Under the pieces are notes generated by a model. That model worked only from the letters and a program-made list of their open reading frames with translations, had not been told where the DNA came from and ran no database searches. The position numbers and the translations under genes are program-made. A DNA stretch of 64,000 bases, from positions 62,001 to 126,000 of the forward strand of contig NZ_LNTU01000040.1 of NCBI RefSeq assembly GCF_001558695.1. Reading direction: 5' to 3'. Below are positions 1 through 64,000 of the stretch, one piece after another; the stretch's first letter is position 1; each line of letters opens with the position of its first letter. The stretch is from Paramesorhizobium deserti. Its GTDB lineage: Bacteria > Pseudomonadota > Alphaproteobacteria > Rhizobiales > Rhizobiaceae.

Positions 1-831
1 CATTTCGCCCGTTTTCAGATACTGCATGTTATCAGGTGTATGATCAAAGCCGACCACGCCGACCCTGCCCGTCAGGCCGAGATCCTTCACGGCCTTCGCC
101 GCACCGAAGGGCCCACCGGCGGTAACATAAATCATCGAAATATCGGGATTGGACGTCATCATGTCCTGGGTCAGCGAATAAGCGGCCTCAGCCTTATCCT
201 TGTTCTCGAACGGGCCGACAATTTCGATCTCTGGAAATTCGGTCTTGAGATAATCGATGGCACCATTCATGCGCTGTGTGTGCTGGGTCGCACCGAAATA
301 GCCCGTGATGACGCCCAACTTGCCTTTGCCATTCATCCGCTTGGCGATGTATTCGCCGATCTGCCTGCCGGCCGACGTCGCATCCTGTCCGATAAAGGCC
401 AGACGCTCGGAAGGGGCAGCGCCTTCGGCTATGATGTTGAAGACCGGCACGCCCGCCTCGGTCGCTTCGTTGATAATGCGCGCTGTGCCGTCGAAGATGG
501 GAACGACGACAATGCCGTCATATTTCTTGGCAAGCGCGCCTTCGATCCCGGCCACGACAGCTTCCGCCGAAAGCGTATTGCCGAGGTCGACGAAGTCCAC
601 GGTTGCGTTGGAATTCGAGAGATAGCCGTTCGCAGCGGCCGCGCCCTCCGTGACCGGCGTCCAGAACGGATTGTTCTGGAATGACAGGAACGCAATCTTG
701 ATCGGACCCTTGGTATTTTCCACCGCGGCGATGGTACCGCCTTTCGGCGGCTCGGCTGCGGCGGCGGCAAAGGTGAGGGATATGGCTGCGAGAGCAGCGG
801 ATACCGTCGTCTTAACAGATTTCCAGTTCAT
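1..831 (-). CDS. Ribose-type ABC transporter substrate-binding protein (3' end outside window)
   Basis: Periplasmic sugar-binding protein of the type 1 (Peripla_BP_4) fold, delivering substrate to the permease encoded just upstream. The frame is open from the ATG at 831 to the window edge (277 codons, no stop). A signal peptide is visible (Lys near residue 4, then an Ala/Leu/Ser-rich core ending near AAAAA), followed by IKIAFLSFQNNPFW, the usual first strand and substrate loop of this family. Later stretches such as YDGIVVVPIFDGT and IAFIGQD-like segments fit the same fold. The start is supported by GGAGGAAATATTC just upstream. It is the last visible gene of the minus-strand operon 4950-1, 29 bp after the permease; the ATPase is not visible here. 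The sugar or other substrate cannot be inferred. Confidence 0.9.
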   Translation of the reverse strand, partial: MNWKSVKTTVSAALAAISLTFAAAAAEPPKGGTIAAVENTKGPIKIAFLSFQNNPFWTPVTEGAAAANGYLSNSNATVDFVDLGNTLSAEAVVAGIEGALAKKYDGIVVVPIFDGTARIINEATEAGVPVFNIIAEGAAPSERLAFIGQDATSAGRQIGEYIAKRMNGKGKLGVITGYFGATQHTQRMNGAIDYLKTEFPEIEIVGPFENKDKAEAAYSLTQDMMTSNPDISMIYVTAGGPFGAAKAVKDLGLTGRVGVVGFDHTPDNMQYLKTGEM

Positions 832-860
832 GAATATTTCCTCCCATATGAAATTTCGGA

Positions 861-1814
861 TTAGTCTTCCTCCGCCCCGCGCTGCAGGCCGTCGAGGCCC
901 ACCGCGAAGATGATCACCAGCCCCTTCGTCACCACCTGCCAGTAGGCGGAGATGCCGAGAAGCACGAAGGCATTGTTGAGAAGGGCCATTAGCAAGGCGC
1001 CGATGATGACACCCACGATCGAACCGCGCCCGCCGCTCAACGCCGTACCGCCGAGGATGACGGCGGCGATGACGTCAAGCTCGTAACCCATGCCGAGATT
1101 CGGATCGGCGCTTGCGAGATTTCCCGCCAGGATCAAGCCTCCCAATCCTGCAAGAAACCCCGAGAATGCGAAGACGAACAGACGGGTACGCTTGAGATTG
1201 ACTCCCGCAAGGCTCGCCGCCTTGGGATTGTCGCCGATGGCATAGATCTCCCGCCCTCGCACGGTTTGGCTGGCAAAGATGTGCACGGCAACAGCCAGGA
1301 CAATCATCACGAGAAGCGAAACCGGAATGCCGGCGATCCGTCCGGCACCGACAAATTCGGCGAAGCCGCCGAAGGTGACGGGAATACCGCCCGTCATCAA
1401 AAGCGCCATGCCGCGCGCGACAGATAGCGTGCCAAGCGTAGCGATGAATGGATTGATGCGAAACCGCGTATAAAGCACGCCGTTGACGAGGCCGCAGGCA
1501 AGCCCGGTCAGGAGACCCGCAACCAACCCGACTGTTTCGCTTCCCGTATCGCGCATCAGGACGGCGGCCACGACCGCTGAAAGTCCGATAACCGAGCCAA
1601 CCGAGAGATCAATGCCGCGCGCGATAATTACCAGAGCTTGCCCCAGCGCCACGATGGCGACGACCGATGCCTGGCGGCCGACATTCAACAGGTTGCGTGG
1701 CTCAAGGAAATAATCGCTCGCAAATGAAAGATAAATTGCAACAGCCGCCAGCATGACCAGCACCGAGGCTTCCCGCTGCCGGCCCAATGCCCTGATCGCT
1801 TCTACTCCTCCCAC
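861..1814 (-). CDS. Ribose-type (RbsC-like) ABC transporter permease
   Basis: Inner-membrane permease of the BPD_transp_2 (CUT2) family, 317 residues, a normal length. Around eight to ten hydrophobic segments are visible. The family hallmark GQALVIIARGIDLSVGS lies near residues 58-74, and a second hallmark, AVILGGTALSGGRGS, near residues 250-265, corresponds to the conserved loop of RbsC-like permeases. It sits 11 bp after the enoyl-CoA hydratase gene and 29 bp before the binding-protein gene, so all are probably one transcript. It would pair with the binding protein at 1-831 and with an ATPase outside the window. Transport class is secure; substrate is unknown. Confidence 0.93.
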   Translation of the reverse strand: MGGVEAIRALGRQREASVLVMLAAVAIYLSFASDYFLEPRNLLNVGRQASVVAIVALGQALVIIARGIDLSVGSVIGLSAVVAAVLMRDTGSETVGLVAGLLTGLACGLVNGVLYTRFRINPFIATLGTLSVARGMALLMTGGIPVTFGGFAEFVGAGRIAGIPVSLLVMIVLAVAVHIFASQTVRGREIYAIGDNPKAASLAGVNLKRTRLFVFAFSGFLAGLGGLILAGNLASADPNLGMGYELDVIAAVILGGTALSGGRGSIVGVIIGALLMALLNNAFVLLGISAYWQVVTKGLVIIFAVGLDGLQRGAEED

Positions 1815-1825
1815 ATTTCTCTCCC

Positions 1826-2596
1826 TTAGCGTCGGCGGAAAACCGGCTGTCGTTTTTCTTTGAATGCCGCTCGGCCTTCGGCGGCATCGGACGTAGCGAA
1901 ACAGATGGTCTGAAGATCGCGCTCATATTCGATCGCCTTCTCAAGCGGCATCGAAACGGCTGCCTTCAGGTTGAGCTTGGCCGTCTCCGCGGCGATCGGC
2001 GCACGCGCGGCAATCGTTTCGGCGATAGCCCGTGCCCGAACAAGCAGTTCGCGCTGCGGCACGACTTCGCTCACCAGCCCCCAGGAAAAAGCCTTCTCGG
2101 CCGAGATCGGATCACCGGTCATCAGCATCAGCGCCGCATTGGACGCGCCGATCGAATGTGAGAGATGTGCCGCCATGCCACCACCGCCGATCCAGCCGAG
2201 CTTGATCTCGGGCGCGGCGAACTGGGCGTTCTCCGAGGCCAGCCGGATATCGCAGGACATGGCCGTCTCCAGTCCGCCGCCGAAAGCATAGCCATTGACG
2301 GCACAGATGCTGGGTTTCAGGAGCGCGCGAAACGCATCGCAATAATCCGGCCGGTTACGGAACTCCCATGGGGTTTCATAGCTATCGAGTTCCCGGATAT
2401 CAGAGCCCGCGCAGAAGGCGCGTTCGCCGGCGCCCGTCAGTATGACACAGCGTATCGTATCGCTGTCATTGCATGTCTTCACGGCAGCAACGATGGCGTC
2501 CGCCATCTCGGGCGTCACGGCATTGAGTTTCTGCGGCCGGTTGAGCGTGATGACCGCAATCGCGCCATCGACCTCAAACACAATATCGTCGGTCAT
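1826..2596 (-). CDS. Enoyl-CoA hydratase/isomerase (crotonase) family protein
   Basis: Cytoplasmic crotonase-fold enzyme of 256 residues, expected to hydrate or isomerise an enoyl-CoA. The N-terminal VITLNRPQKLNAVT is typical, as is CAGSDIRE forming part of the oxyanion hole region. Both glutamates used by hydratases are present: one in the GGGLETAM segment (about residue 115) and one in APEIKLG (about residue 135). That favours true hydratase activity over a degenerate paralogue. It lies 9 bp downstream of the signal-less solute-binding protein and in the same operon as a class III CoA-transferase. This pairing recalls CaiB/CaiD of carnitine metabolism, but the operon carries ribose-type transport genes, so carnitine is only one possibility. 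Confidence 0.9.
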   Translation of the reverse strand: MTDDIVFEVDGAIAVITLNRPQKLNAVTPEMADAIVAAVKTCNDSDTIRCVILTGAGERAFCAGSDIRELDSYETPWEFRNRPDYCDAFRALLKPSICAVNGYAFGGGLETAMSCDIRLASENAQFAAPEIKLGWIGGGGMAAHLSHSIGASNAALMLMTGDPISAEKAFSWGLVSEVVPQRELLVRARAIAETIAARAPIAAETAKLNLKAAVSMPLEKAIEYERDLQTICFATSDAAEGRAAFKEKRQPVFRRR

Positions 2597-2605
2597 CTGA
2601 GCCTC

Positions 2606-3754
2606 CTATCGTTCGCCGCCGGTGTCGCGATATCCGCTATAAAGTTTCTGAAGGGTGGAAAGCGTGTCTTTCGCCGCGGCGCGCGTCTCGAAGGCCTGCC
2701 GCAACAGCGCGGAGGCCTTGCCCTGGAAGGCGATGTATCCGTCATGCCGGGGGCGGACATAGGCCGTCTCCAGCGTATTGGCGGTATCGAGGTAGAACCC
2801 GTTCCAGCGGGCATTCACATCAGGATCATGCCATGCTTCGCGGCGGGATGGCTGACCATCATGGGCGGGAATGAACCCGATCTGCGCCTTTGTACTCATC
2901 AACCACAGCAGATGATTCCTGAGCGCCGGCGTCACCTCGCATCGCCTGGAAATGCCGATGCCTGTTCCGCCAAGCGTCGAACCCGGACGACCTCCCACAA
3001 CAGCGCGAGGCGCATTGTGGAATGCGATAGGATGACCGTCGGATGGCACCGCATAATTCACATAGCCATAGATGAGCGGGCACATGAGGACGTCATCGTG
3101 TTGCGCCATATGGCCCAGAATGCCGATCGGATTCATGTCGCGAACCGCCGCCGGGCTGCGCGCCGCAAGATCGAGCATCAATTCATAGACTTTCTCACCC
3201 ATTCTTTCGGAAACGAGCACATCCGGATCGGCTTCGGCGGGCGGCTCACCGAACGCGGCGGCGATGGACAGGAAGGAAAGGATGGCGTGAGGCCCGGCAA
3301 GCGACAAAGCCACCTTGCCTGTTTCCTTCGACAGCCTTGTAACCTCATCCCATGTCACGGGCACGGGTGCGGCCAGAAGATCGGCGCGCAGTGCCATGAC
3401 CTGCGTGGCTGCATCGAGCGGCAGTGCCCAGTGAGCGCCGCCGAAACGATAGCTCGCAAGTGAGGGCCCGATACTGTCGGCTTCGAGTTCTGCTACGCTC
3501 TCCTGTCCAAACACCTCTTCAAGGGGCCGGAGGCATGCCGACTTAACCGCCTCGCCGACATGCGGATGATCGAGCACCACCAGATCGTAGCGTCCGCAGA
3601 GGTCGGCGATCGGATGACTTTCGAAGCCCTCGAGCGGCTGCCTGTCCCATTCGATGGCGATGCCCGCTTCGGCAAGGGCGGGAAGCCCGGCGGCGGCAAC
3701 CAGCGCGTTGTATCCACGCGGGTGATCCCAGGTCAGGGCCTTGTAGCGCTTCAT
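2606..3754 (-). CDS. Solute-binding-protein-like protein without a signal peptide
   Basis: 382-residue protein resembling family 1 extracellular solute-binding proteins: WALPLDAATQVMALRADLL and a TWDEVTRLSKETG motif are typical of sugar-binding SBPs. The N-terminus is MKRYKALTWDHPRGYNAL, hydrophilic and with no signal peptide or lipobox, so the protein is predicted to stay in the cytoplasm. No alternative upstream start would add one, because the gene begins 2 bp after the CoA-transferase stop. It sits between the CoA-transferase and the enoyl-CoA hydratase in one operon. It may bind the pathway substrate or a CoA-ester intermediate inside the cell, or be an enzyme with an SBP fold. Family assignment is moderately secure; role is unknown. 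Confidence 0.75.
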   Translation of the reverse strand: MKRYKALTWDHPRGYNALVAAAGLPALAEAGIAIEWDRQPLEGFESHPIADLCGRYDLVVLDHPHVGEAVKSACLRPLEEVFGQESVAELEADSIGPSLASYRFGGAHWALPLDAATQVMALRADLLAAPVPVTWDEVTRLSKETGKVALSLAGPHAILSFLSIAAAFGEPPAEADPDVLVSERMGEKVYELMLDLAARSPAAVRDMNPIGILGHMAQHDDVLMCPLIYGYVNYAVPSDGHPIAFHNAPRAVVGGRPGSTLGGTGIGISRRCEVTPALRNHLLWLMSTKAQIGFIPAHDGQPSRREAWHDPDVNARWNGFYLDTANTLETAYVRPRHDGYIAFQGKASALLRQAFETRAAAKDTLSTLQKLYSGYRDTGGER

Positions 3755-3756
3755 GA

Positions 3757-4950
3757 TCAGGAGGCCCCAAGGGCGATCGCGCCCGACTTCGCCAGCGCCT
3801 CGATCCTGCCCGCATCATATCCCGCCTCCTCCAGCACCTCGCGCGTATGCTGGCCGGTCAGGGGCGCGCCCCGATCGACCGTCGATGGCGTTTTGGAGAA
3901 TTTGATCGGAAAGCCTGGCGTCTTCACCCGTCCTTCCGTCGGATGATCGTATTCGACGAAAGTGCCGTTGTGCCTGATCTGCTCGTCCTCGACCAGATCG
4001 GCATAGCCATAGACCGGGCCGCACCAGATATCCACGGCACGCAGAAGCGCAAGCCATTCCGCGGACGTCCTGGTCTTCAGCTTCTCACGGGTCTTGGCGA
4101 AAATCTCGTCACGCCGCGTCCAGGTGTCGACATCGTCGACCATGGTCAGGAAGCTTTCTTCACCGATCACTTCGCCAAGCGTCTTCAGTTTCGGAAAGGC
4201 GATGATGATAAAGCCGTCGCTGGTGGCAAAGGCGCCATAGGGAGCGCGGATATAGACATGCGCATGCGGTTCGGCCGAACGCGTCTGCGGCTTACCGCCG
4301 ACGGTGAAGACCGACAGTTCCTGCATCTGAATGGTGGTGATTGCATCGAACATGTTCACCTGGACGAGTTGCCCCTCGCCCGTCCGCTCGCGATGCAGGA
4401 GGGCGGCCAGCGCGCCCTCGAAAGCGTTATAGGCCGTGACCGCATCAACCAGATATTGGCCGGCGGCCGTCGGCGGTTCGCCCTCGCGCCCAGCCGATAG
4501 CATCGCACCGGACATGCCCTGCAATACGAGGTCCTGTCCCGGACGGTCGACATAGGGGCCATCTTCACCATAGCCGGAGATGGAGACATAGATCAGCCGC
4601 GGATTGATTGCGGAGAGCGTTTCGTAGTCGACGCCCAGCCTTTTCGCGACACCGGGACGATAGTTTTGAAGAAATATGTCAGCGGACTTCACGAGGTCGA
4701 TCAGTACCTCCTTGCCGCCAGGTGATTTCAGATCGACCGCCAGGGACCGCTTGTTGCGATTGAGCGAGAGGAAGGACACATTGATTTGCTTGCCCTCCGC
4801 ACCGCCGGCGGCAACGTGGCGCTGCCATTCGCCGGCGGTAGGCTCCACCTTCACCACATCGGCGCCAAGATCACCCAGTCTCTGCGCTGCGAACGGGCCC
4901 GCCATTGCGATCGAACAATCCAGCACGCGATAGCCCGACAATATTCCCAT
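3757..4950 (-). CDS. Class III CoA-transferase (CaiB/BaiF family)
   Basis: 397-residue cytoplasmic enzyme that moves CoA between carboxylic acids. Family features are the N-terminal LDCSIAMAGPFAAQRLGDLGA block, VDLKSPGGKE, and Asp169 in the QYLVDAVTAY segment, which aligns with the catalytic aspartate of formyl-CoA transferase. Length is normal. The start ATG is preceded by GAGAGGAATTGCGCA. It is the first gene of the minus-strand operon 4950-1 and faces the transporter operon at 5172 across a region with two LacI-type operators. The downstream hydratase suggests activation of an acid to a CoA thioester followed by hydration. The acid is unknown; a carnitine-like or sugar-acid substrate would both fit. 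Confidence 0.9.
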   Translation of the reverse strand: MGILSGYRVLDCSIAMAGPFAAQRLGDLGADVVKVEPTAGEWQRHVAAGGAEGKQINVSFLSLNRNKRSLAVDLKSPGGKEVLIDLVKSADIFLQNYRPGVAKRLGVDYETLSAINPRLIYVSISGYGEDGPYVDRPGQDLVLQGMSGAMLSAGREGEPPTAAGQYLVDAVTAYNAFEGALAALLHRERTGEGQLVQVNMFDAITTIQMQELSVFTVGGKPQTRSAEPHAHVYIRAPYGAFATSDGFIIIAFPKLKTLGEVIGEESFLTMVDDVDTWTRRDEIFAKTREKLKTRTSAEWLALLRAVDIWCGPVYGYADLVEDEQIRHNGTFVEYDHPTEGRVKTPGFPIKFSKTPSTVDRGAPLTGQHTREVLEEAGYDAGRIEALAKSGAIALGAS

Positions 4951-5018
4951 TGCGCAATTCCTCTCATGCGATGTCTTTCGTCGGCCGGACAGTACGCAAA
5001 GTTTTACGTTTGTCTAGA

Positions 5019-5030
5019 GTGAGCGCTAAC
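5019..5030. promoter_or_regulatory. LacI-family operator, left copy
   Basis: GTGAGCGCTAAC has the central AGCGCT palindrome usual for LacI-family operators. It is the exact reverse complement of the copy at 5076-5087, 57 bp away centre to centre. It lies on the side of the minus-strand operon beginning at 4950. A likely binder is the LacI-family protein at 11198-12244, but this is inference from location. Confidence 0.7.
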
Positions 5031-5060
5031 ATTTTTCATGAAATTTTTAATCCATGGCCA

Positions 5061-5090
5061 TTGACAGGAGGATGCGTTAGCGCTCACATT
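5061..5090 (+). promoter_or_regulatory. Candidate promoter of the 5172-11097 operon, overlapped by an operator
   Basis: TTGACA at 5061-5066 is a perfect -35 box. With an 18-bp spacer the hexamer CACATT (5085-5090) is a weak candidate -10 box. The right LacI operator (5076-5087) covers the spacer and -10, which is the arrangement expected for repression. The downstream gene starts at 5172. The -10 assignment is tentative. Confidence 0.55.
5076..5087. promoter_or_regulatory. LacI-family operator, right copy
   Basis: GTTAGCGCTCAC is the exact reverse complement of the left copy. It overlaps the candidate -10 region of the plus-strand operon. Two operators 57 bp apart between divergent operons could allow coordinated repression of both. 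Confidence 0.7.
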
Positions 5091-5171
5091 TTTTATTGAC
5101 CGACCTTCCGGAAATGAATAACAAATTTATGGGTGAAGGCAGCGGAAGGTCGCTGTGGAGGAGGAAATCAT

Positions 5172-6368
5172 ATGTCGAAACGTTGTTCAGGCGCCCGCTT
5201 GAAGGCGCTTGCTGTTGCATTGCTGGTCCTGCCAGCGGTGCAGGCACAAGCACAGGATCGTGCAGAGCTCATCGGCGCACTGCCAGAGAAGCTTCAGGCA
5301 CTTTATACCGATGCCATCGAAGTCGGTCCGTCCATGTATTCGGATTTCAAGGCACCAGCCAAACCCTGGCGCTGGTGCCATTCCGAATCCTATATGGGCA
5401 ATCCCTGGCGCGTCACATTCAATGATGAACTCAAGCGCCTGGTCGAGGGTGCGAAATCGGCGGGCGACGTCTCGGAATTCGTCGTCTCGGATTCCAACGG
5501 CGACGTCACCCAGCAGATATCGCAGATCCGCGCCTTTATCGAACAGGGCTGCTCGGTCATCACAACGATCGCCGGATCATCGACGGCTCTCAATGCCGTT
5601 ATCGAGGACGCCTACAAGGCGGGCATTCCGGTCATCACCAGTGCGGGCGCTGTTACCACACCCTATGCCATCAATGTGATGCACAACCAGAACCTCTGGG
5701 GCTACCAGATGGGCGAAGGCATCGCCGAAAACCTGCCCGATGGCGGAACGATCCTTCAGGTCGAAGGCATTTCCGGCCATCCGTTGGTCCAGCAGGAAAA
5801 TGCAGGCCTCGAAAAGGCGGTTGCCGAAGCCGGAAATCTGACCATCGCTCGCAAGGTCAGCGGCGAATGGACCGGCACGACAACGAAATCGTCCGTGCTC
5901 CAAGCGCTTGCGACGACCCCACAGCAGATCGATGCCGTCTGGTCCACCGGCAGCGAAGCCCGCTTCATCGCCGAGGCCTTCCAGCAGGCAGGCCGCCCTT
6001 TGCCGCTGATCACGGCCTCGATCTCCGGTGATGCACTGGGCTTCTGGCATGCGAACCAGGACAATTTCAAATTCTATGGTGGGGAAGTCTCTCCACACGT
6101 CGCAGCACAAAATGCATTCCGCGTGGCTTTGCGCATTCTCGAAGGCCAGAAGCCACTCATCAATACAATTATCGCGCCGATGCCAACTATCACGCAGATC
6201 GATCTACCCACCTGGTACAAGGACTGCATGAAGCCGGACTCCGCCGCTATTTTTCCCGTTCCGCCAACGGACCCTTTCCCTGAGGAGCTGCTGAACGGCT
6301 ATTTCTCGAATGGCGCGGCGACACCGCTCTATGATTTCTCAAAGGTGCCGGCTTCCTGCGCCGATTGA
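5172..6368 (+). CDS. Ribose-type ABC transporter substrate-binding protein
   Basis: Exported sugar-type binding protein, 398 residues, type 1 periplasmic fold. A signal peptide is clear: positively charged start (SKRCSGARLK), Leu/Ala-rich core and an AQAQA cleavage site near residue 26. The mature part has EFVVSDSNGDVTQQISQI and SVITTIAGSSTALN, typical of the CUT2 binding-protein family, and four cysteines. The ATG at 5172 follows GGAGGAAATCAT; an in-frame upstream extension to 5133 has no comparable ribosome site. It is the first gene of the operon with a split ATPase (6441, 7270) and two permeases (8028, 9008). A hairpin at 6377-6411 separates it from the ATPase genes and may let it be expressed at a higher level. 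Confidence 0.92.
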   Translation: MSKRCSGARLKALAVALLVLPAVQAQAQDRAELIGALPEKLQALYTDAIEVGPSMYSDFKAPAKPWRWCHSESYMGNPWRVTFNDELKRLVEGAKSAGDVSEFVVSDSNGDVTQQISQIRAFIEQGCSVITTIAGSSTALNAVIEDAYKAGIPVITSAGAVTTPYAINVMHNQNLWGYQMGEGIAENLPDGGTILQVEGISGHPLVQQENAGLEKAVAEAGNLTIARKVSGEWTGTTTKSSVLQALATTPQQIDAVWSTGSEARFIAEAFQQAGRPLPLITASISGDALGFWHANQDNFKFYGGEVSPHVAAQNAFRVALRILEGQKPLINTIIAPMPTITQIDLPTWYKDCMKPDSAAIFPVPPTDPFPEELLNGYFSNGAATPLYDFSKVPASCAD

Positions 6369-6376
6369 TCGCGCTT

Positions 6377-6411
6377 GCACGGTCATGGCCGGAATCCGGC
6401 GATGCCCGTGC
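6377..6411 (+). repeat. Intercistronic hairpin between binding-protein and ATPase genes
   Basis: GCACGG (6377-6382) pairs with CCGTGC (6406-6411), CAT (6384-6386) with ATG (6402-6404), and GCCGG (6388-6392) with CCGGC (6396-6400) around an AAT loop. Only two mismatches interrupt the stem and there is no T-run. A stem of this kind after a binding-protein gene typically protects its mRNA and limits read-through to transporter genes. Confidence 0.65.
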
Positions 6412-6440
6412 AGCGACGGCATTGAAAGACACTGAACATC

Positions 6441-7280
6441 ATGCTTGAGACGGCCAAACAGCGTACCCATTCAAGCAACCCGCCATCGCGCATTCACCAG
6501 GCGCTGCAGTCGGCTTGCGGCGGCAATGTCAGGCAGGCATCGCCCGTCACATCGCTCGTCATTGAGAATGTCGGCAAGCGCTATGGCGAAACTGTCGCGC
6601 TTGCCGACGCGACCCTGAATTTCCGGCCCGGCATCCACACCATTCTCGGCGAAAACGGATCCGGCAAGAGCACCATGCTGAAGGTCCTGTCCGGCGTGAT
6701 CGCTCCCTCGGAGGGACGGATGGTGCTCGACGGGCGGACCATTTCCGCTTCCTCGCCGCGCGACATGCAGGATCTCGGTGTTTCGACAGTCTTCCAGGAA
6801 GTGTTGATCGCGCCGCATCGCGCTGTCCTCGACAATATTTTTCTCGGCTATGACGGCTTCTTCCGAAGATCACTCGACAGGGCTCGGCGGCGAACTGCCG
6901 CAGAAGGCCTTCTTGCCCTTCTCAGCCGGTTCCCGATCGATCTCGATGTCCCGGCCGGCACCCTCGCACTGGCGGCGCAGCAGCTTGTGGTGATCGCCCG
7001 GGCCTTCATACGCCTGCCCTCGATCCTGCTGCTGGACGAGGCAACGGCGGCGCTCGACTATGCCGACCGCGATCTCGTATTCGAAGCCGTCGAGGATTAT
7101 GCCGGGGCCGGCAATATCGTCATCTTCATCTCGCACCGCATGGAAGAGGTCAAACGGCTTTCCGACCGCGTCACCGTGCTGCGCAGTGGCCGGATCATCG
7201 AAACGATCGAGCGTGACGGCATTACCAGTCAGAGGCTGCTCGATCTCATGGCGCCGGAGGCGCATATCCATGTCGAGTGA
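6441..7280 (+). CDS. Sugar ABC transporter ATPase, first nucleotide-binding half (split RbsA-like)
   Basis: 279-residue ATPase corresponding to the first half of RbsA/MglA-type proteins, which normally are about 500 residues with two domains. Visible motifs are Walker A GENGSGKST (residues 70-78), Q-loop Gln119, Walker B ILLLDE (195-200) and the H-loop in IFISHRM. The signature LALAAQQ (175-181) is degenerate, as often seen in the first domain of this family. About 38 extra residues precede the ATPase core, so the start codon is uncertain; the ATG at 6441 has only a weak upstream GAAAGA. The stop overlaps the start of the second-half gene by 11 bp. The two proteins probably assemble on permeases 8028 and 9008. 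Confidence 0.85.
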   Translation: MLETAKQRTHSSNPPSRIHQALQSACGGNVRQASPVTSLVIENVGKRYGETVALADATLNFRPGIHTILGENGSGKSTMLKVLSGVIAPSEGRMVLDGRTISASSPRDMQDLGVSTVFQEVLIAPHRAVLDNIFLGYDGFFRRSLDRARRRTAAEGLLALLSRFPIDLDVPAGTLALAAQQLVVIARAFIRLPSILLLDEATAALDYADRDLVFEAVEDYAGAGNIVIFISHRMEEVKRLSDRVTVLRSGRIIETIERDGITSQRLLDLMAPEAHIHVE

Positions 7281-8031
7281 CGCCGTCATCCTGCAATACG
7301 AAAACCTTACACTGGCGGCGGGGCGTACCCCAGTCTCAGGCATGTTGCGTGCCGGCGAGATCAAAGGCCTTGCCGGGCTCGAAGGTCATGGGCAGGAGCA
7401 GTTCCTGCTGGCACTGGCGGGCTTCGACCAGCCACAAGGCGGCACGGTCCGCATCAGGACGGCCGGCGAGGATTTTGCGGATTATTCCAGCCATCATGCC
7501 GCCGCGCGTCACGGCGTCGTTTATCTGCCGCGCGACCGGCGCTCGACCGGCATTTTCCCGGTTCTTTCCGTTCTCGACAATTTCGGCATTCCTTCCATGC
7601 CGCGCTTCTCGCTCGCCGGTATTCTCAACCGTGGAAGGCAGAAGGAAGCGCTCGCCGCCTATACGGATTTCCTTTCGATCCGCTATCCCTCGATGACGGC
7701 TCCCATCTCGGCGCTTAGCGGCGGCAACCAGCAGAAGGTCCTGCTTGCCCGGCTGCTTGCCCTCGAACCGCGGGTAATGCTGCTCAATGATCCGACCCGG
7801 GGCGTCGATCTCAACACCCGGCTGAAATTCTATGAGGCCTTTCGCCAGCTTGCCCGCGACAAGGGCATCGCGCTCGTCATCCTGTCGAGTGAGATCGAGG
7901 AGATCCTGCAGATCTGCGATACGGTATCGATCTTTCGCGATTTCGAGCGCACAGAAGTGATCGAAAAGGAAGCCATGACCATGAGCCGTGTCATCGCCGC
8001 CATGTTCGGCCAAAACGAGGTGGCCCTATGA
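7270..8031 (+). CDS. Sugar ABC transporter ATPase, second nucleotide-binding half (split RbsA-like)
   Basis: 253-residue protein equivalent to the C-terminal half of RbsA-type ATPases. It begins MSSDAVILQYENLTL, like the start of the second domain. At the Walker A position it has GLEGHGQEQ (about residues 36-44) with no GKS/T, as expected for this half, while LSGGNQQKV and MLLNDPTRGVD (signature and Walker B) are intact. The ATG at 7270 overlaps the previous stop by 11 bp in another frame, pointing to translational coupling. The last codons overlap the next permease by ATGA. The halves break at the natural domain border, so this looks like a genuine two-gene ATPase, although an ancestral frameshift cannot be excluded. 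Confidence 0.87.
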   Translation: MSSDAVILQYENLTLAAGRTPVSGMLRAGEIKGLAGLEGHGQEQFLLALAGFDQPQGGTVRIRTAGEDFADYSSHHAAARHGVVYLPRDRRSTGIFPVLSVLDNFGIPSMPRFSLAGILNRGRQKEALAAYTDFLSIRYPSMTAPISALSGGNQQKVLLARLLALEPRVMLLNDPTRGVDLNTRLKFYEAFRQLARDKGIALVILSSEIEEILQICDTVSIFRDFERTEVIEKEAMTMSRVIAAMFGQNEVAL

Positions 8032-9011
8032 CCGCGCGATCGGAAAGCCCTGGCAGGCTCGCCCGTTTTTTTGCCGAAAGGCAGGATACGCGGCTTGCGG
8101 CCCTGCTTTTCATTGTCCTGTTGGCAGCCAATATCTGGCTCAATCCTGCACGCTTCATGCCTCATAACTGGGGCTCCGTACTCGGACTGGCCGCTCCCCT
8201 CCTCCTCGCCTCTCTCGCCATCACCATTCCCTTTCTGGCTGGCCGGGGCTCCATCGACGTCTCGGTCGGCCCCCTGTTGGGGCTAATCAACGTGATCATC
8301 GTCAAGGGATTGATCATGACGGCGGACGTAACATCTCCGCTGGTGATCGTGCCAGCGGCCCTGCTGATCGGGCTCGCTTCCGGCGTACTGAACGGCTTTC
8401 TGGCGGCGATCCTGCGCATTCAGCCGATCGTCGCCACCCTTGCAACCTATTTGATCTATGCCGGACTGGCGCTGGCAATACTCCCCTCCCCGTCAGGCTC
8501 CGCTCCGGCTTGGCTGACGGCACTCGCCGGCCCCTGGTCCATACTGCCGATCGGCCTTGCCGCGCTCGTCTGGCTTTTCGTGAAGCGGCTCCCCTATTAC
8601 GACCTGCTGATGGCGACCGGCAGTGACGATCGCGCGGCTTTTACGGCAGGCGTCAATGTGCCGGGCGTGCGATTTGCCGCCTACCTGCTTGCCGGATTCT
8701 TCGCCGGTCTTGCCGCACTTTCACTGACGGCGCTGATCGGCTCCGGCGACCCAAACATCGGGCCAGGCTACACGCTCATCGCGATCGCCGCCGTTGCCCT
8801 TGGCGGGGTGAGTCTTGCCGGCGGGGTTGGCGGCATGACTGCGGCATTCCTCGGCGCCGCCGATATCTTCCTGCTTCAAAGCATGCTGACGGCCTTCAAC
8901 GTTTCAACATTCGTGCTGCAGATGGCTTATGGTGCGGTTCTCGTTCTTGCGGTCTGCCTGAATTCGGAAAAACTGAAACGCCACTTCAAAGCCCGGGCAG
9001 CGCCGCGATGA
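8028..9011 (+). CDS. Ribose-type ABC transporter permease 1
   Basis: 327-residue inner-membrane permease of the CUT2 family. The N-terminus is cytoplasmic and basic (TARSESPGRLARFFAERQ), followed by about nine hydrophobic segments. The hallmark region reads FLAGRGSIDVSVGPLLGL, a variant of the usual G-x-IDLSVG, and the second hallmark is AAVALGGVSLAGGVGG. The gene overlaps the previous stop and the next start by ATGA. It probably pairs with permease 2 (9008) as a heterodimer, since the two differ clearly in sequence. Substrate unknown. Confidence 0.92.
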   Translation: MTARSESPGRLARFFAERQDTRLAALLFIVLLAANIWLNPARFMPHNWGSVLGLAAPLLLASLAITIPFLAGRGSIDVSVGPLLGLINVIIVKGLIMTADVTSPLVIVPAALLIGLASGVLNGFLAAILRIQPIVATLATYLIYAGLALAILPSPSGSAPAWLTALAGPWSILPIGLAALVWLFVKRLPYYDLLMATGSDDRAAFTAGVNVPGVRFAAYLLAGFFAGLAALSLTALIGSGDPNIGPGYTLIAIAAVALGGVSLAGGVGGMTAAFLGAADIFLLQSMLTAFNVSTFVLQMAYGAVLVLAVCLNSEKLKRHFKARAAPR

Positions 9012-9973
9012 ACATGATCCTGAAGCACCTGACAGGCAATCGGGCACTGGTCGCCTATGCAGGGGTACTCCTGGTTTTCGCCGTCGGGGCCATGCTGATC
9101 CCCGGCTTTGCAAGCCTCTTCTCGATCCGGGCCATGCTGATCCTCGCCTCGCTCCTGGCGATTGCCGCGCTCGGGCAGACCCTGGTCATGATCCTGGGCG
9201 GCATCGATCTTTCCATTCCCTTTGTCATCGGCTTTGCCAATGTCGTCTTCGCCAGCCTTTACGGCGGGGGCATGCCAGCCTGGGTCGCCCTCGCGATCGT
9301 TCTCGCGGGGGCGGCGATGATCGGTGCCTTCTCCGGCGCGATCTCGGCAGCGCTGTCGATCCATCCGCTCATCGTGACGCTGGGCGTGGGAACCGTGGTC
9401 CAGGCGCTCGTGCAGATCTGGACGCGCGGTCTGCCGACGGGGTCCGCTCCTCCCTTCATCAACGAATTCGTTTCTCTCGGCGGCTCTGTCGGTCCGCTGC
9501 CTTTTCCCTGGCTTATACCGTTCACCCTCGCCCTGACGATCGCGACGATCTTCGTCCTGCGCAGAACCATTTACGGCCGCAAGCTCTATGCCCTCGGCTC
9601 CAATCCGAAGGCGGCGGAACTCGCCCTTATCCGGCCCGTCGTCATGTGGGCCATGACATTTTCGCTGAGTTCCATCTTTGCGGCCCTTGCCGGCATTTTC
9701 CTTCTGGGGTTCACCGGCTCGTCCAGTGCCGGCGTCGGTACGCCTTATCTCTTCCAGACCGTTGCGGCCGTCGTCATCGGCGGAACAGCGCTCATCGGCG
9801 GGCGCGGCGGTTTTATCGGCACGATCGCCGGCGCCATCGTACTGGTAGAGCTCAGAACCGTACTCATCGGCATAGGGCTTTCCGAAGCCATGGTGCAATC
9901 GGCGCTGGGCGTTCTCATTCTGCTTCTCGTGGCAGCCTACGGGCGCGACCAGCACATTCGCAACCTGATCTGA
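9008..9973 (+). CDS. Ribose-type ABC transporter permease 2
   Basis: 321-residue CUT2 permease. The first hallmark GQTLVMILGGIDLSIPF and the second, AAVVIGGTALIGGRGG, are both present. About nine or ten hydrophobic segments are visible. It starts inside the stop of permease 1 (ATGA overlap) and ends 11 bp before the M24 peptidase-like gene. Together with 8028-9011 it forms the membrane part of the importer whose binding protein is at 5172. Its identification as a permease is secure. Confidence 0.93.
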   Translation: MNMILKHLTGNRALVAYAGVLLVFAVGAMLIPGFASLFSIRAMLILASLLAIAALGQTLVMILGGIDLSIPFVIGFANVVFASLYGGGMPAWVALAIVLAGAAMIGAFSGAISAALSIHPLIVTLGVGTVVQALVQIWTRGLPTGSAPPFINEFVSLGGSVGPLPFPWLIPFTLALTIATIFVLRRTIYGRKLYALGSNPKAAELALIRPVVMWAMTFSLSSIFAALAGIFLLGFTGSSSAGVGTPYLFQTVAAVVIGGTALIGGRGGFIGTIAGAIVLVELRTVLIGIGLSEAMVQSALGVLILLLVAAYGRDQHIRNLI

Positions 9974-9984
9974 GGAAGCCAGCG

Positions 9985-11097
9985 ATGGATGAACGCCTTG
10001 CCAAAACCATAGAAGCGTTAAAAGCGTCCGGCGCCGACTGGGGGCTCATCACCAGTCCGGACGGCGTCGCCTATGCGACCGGTCATGTCACCTCGATTGA
10101 AGCTGGGCCTTCGCCCTTTGCCGGAGGACCGTGCCTCGCGATCATCGGTACCGGCGGCCAATGTGGCCTCGTCGTAACCAATCTGGAGGCGGGCCCGCCA
10201 AGCTGGGCTGACCGGATCGTCACCTATGAAGGATTTTCCTACAAGCAACCGACCGACATCTTTACCAATTACTGGAAGGCTGCGGCCCAACTCGCCAGGG
10301 AATTGGGTCTCGGCGGCGTGATCGCCATCGAGGAACAGAGCTTTCCCCTGTCACTTCTGCCGCTCATCGAGCGCTTTTCACGTGTCTCCATCGAGCCTGC
10401 CTTCAAGCGTGAACGGGCGATCAAGACCGGAGCCGAGATCGAACTGTTGCGTGAAGCGGCGTTGACGGCGTCGGTAGGGCAACGTGCCTTTCTCGAGGCC
10501 GCGCGCGCCGGCCGCAGCGAACTGGAAATCTTCGCTGATATCAGACTGGCAATGGAGAGCCGAGCCGGCGAGCGCCTGCCGGTAACAGGTGATCTGATTT
10601 CGGGTAGGGAACGCACATCCGCCTTCATGGGCTGGCCGGGCAACCGCCGGGTCGCCGCCGGTGATCCGCTGATCTGCGACCTTGCTCCCCGTTTGAAAGG
10701 CTATTGGGGCGACAGTTGCGCCTCGGCCATGATCGGCGCTCCCTCGCCCGGCTTCCTCAAACTCTATTCGGTAGCCAAATCCGCGCTGGCGCTGGCGGCC
10801 GAGACGGTGCGGCCGGGCATCGTCATCGGCGAACTCGACCGCAGCCTGCAGGATCACGTTGGCCGCCACGGCTATTCCTACGCCCACCATTCCGGCCATT
10901 CCATCGGCACCAGTGTCCATGAATGGCCGCGGATCGTCGCCTATGAACAGGAACCGCTGAAAAAAGACATGGTCGTCATGGTGGAACCGACGGCTTTCGA
11001 TCCGGAAATCGGCGGCGTGCGGCTCGAATTCATGCTGCACGTGACGGATAATGGCTGCGAAATTCTGACGGATTTCGCGCATCAGCCGGAGATTTAG
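9985..11097 (+). CDS. M24 family metallopeptidase-like protein (Xaa-Pro peptidase/creatinase fold)
   Basis: 370-residue cytoplasmic enzyme with a creatinase-type N-terminal domain followed by a pita-bread M24 domain. The five metal ligands expected for active M24 peptidases appear conserved: Asp in LICDLAP, Asp in YWGDSC, His in YAHHSGHSIG, Glu in VMVEPTAF and Glu in VRLEFML. Members include X-Pro aminopeptidases, prolidases and creatinase, which hydrolyses a C-N bond. The ATG at 9985 is preceded by GAGGAAGCCAGCG. It closes the importer operon, so its substrate may be the imported compound, possibly a small amide, N-substituted amino acid or dipeptide-like molecule. That would be unusual for a sugar-type importer. 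Function beyond the family level is inference. Confidence 0.85.
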   Translation: MDERLAKTIEALKASGADWGLITSPDGVAYATGHVTSIEAGPSPFAGGPCLAIIGTGGQCGLVVTNLEAGPPSWADRIVTYEGFSYKQPTDIFTNYWKAAAQLARELGLGGVIAIEEQSFPLSLLPLIERFSRVSIEPAFKRERAIKTGAEIELLREAALTASVGQRAFLEAARAGRSELEIFADIRLAMESRAGERLPVTGDLISGRERTSAFMGWPGNRRVAAGDPLICDLAPRLKGYWGDSCASAMIGAPSPGFLKLYSVAKSALALAAETVRPGIVIGELDRSLQDHVGRHGYSYAHHSGHSIGTSVHEWPRIVAYEQEPLKKDMVVMVEPTAFDPEIGGVRLEFMLHVTDNGCEILTDFAHQPEI

Positions 11098-11153
11098 AGC
11101 CGGATGCAATTGGATTGAGCCGGGCATCCTGCCCTAAATCTTTTGCTTTAACC

Positions 11154-11196
11154 GCATGATCTTATCCGAAAAGTCTGTAACTTTTCGGGATCATGC
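11154..11196. repeat. Long intergenic palindrome, possible bidirectional terminator
   Basis: GCATGATC (11154-11161) pairs with GATCATGC (11189-11196), and CCGAAAAGT (11166-11174) with ACTTTTCGG (11180-11188) around a 5-base loop, leaving a TTAT bulge. It lies between two convergent genes (M24 gene and LacI gene). Palindromes beginning GCATGATC and containing CCGAAAA are a familiar intergenic element in rhizobial genomes. Whether it is an element of that kind, a terminator, or both cannot be settled here. Confidence 0.7.
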
Positions 11197-11197
11197 T

Positions 11198-12244
11198 CTA
11201 ACCGCTCTGTCTGATCATCAGCTCGAAGCCGACATCGATGCGCTTTTGAAAAGGCGCCTGCCCTTTCATGGTTTCCAGCAAAAGCCTGCCCGCCTCGCGG
11301 CCAATCCTTGCCGATGGCACGGCGACCGTCGTCAGCGGCGGGTTGAGATGACGTGCAAGCTCGAAATCGCCAAAGCCAGTGATCGCGAGCTTTTCCGGTA
11401 CAGGCAATTCGCGCCGCACGGCTTCGAGCAGCGCGCCGGAAGCGATGATGTCGCTCGAAAACATGATGGCATCGGCATCCGGATGCTCGGCGCCGACGCG
11501 TGAAAGCATTTCGATACCGGATTCCATCGCCAACGGCAGATCGTGCGCGATGCACAGCCGCGGCTTTTCGCCTGGGAAAAGCGCCTTCATCGCCGCGACA
11601 AAACCGTCCCGGCGCTCCGCCGCACGGCTGTCGCCCCGCCGCAGCAGGCCTGCGAAAACGATTCGCCGGCGGCCCGATCGGACAAGATGCCGGACCAATT
11701 CCGCAATCGCCTCATTATTGGAGAATCCGACCAGTCCATCGATCGGCCTTGCCGTCAGATCCCAGCCCTCGACGACCGGGATGCCGGCGCGACGCAGGAG
11801 ATTAACGCTGTTTCGGGTATGATGTGTGCCGATGATGAACATACCGTCAGGGCGTCGTCCGAGCAGGCTTCGGATCACCGCCTCCTCGCGGTTGGACTGG
11901 TAGTCCGTATTGCCGAGAAAGATCTGATAGCCCTCGGCGTTCAGCACATCGGAGAAATGTTGGATCGTCTCCGCGAATACCGAGGCGGAGAGCGTAGGTA
12001 TGACAGCCGCCACTGTATTGCTTTTTGCCGATGCCAGATGGCTTGCCGCCAGATTATGCACGTAATGCGTCTTCTCGATCGCTTCCTCGATGAGCTTGCG
12101 CGTCTCGGCGGTGACGGTTTCCGGAAAGCGCAAGGCGCGCGACACGGTCTGCATCGACACGCCAGCGGCGGCGGCGACTTCCGCCATGGTTACGCCGGAT
12201 CCCTTCCGGCGTGCCTTTCGAGGAGGGGAAGGCATATCGGTCAC
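11198..12244 (-). CDS. LacI-family transcriptional regulator
   Basis: 348-residue repressor with an N-terminal helix-turn-helix (VTMAEVAAAAGVSMQTVSRAL, about residues 18-38) and a hinge helix near HNLAASHLASAK. The rest is a type 1 periplasmic-binding-like effector domain (VAAVIPTLSASVFAE, then DAIMFSSDIIASGALLE). It resembles the GntR (gluconate) subgroup. Its start overlaps the lactonase stop by ATGA, so it is the last gene of the minus-strand sugar operon. A good candidate target is the pair of AGCGCT-centred operators at 5019-5087, because AGCGCT is a common core for this family and the regulated operon ends only 100 bp away. Autoregulation of 17461-11198 is an alternative. Confidence 0.92.
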   Translation of the reverse strand: MTDMPSPPRKARRKGSGVTMAEVAAAAGVSMQTVSRALRFPETVTAETRKLIEEAIEKTHYVHNLAASHLASAKSNTVAAVIPTLSASVFAETIQHFSDVLNAEGYQIFLGNTDYQSNREEAVIRSLLGRRPDGMFIIGTHHTRNSVNLLRRAGIPVVEGWDLTARPIDGLVGFSNNEAIAELVRHLVRSGRRRIVFAGLLRRGDSRAAERRDGFVAAMKALFPGEKPRLCIAHDLPLAMESGIEMLSRVGAEHPDADAIMFSSDIIASGALLEAVRRELPVPEKLAITGFGDFELARHLNPPLTTVAVPSARIGREAGRLLLETMKGQAPFQKRIDVGFELMIRQSG

Positions 12245-13326
12245 TGTCGGAACGGCCTCACACAGACGGGATTACCGATTTCGATGCGCCGGCCCGTGTC
12301 CGCCAAGGCGCCGGTCTCCTGATCCCGGTTGAAAATGACGATGCAATCCTCGTTCTGATTGGCCACCAGCACCAGGCGTCCGTCGGGCGTCAGGGTGAAA
12401 TTGCGCGGTGTCTTGCCCCCCGACGGGGTGTGACCACGCGGCTCCAGATGTCCCGTTTCCTGATCGACCGCGAAACAGGTGATGCTGTCATGCCCACGAT
12501 TTGAGGAATAGAGAAAACGCCCATCGGGAGAAAGATGGATATCGGCACCGTGGGTCTCGATATCGTGCGGTGCCGCAGGCAACGTCTGGACGAGGGACAG
12601 AACATCGCCATTGCGCTCGATCAGCGAAACCGTGGAATCCAGTTCGTTCGAAACATAGACGAACCGGCCGTTCGCATGCTGGGCGATGTGGCGCGGCCCT
12701 GCACCATCGGGGAGTTTCACCGATGAGATTCTTTCCGGCACGCCCTCCGCCGTGAGCCTGTAGAGAATGATTTCGTCGAGCCCCAGATCCGCGACGAGCA
12801 AGGCATCGCCCCGCGGCGTTTCGACCACGCAATGGGCATGGCTGCGCTCCTGCCTGTCCGGCACATGGAGAGCCGCTCCGGGATGCGCTGCACTTCCGCA
12901 TGGGGCGCCAAGCCGACCGTCCGCTAGGATCGGCAGCACCGTCAGCGACTGATCGGGACCGCCCGATCCCATGGCATAGTTGGCGACCAGCAGAAAACGA
13001 CCGTCGCTCGAAATTGTGTTATGAGCGGAGATGCTGCCGAGTGTCGGCTGCTTGTTGAGATAGACGACCTCGCCATCCTCAAAGCGGTAGGCGCTGACCA
13101 TTCCTTCATGCCAGCCGAATACCTCGGAATTGGCATAGATGGTGGCTGTGTCTGCGTCGACGCTAAAGAAGGTCGGATTGTCGATCGAGCCCGTCGAGGC
13201 GATCCGCTCGACTTCAAGGCTCTCCTCATTGAGGGAATAGATGGTCAGACCTTCACCGCGCGCGCCCTGGAAATAAGGCGCTTCCCGGTTCAGCGATCCG
13301 ACTGCCAGAAACAAATTCCCGCTCAC
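12241..13326 (-). CDS. Lactonase family beta-propeller protein
   Basis: 361-residue protein of the 6-phosphogluconolactonase/YbhE-type seven-bladed propeller family (Lactonase PF10282). Repeated blade motifs are visible: ISSDGRFLLVANYAMGSG, GRFVYVSNELDSTVSL, HLSPDGRFLYSSNRGHDSI and LTPDGRLVLVANQNED. No signal peptide. These enzymes hydrolyse sugar lactones formed by sugar dehydrogenases. It sits 84 bp downstream of an SDR gene and overlaps the LacI gene, in line with a lactone intermediate produced by the upstream dehydrogenases. The sugar is unknown. Confidence 0.88.
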   Translation of the reverse strand: MSGNLFLAVGSLNREAPYFQGARGEGLTIYSLNEESLEVERIASTGSIDNPTFFSVDADTATIYANSEVFGWHEGMVSAYRFEDGEVVYLNKQPTLGSISAHNTISSDGRFLLVANYAMGSGGPDQSLTVLPILADGRLGAPCGSAAHPGAALHVPDRQERSHAHCVVETPRGDALLVADLGLDEIILYRLTAEGVPERISSVKLPDGAGPRHIAQHANGRFVYVSNELDSTVSLIERNGDVLSLVQTLPAAPHDIETHGADIHLSPDGRFLYSSNRGHDSITCFAVDQETGHLEPRGHTPSGGKTPRNFTLTPDGRLVLVANQNEDCIVIFNRDQETGALADTGRRIEIGNPVCVRPFRQ

Positions 13327-13409
13327 CCGATTCCTCCCTCAGTAGTTTGATCCAAATGAGGTGCTTTCATCGCGGCCGATAGTCAAGGAAAGATGCACGG
13401 GCAGCATTG

Positions 13410-14165
13410 TTAGTGCATCACCCAGCCTCCGTCGACATTGAGTGTCTGCCCCGTGATGAAACCTGCCGCGTCCGACGCAAGGAACATCAGCGCATTCGAA
13501 ATGTCGCTCGGCATGCCGCGCCTCTTGACGGCCTGGTGATCGAGCACGAAGCGGGTATAGCCTTCCGGATCGGGATGGATCTTTTCGGCATCGGTCGGAA
13601 AGGCCCCCGGCGCGATGGCGTTGACGGTTATGCCATACGCGCCGAATTCGCGCGCCCACGCACGCGTGAGGCCGACCAGCGCTCCCTTGGATTGAACATA
13701 GGGCGAAAGATTGGTCCAACCGCCATAAAACGTCACGCTGGCGATATTGATGATGCGACCCCAGCCCTTCTTCCGCATATGAGGCAGGGCGACCTGCACG
13801 CAGACAATGCCGGCATCGACATTAACGCGCTGCACCGCCTGCATTTCTTCAAGCGAATAATCTTCAAAAGGCTTGGAGGGATAGATGGCTGCATTGTTGA
13901 TGACGATGTCGAAGCCACCCACTTCGGCAGAAACTGCTTCGAGTTCCCGCCGCAATGTGGCCAGATCCGAGAGATCGATCGTCCGGATCATCAGTTTCCG
14001 AAGTCCCTCCTGTTCGGCCTTCCCGGACAGGTCGGCGACCTTCGCGGGATTGTTGTCCGCCGCCACCACCTTAGCACCGGCCCGAAGCAGATTTAGCGTC
14101 GTCTCCATGCCGAGCCCCCCGGCTGCTCCGGTATAAAGGATGGTCTTGTCGGTAACCGATATCAT
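13410..14165 (-). CDS. SDR family NAD(P)-dependent oxidoreductase
   Basis: 251-residue classical short-chain dehydrogenase. The dinucleotide motif TGAAGGLG (about residues 12-19), NNAA, the catalytic Ser region IINIAS and YVQSK (Tyr-x-x-x-Lys) are all present. The C-terminal GQTLNVDGGWV is standard. Asp at the end of beta-2 (VVAADN) favours NAD over NADP. It is the fourth gene of the minus-strand operon starting at 17461 and lies 31 bp after the DUF4432 gene. It probably oxidises a sugar or polyol in the same pathway. Confidence 0.9.
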   Translation of the reverse strand: MISVTDKTILYTGAAGGLGMETTLNLLRAGAKVVAADNNPAKVADLSGKAEQEGLRKLMIRTIDLSDLATLRRELEAVSAEVGGFDIVINNAAIYPSKPFEDYSLEEMQAVQRVNVDAGIVCVQVALPHMRKKGWGRIINIASVTFYGGWTNLSPYVQSKGALVGLTRAWAREFGAYGITVNAIAPGAFPTDAEKIHPDPEGYTRFVLDHQAVKRRGMPSDISNALMFLASDAAGFITGQTLNVDGGWVMH

Positions 14166-14196
14166 CGGCGATTCCCTTTTGTTTTGATGTTATTCC

Positions 14197-15375
14197 TCAG
14201 CGCCCGCGAAGCGGCAGATGGTGGCCCGACGGCTGCGGATAATCCTCATTGGGCTGAGCGGCAATGGCGCTGATCCGGCGCTCGCTTGCGGCGATGGCGG
14301 CGGCATCGGGAAGGACACGCATCACCGTGTCGTAGCGCCGCTCCTCGCCATGCTCGAGCCATATCAGCTCGCCGCGCTCGCGCGCCGCGCCATGCCCCTG
14401 CACATGGTTGGTGGAGGGCTCGATGCCGAGCGCATATTGCCCGGCCTGAAAGTTCTGCCATTCATACATGCAGGGGAACTGATCCCTGCGGGTCACCACT
14501 TCGAAACCGATGCCGAGCCTGCCATTGACCAGCGCTACGGGGACCTCGCCATCCCTATCCGCACGCATTTCGTGCTGCCAGACCTGCTCGTGGAACCGCA
14601 TCCGCGGCGCCGGCATGGTGCGATAGCCGGTATTCTGCTTTCTGTAATTTTCGCCCGCATGGGCTGCCCAGACGACATCGCTAATCGGCGCGAGATAGCG
14701 TGAGCCTTCGGCAAGCACCGGATATCCGACATTGATATGATAGCAGTACATGTGCGGTGTGCGATAAAAGCCGCGGTTCACCACCCTGTCCTGCAGGCGG
14801 ATTTCATTCGTGCCGGCCTTGATCTCGATGCGACGCGAGAGCTCCAGATGCTCTCCGAAGACAGTGCCCTGTGTGACAATGCCCTCGCACCAGAGATAGC
14901 AATCATCGCCTTCCCAGCGTTCGCCATAACCGACGAGCCTGGCCGGAATGGTGCCGACCCGGCCGTGGATCGAATGGCTGATCGATTTCCTGGGACTGTA
15001 ATTATAGTGATCAGCCGCCTCCTCATACATGAAGAGGATATGGTCGAGGCCGCAGGTGACCATCAGGCCGGAGAAGGAGCGCATCCAGCCGAGACCGCCC
15101 TCCCCCTCATATTCGTGCAGACCGGGGTGCTTGAAGCCGGCCGGGGAATGCCAGCCGATCGCCATGCCCCGATAGTCGCAATCGGCTATGTCGAGGGCCC
15201 GGTCGACGAGGACGGTGAAGCGAAGGCCCGTTCCGGAGCGGAACTCCAGCATGCGGATGCCGCGTTCGACCCCGTCGCCGAGCGTCATCAGCCGCACACC
15301 GAAGAATTGCGAGAAACCGCCGGCGCTTGCCGCCATATCCCGGCGCGTTTTCGCTTCACCGTAGAGTTCAACCAT
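14197..15375 (-). CDS. DUF4432 / aldose-1-epimerase-like protein
   Basis: 392-residue cytoplasmic protein of the DUF4432 family, which shares the galactose-mutarotase-like beta-sandwich. Visible family stretches include MLEFRSGTGLRFTVLVDRALDI near residues 43-64, a SHSIHGRVGTIPA segment near 132-145, and YCYHINVGYPVL near 215. HGR and the YHIN histidine are in positions that resemble mutarotase active-site histidines. Proteins of this family are usually encoded in sugar catabolic operons; no precise reaction is established for most. Neighbours (epimerase, oxidoreductase, SDR, lactonase) support a sugar or keto-sugar epimerase role. Confidence 0.8.
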   Translation of the reverse strand: MVELYGEAKTRRDMAASAGGFSQFFGVRLMTLGDGVERGIRMLEFRSGTGLRFTVLVDRALDIADCDYRGMAIGWHSPAGFKHPGLHEYEGEGGLGWMRSFSGLMVTCGLDHILFMYEEAADHYNYSPRKSISHSIHGRVGTIPARLVGYGERWEGDDCYLWCEGIVTQGTVFGEHLELSRRIEIKAGTNEIRLQDRVVNRGFYRTPHMYCYHINVGYPVLAEGSRYLAPISDVVWAAHAGENYRKQNTGYRTMPAPRMRFHEQVWQHEMRADRDGEVPVALVNGRLGIGFEVVTRRDQFPCMYEWQNFQAGQYALGIEPSTNHVQGHGAARERGELIWLEHGEERRYDTVMRVLPDAAAIAASERRISAIAAQPNEDYPQPSGHHLPLRGR

Positions 15376-15398
15376 GCCTGTTTCCTGAAATTAAGGAT

Positions 15399-15424
15399 GC
15401 GGCCGTGAACCGGCCGCCTTTTTT
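15399..15424 (+). repeat. GC-rich inverted repeat with T-run, facing against the operon
   Basis: GCGGCCG (15399-15405) pairs with CGGCCGC (15411-15417), followed by CTTTTTTG on the plus strand. It has the form of a rho-independent terminator for plus-strand transcription, but both flanking genes are read on the minus strand. It may block antisense transcription or act as an intercistronic mRNA stem. Confidence 0.5.
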
Positions 15425-15426
15425 GA

Positions 15427-16341
15427 TCAAAGTCCGAGCGCGCGCAGCTTGCCATCAAGGAATTTCTTGGCCCGTGGCACATCGGCTTCATCCAGGTGCT
15501 CGATGATCATGGGGATGTTGGGATGCTTCTTTGCCAGACGCTTGAGGTAGAGATCATAATTCAACGAGCCGAGGCCAGGCGCGGGCAGTTCGATCTCGCC
15601 GACGCCACGGAAGGTATGGCTTTCCAACGCATCCTCGTCGCCGATATCCGCATGCTTTTCCGTCTTGTCGGAACCCGACCGTTTGACGTCCTTGGCATGG
15701 GCGATCTTGATCTTGTCCGACAGCGTATCGAACACCTGATCGAGGATCTCATCCATCCGGTCGATATTATGCGCCTCGAAATAGTTGGTTGGATCCATCA
15801 GCAGGCCGAGCCCCGGATGGTCGACCTGGGCAAACATCTTCACCGTCTCCTCGACCGAACCAACGACATTGTTGACATAGGTCTCCAGCAGGAAAACCGC
15901 GCCGTGATCATAGGCGTGCTGGGCGAGATCGGCGATGACCTTGCGGCACTCCTCGAACCCCTCCCCAGTCTTGTTCTTCGGATGATGCACCCAGTCGGAT
16001 TCGGTATTGTAAGTCCCGGTCTCGGAAATCACGTATGGCGTGCCGAGATATTGTGCATGGCGGATGATCTCCTTGAGATATCCGACCCGGCGATCACGTT
16101 CCGCCTTGTCCGGGTGGATGATGTTCGTATAGCCGGAAATACAGGAGATCGGCAGGTTATGGTCGCGGAAGGTCTCGCGGATCCGCACGCACTTCTCCTT
16201 CGTGATCTGCCCCGCCGAGAGATCGATATCCCGAAAATGCATGTCGAGCTGCACGGTATTGAAGTCGAGCGCCCGGATCTTGCGTGCCGTCTCCTCCAGC
16301 CCATAGGGAAAATAGCCGCTGAAAATGCCCACCTGCATCAT
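15427..16341 (-). CDS. Sugar phosphate isomerase/epimerase (TIM-barrel, AP endonuclease 2 fold)
   Basis: 304-residue TIM-barrel protein of the xylose-isomerase-like family (IolE/IolI/tagatose-epimerase relatives). Metal-binding residues can be picked out: Glu in FLLETYVNN, Asp in LLMDPTNYFEAH, the AHAKDVK stretch and Glu in MIIEHLDE. The start was placed at the ATG at 16341, because GGGAGGAAC lies 9 bases upstream; longer forms lack such a site. It lies 28 bp after the Gfo/Idh/MocA gene. Pairs of these two families are known to carry out oxidation followed by epimerisation, dehydration or elimination on 3-keto sugars, which is a reasonable hypothesis here. Confidence 0.87.
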   Translation of the reverse strand: MMQVGIFSGYFPYGLEETARKIRALDFNTVQLDMHFRDIDLSAGQITKEKCVRIRETFRDHNLPISCISGYTNIIHPDKAERDRRVGYLKEIIRHAQYLGTPYVISETGTYNTESDWVHHPKNKTGEGFEECRKVIADLAQHAYDHGAVFLLETYVNNVVGSVEETVKMFAQVDHPGLGLLMDPTNYFEAHNIDRMDEILDQVFDTLSDKIKIAHAKDVKRSGSDKTEKHADIGDEDALESHTFRGVGEIELPAPGLGSLNYDLYLKRLAKKHPNIPMIIEHLDEADVPRAKKFLDGKLRALGL

Positions 16342-16369
16342 GATCTTGTTCCTCCCATAATTGATTGGC

Positions 16370-17461
16370 CTAGTTGATTGATATCTCGTTGAGCCTGACG
16401 GTCCGCTTCTTCGCGATCGAGCGGTAGCCCGCCTCCACCAGGGCAACAGTCCTGACGTTGTCGGCCACCGAAAGCGCCGGTGGCTCGCCGCTCTTCACGG
16501 CATATTGGAGTTGCTCCATCACGCCGGTGAAGGCGTGCGGAAACCACATGGTCTCCCAGGCGGGCGTCACCCACTTGCCATCGGTCGCGCTTTTCGAGGC
16601 ATAGGAGAGCGTCGAGGCCGAGCCATCGGGCCAGCCGATCGTCCCCTGGGCGACACCATCCGTCCCCTCGACCCGCCATTTGATATAATTGTCGTGCTCG
16701 AAGCCCTCTTCCCGTGGGCCAGCCCAGACATCCTCCATCGAAACCGCCAGTAGCCCTGAGCCAAACGTCAGGGTCGAGACGGTGATCCCGTCGCCATGCG
16801 CAAAGCGCGTGCGCGGGTCGCTGCGCGCCAGCGTGGTGATCGTCTCAGGCTCACCGAAGAGAAACCGAAGAACATCGAGATGATGAACGCTCATATTGGC
16901 CAGCGTCAGCCGGTCATAATCCTCAAGGAAGGTCTGCCAGTGCGGAATAGCCCGCATTTCAATGGTCGCCATGACGGGCTGGCCCAGTTCGCCACGGTCC
17001 AGGATCTGCTTGAGAACCCGCATCGATTGATCGTAGCGCATGTTCTGGTTGACGGAGAGGATTTTGCCTGATTTCGCCGCCTCGTCGCGCAGCGCGATCG
17101 CCTCCTCCAGGCTCAGGGCCAGCGGCTTTTGTGCAAGAATCCCTTTGATATGCGGCTGCCGCAAGGCCTTGCGGATCAGGTCCGGTTGCTGGTCGGGCGG
17201 AAAGGCGATGTCGAGAATCTCGACATCCGGATCAGCGATAAGCTCATCGGGTGTCTCATACACCACCGGGATGTGCCAGCGTTCAGCAACCGCTTTCGCC
17301 TTGGTGAAAGTCCGCGAAGCAATCGCCACGACCGGGAAGCTCGCCTGTGCGTACGCCGCGAGATGGCATTCCGCCATGATCATTCCCGCGCCGATGCAAC
17401 CGATTTTATAATCCTTCACCCGAACGGGCGGGTCGGGCGTGAAGCCCCTCGCGCCTGACAT
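16370..17461 (-). CDS. Gfo/Idh/MocA family oxidoreductase
   Basis: 363-residue NAD(P)-dependent dehydrogenase with an N-terminal Rossmann fold (IGCIGAGMIMAECHLAAY, about residues 20-37) and a C-terminal alpha/beta substrate domain. The usual EKP motif appears as AQKPLALS, keeping the lysine and proline but with Gln for Glu. Family substrates are sugars, inositols and their derivatives, often oxidised at C3. It is the first gene of the minus-strand operon and is divergent from the LacI-family gene at 17730. The 268-bp gap between them carries the probable shared control region. Confidence 0.9.
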   Translation of the reverse strand: MSGARGFTPDPPVRVKDYKIGCIGAGMIMAECHLAAYAQASFPVVAIASRTFTKAKAVAERWHIPVVYETPDELIADPDVEILDIAFPPDQQPDLIRKALRQPHIKGILAQKPLALSLEEAIALRDEAAKSGKILSVNQNMRYDQSMRVLKQILDRGELGQPVMATIEMRAIPHWQTFLEDYDRLTLANMSVHHLDVLRFLFGEPETITTLARSDPRTRFAHGDGITVSTLTFGSGLLAVSMEDVWAGPREEGFEHDNYIKWRVEGTDGVAQGTIGWPDGSASTLSYASKSATDGKWVTPAWETMWFPHAFTGVMEQLQYAVKSGEPPALSVADNVRTVALVEAGYRSIAKKRTVRLNEISIN

Positions 17462-17529
17462 GATGTCTCCTCCCTGGCATGCTTATGGTGGCCCGAAGAA
17501 CCTCCCCCTTCAGCGCTGCGGATACTGAT

Positions 17530-17543
17530 CTCCAAAATGATGT
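17530..17543. promoter_or_regulatory. Candidate operator half, copy A
   Basis: CTCCAAAATGATGT here is nearly the reverse complement of ACATCATTTGGAG at 17710-17722, with one A fewer in the second copy. The two face each other across the gap between the divergent Gfo/Idh/MocA operon and the LacI-family gene. Shared inverted motifs at both ends suggest binding by that regulator; the match could also be chance. Confidence 0.4.
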
Positions 17544-17709
17544 GAGTCAACATCAAAATAAATCATTTTCCATCACCAAGCGAATTTTATAGCGCGAGTC
17601 GGCGAGCAGCAGTGCCGCAAGCTTTTTGAAAAACGTGTATTTTCATTGTTGAAAGAGCCGTTCCCTATAGAAGCCGCTTGATTTCCTGCTCCACGAAATC
17701 CATCATTTT

Positions 17710-17722
17710 ACATCATTTGGAG
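17710..17722. promoter_or_regulatory. Candidate operator half, copy B, next to the regulator start
   Basis: ACATCATTTGGAG ends in the GGAG ribosome site of the gene at 17730, so protein bound here would also repress the regulator itself. It is the inverted partner of the motif at 17530-17543. Confidence 0.4.
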
Positions 17723-17729
17723 AATAGAC

Positions 17730-18743
17730 TTGCGTTTCACACTGACAGACATCGCCCGCGAGGCGGGAGTATCGAGCGCCACGGTAGACAGGGTCCTCAA
17801 CAATCGCAGCGGCGTGAAGGAACGGACGCGCGAAATCGTTCTCGATGCCGCCCGGCGACTTGGCTATCTCGGCAGCACGGCGACCGGTTCCCCGACAACC
17901 CCTATCAAACTGGATTTTGTGCTTCCAGCCGGCACGAATGCCTTCATCGCCAGCCTGCGCTCACAGATCGAACGGCAGGCCGCGGCACAAAAACAGCTCG
18001 ACGTGCGCGTTCATTCCATCGATGGCTTCAACCCGGACCGGCTGGCGAACACACTCAATGACCTGCAGGGCAATACACAAGGGGTTGGGGTGGTTGCGCT
18101 CGACCATCCGACCGTGCGCGAAGCGATGCGCGCCCTCGCCGGCTCTGGCGTGCCCGTAGTGACCCTCGTGTCCGATATCCTGCATGTGCCGAGAATCTCC
18201 TATATCGGCATCGACAACCGTGCCGCCGGGCGCCTCGGTGGGTATCTCCTGGGGAGGCTGATCGGAGACAGCGAAAAACGCAAAGTAGCTCTCTTCGCCG
18301 GATCGCTCTCCTATCGGGGCCACGAGGAACGTGAGATGGGCTTCCGGCACGTTCTCGTGGAGGAATTTCCCCAGCTGGAGATCGTCGAGTTGCGGGAAAT
18401 CCATGATGACCGCGATCAAGCCTATACGGGAACGCGCAAATTGATGGAAAGACACCCCGACCTGGCCGGCATCTACAATATCGGAGCCGGCAATCAGGGA
18501 ATCGGGCGGGCGCTCCTCGAAATCGGCAAGAACCAGTCCGTTATCTTTGTCGGACACGAGCTGACCGACGGCAGCAAGGCGCTGCTGCTCGACCGCACCA
18601 TGGATGCGGTCATCGACCAGAACCCAAGGATAGAAGCGCGGGAGGCGCTATCAACATTGACGCACGCCATCCGCGGCGAACCGATCGACTATCATCCCCC
18701 GCGCCTGCAGGTGATCTTCCGCGAGAACATTCCGGAGATATAG
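17730..18743 (+). CDS. LacI-family transcriptional regulator (TTG start)
   Basis: 337-residue regulator with an N-terminal LacI helix-turn-helix (LTDIAREAGVSSATVDRVLN, residues 4-23). A sugar-binding-like domain follows, beginning near PIKLDFVLPAGTNAFI and including GVVALDHPTVREAM and VALFAGSL. No ATG fits the HTH start; the TTG at 17730 is preceded by GGAG with 7-base spacing. It faces the sugar oxidoreductase operon (17461-11198), which it most probably controls. This would leave the other LacI protein (11198) for the transporter operons. The inducing ligand is probably a sugar or keto-sugar. Confidence 0.9.
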   Translation: MRFTLTDIAREAGVSSATVDRVLNNRSGVKERTREIVLDAARRLGYLGSTATGSPTTPIKLDFVLPAGTNAFIASLRSQIERQAAAQKQLDVRVHSIDGFNPDRLANTLNDLQGNTQGVGVVALDHPTVREAMRALAGSGVPVVTLVSDILHVPRISYIGIDNRAAGRLGGYLLGRLIGDSEKRKVALFAGSLSYRGHEEREMGFRHVLVEEFPQLEIVELREIHDDRDQAYTGTRKLMERHPDLAGIYNIGAGNQGIGRALLEIGKNQSVIFVGHELTDGSKALLLDRTMDAVIDQNPRIEAREALSTLTHAIRGEPIDYHPPRLQVIFRENIPEI

Positions 18744-18790
18744 GCGGAGCTCGAACTGTCAGCGTCGACCATCCGTCTTCGCTCGGGAAT

Positions 18791-19441
18791 TCAGATCTCT
18801 TCGAGCATATCCGCGGAAAGAGAAGAGGAAAGCCGGCGGAGACGGCCCTCGGCTACAAGAGAATCGACCAACCGCCGCTCGGCGGCGAAGGGATGCCATT
18901 CCCAGCCCACATGATCGAAACCGGTCAGCACAACGTCGTCATCGCGCGCCGCAAAGCCGGCGAGGATTTGGGCAATGACGATCATGCCGCTCGACGGCAC
19001 GACGTAGGGCTCAGGCGCAAACCGCTCGAGATCGCGGTCCAGTTGCTCATGCACGGTGGCGGGGATAACCCGGTGCAAACGGCCCGTTTTCTCGGTGAAA
19101 TTCTCGAAACTTGCGGTGTAATCGTCGCAGAAATCGTCAAGGTCGGGATGGGATCTGGCCAGTTCAGCCCGCATTCCGGCGAATTTTTCACCAGCGCGCA
19201 CGCTCCAGATCTCCCGTGCCTGCCGCACGCCGTCGCTCGTCTTCCAGCCGTCGCCATCGAGCATCGCCCGCGCCGGACGGCCGGTATTGCAGACGGCGAC
19301 CACATCCGTTTTCGTTCCGCCGGCGCCGATGGAGCGGCAATCGTTGAAGCGGATCACCACATCGGCCGCATCGATCAGGGCGCCACCCCTGGCCGGTATC
19401 CCGCCATTTCCCACGATCATGATGATGCGACCTGCCTTCAA
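18791..19441 (-). CDS. Glycosyltransferase family 29 (sialyltransferase)-like protein
   Basis: 216-residue protein whose N-terminus matches the large sialylmotif of GT29 enzymes: IVGNGG, then ID-ADVVIRFND about 15 residues on, then GTKTDVVAVCNTG (residues 8-53 overall). A small-motif-like region lies near PSSGMIVIAQIL and TGFDHVGWEWHPF (about residues 145-185). Bacterial GT29-like proteins of this length occur in rhizobia, where some are annotated as urease-operon accessory proteins, a label without clear biochemical basis. No signal or membrane segment is seen, so it would act in the cytoplasm. No other sialic acid gene is nearby. Donor and acceptor are unknown. Confidence 0.7.
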   Translation of the reverse strand: MKAGRIIMIVGNGGIPARGGALIDAADVVIRFNDCRSIGAGGTKTDVVAVCNTGRPARAMLDGDGWKTSDGVRQAREIWSVRAGEKFAGMRAELARSHPDLDDFCDDYTASFENFTEKTGRLHRVIPATVHEQLDRDLERFAPEPYVVPSSGMIVIAQILAGFAARDDDVVLTGFDHVGWEWHPFAAERRLVDSLVAEGRLRRLSSSLSADMLEEI

Positions 19442-19682
19442 AGACCGTTGCTCCCATAATGACGCATTTCAAGGCGGAGACGCCGGGCTGCCAGAACAGC
19501 ACGTACCGCGGAATTAGCATACATCTGTGAAGCTGGCGACACGCCCTTGCGCTCCCGGCATTTCATTGCGTGTGAAGAGCTTGAGCAGGCGCCCGATAGC
19601 TTATCCGTATCTTTTTGATGTGGGATGTCGGAACCGAAGCGCCTCGTGCGTCCTATGGACATCAGCAACAGGAGAGATTCCG
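19442..19682. other. 241-bp intergenic region, no recognised gene
   Basis: Lies between the divergent GT29-like and VOC genes and must carry both promoters. No strong -35/-10 pair or repeat was recognised. Confidence 0.4.
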
Positions 19683-20066
19683 ATGAGTGTGCTTAAAAAA
19701 AAGGCTTCCTCGGCCATCATCGCGGTGAGCGACATCGAGCGGGCACGGCGCTTTTACAGCGATACGCTCGGCCTCGAACTCAACGAAAAAGGCATGGAGG
19801 GCGTGCTGGTCTATAAGACCGGCGCGACCCATCTTGTCGTCTACCCTTCCGAATTTGCCGGCACCAACAAGGCCAACGCCGTAGTGTGGGACTGCGGTGC
19901 CGATATAGACGCCATCGCTGCCGATCTGCGCGCCAAGGGCGTGAAATTCGAGCACTATGAGATGAATGGTGTGACTTATAAGGATGGCGTCCACGACGCC
20001 GACGGGTTCAAGATGGTCTGGTTCAAGGATCCTGACGGCAATATCCTGCATCTGAACAGTGCATGA
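19683..20066 (+). CDS. VOC family protein (glyoxalase/dioxygenase fold)
   Basis: 127-residue single-domain VOC protein. It has the family pattern SSAIIAVSDIERARRFYSD near the start, a mid strand with THLVVYPS, and KMVWFKDPDGNILHL at the end. Glu/His positions for metal binding are only partly evident. The ATG at 19683 follows GAGAGATTCC. It precedes the carotenoid oxygenase by 51 bp, with a perfect 22-bp palindrome between them. Members include glyoxalase I, extradiol dioxygenases and resistance proteins, so no reaction can be assigned. Confidence 0.85.
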   Translation: MSVLKKKASSAIIAVSDIERARRFYSDTLGLELNEKGMEGVLVYKTGATHLVVYPSEFAGTNKANAVVWDCGADIDAIAADLRAKGVKFEHYEMNGVTYKDGVHDADGFKMVWFKDPDGNILHLNSA

Positions 20067-20074
20067 AACACCCC

Positions 20075-20096
20075 GTTATGCCGATATCGGCATAAC
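20075..20096. repeat. Perfect 22-bp palindrome upstream of the carotenoid oxygenase gene
   Basis: Bases 20075-20096 read identically on both strands (half-site GTTATGCCGAT). There is no spacer and no T-run, so a dimeric regulator site is at least as likely as a terminator. It ends 21 bp before the oxygenase ATG, so a bound protein would block this gene's leader. Confidence 0.7.
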
Positions 20097-20117
20097 TTGC
20101 ACCGGGAGGAATCGTAT

Positions 20118-21557
20118 ATGACGCATTCCAACTCCTATGCGCTCGGCTTCACGACCCTGGACCACGAGATCGAGAACGTGTCCCTGACGGTGACAGGCGC
20201 CCTGCCCGACTGGCTGAGCGGTAGCCTGATCCGCACCGGTCCCGCTCGGTTCGAGGTGGGCAAACAGGCCTATATCCACTGGTTCGATGGCCTCGCCATG
20301 TTGCACGCCTTCGCGTTCGACTCGGGATCGGTAAACTATTCCAATCGGTTCATCCGATCACGGAGTTGGTGCGAAGCCGAGGAGAAGGGCCGCATCGCGC
20401 GGGGTGAATTCATGACCGATCCGTGTCGGACGATCTTCGGCCGGGTGGCAGCGCTTTTCGCCCCAAAGCTCACCGACAACGCCAATGTCAATATCGGGGT
20501 GCTCGGCGAGCGGATCGTCGCGCTCACCGAGACGCCGATGCCGATCCGCTTCGATCCGCAAACGCTCGAAACGCAGGGACACCTCACGCTTGGCGAAGCG
20601 GTGAGGGGGCAGCTCTCCACCGCTCACCCACACAGCGATGGAACGCGCAGTTACTCTTATGTAATCGAGATGGGGCGCAAGAGCATCTACCGCCTGTTCG
20701 TCGATGAGAACGGGCAGCAGCGCGTGCTTGCCGAACTGCCAGCCGATCAACCGAGCTATATGCACTCGTTCGGCATGTCGGAACGCTACTTGATCCTCAC
20801 CGAATTCCCGTTGCTCGTGAACCCGCTCCGGCTGGCGCTCTCGGGCAGACCGTTCATCACCAATTACCGCTGGCAGCCGGAGCGTGGCACGATTTTTACC
20901 GTAGTCGACAAGACAAGCGGTACGGTGGTAGCGCGAGCCGCGGCGGCGCCCTGCTTTGCCTTCCACCACGTCAATGCCTTCGAAGAAAAAGATGCGGTAC
21001 ATGTCGACTTCCTCGCCTATCCAGACGCCGGAGTGATCGACCGCCTTCGCCTCGATCGGCTGCGTGCCGGCGGGCCGTCCTCCGCGGTCTCGACGCTGAC
21101 CCGCTTCTCGATTCCGCTGGGCGGGGCCGATAGCGGATTGCAAGCGGTGGAGGGAGAAATTCTATGCGACACGCCTTTCGAGCTGCCACGCATTGATTAC
21201 CCGCGTCACGCCGGCAGGCGGCATAGCCACGTCTGGGGTGTCGGCCAAAGCGATGCGGCGACATTTCTCGATATGATAGTGAAGGTCGAGCTCGCCGGCG
21301 CGACGCCCCTCGTGCGGCGATGGCATCAGGACCATTGCTACGCCGGCGAACCCGTATTCGTCGCCGGCCCGGGAGGCAATGCCGAGGACGACGGCATTCT
21401 GCTGTCGGTGGTGCTGGATGCGCGGGCGCAGACGTCGTTCCTGCTCGTCCTCGATGCCGCGACCCTTGCCGAACGCGCAAGGGCCGCGGTGCCGCACCAC
21501 ATTCCGTTCGGCTTCCACGGCAATCACTTTCCAGACCCGGCCTCCCGGCCTCGGTGA
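20118..21557 (+). CDS. Carotenoid cleavage oxygenase family protein
   Basis: 479-residue protein of the carotenoid/stilbene cleavage oxygenase family, a seven-bladed propeller with Fe(II) held by four histidines. Candidate ligands are visible: His170 (TAHPHSD), His216 (YMHSFGM), His283 or 284 (AFHHVNAF) and about His467 (FGFHGNHF). The early GSLIRTGPARFEVG and HWFDGLAMLHAF blocks are typical of the family. The ATG at 20118 is preceded by GGGAGGAATCGTAT. Substrates in the family include apocarotenoids, lignostilbenes and resveratrol. Nothing nearby makes carotenoids, so a stilbene or plant-derived apocarotenoid is the likelier substrate. The gene lies next to an integrase remnant. Confidence 0.9.
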   Translation: MTHSNSYALGFTTLDHEIENVSLTVTGALPDWLSGSLIRTGPARFEVGKQAYIHWFDGLAMLHAFAFDSGSVNYSNRFIRSRSWCEAEEKGRIARGEFMTDPCRTIFGRVAALFAPKLTDNANVNIGVLGERIVALTETPMPIRFDPQTLETQGHLTLGEAVRGQLSTAHPHSDGTRSYSYVIEMGRKSIYRLFVDENGQQRVLAELPADQPSYMHSFGMSERYLILTEFPLLVNPLRLALSGRPFITNYRWQPERGTIFTVVDKTSGTVVARAAAAPCFAFHHVNAFEEKDAVHVDFLAYPDAGVIDRLRLDRLRAGGPSSAVSTLTRFSIPLGGADSGLQAVEGEILCDTPFELPRIDYPRHAGRRHSHVWGVGQSDAATFLDMIVKVELAGATPLVRRWHQDHCYAGEPVFVAGPGGNAEDDGILLSVVLDARAQTSFLLVLDAATLAERARAAVPHHIPFGFHGNHFPDPASRPR

Positions 21558-21718
21558 GGACGCCCGCAGCACGGTAGACCTTCGGAGGGTTGACGTTGGA
21601 AGACTGAAAACTATACGCGTGGTTATAGTCGCGCCAGGCTTCGGCTACCCGCGCAGGCGTTTGCGCCGTTAGCTTTTGGCAGCTTGCCTTATCGGACATG
21701 AATTGCTAGCCCTTGCGA

Positions 21719-22567
21719 ATGTCGGCAGAAAAGCCTTCCCACACCGCCAATACCAACGCCGCCTATATCCGGGACTGGCGCCATTATGCCGCCTGGTGCA
21801 GACGTCGAGGGCTGGAACCGCTGCCGCCGGATGCTGAGCGGATCAGCCTCTACCTCATCGCCCAGGCCTCTCCCGCCGAAGATGATGGCGCGGCGGCGCT
21901 TTCGATCTCCACCATCGAGCGCCGGCTGGCGGGGCTTGCCTGGAATTTTGCCCAACGTGGCTTCGCCTTCGACCGCAGGGACAGCCATATTGCCGAAGCC
22001 ATAGTTGAGATCCGCCGCCATCGCCGTCCGTCAGCCACCAAGGAGACGGTGAGCGCCGAGGATATTCTGGCCTTGATCGGTACCCTTGGCTACGATCTTC
22101 GGGGGCTGCGTGACCGCGCCATTCTACTGATCGGTTTTGCCGGCAATTTGCGTCGTTCTGAAATCACCGGCCTCGATATCCGCCAAGGCGACAGCACCGA
22201 CGGTACTGGCTGGATCGAAATTCAGGAAAAAGGTGTGCTTGTGACCCTCAATGCCAAGAATGGCTCGCACACGGTGGAAATCGGACGCGGCCCATCGGAA
22301 CGCTCCTGCCCAGTCGTGGCGCTGGAGAAGTGGATGCACTTTTCCAGGATATCCCGCGGACCGCTTTTCCGCCGCATCCTGCGCGACGGCAAGACGATCG
22401 GCACTGAGCGGCTCAACGACCGGCATGTCGCCCGTCTGGTCAAGCAGACGGCGCTTGCCGCCGGCATTCGCGCCGATCTTCCCGAAGAGGCCCGGATAGC
22501 CAGATTCGCCGGCCAGTCGCTGCGCGGCGGCAAGCGGGGCGCTCCCGCCAGGCCGAGCCGGCCATAG
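21719..22567 (+). pseudogene. Tyrosine recombinase/phage integrase, C-terminally truncated
   Basis: 282 codons from ATG 21719 encode a site-specific recombinase. There is a SAM-like N-terminal domain (NAAYIRDWRHYAAWCRRRG) and a catalytic domain with the first Arg in GNLRRSEITGLD and an active-site box variant, FAGQSLRGG, near the end. The usual H-x-x-R box would read GHSLR; here Gln replaces His. The protein then runs into GKRGAPARPSRP and stops. The expected LGH segment and the catalytic tyrosine about 30 residues later are missing, so it should be inactive. It marks an old integration between the oxygenase gene and the glycerophosphodiesterase gene. No good ribosome site was seen. Confidence 0.8.
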
Positions 22568-22605
22568 CCAGACAGCCCTACCACACAGATAAAGCAATCG
22601 AACCC

Positions 22606-23589
22606 ATGCGAAGAATCTGGCGCCCTCTGCTCGTCCTCCTCTTGCTCCTCGCGGCTTTCGTCTATCTAACCAATACGAGCCTGCTTGCCTCCAGATCGGC
22701 CGGCGACCCCATTCTGCTCGCGCATCGCGGCATCGCCCAACGCTTCGATACGACTGCTCTCGAGAACGACACCTGCACAGCGGAACGGATTTTCCCACCG
22801 ACGCACGCATTTCTGGAAAATACGATCCCTTCAATGCGCGCGAGTTTCGAAGCAGGCGCCGATATCGTCGAGATCGACGTCCATCCCACGACCGATGGCA
22901 AGTTCGCGGTCTTCCATGACTGGACGGTCGATTGCCGCACCGACGGAACAGGCGTGACCCGCGAGCATTCGATGGCCGAGTTGAAGAAGCTCGATATCGG
23001 CCATGGCTATACGGCGGACGGCGGCAAGACCTTTCCGTTCCGGGGCAAGGGCATTGGGCTGATGCCATCACTCGACGACGTGCTGAACGCATTTCCCAAC
23101 CGTCGTTTCCTCATCAACGTCAAGAGCCGCGATCCCGAAGAGGGTGCGAAGCTTGCCGCCGCGCTGAAAGCTCTCCCGGCGAACCGGCGGGCGCAGCTCA
23201 TGGTCTATGGCGGCGACGAGCCGGTGACCCGGCTCAAAAGCGAATTGCCCGAGGTGAAAACCGTCTCTCGCGGTTCGCTCAAAGCCTGCCTCATCCGCTA
23301 TATCGCCTATGGCTGGACCGGGATCGTGCCGGAAACCTGCCGCAACATGGCGGTTCTCGTTCCGATCAATGTTGCGCCATGGCTGTGGGGCTGGCCGGAT
23401 CGCTTCCTCAACCGTATGGAAGCCGCTGGCAGCACGGTCTTCCTTCTCGGCCCTTATGGCGGAGGCGCATTCTCCACCGGCATCGACACCCCGGAAGAGA
23501 TCAAGCAGCTTCCTGTCGGCTATTCCGGCGGCATCTGGACCAACGAGATCGAAATGGCAGCCGATGCGCTGAAGTCGAAGCCCCGGTAG
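22606..23589 (+). CDS. Glycerophosphodiester phosphodiesterase family protein
   Basis: 327-residue GDPD TIM-barrel enzyme, which splits glycerophosphodiesters into glycerol-3-phosphate and an alcohol. The N-terminus has one hydrophobic anchor (PLLVLLLLLAAFVYL, residues 7-21), so the enzyme is probably held on the periplasmic side of the inner membrane. Motifs are LAHRG (catalytic His-Arg, about 38-42), ENTIPSMRASFEAGADIVEID with the metal-binding Glu/Asp, and FAVFHDW with the second His. An insertion separates the HRG and ENT motifs. It follows the integrase remnant and is transcribed toward the minus-strand GntR gene, ending 11 bp before it. Confidence 0.88.
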   Translation: MRRIWRPLLVLLLLLAAFVYLTNTSLLASRSAGDPILLAHRGIAQRFDTTALENDTCTAERIFPPTHAFLENTIPSMRASFEAGADIVEIDVHPTTDGKFAVFHDWTVDCRTDGTGVTREHSMAELKKLDIGHGYTADGGKTFPFRGKGIGLMPSLDDVLNAFPNRRFLINVKSRDPEEGAKLAAALKALPANRRAQLMVYGGDEPVTRLKSELPEVKTVSRGSLKACLIRYIAYGWTGIVPETCRNMAVLVPINVAPWLWGWPDRFLNRMEAAGSTVFLLGPYGGGAFSTGIDTPEEIKQLPVGYSGGIWTNEIEMAADALKSKPR

Positions 23590-23600
23590 ACCGGCGCCTA

Positions 23601-24302
23601 TCAGCCATCATCGCCGGCTGCCGAGCGGAAGCGTGCCTTGGCGCGTTCCACGTGACGGAAAAAGGCTTCCTGCGCCCGGTATTTGTCGCCGGAAGCAATC
23701 GAATCGACCATTTCACGATGCTCGCGGTTGGAAACCGCCAGCCCCCCTGCCTGGACAAGGCTGCGGACCCGGCAAAGATGCAGCTTGTCCACCAGGGTTT
23801 TGTATTCCCGCATCAGGACGCTGTTCCCGGTGGCCGACATCAGATATTCATGGAACTCCAGATTGGCATGATAGTAGCCGTCAAAGTCGCGCGCCGCCGC
23901 CAGTCCGTCCATCGTATCGAGCCGGGCTGAAAGCTTCTCGAGCATCCGGTCTGTCACCTTCTCCGTCAGTAGACGTCCGGCAAGGCCGAAGATCGCGGCG
24001 CGGACATCGTAGATCTCCAGGGCTTCCGCAGTGGAGATCGCGCGCACGAACATGCCGCGATTTCGCACCATGGTGACGAAACCGCGCGCTTCGAGGCCGC
24101 GCATCGCTTCACGGAGCGGTCCCCGGCTGGTGCCGAAACGGTTCGACAGGTGGATTTCGTTCAGGCGCTCTCCCGGCGCGATCTCGCCCGCGAGGATCAA
24201 CCGCTCCAACTCGCGCTCCAGATGCGCGGTCAAAGACCGTGTAGACTGCCGACCCGCTTCCTCCTGAACGGCAGCGGTCGCAGTGTCCAATTCTGTCGTC
24301 AT
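23601..24302 (-). CDS. GntR-family regulator with FCD domain
   Basis: 233-residue regulator with an N-terminal winged helix (LERLILAGEIAPGERLNEIHLSNRFGTSRGPLREA split over residues about 33-68) and an all-alpha FCD ligand domain with metal-binding-type histidines (YYHANLEFHEYL, HREMVDSI). The ATG at 24302 was chosen because GGAGTCAGGG precedes it; a longer form from 24383 would overlap the previous gene's stop. It follows the MmgE/PrpD gene on the minus strand. Its probable targets are the TGTTGACA boxes at 25799, 25849 and 26001 between the two divergent operons it sits beside. The ligand is expected to be a carboxylic acid. Confidence 0.9.
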   Translation of the reverse strand: MTTELDTATAAVQEEAGRQSTRSLTAHLERELERLILAGEIAPGERLNEIHLSNRFGTSRGPLREAMRGLEARGFVTMVRNRGMFVRAISTAEALEIYDVRAAIFGLAGRLLTEKVTDRMLEKLSARLDTMDGLAAARDFDGYYHANLEFHEYLMSATGNSVLMREYKTLVDKLHLCRVRSLVQAGGLAVSNREHREMVDSIASGDKYRAQEAFFRHVERAKARFRSAAGDDG

Positions 24303-24382
24303 CCCTGACTCCGACAATGCGCGCCCTTCCCGTGCGTATTGGAGGCCGGATGGCGACGGGCGCTCACCGGCCTCCCGCTTCA

Positions 24383-25756
24383 TTATCTGACCGCCGACGC
24401 TCTCGCGACTTCACACGATTCAGCCAGACTTTCAAGCCGCCAACTCGTTTGCAACAGCGCCTCGGTCCGCGCTTCGCCAATCACAAGAGCGGATTGCACC
24501 CGGAATTTGCGGTCCAGTTCTTCATCGGAAAGCGGCCGTTCACGGCTGCCGATCGCCCGCTCCACATGCTTTTTGAGCGTCGAACCGTCGCTGAAGGTCA
24601 CCTTGATATCGACGGAGGCCTCGTGACAGTTCGCATCAGCAACAGCAACGACGCGGTCGCGAAGCGCGACGATTTCCGGAAGGTTCACCACCTCGTCCGT
24701 AAAGGCGGTAGGCGCGCCATCGCCGCGCAGGAGAGCGCTGGCAGCGGAATGATAGACGCTGAACTTGCCCTCCAGGCCCGTCTTCGGACCGCGCTTGCCG
24801 GTGAGCTCGAGCACCAGCGGATGGGTCGTGAGCTCGACTTTTTCGATCTCATGCACCCGATCGCCGATCTCTTCGCCGATCTGCAGACAACCGTCGATCG
24901 TCGGATGAATCACGATCCCACAGGCGAAGGGCTTATAGCTGTTCAACGCGGCTTCCCACCGTGTACCGAGATCATCGAGGATTTCGGCGTAGTCCTGCTT
25001 GTCGGACATGACATTGGCAAATCCGCGCGGCGCTTCCAGAGCCCGCAACGAGCTGTCGTACCCCGCTTCGGCCAAAAGAGCGGCGAACATGCCGTTCTGC
25101 GCCGCGCGTCCCGGATGAAAGCTCTTCGTCATGGTTCCGAACATTTCACGCAAGCCTGCCGACTGCGTTGCGGCAAGGCCGATCGCCCATGCCATCTGCC
25201 GTTCATCGAGGCCCAGGATCTTACCGACGGCGACGGCAGCGCCGAACACGCCTGTCGTCCCGGTAATGTGCCAGCCGCGGTCGTAATGCGCGGGATAGAC
25301 GGCGTTGCCGATGCGACATTCCACTTCCACACCGATGATCAGCGCTGTCAGAAGATCGTATCCGCGGATGGTACGGTGTTCCGAAAGGGCGACAAGTGCC
25401 GAGGCAACCGGCCCGGCAGGATGGATGATCGTCTTCAGATGCGTGTCGTCATAGTCGAGCACGTGGGACGATATGCCGTTGATCAGCGCTGCATGCAGCG
25501 CATCGAGACGCTCGCCGCGACCAAGGACCGTCGAAGAGGCTGGACCCGAAAACGGCAGAACGGCCGCAAGCGCCCGATCGACCGTTTCATGGCGGGCTCC
25601 GCCAACGGCACACCCGACCCAGTTGACGAACGTCCGCAAGCCTTCGCGGCGGACCTCCGCGGGAATGTCACTCCCCTTCAGCCCGACAATCCATTGGCAC
25701 AGTTCGGCCGTCACCGCCGTCGTCTGTGACGGGGCATTGCGGCTGTGTAAATTCAT
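24383..25756 (-). CDS. MmgE/PrpD family protein, first copy
   Basis: 457-residue cytoplasmic enzyme of the MmgE/PrpD family, whose members include 2-methylcitrate dehydratase, cis-aconitate decarboxylase and iminodisuccinate epimerase. Family blocks are VNWVGCAVGGARHETVDRA near the N-terminus, HVLDYDDTHLKTIIHPAGPV (about residues 97-116), ATQSAGLREMFGTMTKSFHPGRAAQNG, and the late FACGIVIHPTIDG. Length is normal. The gene starts the minus-strand unit with the GntR regulator and is divergent from the TctCBA operon, which holds a second MmgE/PrpD gene. The substrate is probably the polycarboxylate brought in by TctCBA. Confidence 0.88.
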   Translation of the reverse strand: MNLHSRNAPSQTTAVTAELCQWIVGLKGSDIPAEVRREGLRTFVNWVGCAVGGARHETVDRALAAVLPFSGPASSTVLGRGERLDALHAALINGISSHVLDYDDTHLKTIIHPAGPVASALVALSEHRTIRGYDLLTALIIGVEVECRIGNAVYPAHYDRGWHITGTTGVFGAAVAVGKILGLDERQMAWAIGLAATQSAGLREMFGTMTKSFHPGRAAQNGMFAALLAEAGYDSSLRALEAPRGFANVMSDKQDYAEILDDLGTRWEAALNSYKPFACGIVIHPTIDGCLQIGEEIGDRVHEIEKVELTTHPLVLELTGKRGPKTGLEGKFSVYHSAASALLRGDGAPTAFTDEVVNLPEIVALRDRVVAVADANCHEASVDIKVTFSDGSTLKKHVERAIGSRERPLSDEELDRKFRVQSALVIGEARTEALLQTSWRLESLAESCEVARASAVR

Positions 25757-25798
25757 TGCTTTCTCCTATTGCGATCGGCGTTTGGATGCCGGTGAATG

Positions 25799-25808
25799 TG
25801 TTGACAAT
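25799..25808. promoter_or_regulatory. TGTTGACAAT box 1
   Basis: First of three GTTGACA boxes between the divergent MmgE/PrpD and TctC genes. It is nearest the minus-strand gene. The ten bases are identical to box 3. They are a plausible site for the FCD-type GntR regulator at 23601, although TTGACA alone could also serve as a -35 element. Confidence 0.5.
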
Positions 25809-25848
25809 AATTTGCATTAAAGCTGCTATCAACCAAAAAATTCCTATA

Positions 25849-25858
25849 TTGTTGACAC
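25849..25858. promoter_or_regulatory. TTGTTGACAC box 2
   Basis: Middle copy of the GTTGACA box, 50 bp from box 1 and sharing the core TTGTTGACA-like sequence. The 50-bp distance is close to five helical turns. Confidence 0.5.
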
Positions 25859-26000
25859 AAGAGAATAGATACGATCGATGCGTCTTATCCGATTTCAACT
25901 TTTAGTACGCATAATTGCTTGTTTTTTCGGGAATATCGCCTAGGATACCACCGTCAAGAATCAATCCGATTTTTGCTAACACAATTTGGAACGATAAAAG

Positions 26001-26010
26001 TGTTGACAAT
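26001..26010. promoter_or_regulatory. TGTTGACAAT box 3
   Basis: Third copy, identical to box 1 over ten bases, 82 bp before the TctC ATG. It lies where a -35 element or an operator for the plus-strand operon would be expected. Confidence 0.5.
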
Positions 26011-26091
26011 TTAAATTTCAGGGCTGTTAAATGGAGAGAACGGCGACTACGAGGGGCATGGGGTCGCCGTCAAATCCAAGGGAGGAAGGAA

Positions 26092-27036
26092 ATGCTGAAG
26101 AATTGTCTGACTGCGACAGCTATTGCCATATCGTTCGGTGGCACTGCGGTTGCGCAGGACTATCCGGTGAAGTCGGTCACGCTGGTCACGCATTCGAGCC
26201 CTGGTGCGGGGGGCGACGTATTCCTGCGCGAACTGGCAAAGGCCTTATCGCCGGTCCTCGGCGTGAATGTCGTGGTCGAGAACATTACCGGCGGCTCCGG
26301 CGCAACGGCCATGGCACACATCGCAAAGGCTCCGAAGGACGGATCCATTCTCTACGGAACAACGCCGACCTTCATCTACACGTCCCTGCTGTCCGATCCC
26401 GAATATAGCTACAAGGATCTCGACCCGGTCGTGAATGTGTTCGAGGATCCCGAGATGATCTTCACCAGCGCGAAGGGTCCGTTCAAGACCCTCGAAGATG
26501 CGATGACCAAGGCGCGCGAAAGCCGCGGCACCTGGGGAGCGGCCAATCCGGCATCGCTGGAACGGCAATCCATGGAAATGTTGAAGACGGCATCGGGCGT
26601 CAACGCTGCCGTGGTCACCCACGAAGGCGGCGGCGACATGATGATCAACGTGCTCAATGGCACGCTCGACATCGGTGTCGGTGAAATGCAGGAGCTGAAG
26701 TCTCAGGTCGAAGCGGGCCAGGTCCGCATTCTCGCCGCGCTGACCGCGGAGCGTGTGGCGGACTATCCCGACATACCGACGGTCAAGGAGCTTGGCTATG
26801 ACGTGGCGGTTCGCAAGTTCCGGGGCATTGCGGGACCGAAGGACCTGCCGGCCGATGTGATCGCGGCCTGGGAGGCAGCGATTCCGCAAGTCCTTGCCAA
26901 GCCGGAGTTCAAGACCTGGTACGAGACGAACAGCCTTCGGCCCGATTTCATGCCCCAGTCCCAATACCGCAATTTCATCAACGGTTTTGCGGATCAGACG
27001 AGTGACTTCCTGCGCTCTGCCGGCGTCACGCAATGA
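26092..27036 (+). CDS. Tripartite tricarboxylate transporter substrate-binding protein (TctC/Bug family)
   Basis: 314-residue exported binding protein. The signal peptide (LKNCLTATAIAISFGGTAVAQ) ends near residue 21, and the mature chain opens DYPVKSVTLVTHSSPGAGGD, the Bug-family carboxylate-binding beginning. KAPKDGSILYGTTPTFI and NVLNGTLDIGVGE are further family marks. The ATG at 26092 follows GGGAGGAAGGAA. Bug proteins bind di- and tricarboxylates or related acids through two water molecules. It is the first gene of a complete TctC-TctB-TctA set. Substrate identity is unknown. Confidence 0.92.
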   Translation: MLKNCLTATAIAISFGGTAVAQDYPVKSVTLVTHSSPGAGGDVFLRELAKALSPVLGVNVVVENITGGSGATAMAHIAKAPKDGSILYGTTPTFIYTSLLSDPEYSYKDLDPVVNVFEDPEMIFTSAKGPFKTLEDAMTKARESRGTWGAANPASLERQSMEMLKTASGVNAAVVTHEGGGDMMINVLNGTLDIGVGEMQELKSQVEAGQVRILAALTAERVADYPDIPTVKELGYDVAVRKFRGIAGPKDLPADVIAAWEAAIPQVLAKPEFKTWYETNSLRPDFMPQSQYRNFINGFADQTSDFLRSAGVTQ

Positions 27037-27083
27037 CCCTGAAAAACGGTGGGCGCAACAATCAGCGCCCCGGAGGAGATGCA

Positions 27084-27578
27084 ATGATCACGCGCAATAT
27101 CGTCGGCGGCATCGCCACGACCATCATCGGGGCGGTTTATCTGTATCTCGCCCTGCACATCCGGGTCAGCGCACTTGCGGATGGCTTCGGCCCTCGCGGC
27201 ATGCCGGTCATTTATGGTTGGCTGGTTACCGGGCTCGGCCTGCTTCTTCTCGTTCACTCGGCCATCGAGGTGGCCCGGCTAAGTCCGGAAGCTCGTGCTG
27301 TCCTAAGCGAAAAGGAATGGGCTGGCCAGGGACGAAAGATCCTTCAGGCGGCCGGTCTGTTTGCGATTGCTATCGCTTTTTTGTTCGCTGTAAACATCCT
27401 CGGCTACCCGCTGACCCTGGCGCTGCTCATTGCGGCCGTGGCCGTCTACATGGGTGCACGACCGGATCTTCTCCTCCTGGTCATCGCCGCCGGGGGCGCC
27501 GCGATGATGTGGTTCATTTTCGTCGGACTTTTGGACGTGCGCATGCCGCAAGGCATCTTCTCCTCGCTGGGTTTTTGA
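27084..27578 (+). CDS. Tripartite tricarboxylate transporter small membrane subunit (TctB)
   Basis: 164-residue inner-membrane protein with four hydrophobic segments, the usual form of TctB. The segment LALHIRVSALADGFGPRGMPVIYG after TM1 matches the family's conserved loop. The ATG at 27084 is preceded by CGGAGGAGATGCA. It lies 47 bp after TctC and 44 bp before TctA. TctB associates with TctA to form the cation-coupled transport unit. Confidence 0.88.
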   Translation: MITRNIVGGIATTIIGAVYLYLALHIRVSALADGFGPRGMPVIYGWLVTGLGLLLLVHSAIEVARLSPEARAVLSEKEWAGQGRKILQAAGLFAIAIAFLFAVNILGYPLTLALLIAAVAVYMGARPDLLLLVIAAGGAAMMWFIFVGLLDVRMPQGIFSSLGF

Positions 27579-27622
27579 GCTCGATCACGAGCGGATGAAC
27601 CTTCGCCATCCTGGAGCATATA

Positions 27623-29137
27623 ATGGAATCTCTCTTGGATACGCTGCCGCATCTGCTTGATCTTTCGTTGATCCTTGCGGCCTTCATTGGCGTCACCTGC
27701 GGCATTCTGGGAGGTGCCCTGCCAGGTATCTCTCCCTCCATCACCATGGCTTTGCTGCTGCCCTTCACCTATGCCATGCAACCGGTCGACGCGATCGTCA
27801 TGCTGGCGGCGACCTATATCGGGGCCGAGTATGGCGGCTCCGTCCCCGCGATCCTGATCCGCACACCGGGGACGAATGCTGCCGCGGCAACGGTGCTCGA
27901 CGGATATGCCATGAACCGTCAGGGCAAGGCTGGACTGGCGCTCGGCATCTCGCTTTATTCCGGCTTTCTCGGCTCGATATTCGGCCTGCTGTTATTGATC
28001 ATGCTGTCAGAGCCCCTGGCAAATCTGGCGCTCGCCTTCTCACCGCCCGCCTATTTCGCCCTCGGCATCCTCGGCCTCAGCGTCATTGCGACCTTATCGG
28101 GCGACTCCATGCTCAAAGGGCTGATTGCCGCTCTCTTTGGACTCATGATCGCGACGATCGGAACCGACCCCGTGACCGGGTCGAACCGCTTCACCTTTGG
28201 AAATTCCGATCTTCTAGGCGGTATCGAACCGGTTCTGGTCATGGTCGGACTTTTTGCCTTGAGCGAACTTTTGGCGCAGGCGGGAACGCGCGATGACATC
28301 GACCGCATCACCTCCCGCCCCCGGATCGAATTTCCCGGCCTCAGGCTTGCCCGGCGCCTGATCAAGCCCCAGGCGATAGGAGGCACCATCGGAGCCTTCG
28401 AAGGCGTCATGCCCGGCGCAGGCGGAACGATCGCTTCGTTCATGGCCTATAACGAGGCCCGGCGCTGGTCGAAGAACAAGGAAGAGTTCGGCAAAGGATC
28501 GCCCGAGGGCATCGCCGCTCCGGAAACGGCCAACAATACCGTGGCGGAAACCGCGCTTGTGCCTCTTCTTTCCTTCGGCATCCCGGGCTCGAATTCCACC
28601 GCGATCCTTCTCGGTGGTTTCCTGATACACGGCCTGCAGCCCGGCCCCATGCTCTTCGAGAAGTCGGCGGATGTCATTCACGGCCTTTACGCCGGTATAC
28701 TCGTAGCGATCTTCGGCATGGTCGCTGTCGGCATTGCCATTCTTCCGATCTGCGTCTGGATGGTCAATCGGCCCCGCGCCTTCCTGAATGCCTTCATTCT
28801 GGCGCTGATCCTGTCCGGTATCTACACGATTCATGAGGGATTGACCGATGTAGCTTTCATGCTCTTTGCCGGCGCCTTCGGCTTCTTCATGCGGTTTCTG
28901 CGCTTCCCGTTCCTTCCGACCGTGCTGGGGCTTGTGCTCGGCTTCCTGGTGGAAAGCAACTTCCGCCGGTCGCTGGTCCTGTCGGGCAATGACATGTCGA
29001 TCTTCGTAGGCGACTGGGTTTCGATCGTGCTCTTGACGGTCGCGGCGCTGTTCATCGGCGGCTCCATCATTCAGCGCGGCATTTCCTTCTTCAAACCCTC
29101 GCCAAAAACGGCCGAGGCTGAACAGATAGGCGGCTGA
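27623..29137 (+). CDS. Tripartite tricarboxylate transporter large membrane subunit (TctA)
   Basis: 504-residue polytopic membrane protein with about eleven or twelve hydrophobic segments. Conserved TctA glycine-rich motifs are visible: GALPGISPSITMALLLPFTY (about residues 31-50) and GVMPGAGGTIASFMAYNEA (about 263-280). LSFGIPGSNSTAILLGGFL also matches the family. Length is standard. It follows TctB in one operon and ends 3 bp before the second MmgE/PrpD gene, so transport and catabolism are cotranscribed. Confidence 0.94.
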   Translation: MESLLDTLPHLLDLSLILAAFIGVTCGILGGALPGISPSITMALLLPFTYAMQPVDAIVMLAATYIGAEYGGSVPAILIRTPGTNAAAATVLDGYAMNRQGKAGLALGISLYSGFLGSIFGLLLLIMLSEPLANLALAFSPPAYFALGILGLSVIATLSGDSMLKGLIAALFGLMIATIGTDPVTGSNRFTFGNSDLLGGIEPVLVMVGLFALSELLAQAGTRDDIDRITSRPRIEFPGLRLARRLIKPQAIGGTIGAFEGVMPGAGGTIASFMAYNEARRWSKNKEEFGKGSPEGIAAPETANNTVAETALVPLLSFGIPGSNSTAILLGGFLIHGLQPGPMLFEKSADVIHGLYAGILVAIFGMVAVGIAILPICVWMVNRPRAFLNAFILALILSGIYTIHEGLTDVAFMLFAGAFGFFMRFLRFPFLPTVLGLVLGFLVESNFRRSLVLSGNDMSIFVGDWVSIVLLTVAALFIGGSIIQRGISFFKPSPKTAEAEQIGG

Positions 29138-29140
29138 TCC

Positions 29141-30517
29141 ATGCTTGATACCATCCAAACCCGCTCCGTATCGGAGCGCCTGGCCGATTGGGCGACGGAA
29201 CTGGAGCCCGGTGCGCTCCCCTCCGCGACCCGCGAGAAGGCACGTGATATCCTCGTCGATATCGTCGGCCTGTGCATTGCCGCCCGCAACACGGATTATG
29301 TGAATGCAACGCGGCAAGCCGTCGAACCCGGCCACCATACGGTGATCGGCCATGCCTTCACCGCCTCCGCCCAGGGCGCGGCCCTCGTCAATGGCACGGC
29401 CGCGCATGGCGAGGACTTCGACGACACCTTCGAAGGCGGCCCGGTCCATTCCGGCGTGGTGATCGTGCCCGCGCTGCTGGCCGCCGCGGAAACCTGGAAG
29501 CTGGATAATGCCAGCACCATGCTGGGTATCTCCGCCGGATGCGAGCTCCTCTGCCGTCTGGCTCTGACCGTGCCGAAAGCCGTGCATAAGGCGGGCTTCC
29601 ACCCCACTGCGGTTCTCGGCACCTTCGCGGCGACCTTCGGCATCTGTGTCGCCTGCAGGGCCAGCGAGAACATCACCGTGAATGCGCTCGGCATCGCCGG
29701 AAGCATGGCTTCCGGTATCATCGAATATCTCGGTGACGGCAGCTGGACGAAACGGATGCATCCGGGTTGGTCGGCACAATCGGCTTTGCGCGCCTACAGC
29801 CTCGCGCGCGCCGGTTTCATCGGCCCCCGCCAGGTGTTCGAGGGAACGCACGGTGCTTTCACGGCCTTTGCACCCTCCGTGAAACCGGCTATCGACCACC
29901 TGTTCGAAGACCTGGGCACACGCTTCGTCAGCGATACGATCACGTTCAAGCCATACCCCTGTGGAACCATGATCCAGCCCTACATCGACTGCGCCATCGC
30001 CCTGCGCCGGAGCGGCGCCCCGCTCGAGGGCATCCGATCGATCACCTGCAAGACGGCGGAGGGCATCGTCCATCGCCTGTGGGAGCCGCTGCCTTTGAAA
30101 CGCCTGCCGCCCACCGCCTACGCCGCCAAATTCTCCGTGCCCTTCGGCGTGGCGCTCGGTCTCGCGCGTGGCCGTGCCGATCTCGGCGACTACACCGAAG
30201 CGACGATCGCCGACCCCGCACTCACGGATATCGCAGGCAAAGTCGGATTTGAAATCGATCCCGCCAATCCCTATCCCAAGGCCTTCACCGGCCATGTGCG
30301 CATTACCTATGAGGATGGCGGGATCGTCGAGCATGAGCAGAATTATATGCGCGGTGGTGCGGCACATCCTCTCACCCGGGCCGAGATCAACGCCAAGTTC
30401 GCCGCCAATCTTGCCTTCGGAAACTGCGCCGAGAGCGACCGGCTGTTGTCGATCTGCGATGGCATTGCGGCAGGCGAAGGCGACTACAGTGACATCGCAG
30501 GATTGGGAATAGCATGA
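29141..30517 (+). CDS. MmgE/PrpD family protein, second copy
   Basis: 458-residue enzyme of the same family as 24383-25756 but clearly divergent from it. Family blocks are DILVDIVGLCIAARNTDYV, NGTAAHGEDFDDTFEGGPVHSG (about residues 84-105), AVLGTFAATFGICVACR and KPYPCGTMIQPYIDCAIAL. Its HGEDFDDT corresponds to the DYDDTH active region of the first copy. It is 3 bp after TctA and overlaps the SDR gene by ATGA. Two different MmgE/PrpD enzymes around one transporter suggest consecutive steps, such as epimerisation and dehydration, or acting on two isomers. Confidence 0.88.
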   Translation: MLDTIQTRSVSERLADWATELEPGALPSATREKARDILVDIVGLCIAARNTDYVNATRQAVEPGHHTVIGHAFTASAQGAALVNGTAAHGEDFDDTFEGGPVHSGVVIVPALLAAAETWKLDNASTMLGISAGCELLCRLALTVPKAVHKAGFHPTAVLGTFAATFGICVACRASENITVNALGIAGSMASGIIEYLGDGSWTKRMHPGWSAQSALRAYSLARAGFIGPRQVFEGTHGAFTAFAPSVKPAIDHLFEDLGTRFVSDTITFKPYPCGTMIQPYIDCAIALRRSGAPLEGIRSITCKTAEGIVHRLWEPLPLKRLPPTAYAAKFSVPFGVALGLARGRADLGDYTEATIADPALTDIAGKVGFEIDPANPYPKAFTGHVRITYEDGGIVEHEQNYMRGGAAHPLTRAEINAKFAANLAFGNCAESDRLLSICDGIAAGEGDYSDIAGLGIA

Positions 30518-31257
30518 GCGCGCGGACCGTAGCACTCGTCACCGGAGCCTCACGCAATATCGGACGTGCGATCGCCGTCAGACTGGCGCGGGACGGCTCG
30601 GATGTCGTCGTCCATGTCGGCCGGGACAAATCCGCGGCTGAAGAGACCGTCGCGGAAATACGTGCCGTCGGCCGGCGGGTTCACGTCGTCAGTGCCGATC
30701 TGACAGCTCCCCCGACCTGCCGCGCCCTAGTCGAAGAGGCCGTCGCCATATTCGGCGGCCTGGATATCCTGGTGAACAACGCCGCCATTCGCCCCGAGGC
30801 CCCGTTCGAGGAGATCACGCTCGCGGAATGGCGGCGGGTCATGGCGCTTGCGCTTGACGCGCCGTTTTTGGTCTCCCAGGCAGCCGTGGCGCCACTTTCG
30901 CAAAGCGGGCGTGCCGCCATCGTCCACATCGGCGGCCTCACGGGCCATACGGGCGCGGCCAACCGGGCGCATGTCGTTGCGGCCAAGGCCGGGCTTGTCG
31001 GCCTTGGCAAAGCGATGGCCCACGATCTCGCGGACAAGGGCATTACGGTGAATTGCGTCGTGCCGGGGCTGATCGACACGGCGCGCAAGGGTGGCACCAG
31101 TGGCGCGCCGGCGCACCACGCCCACCGCGCCAACCTGCTTGGCAGGCGAGGTACGGCGGAGGACGTTGCCGAAGCCGTCGCCTTCTTCTGCTCACCGGCA
31201 AACCGCTATGTGACGGGACAAAGCCTGCATGTGAATGGCGGCGCTTTCCTGCCATGA
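30514..31257 (+). CDS. SDR-family protein lacking the usual catalytic Ser and Tyr
   Basis: 247-residue protein with a clear SDR Rossmann fold: TGASRNIG (residues 10-17), the NNAA motif (about 88-91) and VTGQSLHVNGGAF near the C-terminus. In the active site, the serine position holds Gly141 (IVHIGGLTG) and the tyrosine of Tyr-x-x-x-Lys is Val154 (HVVAAKAG), while Lys158 is kept. It may therefore use another mechanism or not be a redox enzyme. The neighbouring His153 could take over proton transfer; this is speculation. It overlaps both neighbours by ATGA and belongs to the TctCBA operon. Confidence 0.85.
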   Translation: MSARTVALVTGASRNIGRAIAVRLARDGSDVVVHVGRDKSAAEETVAEIRAVGRRVHVVSADLTAPPTCRALVEEAVAIFGGLDILVNNAAIRPEAPFEEITLAEWRRVMALALDAPFLVSQAAVAPLSQSGRAAIVHIGGLTGHTGAANRAHVVAAKAGLVGLGKAMAHDLADKGITVNCVVPGLIDTARKGGTSGAPAHHAHRANLLGRRGTAEDVAEAVAFFCSPANRYVTGQSLHVNGGAFLP

Positions 31258-32291
31258 GAAGAAGCAGATTGTGGTTTTCCCAGATCCTGGCGCTTTTCGC
31301 GGCTGCGGCGGGCGGTGCGCTGTTCAACTGGACAGGCATACCGATCGGCTGGGTTCTCGGATCCCTGATTGCCGCCGCATTGTGGACGAACGCCACCGGC
31401 GGCCCGGGTCTTTCTCCCAATATCAGGCGTCTCGGCCAGCTGGTGCTTGGATGCGCCACGGCGTCCATTCTCACGCCCGCCCTTCTCGGCCAGATGGCGA
31501 ATGCGCTGCCGGCGATGGTTCTCGCCGCCATCTTCGCCAATGGCTTCGCGTTTCTGCTGGCGCGGCCGTTCGCCCGCATTGCAGGCGTCGACAGGCTGAC
31601 GGCGATGCTTTCCGTCCTGCCCGCGGGACTAGCGGAAATGGCGGGCCTCGCCCAGGACAGGAAAGCGCGCGCTGACGTCGTGGCCCTGGCCCATACGGCA
31701 CGGGTAACGCTGATCGTCCTTACGCTGCCGGCGCTCGTCGGCGCAGGCAGACAACCGCTCGTCCCCGGAGACGGATCGGCCTGGGCGACATTGGCCTGCC
31801 TGACAATCAGCCTTGGCCTCGCCTGGATGATGAGCCGTGTCGGACTTCTGAACCCCTGGATCGTGCTGCCGGTGGTCGTCGGCGCCGTATTCGTTCTCTT
31901 CGGGATCGAGCTCGCGGCCCTTCCGCCGTTTGTCGTCATTGCGGCCCAGATCCTCATCGGCGCTTCGCTTGGCGCACGCCTGCCGTTCGACAGCTTCGCG
32001 CGCATGCCGGCCGTCCTCCTTGCGGCCATGTTTAGCACGCTTGCGCTCTTCACCGGAATGCTGGTGACTGTCGGACCGCTCCTTCACTGGGTCTATGACG
32101 TCGACATGACGTCACTTTCCCTGGCGCTTGCGCCCGGAGGGCTTGCTGAAATGCTGGCCGCGGCCAAGGCCGTTGGCGCCGATGTTCCCCTGGTTCTCGG
32201 GTTTCAGCTCCTGCGTTCCCTGCTGACCAACACCGCCGCGCCGATGATCATCCGTGCCGGCGGCCGCAACAGCGATCCGCCGATTGCATGA
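31254..32291 (+). CDS. AbrB-family membrane protein
   Basis: 345-residue polytopic membrane protein (AbrB duplication family; not the DNA-binding AbrB). About ten hydrophobic segments occur in two related halves: the first has GGALFNWTGIPIGWVLGSLIAA and VLPAGLAEMAGLA, and the second has LALAPGGLAEMLAAAKAVG, an obvious repeat of the GLAEM motif. The start at 31254 overlaps the SDR stop (ATGA). Proteins of this family occur next to carboxylate transport and catabolic genes, and one of them has been linked to ammonia oxidation regulation. Here it may be an auxiliary transporter. It is the last gene of the operon. Confidence 0.85.
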   Translation: MRRSRLWFSQILALFAAAAGGALFNWTGIPIGWVLGSLIAAALWTNATGGPGLSPNIRRLGQLVLGCATASILTPALLGQMANALPAMVLAAIFANGFAFLLARPFARIAGVDRLTAMLSVLPAGLAEMAGLAQDRKARADVVALAHTARVTLIVLTLPALVGAGRQPLVPGDGSAWATLACLTISLGLAWMMSRVGLLNPWIVLPVVVGAVFVLFGIELAALPPFVVIAAQILIGASLGARLPFDSFARMPAVLLAAMFSTLALFTGMLVTVGPLLHWVYDVDMTSLSLALAPGGLAEMLAAAKAVGADVPLVLGFQLLRSLLTNTAAPMIIRAGGRNSDPPIA

Positions 32292-32294
32292 ACA

Positions 32295-32468
32295 TCATCC
32301 CGGCAGGTGCCGCCACAGGCTGAAGACAGTCGGAAGCACTGCGAAGGCCGCGGCAATCGCAAAAAGCACGAAGAGGAAGACGAGTTCGATCACCAGGCTC
32401 TTCGCACCTCCCTTTCGGGAGGAGATCATCTCCGGCGATCCGGTAACGGAATTCGGGTTCTCGCGCAT
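32295..32468 (-). CDS. Small single-pass membrane protein
   Basis: 57-residue protein with a hydrophilic N-terminus (MRENPNSVTGSPEMISSRKGG) and one C-terminal hydrophobic segment (LVIELVFLFVLFAIAAAFAVL). The ATG at 32468 is preceded by GGTGAG. It starts 5 bp after the end of the broken small gene at 32474 and converges with the AbrB gene, ending 3 bp from it. No family recognised. Confidence 0.5.
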   Translation of the reverse strand: MRENPNSVTGSPEMISSRKGGAKSLVIELVFLFVLFAIAAAFAVLPTVFSLWRHLPG

Positions 32469-32473
32469 AGGTC

Positions 32474-32783
32474 TCACCGCCGCCGGACGAAGCACGCCGC
32501 GACGCCTTTCTTGGCCTCGTTCGCGCGGTAGCCCGCCGTATTCAGCAGTTCCAAGGTGAACCGGCCGTCGGCGAGCTGGAGATAGAGCCTATAGGCGCCC
32601 TCGGCGGCGCCCGATACCCTGGCTGTCAGAATGCCTGCCGGCGCGAAGGACAGGCGATATCGTGAAAATCTCCCTCCCTACGGACCCGCCAACCGGAATC
32701 ATAATCCTGGAATACCCAGAATACCGGAACCATCTCGGAGACGCCGCCGGATCGCGGCACATTGGTATGAGAATGTAAGTTCA
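32474..32783 (-). pseudogene. Small gene apparently broken by a frameshift
   Basis: The ATG at 32783, with GGAG upstream, opens a 52-codon frame (MNLHSHTNVPRSGG...) ending at 32626. A second open frame without a start codon runs from 32677 to the stop at 32474 and encodes protein-like sequence such as EGAYRLYLQLADGRFTLELL and AGYRANEAKKGVA. One frame change near the GGGAGGGAGATTTT stretch (about 32667-32680) would join them into a protein of roughly 100 residues. The second half loosely resembles short DUF1508-like repeats, which is a weak impression. It may also be a sequencing error. Confidence 0.4.
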
Positions 32784-32967
32784 TGGGCTCATACTCCTGG
32801 AAGAGCCCAAGTCTTATGTCCGATCGATACATGAATTCGAGATGAGCCCGCAGGCAAAAAAATAAATGGATATTGATGCAGGCGGCCGCCGGCGGGGCGG
32901 CGGCCTTATCTGTTTGTTTTGCCGCCTTCATGCGGACGTCAGGTGTGTCTACCTGACTGCAAACGCT

Positions 32968-34251
32968 CTATCGCGCCTCTTCCTTCGTCAGGAGCAGCTT
33001 GTCGATGCGGCGACCATCGAGATCCACGACTTCGAATCGCCAGCCATTCTTGCTGAAGCTTTCCCCCAGTTCGGGGAGGCGCTTCAGCTCTTCGAGAACG
33101 AGTCCCGCGAGGGTCTGGTAATCGATATCGTCGTCGAGGGGAAAACGCATGACTTCGGCGAATTCGTCGATCGGCATCCAGCCAGCGACCAGATACGAGC
33201 CATCCTGACGGCGGATCATCGCCCGCTCTTCGGTTTCCCCTCCCCGAAACACACCCATGATGGCTTCCAGAATATCACCCGGGGTGATGATCCCCTCAAA
33301 ATGCCCGTATTCGTCGAAGACCAGCACCATACGCGTGGGCGACCTGCGGATGGCTTCGATCACACTGTTGGCCATCGCCAGATCCGAGACCACCGAAGGC
33401 TCCCGGACCAGACTGCTGATGTCGACACGCCCGCCGGTCGACACGGCATTATAGAAATCCTTGACGAAGAGAATGCCGATCACCTCGTCGTCACTTCCCT
33501 TCCTGACCGGAAGGCGTTGATGGCTTGTCCCGTGCAACTGAGCGCGGATCTCGTCGAAGCTGTCTTCGAGATCAATCACCTCGACGTCCCTGCGCGGCGT
33601 CATCAGCGCCCTGGCGGTACGGTCGGCAAGCCGCATCACGCCGGAAATCATCGCCGATTCCTCTCTCTCGATGACACCCGCGCTCTGCGCCTCGGCAAGA
33701 ACCGCCTTGATCTCCTCGTCGGTAACGCCCTCATTCGTCTTTCCCGACTGACCGAGAAGCCTGAGAACCAGATTGCCGGAGGCATCGAGCAGCCAGACCA
33801 GGGGCGCAGCCAGTTTCGATAGAAAGACCATGGCGGGAGACACCTTGCTCGCGATACCTTCCGGATTGCGCAGCGCGATCTGCTTTGGCACCAGTTCGCC
33901 GACGATCAGTGAAAGATAGGTGATGGCGACGACGACGGAGCCGACGCCGAGCGTATTGGACAGCGCGGGCGACAGCCCTTGTGATGCAAGCCAGCCGGCG
34001 AAGCGAGAGCCGAGAGTGGCCCCGGAAAAGGCACCGGCAAGAATCCCGACAAGGGTGATGCCGATCTGAACCGTCGAAAGAAACCGGCCGGGATTGTCGG
34101 CCAGTAGCAGGGCAAGGCGGGCACCGTTGCTCCCCTGATCGGCAAGAACCCGCAAGCGGGCCGGCCGCGATGAAACGACGGCGAGTTCCGACATTGCCAG
34201 CACACCATTCAAGATAGTAAGCAGGACGACGATTGAGATTTCCAGGAGCAA
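32968..34251 (-). CDS. CNNM/CorC-type hemolysin family membrane protein
   Basis: About 427-residue protein with a DUF21/CNNM transmembrane domain (roughly residues 1-190, four hydrophobic segments, with MSELAVVSSRPARLRVLADQG), a CBS-domain pair (RALMTPRRDVEVIDLEDSFDEI, then FDEYGHFEGIITPGDILEAI) and a C-terminal CorC_HlyC domain (LVAGWMPIDEFAEVM). Such proteins are linked to Mg2+ or Co2+ homeostasis; the older hemolysin label is not a safe function. The frame is open to an ATG at 34335, but the TTG at 34251 fits the family N-terminus better. The start is therefore uncertain. Confidence 0.87.
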   Translation of the reverse strand: MLLEISIVVLLTILNGVLAMSELAVVSSRPARLRVLADQGSNGARLALLLADNPGRFLSTVQIGITLVGILAGAFSGATLGSRFAGWLASQGLSPALSNTLGVGSVVVAITYLSLIVGELVPKQIALRNPEGIASKVSPAMVFLSKLAAPLVWLLDASGNLVLRLLGQSGKTNEGVTDEEIKAVLAEAQSAGVIEREESAMISGVMRLADRTARALMTPRRDVEVIDLEDSFDEIRAQLHGTSHQRLPVRKGSDDEVIGILFVKDFYNAVSTGGRVDISSLVREPSVVSDLAMANSVIEAIRRSPTRMVLVFDEYGHFEGIITPGDILEAIMGVFRGGETEERAMIRRQDGSYLVAGWMPIDEFAEVMRFPLDDDIDYQTLAGLVLEELKRLPELGESFSKNGWRFEVVDLDGRRIDKLLLTKEEAR

Positions 34252-34366
34252 ATTCAGCCTGTTTGGTTGATGGCGACGACCCGAGGATAGGGTGAAACCC
34301 GCGGGATGAAAAGCTCTCTCCCCAATGCAACGCATTTAGCAGCGGCTGCACCCGCCGGGCTGAAGG

Positions 34367-34864
34367 CTACCTTCGTTTTCCCTTGCCGCGCAATTGCCTG
34401 GCATAGACCACGCATTCGTCGATCATGCTTGCGCAGAGGGAATTCAGACTGGTGGGCGTGTTGTTATCGCCGGAAAACGCGACTTCCGCGACGCGACCAT
34501 CAACCATCCGGACCTGGGTGCTGCAGGAGCCGCCCGGAGCCACGTTAACGCCACCACCCACGCCGGGGACCGAACCGATGCCGACCGTTGGCACCGAGAT
34601 GTTCAGGCTTCCCCGCGATATATTCCGCTGCTGATACGTCCATATTTTTCCCGCATCTCCGGCATTGACAGTGGCTGTCGGAAAGCCGGCGCACATCCGT
34701 ATCTGGGCTTCGGTCAGGCCGACTAGCCCCCTTCGCGCTTCGTGCACCGTGGCGTCTTCCCCGATCGTCGCCGACGTGTCGGCGGGGATGGCGCAGGACG
34801 CCGCCGCCAAGCCAAAGGCCGAGGCAATCACAAGCCTCAAGATTTGCCTGAGATGGTGCTCCAT
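34367..34864 (-). CDS. Predicted lipoprotein
   Basis: 165-residue protein with a lipoprotein signal: basic start, LVIASAFGLAAASC with the lipobox cysteine near residue 24. The mature part contains LTEAQIRMCAGFPTATVNAGDAGKIWTYQQ, a pattern resembling SmpA/BamE-type lipoproteins that begin with a G-L-T-x-A-x-I helix, followed by Gly/Val-rich strands and a CSTQ segment. The ATG at 34864 is preceded by AGGGAC. It is separated by a 115-bp gap from the CNNM-type gene's chosen start. It is probably anchored in the outer membrane; function is unknown. Confidence 0.7.
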   Translation of the reverse strand: MEHHLRQILRLVIASAFGLAAASCAIPADTSATIGEDATVHEARRGLVGLTEAQIRMCAGFPTATVNAGDAGKIWTYQQRNISRGSLNISVPTVGIGSVPGVGGGVNVAPGGSCSTQVRMVDGRVAEVAFSGDNNTPTSLNSLCASMIDECVVYARQLRGKGKRR

Positions 34865-35177
34865 GACAGTCCCTGCACACGCATTGGGGGTAACCGGCTC
34901 GCCCACGAACACCCCGAACCACGGCAAGAGGGCGTTGTTCCTCCGATCGGGTCGTCACCAATATGGGTCGTTTGCGGAAGGGGCGGAATCCTGCGTTAAG
35001 CTCTCGCGAGATCATCCAGAATTGGAATGTCGCCTTCACCATGCACTATCCTTAAGTGTGCCACAGGGTCTGCTTTTCTGCGATCTTTCAATTTGGGTCA
35101 AAACGAAAGCTTTAACTTCATATTGTGACCGTCCACTGGAGGTGTGACATTGTTTCTCTTTTGCTGGGACGCATAGT
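34865..35177. other. 313-bp intergenic region upstream of the copper operon
   Basis: Lies between the divergent lipoprotein gene and the copper-efflux operon. No gene of convincing composition was recognised. It contains the candidate MerR-type operator at 35128-35143. Confidence 0.5.
35128..35143 (+). promoter_or_regulatory. Candidate MerR/CueR-type operator
   Basis: ACCGTCCACTGGAGGT is an imperfect dyad (ACC-TCCA against TGGAGGT), embedded in TTGTGACC...GGTGTGACATT. MerR-type copper promoters have a similar ACC-TCC/GGA-GGT dyad between widely spaced -35 and -10 boxes. No MerR-type gene is present in the window, so this rests on the sequence pattern and on the copper-efflux operon 35 bp downstream. 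Confidence 0.4.
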
Positions 35178-35555
35178 ATGCAATGGCTATGGACCATGAG
35201 ACTCCGGTCCCTCATCACCTGTCTGCTCTCGATCTTCGCGATCCTGGGCATATTGACTGCACCGATGGCGATTCCATCGGATGCGGCAGCGATGGCGATT
35301 GAGCCAATGGCGCATATGGATATGTCAGCCATGCAGAACGACATATCCTGCTGCCTGGATCAGAAACAGTCTGTGCCGGACTGTCAAAAATCTTGTCCGC
35401 TGGCGACTATTTGCATGGCTAAGTGCTTCCCGGGCATTGCCCAGCGGGAGTTTGGCACGCTTCGCATTGAAGCTCGCTCCAAAATAAATCCATACAGCGA
35501 TCCATTTCTAGATCCTACGACCGGCTACCCGCCAGATCGGCCGCCGAGAACCTGA
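35178..35555 (+). CDS. Small secreted Met/Cys-rich protein of the copper operon
   Basis: 125-residue protein with an N-terminal hydrophobic segment (LITCLLSIFAILGILTAP) acting as a signal or anchor. After it come Met/His-rich MAHMDMSAMQ and a cysteine cluster (SCCLDQ, DCQKSCPLATICMAKCF). Six cysteines plus methionines fit Cu(I) or Ag(I) binding in the periplasm. No named family was recognised. It precedes the FixH-like, CusB and CusA genes by 121 bp and shares their orientation, so it is probably expressed with them. Metal binding is inference from composition and position. Confidence 0.75.
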   Translation: MQWLWTMRLRSLITCLLSIFAILGILTAPMAIPSDAAAMAIEPMAHMDMSAMQNDISCCLDQKQSVPDCQKSCPLATICMAKCFPGIAQREFGTLRIEARSKINPYSDPFLDPTTGYPPDRPPRT

Positions 35556-35676
35556 ATTCATCGTGTCCTTTGGGGACTTGTAACTGCTTGGCTTAGCCGA
35601 GCGTTAATGCGTGGCTTTGCGCCATAGCCATCCCGTGCTTTCGCACGAACCTACGATGAATTCAGGAAAATCAACA

Positions 35677-36084
35677 ATGACGCTTTTCACTTTTAGGCCT
35701 GCGGTTGCCGCAGCGCTGATCGGCCTGACCTTCACAGGCCTTTCCACCCTGGCCTGGGCTCAAATCCAGGACTATGAGTTTCAGCTCGTCAGAAACGAGA
35801 TCAAGCAGGGCAACGCGGCCGAGATCGCCGTGCGCCTGGTCGACAAGCGGTCGGGCCAGGTCGTCCCGGACGCGGTCATCTTCGCGCAGCGCGTGGACAT
35901 GGCACCCGATGGCATGGAGATGATGGCCGCGCCGATTGAGGCTCTGCCGTCGACGGAGCCGGGTATCTATCGTTTCAAGGCGCAGATTTCCATGGCAGGC
36001 GGCTGGCGTCTGTCGCTTGGTGCCAAGGTTCAGGGCGAGACGGACACACTCGAAAACAAGCTCGAGTTCAAGGCCGTCGAATGA
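35677..36084 (+). CDS. FixH/YtkA-like periplasmic protein
   Basis: 135-residue protein with a signal peptide (AAALIGLTFTGLSTLAWAQ, cleaved near residue 29) and a small beta-sandwich domain: YEFQLVRNEIKQGNAAEIAVRL, VPDAVIFAQRVDMAPDGMEMM and GIYRFKAQISMAGGWRLSL. Domains like this (YtkA/FixH) lie next to copper efflux and cytochrome oxidase maturation genes. The methionines in DMAPDGMEMMA could contact copper. The ATG at 35677 follows AGGAAAATCAACA. It overlaps CusB by ATGA. Confidence 0.8.
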   Translation: MTLFTFRPAVAAALIGLTFTGLSTLAWAQIQDYEFQLVRNEIKQGNAAEIAVRLVDKRSGQVVPDAVIFAQRVDMAPDGMEMMAAPIEALPSTEPGIYRFKAQISMAGGWRLSLGAKVQGETDTLENKLEFKAVE

Positions 36085-37511
36085 GCAGCGTCGGTCGAAT
36101 TGGCCTCACCCTCGTCGCCATAATGACGGCGGGGGCTGGAGGTCTATGGGCCGGGCAGCGTGGTATCGCGCTGCCTGACCTTTCATGGCTCCGCGCCATC
36201 ATCGGTGTCGAACTTGTCGCGGCGAAAGTCGAGACGCCGACGGGCACAGGGCTTGTCATTTATTATCGCGATCCGGATGGCCGCTCGGCTTATTCGATGA
36301 CGCCGAAGGAGACCGCCGACGGGCGCGCCTTCGTGGCGGTGCGACAAAACGAGGACGTATCGTTCGAGACGGTCTCCGGAAAATCAGCCGCTGCCCCGGA
36401 CGCAAGCGAGCGGAAAATCCTTTATTACCGCAACCCAATGGGGCTGCCCGATACATCCAAAGTGCCGAAGAAGGACTCGATGGGAATGGATTACATTCCT
36501 GTCTACGAGGGGGACGAAGCTGACAGCGGTATCGTTAAGGTTTCGTTGGGCAGGCTGCAAACAATCGGTGTGCGAACCGCAGTGGCAGAGCGTAGTGCGA
36601 TTGAGCGCAAGATACTTGTCCCCGGCACAGTAGCGTTCGACGAACGGCGGATTCAGGTCGTTTCCATGCGGGTGGATGCGTTTATTGACAACGTTTCCAG
36701 CGTCACAACCGGAGACCGCGTCAAAAAGGGGGATGACCTCTTCCATTTCTACTCGAAGGATATCGCCAGAGCAGGAGCCGAGTATATCACGGAACTGCGC
36801 GGAGGTAGCAGACCGGGACTCGATACTGGTGGCGACCGGCAGTTGCGCAACCTCGGTGTGTCGGAAGAAACGATCCAGGCAATCGGCAAGGATCGATACG
36901 TGCCCCGGAGCATAACCTACCTGTCACCGAGTGATGGTGTCGTGCTTGAACGTAGCGCTACCGCCGGCATGATGGCGGAGGCTGGCAACGTACTGTTCCG
37001 GATTGCTGACACATCCAGGGTTTGGGTGATCGCCGACGTCCCGGAATATGATGCCGCCGCCATCCGTAAAGGCGCTCAAGCAACCGTCCGGGTGCGAAAC
37101 CTGCCCGGCAAGGCGTTTAAGGGCACGGTCGACCTGATTTACCCCGAGCTACAGGCCCAGACGCGAACGGCCAGGGTGCGGATCGAGCTTCCCAATCCAG
37201 AGGGATTACTTCTCGCCAACATGTATGCCGAGGTCGAGATCGCATCCGGCGAGCCGAGCCCTGTTGTCGCCGTGCCGAACAGCGCTGTCATCGATACCGG
37301 TGACCGCCAGATCGTCTTCATCGACAAGGGTGAAGGCCGCTTTGAGCCGCGTGACGTCGCTGTTGGCGTACGCGGTGATGATCGAACGCAAATCACCAGG
37401 GGAATAGAAGTGGGTGAGAAGATCGTTGTCGCCGCGAACTTCCTGCTCGACGCCGAAAGCAACCTCAACGCTGCGCTCAATACGCTGACGGCAAGTGAGG
37501 GACAGCCATGA
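36081..37511 (+). CDS. cusB: Efflux RND periplasmic adaptor, Cu/Ag type (CusB-like)
   Basis: 476-residue membrane-fusion protein linking the RND pump to an outer-membrane channel. One N-terminal hydrophobic segment (IGLTLVAIMTAGAGGLWAG) serves as anchor. A heavy-metal-binding domain follows, with YYRNPMG and PKKDSMGMDYIPVY (about residues 114-142). Next come the barrel-sandwich, hairpin and beta-barrel parts (GTVAFDERRIQVVSMRVDA, YLSPSDGVVLERSATAG, RVWVIADVPEYDAAAI). The methionines of the metal domain match CusB-type metal capture. It overlaps CusA by ATGA. No outer-membrane partner (CusC) is found within the window. Confidence 0.92.
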   Translation: MSSVGRIGLTLVAIMTAGAGGLWAGQRGIALPDLSWLRAIIGVELVAAKVETPTGTGLVIYYRDPDGRSAYSMTPKETADGRAFVAVRQNEDVSFETVSGKSAAAPDASERKILYYRNPMGLPDTSKVPKKDSMGMDYIPVYEGDEADSGIVKVSLGRLQTIGVRTAVAERSAIERKILVPGTVAFDERRIQVVSMRVDAFIDNVSSVTTGDRVKKGDDLFHFYSKDIARAGAEYITELRGGSRPGLDTGGDRQLRNLGVSEETIQAIGKDRYVPRSITYLSPSDGVVLERSATAGMMAEAGNVLFRIADTSRVWVIADVPEYDAAAIRKGAQATVRVRNLPGKAFKGTVDLIYPELQAQTRTARVRIELPNPEGLLLANMYAEVEIASGEPSPVVAVPNSAVIDTGDRQIVFIDKGEGRFEPRDVAVGVRGDDRTQITRGIEVGEKIVVAANFLLDAESNLNAALNTLTASEGQP

Positions 37512-40500
37512 TCTCCAAACTTATTGCCTGGTCTGCCCGCAATCTTGTGCTGATCTTCGTCGGAGCTGCACTCGCGATCGCGGCGGGCGTCTATTCAATT
37601 CGCACGCTTCCCCTCGATGCCATCCCCGACCTCTCCGATGTGCAGGTTATCGTCTTCACCGACTATCCTGGCCAGGCGCCGCAGGTGGTCGAGGACCAGG
37701 TCACCTATCCGCTGACCACGTCGATGCTGACGGTGCCACGATCGAGGGTCGTGCGTGGCTTTTCCTTCTTCGGCGTCTCGTTCGTCTACGTGATCTTTGA
37801 AGATGGCACCGATCCCTATTGGGCGCGGAGCCGCGTGCTCGAATATCTGAATGCCGCCGCAAGCCGCCTGCCGCAAGGAGTATCGCCGAGCCTCGGCCCT
37901 GATGCGACCGGGGTGGGCTGGGTCTACCAGTATGCCCTCGTGGCCAGGGAACTGTCGCTTGCCGAACTGCGCTCGCTTCAGGACTGGGTGGTGCGGTTCG
38001 CGGCGTCCAAGTCAGAAGGGGTCGCGGAGGTCGCGAGCGTCGGCGGCTTCGTCAAGCAGTATTCAGTCGTCGTCGATCCGGCCCGGCTCAGGGCCCAGAA
38101 TGTGACGCTGAAGCAGATCGCCAACGCCGTCCGAGCAAGCAACCGCGATGTCGGCGGTCGAACCGTCGAGATCTCCGAGTTCGAGTTCATGGTCCGGGGC
38201 AAGGGCTATCTGCAGGGCGTCAAGGACATCAAGAACATCGTCCTCATAACCGAAGGCGGCACGCCGCTGCGTCTCGGTGATGTCGCGCGGGTTGAGGTCG
38301 TTCCCGACGAGCGGCGCGGCATCACCGAACTCAACGGTGAAGGCGAAGTCGCAAGCGGCATCGTGCTGCAGCGTTTCGGTGCAAATGCGCTGACCGTGAT
38401 CGAGAATGCCAAAAGTAGTCTCGCGGCGGTCAAGGACAGCCTGCCTGCAGGCACGGAGATCGTGCCGGTTTACGACCGTTCCGAACTGATCGAGGCCGCG
38501 ATCGAGACGCTGAAGGGCACGCTCGTCGAGGAGTCGATCGTCGTTGCGCTCGTCACGATTGCCTTTCTCCTCCATGTCAGAAGTGCGCTTGTCGCCATCA
38601 TCATGCTGCCGATCGGTATCCTGATGTCCTTTGTCGCCATGCGCGCGCTCGGGATTGGGGCCAATATCATGAGCCTCGGTGGCATTGCCATTGCCATCGG
38701 CGCCATGATCGAGAACGCTCACAAGCACCTGGAGTGCGCACCGCCTGACAAATCCCGCACGGAAGTGCTGATCAAGGCGGCAAGCGAGGTCGGTCCGGCT
38801 CTGTTCTTCAGCCTGCTGATCATCACCGTATCGTTCCTGCCGATCTTTACGCTGGAATCGCAGGAGGGCCGGCTATTCGGGCCGCTTGCCTTCACCAAGA
38901 CCTTCGCCATGGCGGCAGCCGCGCTTCTATCGGTCACGCTCGTGCCGGCGCTGATGGTCGTGTTCGTCCGCGGCAAGATCGTGCCGGAGCACAAAAACCC
39001 ACTTAACCGTTTTCTGATATGGGTTTACCGGCCGGTCATCTCCGTCGTTCTTAGGACGAAGACGGTGACGATACTGCTTGCTGTGGCAGCGCTCGCCGCC
39101 ACCGTCTGGCCCGCACGCCATATCGGTAGCGAATTCATGCCGAGCCTGAATGAAGGCACACTCATGTATATGCCGACGACGTTGCCCGGCCTGTCGGTGA
39201 CCAAGGCGGCCGAACTGATGCAGACGCAGGACCGCATCATCAAGTCGTTTCCTGAGGTCGAGACGGTGTTTGGCAAGGCAGGCCGTGCACTGACCGCCAC
39301 CGATCCCGCCCCGACGGAGATGTTCGAGACGATCATCACCCTGAAACCGAAATCCGAATGGCGGCCGGGCGTGACGATCGACAGCCTGAAACAGGAGATG
39401 GATGCAGCCTTGCAGTTTCCCGGTGTTTCCAATGCCTGGACGATGCCGATCCGCGCCCGCATCGACATGCTGTCAACGGGCATCCGCACGCCAGTCGGCG
39501 TCAAGATCTACGGCGCTGATCTGAAAGAGATGGAGCGGATCGCTCGCGATATCGAGACGGTCCTCAAAACCGTGCAAGGCACATCAAGTGCCTATGCGGA
39601 GCGCGTGATCGGAGGCTACTACCTCGATATCGTTCCAGACCGGGTGGCGCTTGGCCGCTACGGTTTGAGCGTCAGCGACGTTCAGGATGTAGTGGGAACG
39701 GCGCTTGGCTCGGAGGTGGTCACCTCTACGGTTGAGGGCCGTGAACGATACGGCGTGGCGGTGCGTTATCCGCGGGCCTTGCGCAGTGATCCGCAATCGA
39801 TCGCCCGCGACGTCCAGGTTGCGCTTCCGGGCGGCGGAACCGTGCCACTCGGTGAAGTGGCTGAGATAAAACTGACGCGCGGCGCGACGACCATTCGAAC
39901 GGAGAATGGCCAGCTCGCCGTCTATGTCTTCGTCGATATCGCCAATCGCGATCTTGGCGGATATGTTGCTGAAGCGAAGGAAGCGGTTGCGAAGAGTGTG
40001 AAGATGCCGGCTGGATATTCGGTCGGCTGGAGCGGCCAGTACGAGTATCTGGAACGGGCGAAGGCGCGGCTGGCTATCGTCGTCCCGCTCACGCTGGCAC
40101 TGATCTTTCTGCTGCTATATCTGAACTTCAAGCGGCTCACCGAAACGCTGATCGTCATGCTGTCGCTGCCCTTTGCGCTCGTTGGCGGCATCTGGCTGAT
40201 GTGGTGGCTGGGTTTCAATGCCTCGGTGGCCGTCGTCGTGGGGTTCATCGCCCTTGCAGGCGTTGCGGCCGAGACCGGGGTGATCATGTTGATCTATCTC
40301 GATCAGGCCCTGAGAGAGCAGCGGGCCGTCTGCGAGGAGGAAAGGCGGGTGTTCACGCGCGCCGACCTGCGGGAGGCGATCATGGTCGGGGCGGTCGAGC
40401 GTGTCCGGCCGAAGATGATGACCGTCGTTGCGATCATGGCGGGGCTGGTGCCGATCCTCTGGAGCACCGGAACCGGATCGGAAATCATGCAGCGGATCGC

Positions 40501-40660
40501 CGTGCCGATGATCGGTGGTATGATCTCATCGACGATCCTGACGCTCGCGGTGATCCCCGCAATCTACGGATTGGTCAAGGGCTGGCGGTTGTCAGAGAAT
40601 TCCGACAGCCAATCGCCCGCCACCGAATCCGAGTTCACCCTTCTAAAGGCAGCGGAATAA
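37508..40660 (+). CDS. cusA: Heavy-metal RND efflux pump, Cu/Ag type (CusA-like), with an internal deletion
   Basis: 1050-residue HME-RND pump with the two large periplasmic domains and twelve membrane segments expected. The three methionines that bind Cu(I)/Ag(I) in E. coli CusA appear conserved, in LMYMPTTLPG, TEMFETIITLKP and RIDMLSTGIRTP, so copper or silver is the likely substrate. However, in TM4 the text reads IAIAIGAMIENAHK, where CusA has GAMVDAAIVMIENAHK. Seven codons are missing between two ATG triplets at about 38703-38711, in frame. This removes the aspartate needed for proton relay and shortens the helix. Unless compensated, the pump may be inactive. Elsewhere the gene is open and full length. 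Confidence 0.92.
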   Translation: MISKLIAWSARNLVLIFVGAALAIAAGVYSIRTLPLDAIPDLSDVQVIVFTDYPGQAPQVVEDQVTYPLTTSMLTVPRSRVVRGFSFFGVSFVYVIFEDGTDPYWARSRVLEYLNAAASRLPQGVSPSLGPDATGVGWVYQYALVARELSLAELRSLQDWVVRFAASKSEGVAEVASVGGFVKQYSVVVDPARLRAQNVTLKQIANAVRASNRDVGGRTVEISEFEFMVRGKGYLQGVKDIKNIVLITEGGTPLRLGDVARVEVVPDERRGITELNGEGEVASGIVLQRFGANALTVIENAKSSLAAVKDSLPAGTEIVPVYDRSELIEAAIETLKGTLVEESIVVALVTIAFLLHVRSALVAIIMLPIGILMSFVAMRALGIGANIMSLGGIAIAIGAMIENAHKHLECAPPDKSRTEVLIKAASEVGPALFFSLLIITVSFLPIFTLESQEGRLFGPLAFTKTFAMAAAALLSVTLVPALMVVFVRGKIVPEHKNPLNRFLIWVYRPVISVVLRTKTVTILLAVAALAATVWPARHIGSEFMPSLNEGTLMYMPTTLPGLSVTKAAELMQTQDRIIKSFPEVETVFGKAGRALTATDPAPTEMFETIITLKPKSEWRPGVTIDSLKQEMDAALQFPGVSNAWTMPIRARIDMLSTGIRTPVGVKIYGADLKEMERIARDIETVLKTVQGTSSAYAERVIGGYYLDIVPDRVALGRYGLSVSDVQDVVGTALGSEVVTSTVEGRERYGVAVRYPRALRSDPQSIARDVQVALPGGGTVPLGEVAEIKLTRGATTIRTENGQLAVYVFVDIANRDLGGYVAEAKEAVAKSVKMPAGYSVGWSGQYEYLERAKARLAIVVPLTLALIFLLLYLNFKRLTETLIVMLSLPFALVGGIWLMWWLGFNASVAVVVGFIALAGVAAETGVIMLIYLDQALREQRAVCEEERRVFTRADLREAIMVGAVERVRPKMMTVVAIMAGLVPILWSTGTGSEIMQRIAVPMIGGMISSTILTLAVIPAIYGLVKGWRLSENSDSQSPATESEFTLLKAAE

Positions 40661-40671
40661 AGGAGGATGCC

Positions 40672-40890
40672 ATGATGAACGATATGATGGGCGGCGGCAT
40701 GGTATGGGAATGGGACTCATTGAATATCGTCTATCCAAGACCGAGCATTTCCACGGTCGTGTCCGGCCCGTGGAAGTGCCTCGGCCAGCCGATGATACCT
40801 CTTACCGGCGAACGGGGTGCGCCTCGCGGGGATGGCGCTTTTCCAGCGCATCGGCATGATGAGCCCGTCCGGTGGCGCGCAAACGCTTGA
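40672..40890 (+). pseudogene. Remnant of a small copper-operon membrane-protein gene
   Basis: A strong ribosome site (AAAGGAGGATGCC) precedes ATG 40672, and the frame begins MMNDMMGGGMVW, Met/Gly-rich as in small membrane proteins that follow metal efflux genes. It then continues as 72 codons without a hydrophobic segment, into sequence antisense to the sulfatase gene. Shifting one base after GGTATGGG gives GMGLI, the usual start of the membrane helix, for a few codons only. So the gene looks frameshifted and cut off near 40725, marking a junction between two blocks. Confidence 0.5.
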
Positions 40891-42292
40891 GATAGGCCGG
40901 CAGTTCGCCCCGGCAGTGGAACGGGCCGCCTTCGCGCATGACGGTCATCAATGGATCGATATTCGTCGAGCTCTGTTTCATCATCTCGCCACGCCACTCC
41001 TCCAGCAAGCGGCTTGCATGCGCGACCATTTCGGGATGTCGGCCAGCTACATTCTCCTGCTCATGCGGATCGTCCGTCAGATTGAAGAGAGTGGTCGGCC
41101 CGAAATCCTTGTATCCGTCATGGTAGGTGCGCAGCATCAGCCAATCCGCGCCATCGCGGTTAAACCTGACGCCGCGCTGTGCCGCCCAGGCGCCCTGGCT
41201 GGTGATCAGATACTCTCGCCCTCCATCATTCCCGTCCAGCAGCGCTGCATTGAACGAACGCCCGTCCCAGATGTCGGGCACCTTGCCTCCAAGCCGCTCG
41301 ATGAGCGTGGCCGGCCAGTCGAAATGATAGTGCAGCCCCCTGTTCACGCCCCGCATCTCGTTAGCGCCCGGCCAGCGAATGATCAGCGGCACGTTGCAGG
41401 TGAACTGGTCCACCGTCTGGTGATCGGCCCAGACATTGAGCTCGCCCATATTCTCACCGTGATCCGCACCGATGACGATGATGGTCTTGTCGAAAAGACC
41501 CTGCCTTTTCAGTTCCTCGATCAGGAGGTCAACATAGCCGTCCGCATAACGGATGCCGGTATCGTATCCGTCGAACCAGGCCTTGGCCTTTTCCATGCTG
41601 TCGATCGGCGTCGGCGCGCGGGGATAAAGCGACTGTTGATCATCCTCGGTGAAACCCGTCGGCTCTAGCGGGCTGTGCGGTCCGTAACCGGCGACCCCCT
41701 TGGCAAGCACTTCTTCGGTCAACCATTGCGGTCCGGGTTCATCGGCGAACGGGTCGCCATAAGCCTCGGGCACGCGATAGGGCGTATGCGGATCCCAGAC
41801 ATTGACATGCAGGAACCAGCTTTTGTCGGAGCCGTTGCGGCGCAGCCAGTCGATTGCCTTGGGAACGACCTCATCGGCATTCTCCATCCCGACTTTTCCG
41901 GGGTTGATCACCTCGTTGAAACCGGCATACCAGTGCCAGCATCCATGCCGCTCTCCGAAACTGCTAACCGTGGCGGTATGATAGCCGAGATCGCGAAGGG
42001 CTTTCATCCAGCCATGATAGTAGAAGGTCCCCGCCCATATACGATCCGCACCTTCGTGGAAGGGTTCGCAGGCGGTTCCCCCATGACCGACGACGCCTGT
42101 CTTCATTCCGAAACGTCCACTCCACAGTGCCGTGCGCGAAGGATGGCAGGGGACGTCAGAGACATAGACATTCTCGAACCGGATGCCTTCGGCGGCGATG
42201 CTGTCGATCGCCGGCGATGTGTTCCGGTGGTATCCGTAACAACCGAGGTGATCGCGACGCAGGCTGTCTATGTCGATATAGAGAATGTTCAT
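40802..42292 (-). CDS. Sulfatase (Cys-type), predicted cytoplasmic
   Basis: 496-residue member of the alkaline-phosphatase-like sulfatase family. The maturation motif C-x-P-S-R is present as Cys49-HPSR (VPCHPSRTALWSGR), whose cysteine is converted to formylglycine. Metal ligands fit DIDS near the N-terminus and GADHGENMGE later (about residue 270). No signal peptide, so it should act in the cytoplasm on imported sulfate esters. It is the last gene of a minus-strand operon starting with another sulfatase at 46532 and including a sulfonate-type ABC importer. A formylglycine-generating enzyme is not seen in the window and must be elsewhere. The organic substrate is unknown. Confidence 0.9.
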   Translation of the reverse strand: MNILYIDIDSLRRDHLGCYGYHRNTSPAIDSIAAEGIRFENVYVSDVPCHPSRTALWSGRFGMKTGVVGHGGTACEPFHEGADRIWAGTFYYHGWMKALRDLGYHTATVSSFGERHGCWHWYAGFNEVINPGKVGMENADEVVPKAIDWLRRNGSDKSWFLHVNVWDPHTPYRVPEAYGDPFADEPGPQWLTEEVLAKGVAGYGPHSPLEPTGFTEDDQQSLYPRAPTPIDSMEKAKAWFDGYDTGIRYADGYVDLLIEELKRQGLFDKTIIVIGADHGENMGELNVWADHQTVDQFTCNVPLIIRWPGANEMRGVNRGLHYHFDWPATLIERLGGKVPDIWDGRSFNAALLDGNDGGREYLITSQGAWAAQRGVRFNRDGADWLMLRTYHDGYKDFGPTTLFNLTDDPHEQENVAGRHPEMVAHASRLLEEWRGEMMKQSSTNIDPLMTVMREGGPFHCRGELPAYLKRLRATGRAHHADALEKRHPREAHPVRR

Positions 42293-42360
42293 GGATCGTC
42301 CCTGTCAGATAATGGCAGGTATCGCCATCCGGTCGCCTCATGGCCGGTGGCGATACGAAA

Positions 42361-43338
42361 CTAATCGGCAATGAAGAGATCGACGGTATAGAATTCCTTG
42401 GGCGGCAGTGGCTTGTCGAGCTTGCCGAAGGACGTGAAGAGCTCGTTCATGCCCGAGAGCCATTTGTCGACCGTGCCGTCCCTGGTGAAACCGACAAGCT
42501 CGGCGGTGCTGAAATATTGGCCGTTGGCGGCATCCGCCTTGACGGCGTCAACCGAAACGCCAAGCAATGTCGCCGTCAATTCGATGGATTTCTCCATGTT
42601 CCTGGCGCGGAAATCCATGGCTTTCTTCAAGACGCGGAGATATTTGGCGGTAAGTTCAGGCTGTTCCGTCACCACCTCGTTGCGGGCGACCATGGCGGTC
42701 GGAAAGCTGTGCTCGGGATAGAAATCCTTGCTGCCGGCAAGTTCCTTCATATCCGGCACGTTCTTTTTGATGATCCCGATCAGCGGATACCAGATACCGG
42801 CAGCATCGATCTGTTTTGACGAAAACGCAGCCACGACGGTGCTCGGATCCATCTTGATCTGCTGGATATCGTCAACGGTCATTCCCGCCTTTTGCAGGGC
42901 GAGCCTCAACACCATGTCCCCGGAGGTGCCTTCCGGAACGCCCACTTTCTTGCCCTTCAGATCCTCCATGGAGTTGATGCCATCCTGCGCGATCACGCGA
43001 TCGGCAAAGCCGATCGAGTTGATGGCGACCACCTTCGTCTTGCCGCTCGCAGGCAGCCACAGCGCGCCCGGTCCAATATAGCCGAAATCGAGGCTACCCG
43101 CGCCCAGCGCCTGGATCTGCAGAGGACCGTTGGTAAAGACTTTCAGATCGGGAGCAAGGCCCTCAGGCTCCCAATAGCCCTGGTCCTCGGCGATCGCATA
43201 GAGACTGCCGCCGTTGAAATCAGCGATATAGCCGATGCGGACCGTCTGTTGATCGGCGCGGGCACCGCCGCCACCAAATGCAAGTCCTGCGGCTGCCAGG
43301 GAAGTACCTGCCACGAATTGTCGTCTGGTGATGCGCAT
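42361..43338 (-). CDS. Sulfonate/nitrate/taurine-type ABC transporter substrate-binding protein
   Basis: 325-residue binding protein of the SsuA/TauA/NMT1 type. The N-terminus MRITRRQFVAGTSLAAAGLAF carries an Arg-Arg pair and hydrophobic core of a Tat-like signal, cleaved near GARA. Mature text such as VRIGYIADFNGGSLYAIAEDQGYW and DLKGKKVGVPEGTSGDMVLRLAL is typical. It lies 69 bp upstream of the sulfatase at 40802 in transcription order after the ATPase. Its ligand may be a sulfate ester rather than a sulfonate, because no monooxygenase such as SsuD is encoded here. Confidence 0.9.
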   Translation of the reverse strand: MRITRRQFVAGTSLAAAGLAFGGGGARADQQTVRIGYIADFNGGSLYAIAEDQGYWEPEGLAPDLKVFTNGPLQIQALGAGSLDFGYIGPGALWLPASGKTKVVAINSIGFADRVIAQDGINSMEDLKGKKVGVPEGTSGDMVLRLALQKAGMTVDDIQQIKMDPSTVVAAFSSKQIDAAGIWYPLIGIIKKNVPDMKELAGSKDFYPEHSFPTAMVARNEVVTEQPELTAKYLRVLKKAMDFRARNMEKSIELTATLLGVSVDAVKADAANGQYFSTAELVGFTRDGTVDKWLSGMNELFTSFGKLDKPLPPKEFYTVDLFIAD

Positions 43339-43339
43339 T

Positions 43340-44140
43340 TCAGTTCTCCTCCAAAGCTTTTTGTTCTGTCTGAGATGCATGCTGGTGATAAACCTCATGC
43401 CAGACGCTGTTGCGAATGGCGGCGAACTCAGGTGACAGCCGGATTGCTTCGTTACGCGGATAAGGCAGGCCGACGTCGATAATCCGATGCAATCTGCCGG
43501 GCTTTGCCGCCATGACGATGACCCTGTTGGCGAGATAGACGGCCTCATCGACATCATGGGTGATGAACATGACCGTCCGCCGCTCCCTGCTCCATGTGCT
43601 CAGAAGCTGGTCCTGCAGCTGCACGCGGGTCAGCGCATCCAGCGCACCGAAAGGCTCGTCCATCAGCAGGATTTTTGGGTTGACCGCGTAAGCGCGGGCG
43701 ATCGCGCAGCGCTGCTTCATCCCGCCCGAGAGCATTTTCGGCAGGGCATCGGCGAAGCGCGACAAGCCCACCAGCTCGATGAAGTGATCCGCGGTTCTCT
43801 TCCGCTCCGCACGTTCCACGCCAGCGATCTTCAGCCCGAACTCGACATTTTCCTGAACGGTCAGCCAGGGGAAAAGCGCATATTGCTGGAATATGACGCC
43901 GCGCTCCGGTCCCGGACCAGAAACCTCGACCCCATCCACCAGAACTGCTCCGGCGCTGGGTTTCATCAGGCCCGCCGCGATGTTCATGGCCGTCGATTTG
44001 CCGCAGCCGGACGGGCCGACGACGGTGACGAATTCCCCATCGGCTATGTCGAGCGACAGGCGATCGAGGGCAAGAAATGCCTCACCATGTCCGAGGTCGA
44101 ACTGACGCGATACGCCCTGAAAGGAGATCTTCGGCTTCAT
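43340..44140 (-). CDS. Sulfonate/nitrate/taurine-type ABC transporter ATPase
   Basis: 266-residue ATPase of the SsuB/TauB family. Walker [10 protein letters not shown] (about residues 41-49), signature LSGGMKQR, Walker [13 protein letters not shown] and the H-loop [13 protein letters not shown] are all intact. The start at 44140 overlaps the permease stop by ATGA. It ends 1 bp before the binding-protein start. It is standard in length and motif content and supplies energy to permease 44137-44985. Confidence 0.94.
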
Positions 44141-44985
44141 ACGCGCTCCTGCCATATCGTGAGTTTGCGCTCGGCAAAAAGCAGGAAGCGATCCATGATC
44201 AAACCGAGAATGCCGATGACGATGAGGCTGACGAAGATCGTCGGCAGATCGTAATAGAGCTGCGCCTGCTGCATGCGGAATCCAAGACCCGATTGCGCGG
44301 CGATCAGTTCGGCCGCCACCACGGTCGCCCAGGAGGAGCCAAGGCCGATCCGGATGCCGACGAGGATGAAGGGTGTCGATGCCGGTATGATGACGCGCCA
44401 GAAGATGGTGCCGTCCTTTGCGCCCAGCACCCGCGCGGCATTGATCAGCGTCTTGTCGACGCTGATCACGCCCTGATAGGTCGCGACCACGCTCGACAGG
44501 AACGAAGCCAGAAAGATGACGAATATCTTCGGCGCCTCGTCTATCCCCATGGTGACGATCGCAAGGGGAATGACGGCGAGCGGCGGTATCATGCGAAAGA
44601 ACTGGACGTAGGGCTCGATCAGCCCGCGCGCCACCTTGTACCACCCCATCAGAAACCCGACGGGGATGGCAAGGACTACCCCGAGGAGAAAGCCCGTCAG
44701 AACGCGCCTCAGGCTTGCGAATATATCGACCGGCAACTGGCCGCTGCGGACGAGATCAACAGCCCGGGAAAAGACTTCCCCCGGTCCAGGCAGGCCGACG
44801 ACCCCGAAATGGGTGACAAGCGCCCAGCCGGCAAGCCCGACAGCAAAGGCGCCGCCATTGAGCGCCAGCAATGCCGGATCGGGAAAATATCTCCACAGGC
44901 TTTTCGCCATGGGCCGTTGCCCTCTCGATTGCGCGCGTGCCAGCTTTGCCGGCGCCACCGCGCTATTGATGTGCCCCTCGGTCAT
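44137..44985 (-). CDS. Sulfonate/nitrate/taurine-type ABC transporter permease
   Basis: 282-residue permease of the SsuC/TauC type with about six hydrophobic segments. The EAA-like loop reads [22 protein letters not shown], the usual contact to the ATPase. The ATG at 44985 overlaps the upstream sulfatase stop (ATGA), so I chose it over the internal MAKSLW start, which would give 256 residues. Translational coupling ties the importer to the sulfatase. Position in the operon is second, after the sulfatase at 46532. Confidence 0.9.
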
Positions 44986-46532
44986 GCGTGGGCCACCCGA
45001 GGCATCTTCATCGGCTCCGAACGCATCAGGCCCTGCAGCATTTCGTGCGTAAGCTCCTGTTTGAGCCCGGCCATCCGCGGTTCGTTCCAAAGATTATTGA
45101 TTTCGGCTGGATCCTCCTCAAGATCGAATATTTCGCCATATGGGCCTTCTTTATAAACCGTGATCTTATAGCGGCCGTTCACATAGGAAATCAGGTGCGG
45201 CATGCCGGGATTGTGCCGGTTCTCGCACAGAATGAAGTCACGCGCGCGTTCTTCCCTCCCGGTCCAGACGCCATGTTGGGAAACGCCCTGCAGGCCTGCC
45301 GCCTGATCGCCGAGCCCCACGGCTTTGAGAACCGTCGGCGTAAAATCGACCAGGCTCTGCAGGGCATCGCTGACAACGCCGGCGGGCACCGTGCCCGGCT
45401 GGCGCACAATCATCGGAATGCGCAGCATGTCCTCGTAGTGGAACGGCCCCTTGGCCACGAGCCCGTGCTGACCAAGAAAATGACCGTGATCGGTGGAAAA
45501 GACCACCAGGGTATTCTCGGCCATGCCCAGTGCATCCAGCCTGTCGAGGATCCGGCCGATCTCCTGGTCGAGAAAGCTCATCATGCCATAATAGACCGCC
45601 ATGTCATTTTTCAGCTCGTCGACGGGGTAGAGGTGGCTGTCGCAGCCATGCGCCTCGAACGGCTTGTGCCAGGCGCGGAAGTCCGGCGAAACCTCCTGGG
45701 TCATGCGGAAATGCGGCGGGTTCCTGTCGTGTTCGCCCGGCACCAGCGCTCCCGGCTCCATATCGGCGGGATCATACATCGAGGCCCAGGGTTCACTCAC
45801 CGCATAGGGCGGGTGTGGATCATGGAAGCTGGTCCACAGGAAGAACGGCGCATCATCTCTGGAGCGCTCGTCGAGATAAGCGAGAGACCGTTCTCCGGTC
45901 CAGCGTGTATAGTGCAAGTCCTGCGGCAGCTTCCACGAGCGGTCGCGGCGGGCCCAGTAGGGATGGTCCGCAAAGGTGGTCGGCGCCATGCGGGATTTCG
46001 CCCCGGCGACGGGCTGGAAATATTCCTGCCAATCCGCCAGACCATGCTCTTCGAGCCAGATGGCGTAGTGCTGGCCGACATGTTTTTCGTCCGCATGGTT
46101 GCGGGCCAGTTCTACATGCTGAAAACCATACCACTGATCCCTGAAGGCGCGCCAGAAATCGAGATCACGCAGGGTCGGATGCGCCTCGATCGAGGGACTC
46201 TCAACCGTCGAGACCAGCGGCTGGAAATGCGCTTTTCCGATGAGGCCGGTGTTGTACCCGACCCTTGTCAGCCTTTCGCCGATCGTCGGGACATCTTCGG
46301 GCAATTTGACGCCGATCGTCCACGCGCCGTGATGCGACGGATAGAGCCCGGTAATGATGCTTCCGCGTGACGGCGTGCAGACGGGGCTCGGACAATAGGC
46401 GCGCTCGAAACGCATGCCTTCCCGGCAAAGGCGGTCCAGATTGGGCGTGCGGATCTTGTCGTTGAGCACGCCAAGCGTCGAATAATGCTGCTGATCCGTT
46501 GTGATGAGAAGAATATTCAGCGGTTTCGGCAC
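44982..46532 (-). CDS. Sulfatase (Cys-type), first gene of the importer operon
   Basis: 516-residue sulfatase. The C-x-P-S-R motif is Cys52-TPSR ([14 protein letters not shown]), and metal ligands are visible in ITTDQQ and [13 protein letters not shown]. No signal peptide. It resembles choline-sulfatase-like and arylsulfatase-like family members and differs clearly from the second sulfatase at 40802. The gene is divergent from a LysR regulator and starts the operon sulfatase, permease, ATPase, binding protein, sulfatase. This suggests uptake of sulfate esters, then cytoplasmic desulfation by two enzymes of different specificity. The substrate class is inference. Confidence 0.9.
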
Positions 46533-46661
46533 GCCTTGCTCCAGCTTGCCAGCGTTCCGGCCGGCTAATGTTCAACATCGGATTGGATTTGCCGACCACG
46601 CGCCAAGAAGCGCCTCTCCCGACCACTACGCGCCATCCTCCCAAATGGCCCTCCCGCGTTT

Positions 46662-46719
46662 CGGCATTTGATTTTTGTCAGCATTCCGCGATTATGTACA
46701 ATGCCGAGAAGTACGGAAT
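46662..46719. promoter_or_regulatory. Nested inverted repeats in the LysR/sulfatase divergent region
   Basis: CGGCAT (46662-46667) is the reverse complement of ATGCCG (46701-46706), and ATTCCG (46683-46688) of CGGAAT (46714-46719). They lie between the sulfatase start (46532) and the LysR start (46740), so they are candidate sites for autoregulation and activation. The arms are only 6 bp and could be chance. Confidence 0.4.
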
Positions 46720-46739
46720 TGATAAGAAAAGCTGATCGC

Positions 46740-47675
46740 ATGTTTGAACGGTTGCCGGATTTGAAGCGTATGCTTGTTATTGCAGAATGCGGCAACCTGC
46801 ACGCAGCAGCGCAGCGCCTGAATATCACCCAGCCCGCGCTGACCCGCTCCTTGCAACTGCTGGAAGAGCAGTTCGGCGGCAAGCTGTTCCTGCGCCAGCC
46901 GCGTGGTGTGACACTGACGCAGTTCGGCGAACATGTCGTCAATCACACCAAGCACATCCTGCGCGAATGCCAGGTCGCCGAAGCGGAACTCGGTACGCTC
47001 CTGCAGGGCGAGGCCGGCACGCTGAAGATGGCGGCCGCCCCCGTCTGGGTCTCTTATCTGCTGCCGCCGGCGATCGTGGCCGCGCAGAAGCGCTATCCCG
47101 CCATGCAGATCCACCTGCTCTCGATGGATTACGCCGATGCGATGCCGCGCCTCAGGAATGGCGATCTCGATATCTTCTGCGGTGGTTTCACAAGCGAGGA
47201 GATGCTGCCGTCATTTCTCGCGCGCAAAAGATTCTTTCAGGCACGGATGCATGTCATTTGCCGGCAGGATCATCCGATATTGCGGGAATCGCCGAAGGAT
47301 CTGGAAAAGCTGCTCGATTATCCCTGGCTTTCCTATCAGAACGACTGGGGCTATCTCGATCTCGCGATGGAACGCATCGAGGCCAGGACTGGCCGGCGCA
47401 AGAGCGCTTCGGTCTTCTGCGAAACGATCATCGCGGCGCTGATCATGATACAAGAAGGCGATTACCTCTCCTATCTGCCCGACAATTTCATGCGCATCGT
47501 GCCCGGCTTCAATTTGCGTACGGTCGCCGTCGATATGCCCGGCGACACGTTCCACTCCGGCATCATTTTCCGGCGCAGCCTGGAGCAGAATCGCGCCTTT
47601 CAAACGGTGGTCGCTGTCGTCGACGAAATGATCAAAAGGAAAATGGACCCGGGAACGCGAGGGTTTTCGCTTTAA
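46740..47675 (+). CDS. LysR-family transcriptional regulator
   Basis: 311-residue regulator with an N-terminal LysR winged helix-turn-helix (GNLHAAAQRLNITQPALTRSLQLLEEQFG, about residues 17-46) and a periplasmic-binding-like co-inducer domain (GTLKMAAAPVWVSYLLPPAI, then NGDLDIFCGG). The ATG at 46740 agrees with the family N-terminus. It is divergent from the sulfatase/importer operon, which it most likely regulates in response to an organosulfur ligand. CysB or Cbl-type control of sulfur use is an analogy only. Confidence 0.92.
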   Translation: MFERLPDLKRMLVIAECGNLHAAAQRLNITQPALTRSLQLLEEQFGGKLFLRQPRGVTLTQFGEHVVNHTKHILRECQVAEAELGTLLQGEAGTLKMAAAPVWVSYLLPPAIVAAQKRYPAMQIHLLSMDYADAMPRLRNGDLDIFCGGFTSEEMLPSFLARKRFFQARMHVICRQDHPILRESPKDLEKLLDYPWLSYQNDWGYLDLAMERIEARTGRRKSASVFCETIIAALIMIQEGDYLSYLPDNFMRIVPGFNLRTVAVDMPGDTFHSGIIFRRSLEQNRAFQTVVAVVDEMIKRKMDPGTRGFSL

Positions 47676-47872
47676 TCACGTAACGACCGGCCGCCGGCCA
47701 AGCCGAAGCGGCTTGCTCCCAATTGTCTCGTCGAGAGGGCCTGCAATCTCGATCCCAGGCAGACGGTTCGTCGTGAGCGCCATCAGACGCAAATAGGTCA
47801 ACAATTTTACTGGAAATCTGCATGCGGTTTCTAAATAATAGTGCAGCACTTATTCAAAAAGGTTACTCACTC
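47676..47872. other. 197-bp intergenic region
   Basis: Between the LysR gene and the toxin-antitoxin pair. It has a short AAGCCG-AAG-CGGCTT hairpin (47700-47714) without a T-run. Otherwise no feature was recognised. Confidence 0.35.
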
Positions 47873-48352
47873 ATGCCGCGCAATCATACTCCACCCGACA
47901 CCATCGACGGAAAAGCCGTCAAGAGCCTCGTGGATGCACACGCAATCGAGAGTGCGATCGTGCTCGGCCAGCCTGGCGGATGGGCCGTACTGGTGCGCTA
48001 TGGAACCAACGAACGCGCCGTGTCCGCGCAACGGGAACGGCGGCCGCGTCTGTGGCGAAACCTCAACACGGCTGCTGCTTTCGTGCGTGATGAGCTTAGG
48101 GTTTCGCGCTTCGAGGTCGATACAGCCGACTACGATCCCGAGGCGATCGAGCGCAAACGCCCTGACCAGGCCGAACGGCTTCGCCGGCAACGCGAGGCTG
48201 CTGAGCATGATGCGTGGTTCCGCTCCGAAGTGGGGGGGACGTTGGATGGCATTGCGAATGGCACGGTCGGTTTCGTGTCCGACGAGGACCACCGAAAGCG
48301 CTGGCAGAAAAAGCGTGCTGAGTTGCTGGCTCGCGCCAGGCGAGCCAGATGA
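47873..48352 (+). CDS. Putative antitoxin partner of the ParE-like toxin
   Basis: 159-residue hydrophilic protein, rich in Arg and Glu in its C-terminal half (IERKRPDQAERLRRQREAAEH). Its N-terminal part includes DTIDGKAVKSLVDAHAIESA and an APPGGWAV-like stretch. It overlaps the toxin gene by ATGA, the normal antitoxin-toxin order. It is longer than ParD or RelB antitoxins and shows no clear ribbon-helix-helix, so it belongs to another group; partition/antitoxin-like proteins of this look occur on rhizobial plasmids. The ATG at 47873 was preferred; an upstream ATG at 47822 is possible. Function is inferred from gene order. Confidence 0.6.
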   Translation: MPRNHTPPDTIDGKAVKSLVDAHAIESAIVLGQPGGWAVLVRYGTNERAVSAQRERRPRLWRNLNTAAAFVRDELRVSRFEVDTADYDPEAIERKRPDQAERLRRQREAAEHDAWFRSEVGGTLDGIANGTVGFVSDEDHRKRWQKKRAELLARARRAR

Positions 48353-48633
48353 AGCGGCTCGTCTGGTCCGAAGACGCCGAAACCGATCTTGATGCTATCA
48401 CCAACTACATCGCACGCGACGACGTGATAGCGGCGATCGGTATGCGTGACGAGATTGAAGGGCAGATCGAGAGGCTGCGGGAATTCCCCCTTTCTGGGAG
48501 GGAAGGGCGCGTCGAGGGTACGCGCGAACTGGTGGTGACGCACACACCGTTCATCGTCGTCTACATTATGGGCGACGCCGTTCAGATTGTTCGTGTCCTT
48601 CACGGCGCACAACAATGGCCACCGCGCGCTTAG
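48349..48633 (+). CDS. ParE/RelE-family toxin
   Basis: 94-residue toxin of the RelE/ParE superfamily: LVWSEDAETDLDAITNYIARDD at the start, the helix with LREFPLSGREGRVEGTRELVV, and TPFIVVYIMGDAVQIVRVLHGAQQWP at the end are hallmark segments. The pattern fits ParE (gyrase target) better than RelE, but this cannot be proved by eye. It starts inside the stop of the preceding gene. Such pairs often stabilise plasmids or islands. Confidence 0.85.
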   Translation: MKRLVWSEDAETDLDAITNYIARDDVIAAIGMRDEIEGQIERLREFPLSGREGRVEGTRELVVTHTPFIVVYIMGDAVQIVRVLHGAQQWPPRA

Positions 48634-49195
48634 TTGAAGACCTGCACGATGCCCTTATGCCCGCGACATTGAGCGTAGCGGCGAGCTATCATGCCACATT
48701 CCGTGAAATGCAGAAACGCGCGGAAGTAAGCCGATATAGAGTTTCACCGAACTGCCTATGACTTGGTCGCCTCTAGCCGTAGCTTGAAAGCTTCGTCCTT
48801 GCTTGCTGCGCGACGCAGCCATGCCCGGTTGCCCGCCCGTTTGATGGCGAGATCGGCGATGTCGAGCGAATAGACGGTGCAGCCGGTGGTGGTCAAGAAC
48901 ATCAGGGTATCGCCAGCAAGATCCGCCAGCCTGACCCCGGTGCCGCGCGCGACCACCTGTCTGGTCGTGATGGCGCGGTCGAATAGCGGAGCGGATCTTG
49001 TTCTATTTACCCGCTTGACTCGTAGGGAAGGATTGAGCGGAGCGCTCCAGGTGCCCGACCCAAAACGGGAGCCTGATCGGTTAAATCATTACAAATAATT
49101 AATAAGTTAATTCATTTTGTGTTCATATTGCAGGCTAAATATTACTCGCACGCCTTCGACGGCGCATCTGAAATGAGTAATGGAGTTTTATAGCC
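48634..49195. other. 562-bp region without a supported gene; AT-rich segment at its right end
   Basis: A minus-strand reading frame (48956-48756, 66 codons) has some protein-like text (GDTLMFLTTTGCTVYSLDIADLAIKRAG) but no ribosome site or recognised family; it may be a gene fragment. From about 49081 to 49145 the sequence is much more AT-rich than its surroundings, with TTACAAATAATTAATAAG, and probably holds the promoter of the EF-hand gene at 49196. Confidence 0.4.
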
Positions 49196-49672
49196 ATGAA
49201 AGCAATTCCTTTGTATATAGCCCTTGCATCATCGATAATTCTTGCGTCACCCGCGCTTGCGCAAGAAAATGATGATGCTGACACCAGCAACTCGGCAGTT
49301 GAGTCGTCCGAATCTTCACAGAACAGCTTTGGAAAAGAGCCCGTCGATCTGGCGAAATTTTCCAGAATGGACGAGCTGAAGGCTGCTGACACGAATGGCG
49401 ACGGCACGCTTTCACGCGAGGAACTCGAAGCTCTGGCCATGAAGCGCATCGCATCGCGCGCCGCGGACCGCATGGAGCGCCGCCTCGACGTCAATGGCGA
49501 CGGCAAGGTGACGCTTGAGGAAGTGGAAAAGCAGCGAGGCAAGGAATTCGCCGCTCTCGACCGCAACGAGGACGGCAAGCTCGATCGCAAGGAATTGCGC
49601 GCCGGCAAGCGCTTTCATCACGGTGGCCACCATGACAGGCATCACATGAAGCGCATGCACCAGCCGCAGTAA
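49196..49672 (+). CDS. Secreted EF-hand calcium-binding protein
   Basis: 158-residue protein with a signal peptide (LYIALASSIILASPALAQ, cleaved near residue 23), an acidic Ser-rich linker, and three EF-hand loops. The loops start at Asp65 (DTNGDGTLSREE), Asp98 (DVNGDGKVTLEE) and Asp122 (DRNEDGKLDRKE). Each has acidic residues at positions 1, 5 and 12. The C-terminus is His-rich (HHGGHHDRHHMKRMH), which may add transition-metal binding. It is probably periplasmic. A strong terminator follows. The GlxA-type regulator is convergent. Confidence 0.85.
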   Translation: MKAIPLYIALASSIILASPALAQENDDADTSNSAVESSESSQNSFGKEPVDLAKFSRMDELKAADTNGDGTLSREELEALAMKRIASRAADRMERRLDVNGDGKVTLEEVEKQRGKEFAALDRNEDGKLDRKELRAGKRFHHGGHHDRHHMKRMHQPQ

Positions 49673-49683
49673 GCGGCGGGGGG

Positions 49684-49711
49684 AGCCCGGGCCTTCGGGC
49701 CCGGGCTTTTT
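49684..49711. terminator. Rho-independent terminator (probably bidirectional)
   Basis: AGCCCGGGCC (49684-49693) and GGCCCGGGCT pair around TTCG or a shorter loop, followed by TTTTT. The stem is almost entirely G:C with a UUCG-like loop. It lies between the convergent EF-hand and AraC-type genes. Confidence 0.85.
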
Positions 49712-49721
49712 GGTGATTACG

Positions 49722-50753
49722 CTATGCGCGCTGCCGGCCGAGGACCGGCCGGAGGTGACGGCGCCGGTAAGCCGACGGCGTGACGCCAACCAGTTTCCGG
49801 AACAGGTGACGAAATGCCGAGGGCTCGCAATACCCGACTTCGATGGCGATATCGTCAAGAGACATGTCGGTCGTCTCAAGAAGCTGCTTGGCCTCCTCGA
49901 TCCGCAGGGTCCGCACATATTCCATTGGCGACTGTCCGGTCGCACGCTTGAAGCGCCGGAGAAAGTTCCTCTCGGCAAGGCCGCTTTGGGCGGCCATAGC
50001 CCCAACCGGATTGGGATTGGCATAATTATCGGCCACCCAGAGCTGGGCTGCCGTGACAGCCTTGTCCTCATGGCGGCGGCCAACTGTGAGCGCCGCGAAT
50101 GGGAGCTGCCCCTCGTCGTGCCAGCTGAGCAGGAACAGCTTCGCGGTACGCCGTGCTTCCTCCGGCCCGGCAACGCGGCCGATCAGATAAAGCAGAAGAT
50201 CGTGCCAGGAGGAGAAGCCTCCCGCCGTGACCAGCCTATGGCCTTCACCCGCGTGCACGAGGATCCGCTCCTTGCGGAAGCGGATATCGGGGTGGCGGCG
50301 TGCGATCGCGTCGGAATAGGCCCAGTGAGAGGTGGCCTCTTCCCCGTCGAGCAGGCCGGTTTCAGCCAGAAGCATGGAACCTGAGCAAAGCGAGGCGACG
50401 ATCGCTCCGCGCTTATATGCCGAGCAGATCCAATCGATGATCGGAGCATAGGAATTCGGTAGCGGCCGCCACGGATCGAGCAACATCTCCGGAATGATGA
50501 TGATATCGGGTTCGGGATGGTCGTCGAGAGAACCGTGGGGCTGGATAAGCAGCCCGTGGAGATCGTTATAGGGCTCGCCGTCCACTGACAGCAGCCGGGG
50601 CAGAAAGTATTTCCGGCCCGGCTCTTCGCCATGCAGATATTCCCAGAGAAACCCCACCGAAGCCAAGGCGTCCATGATGATAAACGCCCCGGCACCGACA
50701 TGCGGCGTTGCTAGCACAGCCGTGAACAGAGGTTCATGCGCTTCGGATTTCAT
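49722..50753 (-). CDS. GlxA-type transcriptional regulator (DJ-1/PfpI plus AraC domains)
   Basis: 343-residue regulator. The N-terminal DJ-1/PfpI-like domain has the nucleophile-elbow cysteine in ASLCSGSMLLAETGLLDG (about residues 100-117). The C-terminal AraC domain has two helix-turn-helix units, with MAAQSGLAERNFLRRFKRATG and LDDIAIEVGYCEPSAFRHLFRKLVG. The ATG at 50753 was chosen; a TTG at 50792 is also in frame. Members regulate catabolism of quaternary amines or similar compounds in some bacteria. The next gene cluster (50885 onward) is divergent and may be a target. Confidence 0.88.
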   Translation of the reverse strand: MKSEAHEPLFTAVLATPHVGAGAFIIMDALASVGFLWEYLHGEEPGRKYFLPRLLSVDGEPYNDLHGLLIQPHGSLDDHPEPDIIIIPEMLLDPWRPLPNSYAPIIDWICSAYKRGAIVASLCSGSMLLAETGLLDGEEATSHWAYSDAIARRHPDIRFRKERILVHAGEGHRLVTAGGFSSWHDLLLYLIGRVAGPEEARRTAKLFLLSWHDEGQLPFAALTVGRRHEDKAVTAAQLWVADNYANPNPVGAMAAQSGLAERNFLRRFKRATGQSPMEYVRTLRIEEAKQLLETTDMSLDDIAIEVGYCEPSAFRHLFRKLVGVTPSAYRRRHLRPVLGRQRA

Positions 50754-50884
50754 CGGCCGATGTCCGATTTGAACCGCTTCTCTCCGAAACAAACCTATCA
50801 GAAAAAGCGCCGTGCGAATAGATCAAGCAGTCACAGGCAGCGGAGAGGACCGCGCCTGAAAACCAGCAAAATGGAGAGTGACCG

Positions 50885-51004
50885 ATGAACACTGCAACAG
50901 CGGTGCGCGAGCACCCTGCTTCTCTTGACGAGAGCAAGACACAGGCCGTTACCAGCAGCAATACGTCTCTCGCACAGAGCGGCGCACCAGGGCGTGGGAT
51001 ATGA
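50885..51004 (+). CDS. Short leader-like reading frame before the DUF1127 gene
   Basis: 39 codons (MNTATAVREHPASLDESK...) with GGAG eight bases upstream of the ATG at 50885. The stop TGA (51002-51004) overlaps the ATG at 51001 of the DUF1127 gene, so translation could be coupled. Composition is ordinary and no family is recognised. It may encode a small protein or merely a translated leader. Confidence 0.45.
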   Translation: MNTATAVREHPASLDESKTQAVTSSNTSLAQSGAPGRGI

Positions 51005-51267
51005 TCATGAGCACGGTCGAAACCACCCATAGTGCATATGAACCCTCCACCGGAAGCCGGATTGGCGCTTTTGCTTCCACGGTCCTGGCGATGTTCGGTG
51101 CCCGTCTTGCCGCGCTCGTCGCGGCACGGAGCGCACGGCGCACAGCCCGGCTGCTCGATAATCTCTCGGACAGCCAATTGAAGGATATCGGCCTGTCGCG
51201 ATCCGATATCTGGTGGATCGTCCGTTCGGAACGGGGCCAGGCAGGCTCCAGCGTCGAGCGCTCCTAA
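51001..51267 (+). CDS. DUF1127 domain protein
   Basis: 88-residue basic protein with the DUF1127 motif near its C-terminus: ARLLDNLSDSQLKDIGLSRSDIWWIV (residues roughly 49-74, split by ordinary family gaps). The N-terminal half is hydrophobic-basic (FASTVLAMFGARLAALVAARSARRT) and more extended than in the ~50-residue DUF1127 proteins. In alphaproteobacteria, small DUF1127 proteins take part in phosphate/carbon responses and small-RNA regulation, but no specific function can be claimed here. Confidence 0.85.
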   Translation: MIMSTVETTHSAYEPSTGSRIGAFASTVLAMFGARLAALVAARSARRTARLLDNLSDSQLKDIGLSRSDIWWIVRSERGQAGSSVERS

Positions 51268-51406
51268 CAATTAGCCACAAACCTCCGCCCCTGCTCCGCC
51301 AGGGGATACCACTCGGCTCCAGAACCGAGTTACCGGCCTCGCTGCGTAAAGGGCGTACGGGGAACGGAGATGCTTTGCCCTTCGAAACAGAAACGGGAGA
51401 AGGAAC

Positions 51407-51850
51407 ATGAGAAAAACACTTGCCATCGCAGCATTTGCCACCGGAACAGCCATGTTCGCCGGCACCCCGGCAAGCGCGCAGGAAATGCCCACGGTCGAGC
51501 AGACCTACAGGGATATCGAGGCGACGTTCGGCACGGTGCCCACGCACTTCAAGGCCTATCCGAAATCAGCGGTCGCAGGCGCCTGGGCGATGACCAAAGG
51601 CCTGGAGATCAAGGGCGACAACGCCCTCGAACCAAGGGTCAAGGCGCTCATCAATCTGGCCGTCGCGGCGCAGATTCCATGCCGCTACTGCACTTGGTTT
51701 GAGACCAGGATGGCCAGGAACCACGGCGCGAGCGAAGAAGAGATCGCCGAGGCCGTCGCCCAGGCAGCCTATGTCCGTCACTGGAGCACGGTCCTGAACG
51801 GGCTGCAGGTCAATTTCGAAACCTTCAAGACCGAGTTCGGCGGCGAGTAA
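51407..51850 (+). CDS. Exported carboxymuconolactone decarboxylase-like (AhpD-like) protein
   Basis: 147-residue protein with a signal peptide (LAIAAFATGTAMFAGTPASAQ, cleaved near residue 24) and one CMD domain. The domain shows ALINLAVAAQIPCRYC with Cys92 and Cys95, the AhpD redox pair, and HGASEEEIAEAVAQAAYVRHWS. In AhpD a histidine follows four residues after the second cysteine; here that position is Glu99, though His106 is near. Export is unusual for this family, so it may be a periplasmic thiol-dependent peroxidase-like protein. The ATG at 51407 has GGAGAAGGAAC upstream. Confidence 0.85.
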   Translation: MRKTLAIAAFATGTAMFAGTPASAQEMPTVEQTYRDIEATFGTVPTHFKAYPKSAVAGAWAMTKGLEIKGDNALEPRVKALINLAVAAQIPCRYCTWFETRMARNHGASEEEIAEAVAQAAYVRHWSTVLNGLQVNFETFKTEFGGE

Positions 51851-51856
51851 GACCGT

Positions 51857-51882
51857 GGCGCCCGGCTGAGCGGCTGGGCGCC
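51857..51882 (+). terminator. Weak candidate terminator hairpin
   Basis: GGCGCCC (51857-51863) pairs with GGGCGCC (51876-51882), followed by CCTTTCCC. There is no strong T-run, so it may be only an mRNA-stabilising stem. Confidence 0.4.
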
Positions 51883-51916
51883 CCTTTCCCGACGATACGC
51901 GGCAGAGAGAACATCC

Positions 51917-52150
51917 ATGGACATTCTCATCAATACAGCCAATATCCTCTATGTCGTCGCCTATTTCACGATGGACATGCTGCGGCTGCGCATCCTCACG
52001 ACGACAGCTGCTTGCTGCCTGGCCATCTACTTCTATAGCCAACCGGTTCCGATGCTGAACGTGGTGGCCTGGAACGTGTTCTTCATCTTTTTGAATCTCG
52101 CCCAGATCGCGCGGATCATGCTGGCGCGATACCAGAATGCCAGGATTTGA
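51917..52150 (+). CDS. Small membrane protein with three hydrophobic segments
   Basis: 77-residue protein with hydrophobic stretches NTANILYVVAYF, LTTTAACCLAIYFY and VVAWNVFFIFLNLAQI. The pattern of YVVAYF, a basic-acidic turn, and WNVFFIFLNLAQIAR resembles the membrane part of POPEYE-like proteins, without a cyclic-nucleotide domain. It follows the CMD gene by 66 bp in the same orientation. The ATG at 51917 is preceded by GAGAGAACATCC. Function unknown. Confidence 0.65.
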   Translation: MDILINTANILYVVAYFTMDMLRLRILTTTAACCLAIYFYSQPVPMLNVVAWNVFFIFLNLAQIARIMLARYQNARI

Positions 52151-52403
52151 GGGCCCTTCCCACCGGACGATCCGGATGGAACACCAGGTTCCCGGACAAT
52201 CGGCGGCACAACGAGGATTGCTTTACTTCCTGAAAGCGCAGCACTACCATTCTAGGACCTTGCGCGGTCAGGTGGAGGACCGGTCGCGCGGTGCAGGCAC
52301 TCAACAAAAATAGAAAATCCCAAGGGGAGAGTGCCTGCAGAATACGGGTTTTCCGTCTTTCGACTTCATAGAATTCGCGGGAAGATCTCAAGGGAGGAGC
52401 ATC
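52151..52403. other. 253-bp region upstream of the third sugar importer
   Basis: Contains the promoter region for the importer operon beginning at 52404. No convincing operator or -35/-10 pair was recognised. No gene seen. Confidence 0.35.
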
Positions 52404-53528
52404 ATGACCAGATTGTCCATAATCGGCATCACGGCCGCCGCCGCCATGTCGCTGCTGTCCACCTCGGCGCTGTCGGAGCCCGAAACCGTCAGCGGTCCGC
52501 CGGACGAGCCCGAATGCTTCGTGCCGTGGAGCGCCGATACCAAATTCTTCAAGTTCCCGACCAAGGACGGGCCCTACCGCATCGCGCTCGCCAACGGCTA
52601 TATCGCCAATACCTGGCGCATCCAAATGATCCAGACGGCGAAGGCCTATGCCGCGCAATCCGATGTCACCGCCAAGCTGAAGGAGTTCAAGGTCGTTTCG
52701 ACCGGCGAGGATGTGCCGGCGCAGATATCCGCGATCAATAATTTCATCGATTCCGGCTATGATGCCGTCATTGTAAACGCGCAGAATCCCACCGCCTTCA
52801 CACCCGTTATCAAGCGGGCAAAGCAGGCGGGTGTCGTGCTTGTCGCCTTCGACAACACGCTCGACACCGAGGACGCGATCAACGTCAACGTCGACCAGAA
52901 GGGCCTCGGCGTGCTGTGGGGCAAGTGGCTCGACACGCACCTGCCCGACGGCGGCAAGATCCTTGAAGTGCGGGGCGTTCCCGGCACATCCGTCGACACC
53001 GACCGCCACAACGGCATCCACGAGACGCTCGACGCATCAGGCAAGAAGTGGGAGGTGGTCGAAGTGCTCGGCAAATGGGACGACCCGACGGCGCAGAAGG
53101 CCACCGCCGACGCCATCGCCGTGCACAAGAAGTTCGACGGTATCACCGCCCAGGGCGGTGATACGGGCGTCGTGCAGGCGATGATCGACGCCAAGCACGC
53201 GTTTGTGCCTTTCGGCGGTGAGACCGAGAACGGCTTCCGCAAATTCTGCGCCAAATACGCTTCCGAAGGGCTCAAATGCTCCTCCGCCGGCACTGGCCCC
53301 GCCCAGGTGGCGGTCGCCATCAAGACGGCGATCGCAGCACTCGAGGGGAAGGTAGTGCCGCAGTCGGTCAAACTGCCGCTTGCGGTGGTCGAGGACCCGG
53401 ATTTCAAGGAGAACCAGGACTATTATCCCGACCAGTCCGACAATTTCTTCGTCGGTAATTCCTTCCCGACCTGCGGGATCAACTTCACCGCGCAGGAGAT
53501 CATGGGGCAGACAAAGGAAAACGAGTGA
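52404..53528 (+). CDS. Ribose-type ABC transporter substrate-binding protein
   Basis: 374-residue exported binding protein with a type 1 periplasmic fold. The signal peptide (LSIIGITAAAAMSLLSTSALS) ends near residue 23. The mature chain has YRIALANGYIANTWRIQMIQ and FIDSGYDAVIVNAQNPTAF, typical of CUT2 binding proteins, and VVLVAFDNTLDTEDAINVNVDQ. It belongs to the same broad subfamily as the protein at 5172 (both have the NxWR motif after the first strand) but is not near-identical. AAGGGAGGAGCATC precedes the ATG. First gene of a four-gene importer operon. Confidence 0.92.
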   Translation: MTRLSIIGITAAAAMSLLSTSALSEPETVSGPPDEPECFVPWSADTKFFKFPTKDGPYRIALANGYIANTWRIQMIQTAKAYAAQSDVTAKLKEFKVVSTGEDVPAQISAINNFIDSGYDAVIVNAQNPTAFTPVIKRAKQAGVVLVAFDNTLDTEDAINVNVDQKGLGVLWGKWLDTHLPDGGKILEVRGVPGTSVDTDRHNGIHETLDASGKKWEVVEVLGKWDDPTAQKATADAIAVHKKFDGITAQGGDTGVVQAMIDAKHAFVPFGGETENGFRKFCAKYASEGLKCSSAGTGPAQVAVAIKTAIAALEGKVVPQSVKLPLAVVEDPDFKENQDYYPDQSDNFFVGNSFPTCGINFTAQEIMGQTKENE

Positions 53529-53571
53529 TACCTGCATAAGCGCCGTCAGAGCCGCAACTGGGGAGGAGCGC

Positions 53572-55110
53572 ATGGCCGCAGATATGGGGGACGCCAGGCC
53601 GCCACTGCTGAGAATGGAAGGGATATCGAAGCGTTTTGGCGGCGTGCGTGCGTTGGAGGAAGCGGAACTGACTGTCAGGGCGGGCCGCATCCATGCCGTC
53701 CTGGGAGAAAACGGCGCCGGCAAATCGACCCTCATCAAGATCCTGGCAGGTGTTATTTCGCCGGACGAAGGCCGGATGCTGCTCGACGGCGGGGAGGTCT
53801 CCTTCGCCTCGCCGGCCGAGGCGAACCGCGCGGGCATCGTCTGCATCTTTCAGGAATTGTCGCTGATCCCCGATCTGAGCGTCGCCGACAATATCGCATT
53901 GTTCGATCCGCCGAGGCGCTTCGGCCTCATCGACCGGCGCGCGCAGCGTCGGATCGCGGAGGAGGCCTTGGCGCGCGCCGGCGCGCCAGACATCCACCCC
54001 ATGGCACTCGTCAAGGACCTGCCGCTCTCGCGTCGCCAGATGGTCGAGATCGCCAAGTCGCTCGCCCGCCAACCGCGCATCTTGATCCTTGACGAAGCCA
54101 CCTCAGCGCTGACCGCGGCCGACGTCGCCAAGGTCTTTTCGGTGCTGAAACGGCTCCGCTCGGAGGGTCTGGCGCTCCTCTACATCTCGCACCGGATGCA
54201 CGAGATCGCCGAGCTTGCCGACGAATGCACGGTCTTTCGCAACGGGCGCAATGTCGCCAGCTATCCGGCCGGCACGAAGACCGACAATGAGGTTGTCGAA
54301 TTGATGATCGGGCGCGAATACAAACATGTTTTCCCGCCGAAGCCGGTATCGCCGCCGGCCGCGCGGCCGGTTCTGGAATGCCGGAACCTCAGCTGGAGCG
54401 AACGGCTGCGCGACATCTCCTTCTCCGTCCGCCAGGGCGAGGTGGTCGGGCTCGGCGGCCTCGATGGACAGGGACAGCGCGAACTCCTATTGGCGCTGTT
54501 CGGGGTCCTGAGGGGATGCGGCGGGAAGGTGCTGGTCAACGGCAAACCGGTGGCGCTCTCGAGCCCCGGCCAGGCGAAGGCGGACGGCATTGGAATGGCG
54601 CTGATTCCGGAGGACCGCAAGACCGAAGGCCTGATGCTGCCGATGAGCGTGCGCGAGAATCTCTCCTTCGCATCCCTCGACCGCGTCTCCCGCCACGGGC
54701 TGATCGACCGCGCGGCGGAAGACCGGCAGATCGAGGAGATGGTCCGGCTCCTGGCGATCCGCGCCGGCAGCCTCGACATGCCGGTCGGCGGGCTCTCCGG
54801 CGGCAATCAGCAGAAGGTGGTCATCGCCAAATGGCTGATGCGCGCGCCCCGCATCATCCTGCTCAACGATCCCACGCGCGGGATCGATGTCGGCACCAAG
54901 CAGGAGATCTATCAGCTGTTGCGCCGGCTGGCGGATGCCGGCGCCGCCATCCTGTTCTATTCCACCGATTATGACGAGCTGATCGGCTGTTGCGATCGGG
55001 TTCTGGTGCTCTATGACGGCATGATCAAGCGCGAACTGGTGGGTAAGGAGATCACGGAGCACGCGCTGATCGCGACGGCGCTCAACATTTCCGGGGAGCA
55101 GGCGGCATGA
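53572..55110 (+). CDS. Sugar ABC transporter ATPase with two nucleotide-binding domains (RbsA/MglA-like)
   Basis: 512-residue ATPase of normal fused form, unlike the split version at 6441/7270. The first domain has Walker A GENGAGKST (about 42-50) and Walker B ILILDEATSAL, and its signature is LPLSRRQ. The second domain has a degenerate Walker A region (GLDGQGQRE), LSGGNQQKVVIAKW and IILLNDPTRGID. The ATG at 53572 follows GGGGAGGAGCGC. The stop overlaps the first permease start (ATGA). It energises permeases 55107 and 56087. Confidence 0.93.
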   Translation: MAADMGDARPPLLRMEGISKRFGGVRALEEAELTVRAGRIHAVLGENGAGKSTLIKILAGVISPDEGRMLLDGGEVSFASPAEANRAGIVCIFQELSLIPDLSVADNIALFDPPRRFGLIDRRAQRRIAEEALARAGAPDIHPMALVKDLPLSRRQMVEIAKSLARQPRILILDEATSALTAADVAKVFSVLKRLRSEGLALLYISHRMHEIAELADECTVFRNGRNVASYPAGTKTDNEVVELMIGREYKHVFPPKPVSPPAARPVLECRNLSWSERLRDISFSVRQGEVVGLGGLDGQGQRELLLALFGVLRGCGGKVLVNGKPVALSSPGQAKADGIGMALIPEDRKTEGLMLPMSVRENLSFASLDRVSRHGLIDRAAEDRQIEEMVRLLAIRAGSLDMPVGGLSGGNQQKVVIAKWLMRAPRIILLNDPTRGIDVGTKQEIYQLLRRLADAGAAILFYSTDYDELIGCCDRVLVLYDGMIKRELVGKEITEHALIATALNISGEQAA

Positions 55111-56090
55111 CTGGCGACTGGCGATACCGCCTTGCCCGGAACCGCGGCACGCTCCTGGCATTCGGCATTTTCCTGGCGATGTTCACGATCTATGTCCTGA
55201 ACCATCCCGCGGGTTTCACCGCGAATGTGGTGCAAACCGCAACGAACAAGGGCGTGCTCCTCGCCTTCGTGGCGATGGCGCAGGCGCTGGTGGTGATCAC
55301 CGCCGGTATCGATCTCTCAGTCGGCATGATCTTCATCCTGACGAATTGCCTGGCTTCCTGGATCGTCGTCGGCACGCCGCTGCAGACAGCGCTTGGCGTT
55401 GCGGGCGTGCTCGCGGCGGGATTGGCGTGCGGCGCGCTCAATGGCGCGATCGTCATCTATGGCCGACTGCAGCCGATCGTGGCGACGATCGCCACCGGCG
55501 CGATCTATTTCGGCATCGCCTTGTGGCTGAGGCCTTATCCCGGCGGATCGGTCAATGAAGGCCTGGCCGATGCACTGACCGGAAAACTGTTCGGCATTGT
55601 CCCGGCCAGTCTTGCCGTGCTGGCAGGTGCCGTACTCATCGTCTGGGCCCCGTTCAGCCGATCGGTGCTGGGGCGCGCTGCCTATGCGGCCGGATCGGCC
55701 GAACCCGCCGGCTATATGTCCGGCATTCCGATCCGTCCCGCCAAGTTCATGGCTTATGCGCTCGGAGGATTGCTGGCGTCGATCGGCGGACTTTTCCTCA
55801 CCTTCTTCACCTATACGGGCGAGGCGGCCTTTGCCAGCGGCAACGCCTATACCCTGTTTTCCATAGCGGCTGTGGTGCTCGGCGGCGTCTCGCTCTATGG
55901 CGGAACAGGGAGCGGCGTCGGCGCGATCTTCGGCGCGCTCGCCTTCCGAACAATCGGCGATCTCCTGTTCGTCTTCGATCTCGACCCGCTATGGCAGCCG
56001 CTATTCCAGGGCGTGGTGCTACTGGTGGCCGTCAGCCTGGGGGCATTCGGGCTTTTACGCGTGCGCAGCCGTTTGGAGTGGTTCAGATGA
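55107..56090 (+). CDS. Ribose-type ABC transporter permease 1 (third importer)
   Basis: 327-residue CUT2 permease. First hallmark AQALVVITAGIDLSVGM (about residues 56-72) and second AVVLGGVSLYGGTGSG are clear, as are nine to ten hydrophobic segments. It overlaps the ATPase stop and the next permease start, each by ATGA. Pairing with 56087-57061 is expected because the two differ and both are needed in this type. Confidence 0.93.
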   Translation: MTGDWRYRLARNRGTLLAFGIFLAMFTIYVLNHPAGFTANVVQTATNKGVLLAFVAMAQALVVITAGIDLSVGMIFILTNCLASWIVVGTPLQTALGVAGVLAAGLACGALNGAIVIYGRLQPIVATIATGAIYFGIALWLRPYPGGSVNEGLADALTGKLFGIVPASLAVLAGAVLIVWAPFSRSVLGRAAYAAGSAEPAGYMSGIPIRPAKFMAYALGGLLASIGGLFLTFFTYTGEAAFASGNAYTLFSIAAVVLGGVSLYGGTGSGVGAIFGALAFRTIGDLLFVFDLDPLWQPLFQGVVLLVAVSLGAFGLLRVRSRLEWFR

Positions 56091-57061
56091 GCGAAACCGC
56101 GAATCTCGTGGGAACACGCTGGCTGCGACGCGTCGATCCAGCGGTTGCGACCGCCTTTGCCTGCATCATCCTGCTGCTTGCGTTCGGCAGCCTCTATTCC
56201 ACCAACTTCCTATCACCCGAATATCTGCTCCAGCAGCTGAAGGTCGCCTCCTTCCTCGGCGTCATCGCCACCGGCATGATGCTGGTCATCCTGCTCGGCC
56301 AGATCGATCTCTCCGTGCCCTGGGCAGTGGCGGTCGGCGGCATGATGGCCTGTGCGGCGGCCGCCTATGGCACCGTCGGCGTCTATCTCGCCATTCCCTT
56401 CGGCGTAGCATGTGGCGCAGCAATTGGCCTCGTCAACGGCATCGGCGTCGCCTATCTCCGCATCCCTTCCATGATCATCACCCTTGCCACCAACGCCGTC
56501 GCGCAAGGGCTGATGGTCGTCTATACAGGTGGCTTCTCTCCGAGGGATTCCGCAACCGCCGCAATGCGCTTCCTGGCAACGGGTTCTCTCCTCCCCGGCA
56601 TTCCCAACGCCGTGGTGATCTGGGCGCTGATCGGCTTCGCCGCAGTCTTTCTGCTGACTCGCACCACCTTCGGCCGCTCCGTATATGCGATCGGCAACCG
56701 CGAGCGCGCCGCCTATCTCTCGGGCATCGATACGCGACGCATTGTCATGGTTGCTTTTATTCTGTCGGGCGCGCTCAGCGCCTTTGGCGGCGTGCTGCTT
56801 GCCGGCTATGCCTCGAAGGCGGCCCAGGCGATGGGCGACGCCTATCTCCTGCCGGCAATCGCCGCGGTTGTCCTCGGCGGCACCTCGATCCTCGGCGGGC
56901 GCGGCTCCTATCTCGGTACGATCGCCGGCGTTATCCTGATCACCGTGCTGCAATCGATCCTCTCGGTGATGCAGATGCCCGAAGCCGGCCGGCAGGTCAT
57001 ATACGGCATATTGATCGTCGCCATGCTGCTGCTCTATGGCCGCACACCGGCGCTGCGGTGA
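56087..57061 (+). CDS. Ribose-type ABC transporter permease 2 (third importer)
   Basis: 324-residue CUT2 permease. Hallmarks are GMMLVILLGQIDLSVPW and AAVVLGGTSILGGRGSY. The ATG at 56087 lies in an ATGA overlap with permease 1; an in-frame longer version is an artefact of the preceding gene. It is followed after 30 bp by a GFA-family gene with its own ribosome site, which is probably in the same transcript. Confidence 0.93.
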   Translation: MSETANLVGTRWLRRVDPAVATAFACIILLLAFGSLYSTNFLSPEYLLQQLKVASFLGVIATGMMLVILLGQIDLSVPWAVAVGGMMACAAAAYGTVGVYLAIPFGVACGAAIGLVNGIGVAYLRIPSMIITLATNAVAQGLMVVYTGGFSPRDSATAAMRFLATGSLLPGIPNAVVIWALIGFAAVFLLTRTTFGRSVYAIGNRERAAYLSGIDTRRIVMVAFILSGALSAFGGVLLAGYASKAAQAMGDAYLLPAIAAVVLGGTSILGGRGSYLGTIAGVILITVLQSILSVMQMPEAGRQVIYGILIVAMLLLYGRTPALR

Positions 57062-57091
57062 CTCTTTGCAAGGGAACCAGGAGAAAATATC

Positions 57092-57535
57092 ATGTCAGAG
57101 GCGACACCGGACGATACCCGCAGGCTTGCCGGGCGATGCATGTGCGGCGCTGTCCAATACAGCGTCGCCGATGCTTTCATCTATGCCGCCAATTGCCACT
57201 GCCCGGATTGCCGGCGGGCGACCGGTTCGGCCTTCAAGCCTTTTGCCGGCATCGAGCGCGAGAAGCTGGCGGTTACCAAAGGCGCAGATCAGCTCCTGAT
57301 TTTCGGTGGAGAAAAGAACCATGACGCGCGCTACCAATCATGCGGCTCCTTCCTCTATTCGGTGGTTCGCGACGGCGCTTTTGTCCATGTCACCCTGGGT
57401 TCTCTTGCCGATGAGCCGACCATCGGGCCGAGCGAGCATATCTTTGTCGGCTCCAAGGCATCGTGGTTCACCATCGATGATGATCTTCCCCAGTATGATC
57501 GTCATGTCGCGGATGGCCCGCCGATCAACCGCTGA
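57092..57535 (+). CDS. GFA-family protein (glutathione-dependent formaldehyde-activating enzyme-like)
   Basis: 147-residue zinc-fold protein. The first two cysteine sites are present: RCMCGAVQY (about 15-23) and CHCPDCRRATGSAF (about 38-51). In the third, the family's C-x-x-C-G reads YQSCG (DARYQSCGSFLYS), so one zinc ligand is replaced by tyrosine. That may weaken the structural zinc site or shift its function. The ATG at 57092 follows GGAGAAAATATC. It lies 30 bp after the importer's second permease. Most GFA proteins have no proven formaldehyde role, so this should be read as a domain label. Confidence 0.8.
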   Translation: MSEATPDDTRRLAGRCMCGAVQYSVADAFIYAANCHCPDCRRATGSAFKPFAGIEREKLAVTKGADQLLIFGGEKNHDARYQSCGSFLYSVVRDGAFVHVTLGSLADEPTIGPSEHIFVGSKASWFTIDDDLPQYDRHVADGPPINR

Positions 57536-57887
57536 ACGGAAATTCCGGTTGATCCGAGGTATGTTGGTCGCCTATGTTGTTGTTGATGCGCGGGCATCCT
57601 TAAGCGGGGTCAGCGGACAGTTTTCTAGAAGGATGATCTTTGGTTTGTCGGCGACATTCCGAGCGGGCCAATAGGTGAAACGTGCCGGCAGGAAGCACCG
57701 CGTCTCGCCAACCGCTATCGATCAATAACGCAAAGCGAATCCGCTGCGGCGACGGATTTTCCTCGCCGGCGGATATATCGGAATTATGGAGGCGAGGCCC
57801 CGTCGGCCCTGCCCCCGATTGGTTTTTTCGAAGCCGACGCAGCCGCTCGCGCGCTCCGGAGGCGGGAACCGCCAGAGAGGTCCGGCA
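57536..57887. other. 352-bp intergenic region before the glycosyltransferase cluster
   Basis: No gene was recognised. It should contain the promoter of the cluster starting at 57888. The stretch near 57604-57634 (GGGGTCAGCGGACAGTTTTC) looks slightly like the end of an insertion sequence, but no matching partner end was seen. Confidence 0.35.
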
Positions 57888-59102
57888 ATGACCCAGCGCT
57901 TCGACGACGCCCGCGTCCTCATGTACAGCCACGACACATTCGGGCTCGGCCATCTGCGCCGTTGCCGCACCATCGCCCATTCGCTGGTCGAGGATTTCCG
58001 CGGGCTCCAGGTGCTCATCATCTCGGGTGCCACCATCGCCGGCGCCTTCGACTACCGTGCTCGCGTCGATTTCGTCAAAACGCCGAGCGTCATCAAGCTG
58101 AGGAATGGCGAATATACCTCGATGGAGCGCCATATCGACCTCAACGAAACCTTGAGGATGCGACAGGCCATCATCCGCCGCACGGCCGAGACTTTCCAGC
58201 CCGACATTTTCATCGTCGACAAGGAGCCGCTCGGCTTGCGCGGCGAGATCGAGGACACACTCTCCTATCTCAAGGCGCGCGGCACCACCCTGGTCCTCGG
58301 CCTGCGCGAGGTGATGGATGCTCCTGACCTTCTGGAGGCGGAGTGGCGCAAGAACGATGTCATGCGCAAGATCGGCCTGTTCTATGACATGATCTGGACC
58401 TATGGACCGCCCGATTTCTATGACCCGCTGGTCGGTCTGGACGTGCCGCCGACCATCCAGGCGAAGATGAAATTCGTGGGCTTCCTGCAGCGGCGCCTGT
58501 CACATGCGGAACTGCCCGGCCACAAGCCGGAAGGCGACTACATTCTCGTCACGACCGGCGGCGGCGGCGATGGCGCCGATCTCATCCATGATGTCATCCA
58601 TGCCTATCAGCAGGATCCGACGCTCCAGCACAAGGCGCTGATCGTGCTCGGCCCCTATATGCCCGCCCACAAGCGGCAGAAGCTGATCCGCAAAAGCGCC
58701 GGCATACCCTTCATCAAGATGATCGAGTTCGACAACCGGATGGAAGAACTGATCGCAGGAGCCAGGGCGGTGGTGGCGATGGGCGGTTACAACACCTATT
58801 GCGAGATCCTGTCCTTCGACAAGCCGGCGCTGATCGTGCCGCGCGTCAGGCCGCGCGAGGAACAGTTGATCCGCGCCCGCCGCGCCGCCGAGCTCGGCCT
58901 GGTGCAGATGCTGTTGCCGGAAGAGGCCGAGGACGCATTGCGCTTCGCCGCCGAGCTCAAAGCGCTGCCGGATCGGCCCCGCCCCTCGCAAGGCGCTCCC
59001 GATCTTCGCCTCGAAGGCCTCGTCCATATCTCCGAGATTGTCGGCGAATGGCTCGAACAACGATCGACCCGTCATCTCGCCCTCGTCGAGGGCAGGAGCT
59101 GA
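57888..59102 (+). CDS. MurG-like glycosyltransferase (GT-B fold), first of two
   Basis: 404-residue cytoplasmic or peripheral membrane glycosyltransferase related to family 28. The N-terminal half has HDTFGLGHLRRCRTIAHSL, like the glycine-rich acceptor loop of MurG/MGDG synthases. The C-terminal half has the donor-binding pattern YILVTTGGGGDGADLI and VAMGGYNTYCEILSFDKPALIVPR...EEQLIRARRAAELGL, as in MurG and related UDP-sugar transferases. AGAGAGGTCCGGCA precedes the ATG at 57888. It begins a plus-strand operon with a GT4 enzyme (59107) and a second MurG-like protein (60351). Acceptor and sugar are unknown. Confidence 0.85.
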   Translation: MTQRFDDARVLMYSHDTFGLGHLRRCRTIAHSLVEDFRGLQVLIISGATIAGAFDYRARVDFVKTPSVIKLRNGEYTSMERHIDLNETLRMRQAIIRRTAETFQPDIFIVDKEPLGLRGEIEDTLSYLKARGTTLVLGLREVMDAPDLLEAEWRKNDVMRKIGLFYDMIWTYGPPDFYDPLVGLDVPPTIQAKMKFVGFLQRRLSHAELPGHKPEGDYILVTTGGGGDGADLIHDVIHAYQQDPTLQHKALIVLGPYMPAHKRQKLIRKSAGIPFIKMIEFDNRMEELIAGARAVVAMGGYNTYCEILSFDKPALIVPRVRPREEQLIRARRAAELGLVQMLLPEEAEDALRFAAELKALPDRPRPSQGAPDLRLEGLVHISEIVGEWLEQRSTRHLALVEGRS

Positions 59103-59106
59103 ACCC

Positions 59107-60354
59107 ATGCCCCCCCGCCGCAAGATCGTGGTGGTCCTGAAGGGATATCCGCGCCTGTCCGAAACCTTCATCGCGCAGGAACTGCTTGGCCTGGAACGTG
59201 CCGGGATCGAGCTCATCATCGTCGCGCTCAGGCGGCCGACCGACGGCAAGCGCCACCCGGTGCACGATGAGATAAAGGCATCCGTTCACTATCTGCCGGA
59301 ATATCTGCATGAGGAGCCGCTGCGGGTTCTCAAATCGCTTCTGGTTTGCCTGCCTCAGGCCAGTTTCAGGCGCGCGTTCGGCACCTTTTTCGCCGATCTG
59401 CGCCGTGATTTCACGCGCAACCGTATCCGCCGCTTCGGACAGGCGCTGGTGCTCGCGGCCGAATGGCCGGATGACGCCGGCTGGCTGCACGCGCATTTCG
59501 CCCATACACCGGCCTCCGTCACCCGCTACACCAGTCTTTTGCGCGGCCTGCCCTGGACGTGTTCGGCCCATGCCAAGGACATCTGGACTTCAGCTGACTG
59601 GGATCTGGCCGACAAACTCTCCTCCGCGCGCTGGACGGTGACCTGCACCGAGACCGGCTTTCAGCATCTGAAAAAGCTGGCGAACGGCAGCTCGCGCGTG
59701 CATCTAAGCTATCACGGGCTGGACCTTGCGCGTTTCGGTGATTTCCAGGGAATACGCCCGCCGCGCGACGGCTCCTCGCCCGACGATCCCGTCATCATCC
59801 TCAGTGTCGGCCGAGCAGTGGAAAAGAAGGGCTTCGATACGCTCCTGCAGGCGCTCGCTCTCCTGCCGCGCGACCTCGCCTGGCGTTTCGAGCATGTCGG
59901 CGGCGGCGACCAGCTCAACCGGCTCAAGGGCTTTGCCCAAAAGCTCGGCATCGCATCGCGTGTTTCATGGAACGGAGCGCTCGCGCAGGAGGATGTCCTC
60001 CAGCTTTATCGCAGCGCGGACATCTTCACGCTCGCCTGCCGGATTGCTTCGGACGGCGACCGGGACGGCCTGCCCAATGTGCTGGTGGAAGCGGCAAGCC
60101 AGCGGCTGCCCTGTGTATCGACGAATGTCTCGGGTATTCCCGAACTCTTGACGGACGGCGAGACAGGCGTGCTCGTCCCGCCGGACGATCCGAAAGCGCT
60201 TGCGCGGGCGCTAGAGTACGTGATCCGTGATCCGACCCTGCGCGTCCGCCTTGGCGATGCCGCGGAGCGACGCGTCCGCGTCCATTTCGATCACCAGTCG
60301 AGCATCGGCCAGCTGAAGAACCTGTTCGAGCAGGAATGGCAGGCAGCGACATGA
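59107..60354 (+). CDS. Glycosyltransferase family 4
   Basis: 415-residue GT-B glycosyltransferase. The N-terminal domain reads KGYPRLSETFIAQELLGLERAG and contains HAHFAHTPASVTRYTSLL and SAHAKDIW, as in exopolysaccharide GT4 enzymes. The C-terminal donor domain has ILSVGRAVEKKGFDTLLQAL and the E-x7-E-like segment GLPNVLVEAASQRLPCVSTNVSGIPELL. The ATG at 59107 follows GGAGCTGAACCC, 4 bp after the previous stop. Its last codons overlap the next gene (ATGA at 60351). It is probably cytoplasmic, adding one sugar to a lipid- or protein-linked acceptor. Confidence 0.92.
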   Translation: MPPRRKIVVVLKGYPRLSETFIAQELLGLERAGIELIIVALRRPTDGKRHPVHDEIKASVHYLPEYLHEEPLRVLKSLLVCLPQASFRRAFGTFFADLRRDFTRNRIRRFGQALVLAAEWPDDAGWLHAHFAHTPASVTRYTSLLRGLPWTCSAHAKDIWTSADWDLADKLSSARWTVTCTETGFQHLKKLANGSSRVHLSYHGLDLARFGDFQGIRPPRDGSSPDDPVIILSVGRAVEKKGFDTLLQALALLPRDLAWRFEHVGGGDQLNRLKGFAQKLGIASRVSWNGALAQEDVLQLYRSADIFTLACRIASDGDRDGLPNVLVEAASQRLPCVSTNVSGIPELLTDGETGVLVPPDDPKALARALEYVIRDPTLRVRLGDAAERRVRVHFDHQSSIGQLKNLFEQEWQAAT

Positions 60355-61502
60355 TGCGCCCGCGCGTCTTCTTTTACGTCCAGCACCTGCTCGGCATCGG
60401 ACACCTTGCCCGCGCCAGCCGTATCGCCGCCGCGCTCACCGCCGCCGGTTTCGATGTCACCGTGGTCACAGGGGGCGTGCCGGTCGCCGGTTTCCCGGGG
60501 CCGGGCATCCGCACTGTGAACCTGCCTCCCGTCGTTACATCCGACGAGAGTTTTTCCGGCCTGGCGGATATCGAGGGAAAGCCTGTCGACGACGCCTTCA
60601 GGGAAAAGCGCTGCCGCATGCTGGTCGAGGCGTTCCAAAGCTGCAGGCCCGACATCGTCATTCTGGAAGCCTTTCCCTTCGGCCGCCGCCAGATGCGTTT
60701 CGAACTGCTGCCCCTGCTCGACGCCATCGGCAACATGGCGCCGAAACCCTTCGTCGTCGCGTCGATCCGCGACATCCTCCAGGAGCGGGTGAAGCCTGGA
60801 CGGAGCGAGGAGACGGCCGATCTCGTCAATCGGCATTTCGATCTGGTGATGGTGCATGGCGATCCTGCCTTCGCGACACTCGGCGAAACATTTCCACTTG
60901 CCCACCAAATCGAGGCGAAGATCGCCTATACCGGCCTGGTGGCCGCGCCGCCGCCGGCGCCGGCTTCCGAATCCTTTGATGTACTGATTTCCGTCGGCGG
61001 CGGGGCTGCCGGGCGAAATCTTGTCGGATCGGCGGTCGCGGCGGCGCGAAACACCCGGACAGACCTGAAATGGGGGCTGATAACTGGTCCCAATTTCCCG
61101 AAAGACGCGTTTGAAACAGTCCTCCACGAAGCGCCGCCGCATCTCTCGGTCTTCAGGTTCCGCGAGGATTTCGCGAACCTCCTGACCGGCGCCCGGCTTT
61201 CCGTCTCGCAGGCTGGTTACAACACGGTTGGTGACATCCTGCGCGCCGGATGCCGCTCCCTACTCATCCCGTTCGCCTCCGGCGGCGAAACCGAGCAAAC
61301 GCGTCGTGCCCTGGGCCTTCAAAGGCTCGGCCTGGCAAGCGTGCTGAAGGAAGAGGAGCTCAACGAAGCAACCCTTGCGGCGGCGATCGAACAAACCCTC
61401 GCGAGCGAACCGAAGGCCCTTCGCCTCGATCTCGATGGCGCGCCAGGCACGGCACGGGCCTTGCGCGAGCTCTTGGGCGTCAGACGCTCCCTATCAGCAT
61501 GA
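60351..61502 (+). CDS. MurG-like glycosyltransferase (GT-B fold), second of two
   Basis: 383-residue glycosyltransferase of the same general type as 57888, but clearly divergent. VQHLLGIGHLARASRIAAAL matches the N-terminal loop, and the C-terminal donor site is ISVGGGAAGRNLVGSA and SVSQAGYNTVGDILRAGCRSLLIPFASGGETEQTRRALGLQRLGL. The tandem with another MurG-like enzyme suggests two successive, related transfers. The start at 60351 overlaps the GT4 stop. Its end overlaps the convergent gene at 61480 by 23 bp. Confidence 0.85.
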   Translation: MMRPRVFFYVQHLLGIGHLARASRIAAALTAAGFDVTVVTGGVPVAGFPGPGIRTVNLPPVVTSDESFSGLADIEGKPVDDAFREKRCRMLVEAFQSCRPDIVILEAFPFGRRQMRFELLPLLDAIGNMAPKPFVVASIRDILQERVKPGRSEETADLVNRHFDLVMVHGDPAFATLGETFPLAHQIEAKIAYTGLVAAPPPAPASESFDVLISVGGGAAGRNLVGSAVAAARNTRTDLKWGLITGPNFPKDAFETVLHEAPPHLSVFRFREDFANLLTGARLSVSQAGYNTVGDILRAGCRSLLIPFASGGETEQTRRALGLQRLGLASVLKEEELNEATLAAAIEQTLASEPKALRLDLDGAPGTARALRELLGVRRSLSA

Positions 61503-62190
61503 AACGGGTGTAGTTCTTCGTCGGCAGCGCGCCGGAAAACCGCACCTCCCGCAGCGCCGCCATCGCTTCGAAGGCCTCGAGCGAAGCCACGCAATTGATG
61601 TGTGTCGGCTCGCTGAAATAATCATTGGACTGCAGGAGGACCAGCGTTCCCTCGGGCAGCATATCGAGCCAGCCCCGCACATCCACGATGTGCTCGCAGC
61701 TCGAATTGATCACCATATCAGGCCGTTCTGCCGCATAATCGAGCGTATACATGTCGCTCGTCCGTGCCCTAAAACGCTCTCCGGCCGTGCGGTTCAGGGT
61801 CTCGGCGATCTCCGCCACATGCGGGTCGATATCGATGCTCTCGATCATGCCAATGTCGAAGCGACCATCCTCGAAGAGCATAGCCGGCAGCACGCCGTAC
61901 CAGCCGCCCAGTACCCATATGCGCCCGAATCGGCCGCCGCAGCTCTCGAAGAGCCTGTCCCGCGCCCACATCTTGCAGGCGACCTGCTTATGGTTGAAGG
62001 CATTGGCGATCTCGGCCTCGGGATGACGAGCGACGACGCGGGCGAGCCCCTCGACCAGCGGGCTCGCCGTATAGGCGGCAATTCCTCTCGCCAGATCATA
62101 GGCGTGCTCGTGCCAGTCCACGCTGGCGTCATCATCGGTCCGGGTAGCGTCCATCATGGGCTTGTTGTATGTTGGGATTTTGAACGACAC
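61480..62190 (-). CDS. Methyltransferase-like protein
   Basis: 236-residue protein with a Rossmann-like core: IWVLGGWYGVLPAML (motif I position, about residues 93-107), IESIDIDPHVAEIAETL (motif II), and DMVINSSCEHIVDVRGWLDML. The layout is that of a class I SAM-dependent methyltransferase, with a helical N-terminal part (YDLARGIAAYTASPLVEGLARVV). The start MSFKIPTYNK at 62190 is not well supported; internal Met codons at 12-13 are possible. It converges with the glycosyltransferase gene and overlaps it by 23 bp. Substrate unknown; modification of the cluster's glycan is a reasonable guess. Confidence 0.65.
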   Translation of the reverse strand: MSFKIPTYNKPMMDATRTDDDASVDWHEHAYDLARGIAAYTASPLVEGLARVVARHPEAEIANAFNHKQVACKMWARDRLFESCGGRFGRIWVLGGWYGVLPAMLFEDGRFDIGMIESIDIDPHVAEIAETLNRTAGERFRARTSDMYTLDYAAERPDMVINSSCEHIVDVRGWLDMLPEGTLVLLQSNDYFSEPTHINCVASLEAFEAMAALREVRFSGALPTKNYTRFMLIGSV

Positions 62191-62219
62191 AACAAAATCT
62201 GAAAAGTAAATCTCATCGC

Positions 62220-62804
62220 ATGGATTTGAATACGAACGAAGCTTCTACGCCGCTGGCCGATGGAAAGGACCTGCCGCATCTCTCGGGTCCGGCGGCATTC
62301 ATCCGGCAGGTTCTCGCCGCCCATTTCGTGCGCGACTGCCCGCATATCGTGGAGATCGGCGGGCATATCAGGCCGGTTACCGAATACCTGACCCACAGAC
62401 CGCTTTCCGTTCTCTCCGTCGACCCGAAGACCCCCGCCTATGAGGCGGATGAGCTCAACGGCCATCCCTGCCGGGTTCGTCACGTCCCCCGGAAGTTCCA
62501 GGAAGTCGAATACGACTATGCTCCGGGCAGCTACGGGCTGGTCCTGCTCGGCTATTCGCTAAAACCCTTCGGCAGCCGCGAGCCGCTCGGGCAGTTGCTG
62601 TTCTCATTGATCGACAATGCCCGAGTGGTGGTGATCGAATATCCGCCGGAGCTCGACCGTGCGTCCTCGCAGGTCCCCGCCATCGTCAGCCGGCCCAACC
62701 TGAAGGTCCATTGCAGCGTCGAACTTGTGCTCGACGACGAAGCCATCGCGGGATCGCCCTTTGCGAAGAGGCGGTTCTACGTGCTGCATCCTTCCACTCG
62801 CTAG
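62220..62804 (+). CDS. Methyltransferase-like or hypothetical protein
   Basis: 194-residue protein with a possible SAM-binding core: CPHIVEIGGHIRPVTEYLTH (motif I-like), LSVLSVDPKTPAYEA (motif II-like) and GSYGLVLLGYSLKPFG (motif IV-like). The glycine motif is incomplete (E-I-G-G-H), so activity is doubtful. It is transcribed divergently from 61480-62190 with a gap of 29 bp and followed after 12 bp by the ABC exporter gene. The start ATG at 62220 has AAAAGTAAAT upstream and no strong ribosome site. It may be a partner or paralogue of the neighbouring protein. Confidence 0.55.
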   Translation: MDLNTNEASTPLADGKDLPHLSGPAAFIRQVLAAHFVRDCPHIVEIGGHIRPVTEYLTHRPLSVLSVDPKTPAYEADELNGHPCRVRHVPRKFQEVEYDYAPGSYGLVLLGYSLKPFGSREPLGQLLFSLIDNARVVVIEYPPELDRASSQVPAIVSRPNLKVHCSVELVLDDEAIAGSPFAKRRFYVLHPSTR

Positions 62805-62816
62805 TGGCGGCTGCTG

Positions 62817-64000
62817 ATGGAACCAAGTCTCGCCCGCTATATCTGGTCGCATACCAAGAGGCAGCAGCTCTGGATCGTCGTGATCGTCGTCCTGTCGATG
62901 ATCCCCTATTTCCTGTCGTTCGATTTGCCCAAGCTGATCGTCAACGGGCCGATCCAGGGCGGAGGCTTCGAGGCTCCCGGCGCAACACAGCCCTTCATGG
63001 AGTTCAGCCCCGATCTGCCGTTCATCGGCGAGATCCATATCTTCTCCGGCTTCGAGCTCACTCGCGAGGGCATGCTGGTCGCCCTCAGCCTGGTCTTCCT
63101 GCTGCTCGTCATCATCAACGGCTTGTTCAAATTCTATATCAACACCTACAAGGGCCGTCTTGGCGAGAGGATGCTGCGGCGCATCCGCTTCGAGCTTGTC
63201 GATCGCGTCCTCAGGTTTCCTCCACAATATTTCAAGCGGGTGAAATCCGCCGAGGTGGCGAGCCTGGTGAAGGACGAGGTGGAGCCGCTCGGCGGCTTCA
63301 TCGGCGATGCATTCGTGCAGCCGGCCTTGCTCGGCGGCCAGGCGCTGACCGCCATGCTGTTCATCATGGTGCAAAATTTCTGGCTCGGCATGATGGCCTT
63401 CGCCATCGTGAGCGTGCAGATCGTGCTTATCCCGCAGATGCGCAAAAGGCTGCTTCGGCTGGGCCGTGAACGGCAGATCACCGCGCGGGCGCTCTCCGGC
63501 CGGGTCGGCGAGATCGTCGACGGCATCGGCACCGTGCATGTCCATGACACCTCCAATTACGAGCGTGCAGACATCGCCGCCAGGCTCGGACGGATCTTCA
63601 AGATCCGTTACGATCTCTATCAGTGGAAGTTCCTGGTCAAATTCCTCAACAATCTGCTGGCCCAGGTAACGCCTTTCCTGTTCTATCTCATCGGCGGCTA
63701 TCTGGTTCTTCGGGGGCGTCTCGATGTCGGTCAGTTGGTGGCCGTCATCACCGCCTATAAGGACCTGCCCGGGCCGCTCAAGGAACTGATCGACTGGGAC
63801 CAGGCGCGTCAGGACGTGCAGGTGAAATATGCGCAGGTCGTCGAACAGTTCAGTGCCGAGAATCTGATCGAGCCGGAAATTCAGACCGTCAGATACGAGC
63901 CTGTCGGTGCGCTGAGCGGCCCGCTTGCCGCCGTCAATCTCTCCCTGGCCGATGACGGCGGGGCGACACTGGTCGAGCGGGTCTCCTTCGAGATCCATCC
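62817..64000 (+). CDS. ABC exporter, membrane part (3' end outside window)
   Basis: Open frame of 394 codons from the ATG at 62817 to the window edge. It encodes the membrane domain of a type I ABC exporter: TM1 near WIVVIVVLSMIPYFL, a periplasmic insert of about 50 residues (GPIQGGGFEAPGATQPFMEF onward), TM2 near LVALSLVFLLLVIINGLF, and the family coupling text GRLGERMLRRIRFELVDRVLRFP and HDTSNYERADIAARL. The ATPase part should lie beyond the edge. It is 12 bp after the methyltransferase-like gene, so it is probably in one unit with it. It may export the product of the glycosyltransferases. The direction is inferred from family only. Confidence 0.85.
   Translation, partial: MEPSLARYIWSHTKRQQLWIVVIVVLSMIPYFLSFDLPKLIVNGPIQGGGFEAPGATQPFMEFSPDLPFIGEIHIFSGFELTREGMLVALSLVFLLLVIINGLFKFYINTYKGRLGERMLRRIRFELVDRVLRFPPQYFKRVKSAEVASLVKDEVEPLGGFIGDAFVQPALLGGQALTAMLFIMVQNFWLGMMAFAIVSVQIVLIPQMRKRLLRLGRERQITARALSGRVGEIVDGIGTVHVHDTSNYERADIAARLGRIFKIRYDLYQWKFLVKFLNNLLAQVTPFLFYLIGGYLVLRGRLDVGQLVAVITAYKDLPGPLKELIDWDQARQDVQVKYAQVVEQFSAENLIEPEIQTVRYEPVGALSGPLAAVNLSLADDGGATLVERVSFEIH

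Follow-up and report, generated by a model that had tools for sequence, protein, structure and literature searches.

A probable glycan gene cluster of Paramesorhizobium deserti resembling the phazolicin-protecting polysaccharide locus, with an ABC-exporter-like gene next to a putative cyclic-nucleotide sensor gene

The window, that is, the whole 64,000-nt stretch of Paramesorhizobium deserti contig NZ_LNTU01000040.1 that was analysed, contains the left part of a gene cluster whose right edge is located at ~69,962, beyond the window. The features are as follows.

gtA, 57888..59102, plus strand: glycosyltransferase of 404 aa with a GT28-type C-terminal domain (PF04101)
gt4B, 59107..60354, plus strand: GT4-family glycosyltransferase (PF00534), with the start at 59107 taken from the sequence
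gtC, 60351..61502, plus strand: second GT28-C glycosyltransferase (PF04101), with an alternative start at 60336
mtD, 61480..62190, minus strand: putative SAM methyltransferase of class I, transcribed convergently to gtC (sub-threshold PF13649 match and orthologue annotation)
mtE, 62220..62804, plus strand: conserved protein, called methyltransferase-like earlier, with no profile support
abcF, 62817..65531, plus strand: ABC-exporter-like protein (PF00664), the first 394 of its 904 codons lying in the window, to 64000
cnmpG, mblH, pdaI, gt4J and a DUF3095 gene, right of the window: cNMP-binding protein, MBL hydrolase, deacetylase-like protein, second GT4 enzyme and DUF3095 protein

The last line comes from extending the region to the right, a check proposed in the preliminary description of this DNA, and the cluster does continue there. 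The products of gtA and gtC match PF04101 (Glyco_tran_28_C) in Pfam with 39.1 and 49.1 bits, respectively, above the curated cut-off of 22, and gt4B matches PF00534 with an E-value of 4e-36, which confirms the description of two GT-28-like enzymes flanking a GT4 enzyme. An EpsE-like NCBIfam model scores 140.6 bits for gt4B, under its cut-off of 400. The three genes are tightly coupled, as described: gtA and gt4B are separated by 4 bases, and gt4B and gtC overlap by 4 bases. The term "divergent" for the GT-28-like pair is also correct, because a gtC query finds gtA-type genes at only 27-29% identity. The MurG identity, in the strict sense, was rejected for both, as TIGR01133 gives 17.8 (gtA) and 34.1 bits (gtC) against an equivalog cut-off of 250.25. 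Lipid glycosyltransferases are found among the GT28-C enzymes.

Two methyltransferase-like genes had been described as following the glycosyltransferase genes. This label is retained for mtD, which has a sub-threshold match to PF13649 (Pfam, E 0.013) and a Sinorhizobium meliloti orthologue that carries the annotation "class I SAM-dependent methyltransferase", but mtD is outside the operon because it is located on the minus strand. For mtE the label is not confirmed: there is no match in Pfam (E<=0.1) or NCBIfam (E<=0.01), and the best PDB match is at chance level (E 1.9). When DUF3095, mtD and mtE were searched against the PDB with phmmer, no usable match was found. The pdaI product contains conserved RDDD and HGxxH motifs. 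The best profile and PDB matches of the MBL protein (mblH) are of the RNase Z type and are not cyclic-nucleotide phosphodiesterases.

AbcF contains an ABC_membrane domain (PF00664, E 4e-21) and a PF00005 domain (E 1e-9) in Pfam. It was previously described as an exporter with a periplasmic insert; the start at 62817 is real and the loop exists, but it is modest, with ~36 residues between TM1 (residues 15-42) and TM2 (residues 79-111) according to hydropathy. The membrane half is the best-conserved portion of the protein. The Walker A lysine and the Walker B Asp-Glu are kept in none of the 89 unique homologue sequences (0/89), and a further AbcF set contains the former in 12/31 and the latter in 1/31; the class member L181 retains more of Walker A and B. 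The nucleotide-binding domain (NBD) is enlarged by an insert of ~270 aa, which contains two additional Q-loop-like repeats. The predicted structure of the L044 orthologue contains a complete ABC-exporter fold, and its NBD can be superposed on the complete ComA NBD (239 residues, 2.1 Å, Z 29.0). Distant members of the class have homologues that align with AbcF from end to end (in one case residues 1-903, E 6e-283), and abcF is frameshifted in 2 of the 6 S. meliloti strains examined, 1021 among them; strains Rm41 and RU11/001 have the gene intact. The top NCBIfam model is MsbA (TIGR02203), at 197.5 bits against a cut-off of 602, and the identity of AbcF as an MsbA lipid A flippase was rejected on this score. 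ABC genes adjoin abcF at L035, L038 and L040; they were considered as a canonical half-transporter partner and are instead read as the double ATPase of an importer, and the only intact ABC ATPases noticed in the module are those of the importer. Judged from its sequence, AbcF looks like a pump without its motor, encoded next to a putative cyclic-nucleotide sensor.

This neighbour, CnmpG, matches PF00027 with 77.4 bits (Pfam cut-off 27.5) and keeps the phosphate-binding cassette GE...RTAT, in which G and R are invariant and E is present in at least 90% of 116 unique sequences (approximate counts). A stand-alone cnmpG follows abcF in 20/20 distant loci, a hand-picked, non-random set from 97 matches. 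For the DUF3095 protein, the modelled N-terminal part (pLDDT 61.8, that part only) arranges its strands and helices in a palm-like order. Adenylyl cyclases and Csm1 (Z 7.5-8.8) are among its best structural matches but tie with ferredoxin designs, one of which ranks first (Z 9.1); Foldseek also places regulatory domains of aspartokinases near the top. The first-strand D and the hairpin GDG are invariant in a 26-row alignment, but their correspondence to cyclase motifs is based on a weak alignment (P 0.022); PF00211 (Guanylate_cyc) is absent among the Pfam families up to E 0.1. Based on this moderate model, DUF3095 may have a cyclase/palm-like fold with two matching Asp positions. A PADLOC scan gave no match for DUF3095, MBL, gtA, gtC, mtD and mtE. 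Similarity to Pycsar parts was seen for the cNMP domain of CnmpG (E to 4e-16), and abcF matches mad3 (E 1.6e-8). A Pycsar/CBASS defence reading, which calls for a dedicated cyclase plus effector models, found no support in PADLOC among these proteins.

The cluster is approximately a gene-by-gene counterpart of smb21252-smb21271 on pSymB of S. meliloti, where the homologues of gtA, gt4B, gtC, mtD, abcF, cnmpG, mblH, pdaI, gt4J and DUF3095 share 52-79% identity. According to passages of Travin et al. 2023 (PMC10128002), this locus is named PPP (phazolicin-protecting polysaccharide), and the statement in the preliminary description that no named system has this gene order is therefore wrong. The same passages give a phazolicin MIC of 0.18 ug/mL for smb21252 and smb21265 mutants versus 1.47 ug/mL for the wild type, and interpret the phenotype as a surface barrier. 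A match to a characterised cluster had been named as an argument against the original reading; PPP is characterised by mutant phenotypes rather than by a product, so that this argument applies only in part. Excerpts of other papers report that 7 of 9 PPP genes are up during Myxococcus attack (PMC10315480) and describe SMb21257 as "adenylate cyclase, truncated" (PMC12542648). The record used carries no annotation; we set the SMb numbers from the order and position of the genes, with the latter description as an aid, and found a frameshifted cyclase gene at the place of SMb21257 in S. meliloti 1021. This strain, in which PPP was defined, has frameshifts in both abcF and the cyclase gene, and the phazolicin phenotype may therefore depend on neither.

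In S. meliloti, genes of a UDP-sugar dehydrogenase, a polysaccharide lyase (PF14099) and a cyclase (PF00211) adjoin those of an oligopeptide-type importer, whose SBP matches 5ipw (E 2e-78), SPH1118 (E 9e-68) and an alpha-galactoside-binding protein (E 6e-33) in the PDB. In P. deserti, the importer genes map to a different contig (G000:C4:17449), and C40 carries those of the lyase and the cyclase at 187-189 kb, ~60 kb from abcF. The S. meliloti 1021 stretch contains no match to mtE, and none to the S. meliloti FkbM gene was found within 20 kb around the P. deserti cluster. The Clr/cAMP-regulated sulfated polysaccharide cluster nodP2-smb21248, according to passages of PMC5498481, is a separate, neighbouring pSymB cluster and was rejected as a counterpart. 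A literature search by domain names found no paper, and a Tn-seq paper on NCR247 (PMC5539429) names no smb212.. gene in its main text. An Agrobacterium pyocyanin screen (PMC6615960) is cited in the passages of Travin et al.

The gene order is conserved elsewhere, contrary to a possibility raised in the preliminary description. Among 80 named loci with gtA, whose gene maps were drawn by tblastn, gt4B is present in 80/80 and gtC in 79/80, the single exception (L117) being a 3.7-kb contig; this conservation is far above chance. At the same loci, mtD is present in 76/80 and mtE in 32/80. Matches to gtA (E<=1e-40) were found in 93 of 289 alphaproteobacterial genomes. Counted with phylogeny ignored, abcF is present together with gtA in 91/289 genomes, with 6 abcF-only and 2 gtA-only; gtA, abcF and the oligopeptide-type importer are found together in 87/289 and any of them in 101, again as raw counts. 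These genes are often on separate contigs. Of 61 related genomes, 25 contain gtC, and abcF and the importer SBP are found in the same 26. Four distant genomes have the importer genes side by side with pdaI, gtC, gt4J, gt4B and gtA on one strand, and abcF is divergent; cnmpG follows abcF in three of them, and the stretch of the remaining one (L190) ends inside abcF. The co-occurrence of gtA, abcF and importer, the motif loss and insert of AbcF, the pairing with cnmpG and the possible palm-like fold of DUF3095 are new.

We believe, with a probability of about 0.6, that the cluster is the P. deserti copy of a PPP-type module, a surface-glycan system that responds to a cyclic nucleotide and has an importer of its own for oligosaccharide re-uptake. 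This reading is based on homology, gene order, co-occurrence, motif loss and predicted folds. Glycan synthesis by the cluster is well supported; the cNMP gating of AbcF and the recycling by the importer are inferred. The earlier proposal of a small product that is made and exported holds for a glycan made next to an exporter-like protein, but ATPase residues are no longer present in that protein. The four cytosolic GT-B enzymes (gtA, gt4B, gtC and gt4J) would build an oligosaccharide that PdaI would deacetylate; its carrier is probably a lipid. The glycan may contain uronic acid, as suggested by the UDP-sugar dehydrogenase gene adjoining the locus in some relatives. Considering their adjacent genes, AbcF and CnmpG could govern how the glycan moves along or across the inner membrane in accordance with a cyclic nucleotide, which would be supplied by the module cyclase, AGC, and possibly DUF3095, and may be removed by the MBL protein. 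The Opp/Dpp-type importer would take up released oligosaccharides again. Simple inspection, as opposed to a dedicated search, revealed no gene of the priming-transferase, polymerase or Wzx/Wzy type, and a short glycolipid therefore fits as well as a polysaccharide. A more specific proposal, that AbcF-CnmpG is an ABC exporter without ATP hydrolysis in rhizobia, switched by cNMP via a separate sensor and coupled to the importer in an export-and-recycling cycle, is speculative, and we regard it as unlikely.

The cluster could also be an ordinary surface-polysaccharide locus in which AbcF is a decayed remnant, export uses an unlinked canonical system and the cNMP genes are incidental. The loss of ATPase residues and the abcF frameshifts, including that in strain 1021, in which PPP phenotypes were measured, agree with such decay. 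However, a useless remnant is hardly expected to align over its full length in distant members, to co-occur with gtA and to be best conserved in its membrane half, and we give this explanation little credence. The same loss of residues in the rhizobial AbcF set, together with the score under the MsbA cut-off, makes it doubtful that the genes serve envelope-lipid glycosylation (decoration of a glycolipid or lipopolysaccharide core) with AbcF as an MsbA/PglK-like flippase, although MsbA is the best NCBIfam model for AbcF and the GT28-C family includes lipid glycosyltransferases.

It seems quite improbable that the product is no coat polysaccharide but a small secreted glyco-compound (a signal, a metallophore-like compound or a natural product) that leaves the cell through AbcF and returns through the Opp-type importer. 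Four glycosyltransferases with no polymerase recognised, the dedicated importer beside glycosyltransferase genes in the four distant genomes, and the close co-occurrence of importer and exporter-like gene are consistent with it. The phenotype in S. meliloti is interpreted as a surface barrier in the passages of PMC10128002, however, and genes for a lyase, a deacetylase-like protein and a UDP-sugar dehydrogenase are in keeping with a glycan. In addition, NRPS/PKS domains above cut-off are absent among the cluster proteins scanned, DUF3095 having a sub-threshold match to ACP_syn_III (Pfam, E 0.041).

About a third of the 289 Alphaproteobacteria sampled carry the module to which a surface glycan protecting rhizobia from an antimicrobial peptide belongs. 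The probable components of this module can be named at this point; among them is an importer that, for some genomes, is not assignable from the neighbourhood alone. The position of AbcF beside a cNMP sensor poses a testable question, whether an ABC fold can act as a ligand-gated device without ATP.

Compared with known systems, AbcF shares the PF00664 membrane domain and the complete NBD fold with the MsbA-fold ABC exporters (MsbA, TmrAB and ComA). Unlike them, it lacks the Walker A lysine and Walker B Asp-Glu, contains the large NBD insert and has a separate cNMP-binding partner protein. A cNMP domain protein encoded next to an ABC exporter gene is also typical of the TIGR03896 systems, which contain cNMP-binding proteins with bacteriocin-type ABC exporters; CnmpG matches this model with E 2.8e-10 and 40.1 bits against a cut-off of 161, but in Pfam abcF has no peptidase domain match, and glycan genes are located alongside. 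The N-terminal DUF3095 model may share its order of strands and helices with class III cyclases, GGDEF proteins and the Cas10 palm, and the sequence-profile match to the locus cyclase is weak (P 0.022). The PPP locus contains homologous glycosyltransferase, deacetylase-like, MBL, DUF3095, abcF and cnmpG genes in shared blocks; its importer, polysaccharide lyase and cyclase genes are adjacent, whereas all three are unlinked in P. deserti. The S. meliloti importer SBP is similar in sequence to those of Opp/Dpp-type importers with oligosaccharide-binding proteins, such as SPH1118 and the alpha-galactoside-binding protein, and, unlike these importers, the one described here is tied to a biosynthetic glycan module.

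The cluster starts at position 57888 of the window (G000:C40:62001-126000, that is, contig C40 of the window genome) and extends past its right edge.

Genes of the cluster (window coordinates; those above 64,000 lie past the right edge; domains are from profile searches)
57888-59102, plus strand: gtA, glycosyltransferase with a GT28-C domain
59107-60354, plus strand: gt4B, GT4-type domain
60351-61502, plus strand: gtC, GT28-C domain
61480-62190, minus strand: mtD, putative methyltransferase
62220-62804, plus strand: mtE, conserved protein without known fold
62817-65531, plus strand: abcF, ABC-exporter-like gene, ABC_membrane and a split ABC_tran
65559-66011, plus strand: cnmpG, cNMP_binding
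66045-66884, plus strand: mblH, MBL hydrolase, Lactamase_B_2
66881-67630, minus strand: pdaI, deacetylase-like, polysaccharide deacetylase below threshold (16 bits vs 23.1)
67627-68787, minus strand: gt4J, GT4-type domain
68805-69962, plus strand: DUF3095 gene, DUF3095 at 431 bits

Upstream, translation of window positions 52404-57061 reveals genes of a ribose/sugar-type ABC importer, including a binding protein, an ATPase and two permeases (one confirmed as PF02653), and a GFA-family gene (57092-57535) lies between this importer and the cluster. Both were excluded as cluster members because they are not conserved beside gtA in three congeners (L024-L026). Queries with them gave no match adjoining gtA there, and the sole GFA-like match, at 24% in L026, lies across the cluster, ~11 kb away from gtA. 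A mobile region also borders the cluster, beginning ~2.7 kb right of the DUF3095 gene (L003:638-1569 and 1862-6512, C40:132638-138512), and its translations contain IS3-like transposase frames with internal duplication, VapC-like genes and a tyrosine-recombinase-like gene. With flanks cut at 10 kb, mtD is present in 76 of 80 named loci, and mtE, present in 32, is not a core gene.

The cluster genes co-occur with an oligopeptide-type ABC importer, represented by its binding protein (SBP). Among 61 related genomes, 25 have gtC, 26 abcF, 26 SBP and 25 DUF3095; abcF and SBP occur in exactly the same genomes, and all four genes are present in 22 genomes and none in 33. In 289 sampled Alphaproteobacteria, abcF was found in 97, SBP in 91 and gtA in 93, with all three together in 87 and any of them in 101 (Fisher p-values of 1e-59 to 1e-65, which ignore phylogeny). 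The exceptions are abcF without gtA (6) and gtA without abcF (2), SBP without gtA (3) and gtA without SBP (5), and abcF without SBP (9) and SBP without abcF (3), involving fragmented assemblies in some cases and not in others. Positions of SBP and gtA were compared in 87 of the 88 genomes with both: in 61 no more than 15 kb separates the two, in 4 they share a contig at a greater distance, and in 22 they sit on separate contigs. Contig breaks may mimic such separation, yet some of the assemblies concerned are in few pieces (for example G101, 3 contigs). Four distant genomes (L188-L191) share a compact one-strand order of importer genes impC and impB, SBP, ATPase, pdaI, gtC, histidine phosphatase, gt4J, gt4B and gtA, with abcF divergent from this strand and cnmpG after abcF in the three loci reaching far enough. 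The histidine phosphatase gene of this order (PF00300 confirmed in two loci) and a Methyltransf_17 gene (PF12692) downstream of cnmpG in some of these loci were not found in the window cluster by tblastn.

AbcF has lost residues typical of an ATPase. From 98 tblastn hits, 93 loci were retained in which abcF is nearly complete and contains no stop; they gave 89 unique sequences (duplicates removed, window genome counted once, 33-90% identity to the window AbcF), and motif positions were taken from the alignment to 7qkr. The Walker A Lys is found in 0/89 (A 62, G 22, R 3, V 1, T 1), the Walker B Asp-Glu in 0/89, and His at the aligned H-loop position in 0/89, some having His one residue off; the signature Gln is kept in 88/89. 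In a further set of 31 sequences (20 from the class sample and 11 from relatives), the Walker A Lys is present in 12, all class-sample members, followed in 11 of these by Asp or Glu instead of the usual Ser/Thr, and Walker B Asp-Glu is present in one (L181). The motifs are thus lost along a gradient: the loss is partial across the class, and in the rhizobial set it is complete.

An insert of ~270 residues separates the Q-loop of AbcF from the signature, with two extra segments resembling the Q-loop and the following helix (ATIGENLLFG and ASVMDNILFG), and profile comparison of the three Q-loop-type segments gave P values of 6e-11, 7e-6 and 1e-4. AlphaFold2 modelling of the L044 orthologue, which shares 90% identity with the window AbcF, used 62 sequences (mean pLDDT 71.4, pTM 0.63) and predicts a complete ABC fold, with 239/239 residues of the ComA NBD aligned to model residues 364-904 (2.1 Å, Z 29.0). 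The membrane half is the best-conserved part by sequence, and parts of the same half are poorly modelled. Literature searches found no description of an ABC-exporter fold without ATPase residues that has repeated Q-loop segments, a cNMP-binding neighbour and a co-occurring importer.

The gene cnmpG follows abcF in all 20 class-sample loci fetched (20 of the 97 abcF hits), and both are present in this order in 78/80 named loci. The phosphate-binding cassette of CnmpG is conserved across 116 unique sequences. At least 90% of 84 MblH sequences retain a metal motif of the HxHxDH type. The highest-scoring profile models for MblH are those of RNase Z (83.4 bits, cut-off 252), and in the PDB it matches the zinc phosphodiesterase ELAC1 best. 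The match to a cyclic-nucleotide phosphodiesterase model is lower (37.6 vs 400 bits), and therefore removal of cyclic nucleotide by MblH is a guess. DUF3095 is a Pfam family of unknown function. The model of its N-terminal part (L074, 227 residues, 19 sequences; mean pLDDT 61.8, block means of 67-89 over residues 11-140) has a predicted element order as in class III cyclases, GGDEF and Cas10 palm domains. Bacterial adenylyl cyclases and Csm1 are among its best structural matches (Z 7.5-8.8), below a designed ferredoxin fold (9.1), and aspartokinase regulatory domains likewise rank high in Foldseek. The first-strand Asp and the hairpin GDG are invariant in a 26-row alignment containing the window genome copy twice, and profile alignment matches them, weakly (P 0.022), to the equivalent motifs in the cyclase of the locus. 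We take cyclase-like activity of DUF3095 as a lead. Another cyclase tied to the locus is encoded between gtC and abcF at L031:10138-11826; it combines a 2Fe-2S ferredoxin domain (PF00111) with a class III cyclase domain (PF00211), and its N-terminal part is hydrophobic.

A protein search of plasmid records found gtC relatives in 259, including 143 from Rhizobium and 80 from Sinorhizobium. The annotated S. meliloti ml28 pSymB reads GT4, deacetylase, MBL, DUF3095, nucleotide sugar dehydrogenase, adenylate/guanylate cyclase, polysaccharide lyase, four-gene ABC importer, gtA, gt4B, gtC, methyltransferase, Crp-like protein and FkbM, with a broken, unannotated abcF ahead of the Crp-like gene. The window genome has its importer on contig C4 and both the lyase and the cyclase on C40, ~60 kb from abcF. 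The S. meliloti SBP is an SBP_bac_5 member, with 5ipw, SPH1118 and an alpha-galactoside-binding protein as closest solved chains, and SPH1118 binds pectin-type oligosaccharides. The S. meliloti importer ATPase has Walker motifs in both halves of its sequence. As the lyase and a UDP-sugar dehydrogenase adjoin the importer in S. meliloti, the most natural guess is that it takes up uronate-containing fragments.

The same genes lie at ~822.6-845.8 kb in S. meliloti 1021 and were assigned by order and position to smb21252-smb21271. According to Travin et al. 2023 (PMC10128002), this locus contains nine genes required for an uncharacterised surface polysaccharide, the phazolicin-protecting polysaccharide (PPP), and the phazolicin MIC is 0.18 µg/mL for smb21252 and smb21265 mutants vs 1.47 µg/mL for the wild type. 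Travin et al. further cite a pyocyanin screen for the A. tumefaciens orthologues and a symbiosis Tn-seq screen; the main text of the latter paper names none of the locus genes. Under Myxococcus attack, 7/9 PPP genes were reported as up-regulated (PMC10315480). In 1021 and ml28, abcF is broken by a frameshift at a C run whose length varies between strains (L126:29724-32433, L124:18131-20838), and it is intact in four other strains (Rm41, RU11/001, RMO17 and B399). This homopolymer is possibly a phase-variation site, or else a sequencing artefact. The locus adenylate/guanylate cyclase is one gene in ml28 and two frames in 1021 (L126:16468-17813). Because both abcF and the cyclase are broken in 1021, the strain where PPP was defined, both may be dispensable for the PPP phenotype; alternatively, the C run may permit some full-length AbcF product in 1021.

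None of the genes described here was recognised as encoding a polymerase or a priming enzyme, so a polymer is one possible form of the glycan. The preliminary description, which had seen a glycan/lipid cluster at 57888-64000, was right about the kind of cluster; its statement that the gene order matches no named system was mistaken, as almost every gene has a counterpart in smb21252-smb21271. The cluster is a genuine glycan locus that is conserved, and its S. meliloti homologue, the PPP locus, is named but uncharacterised.
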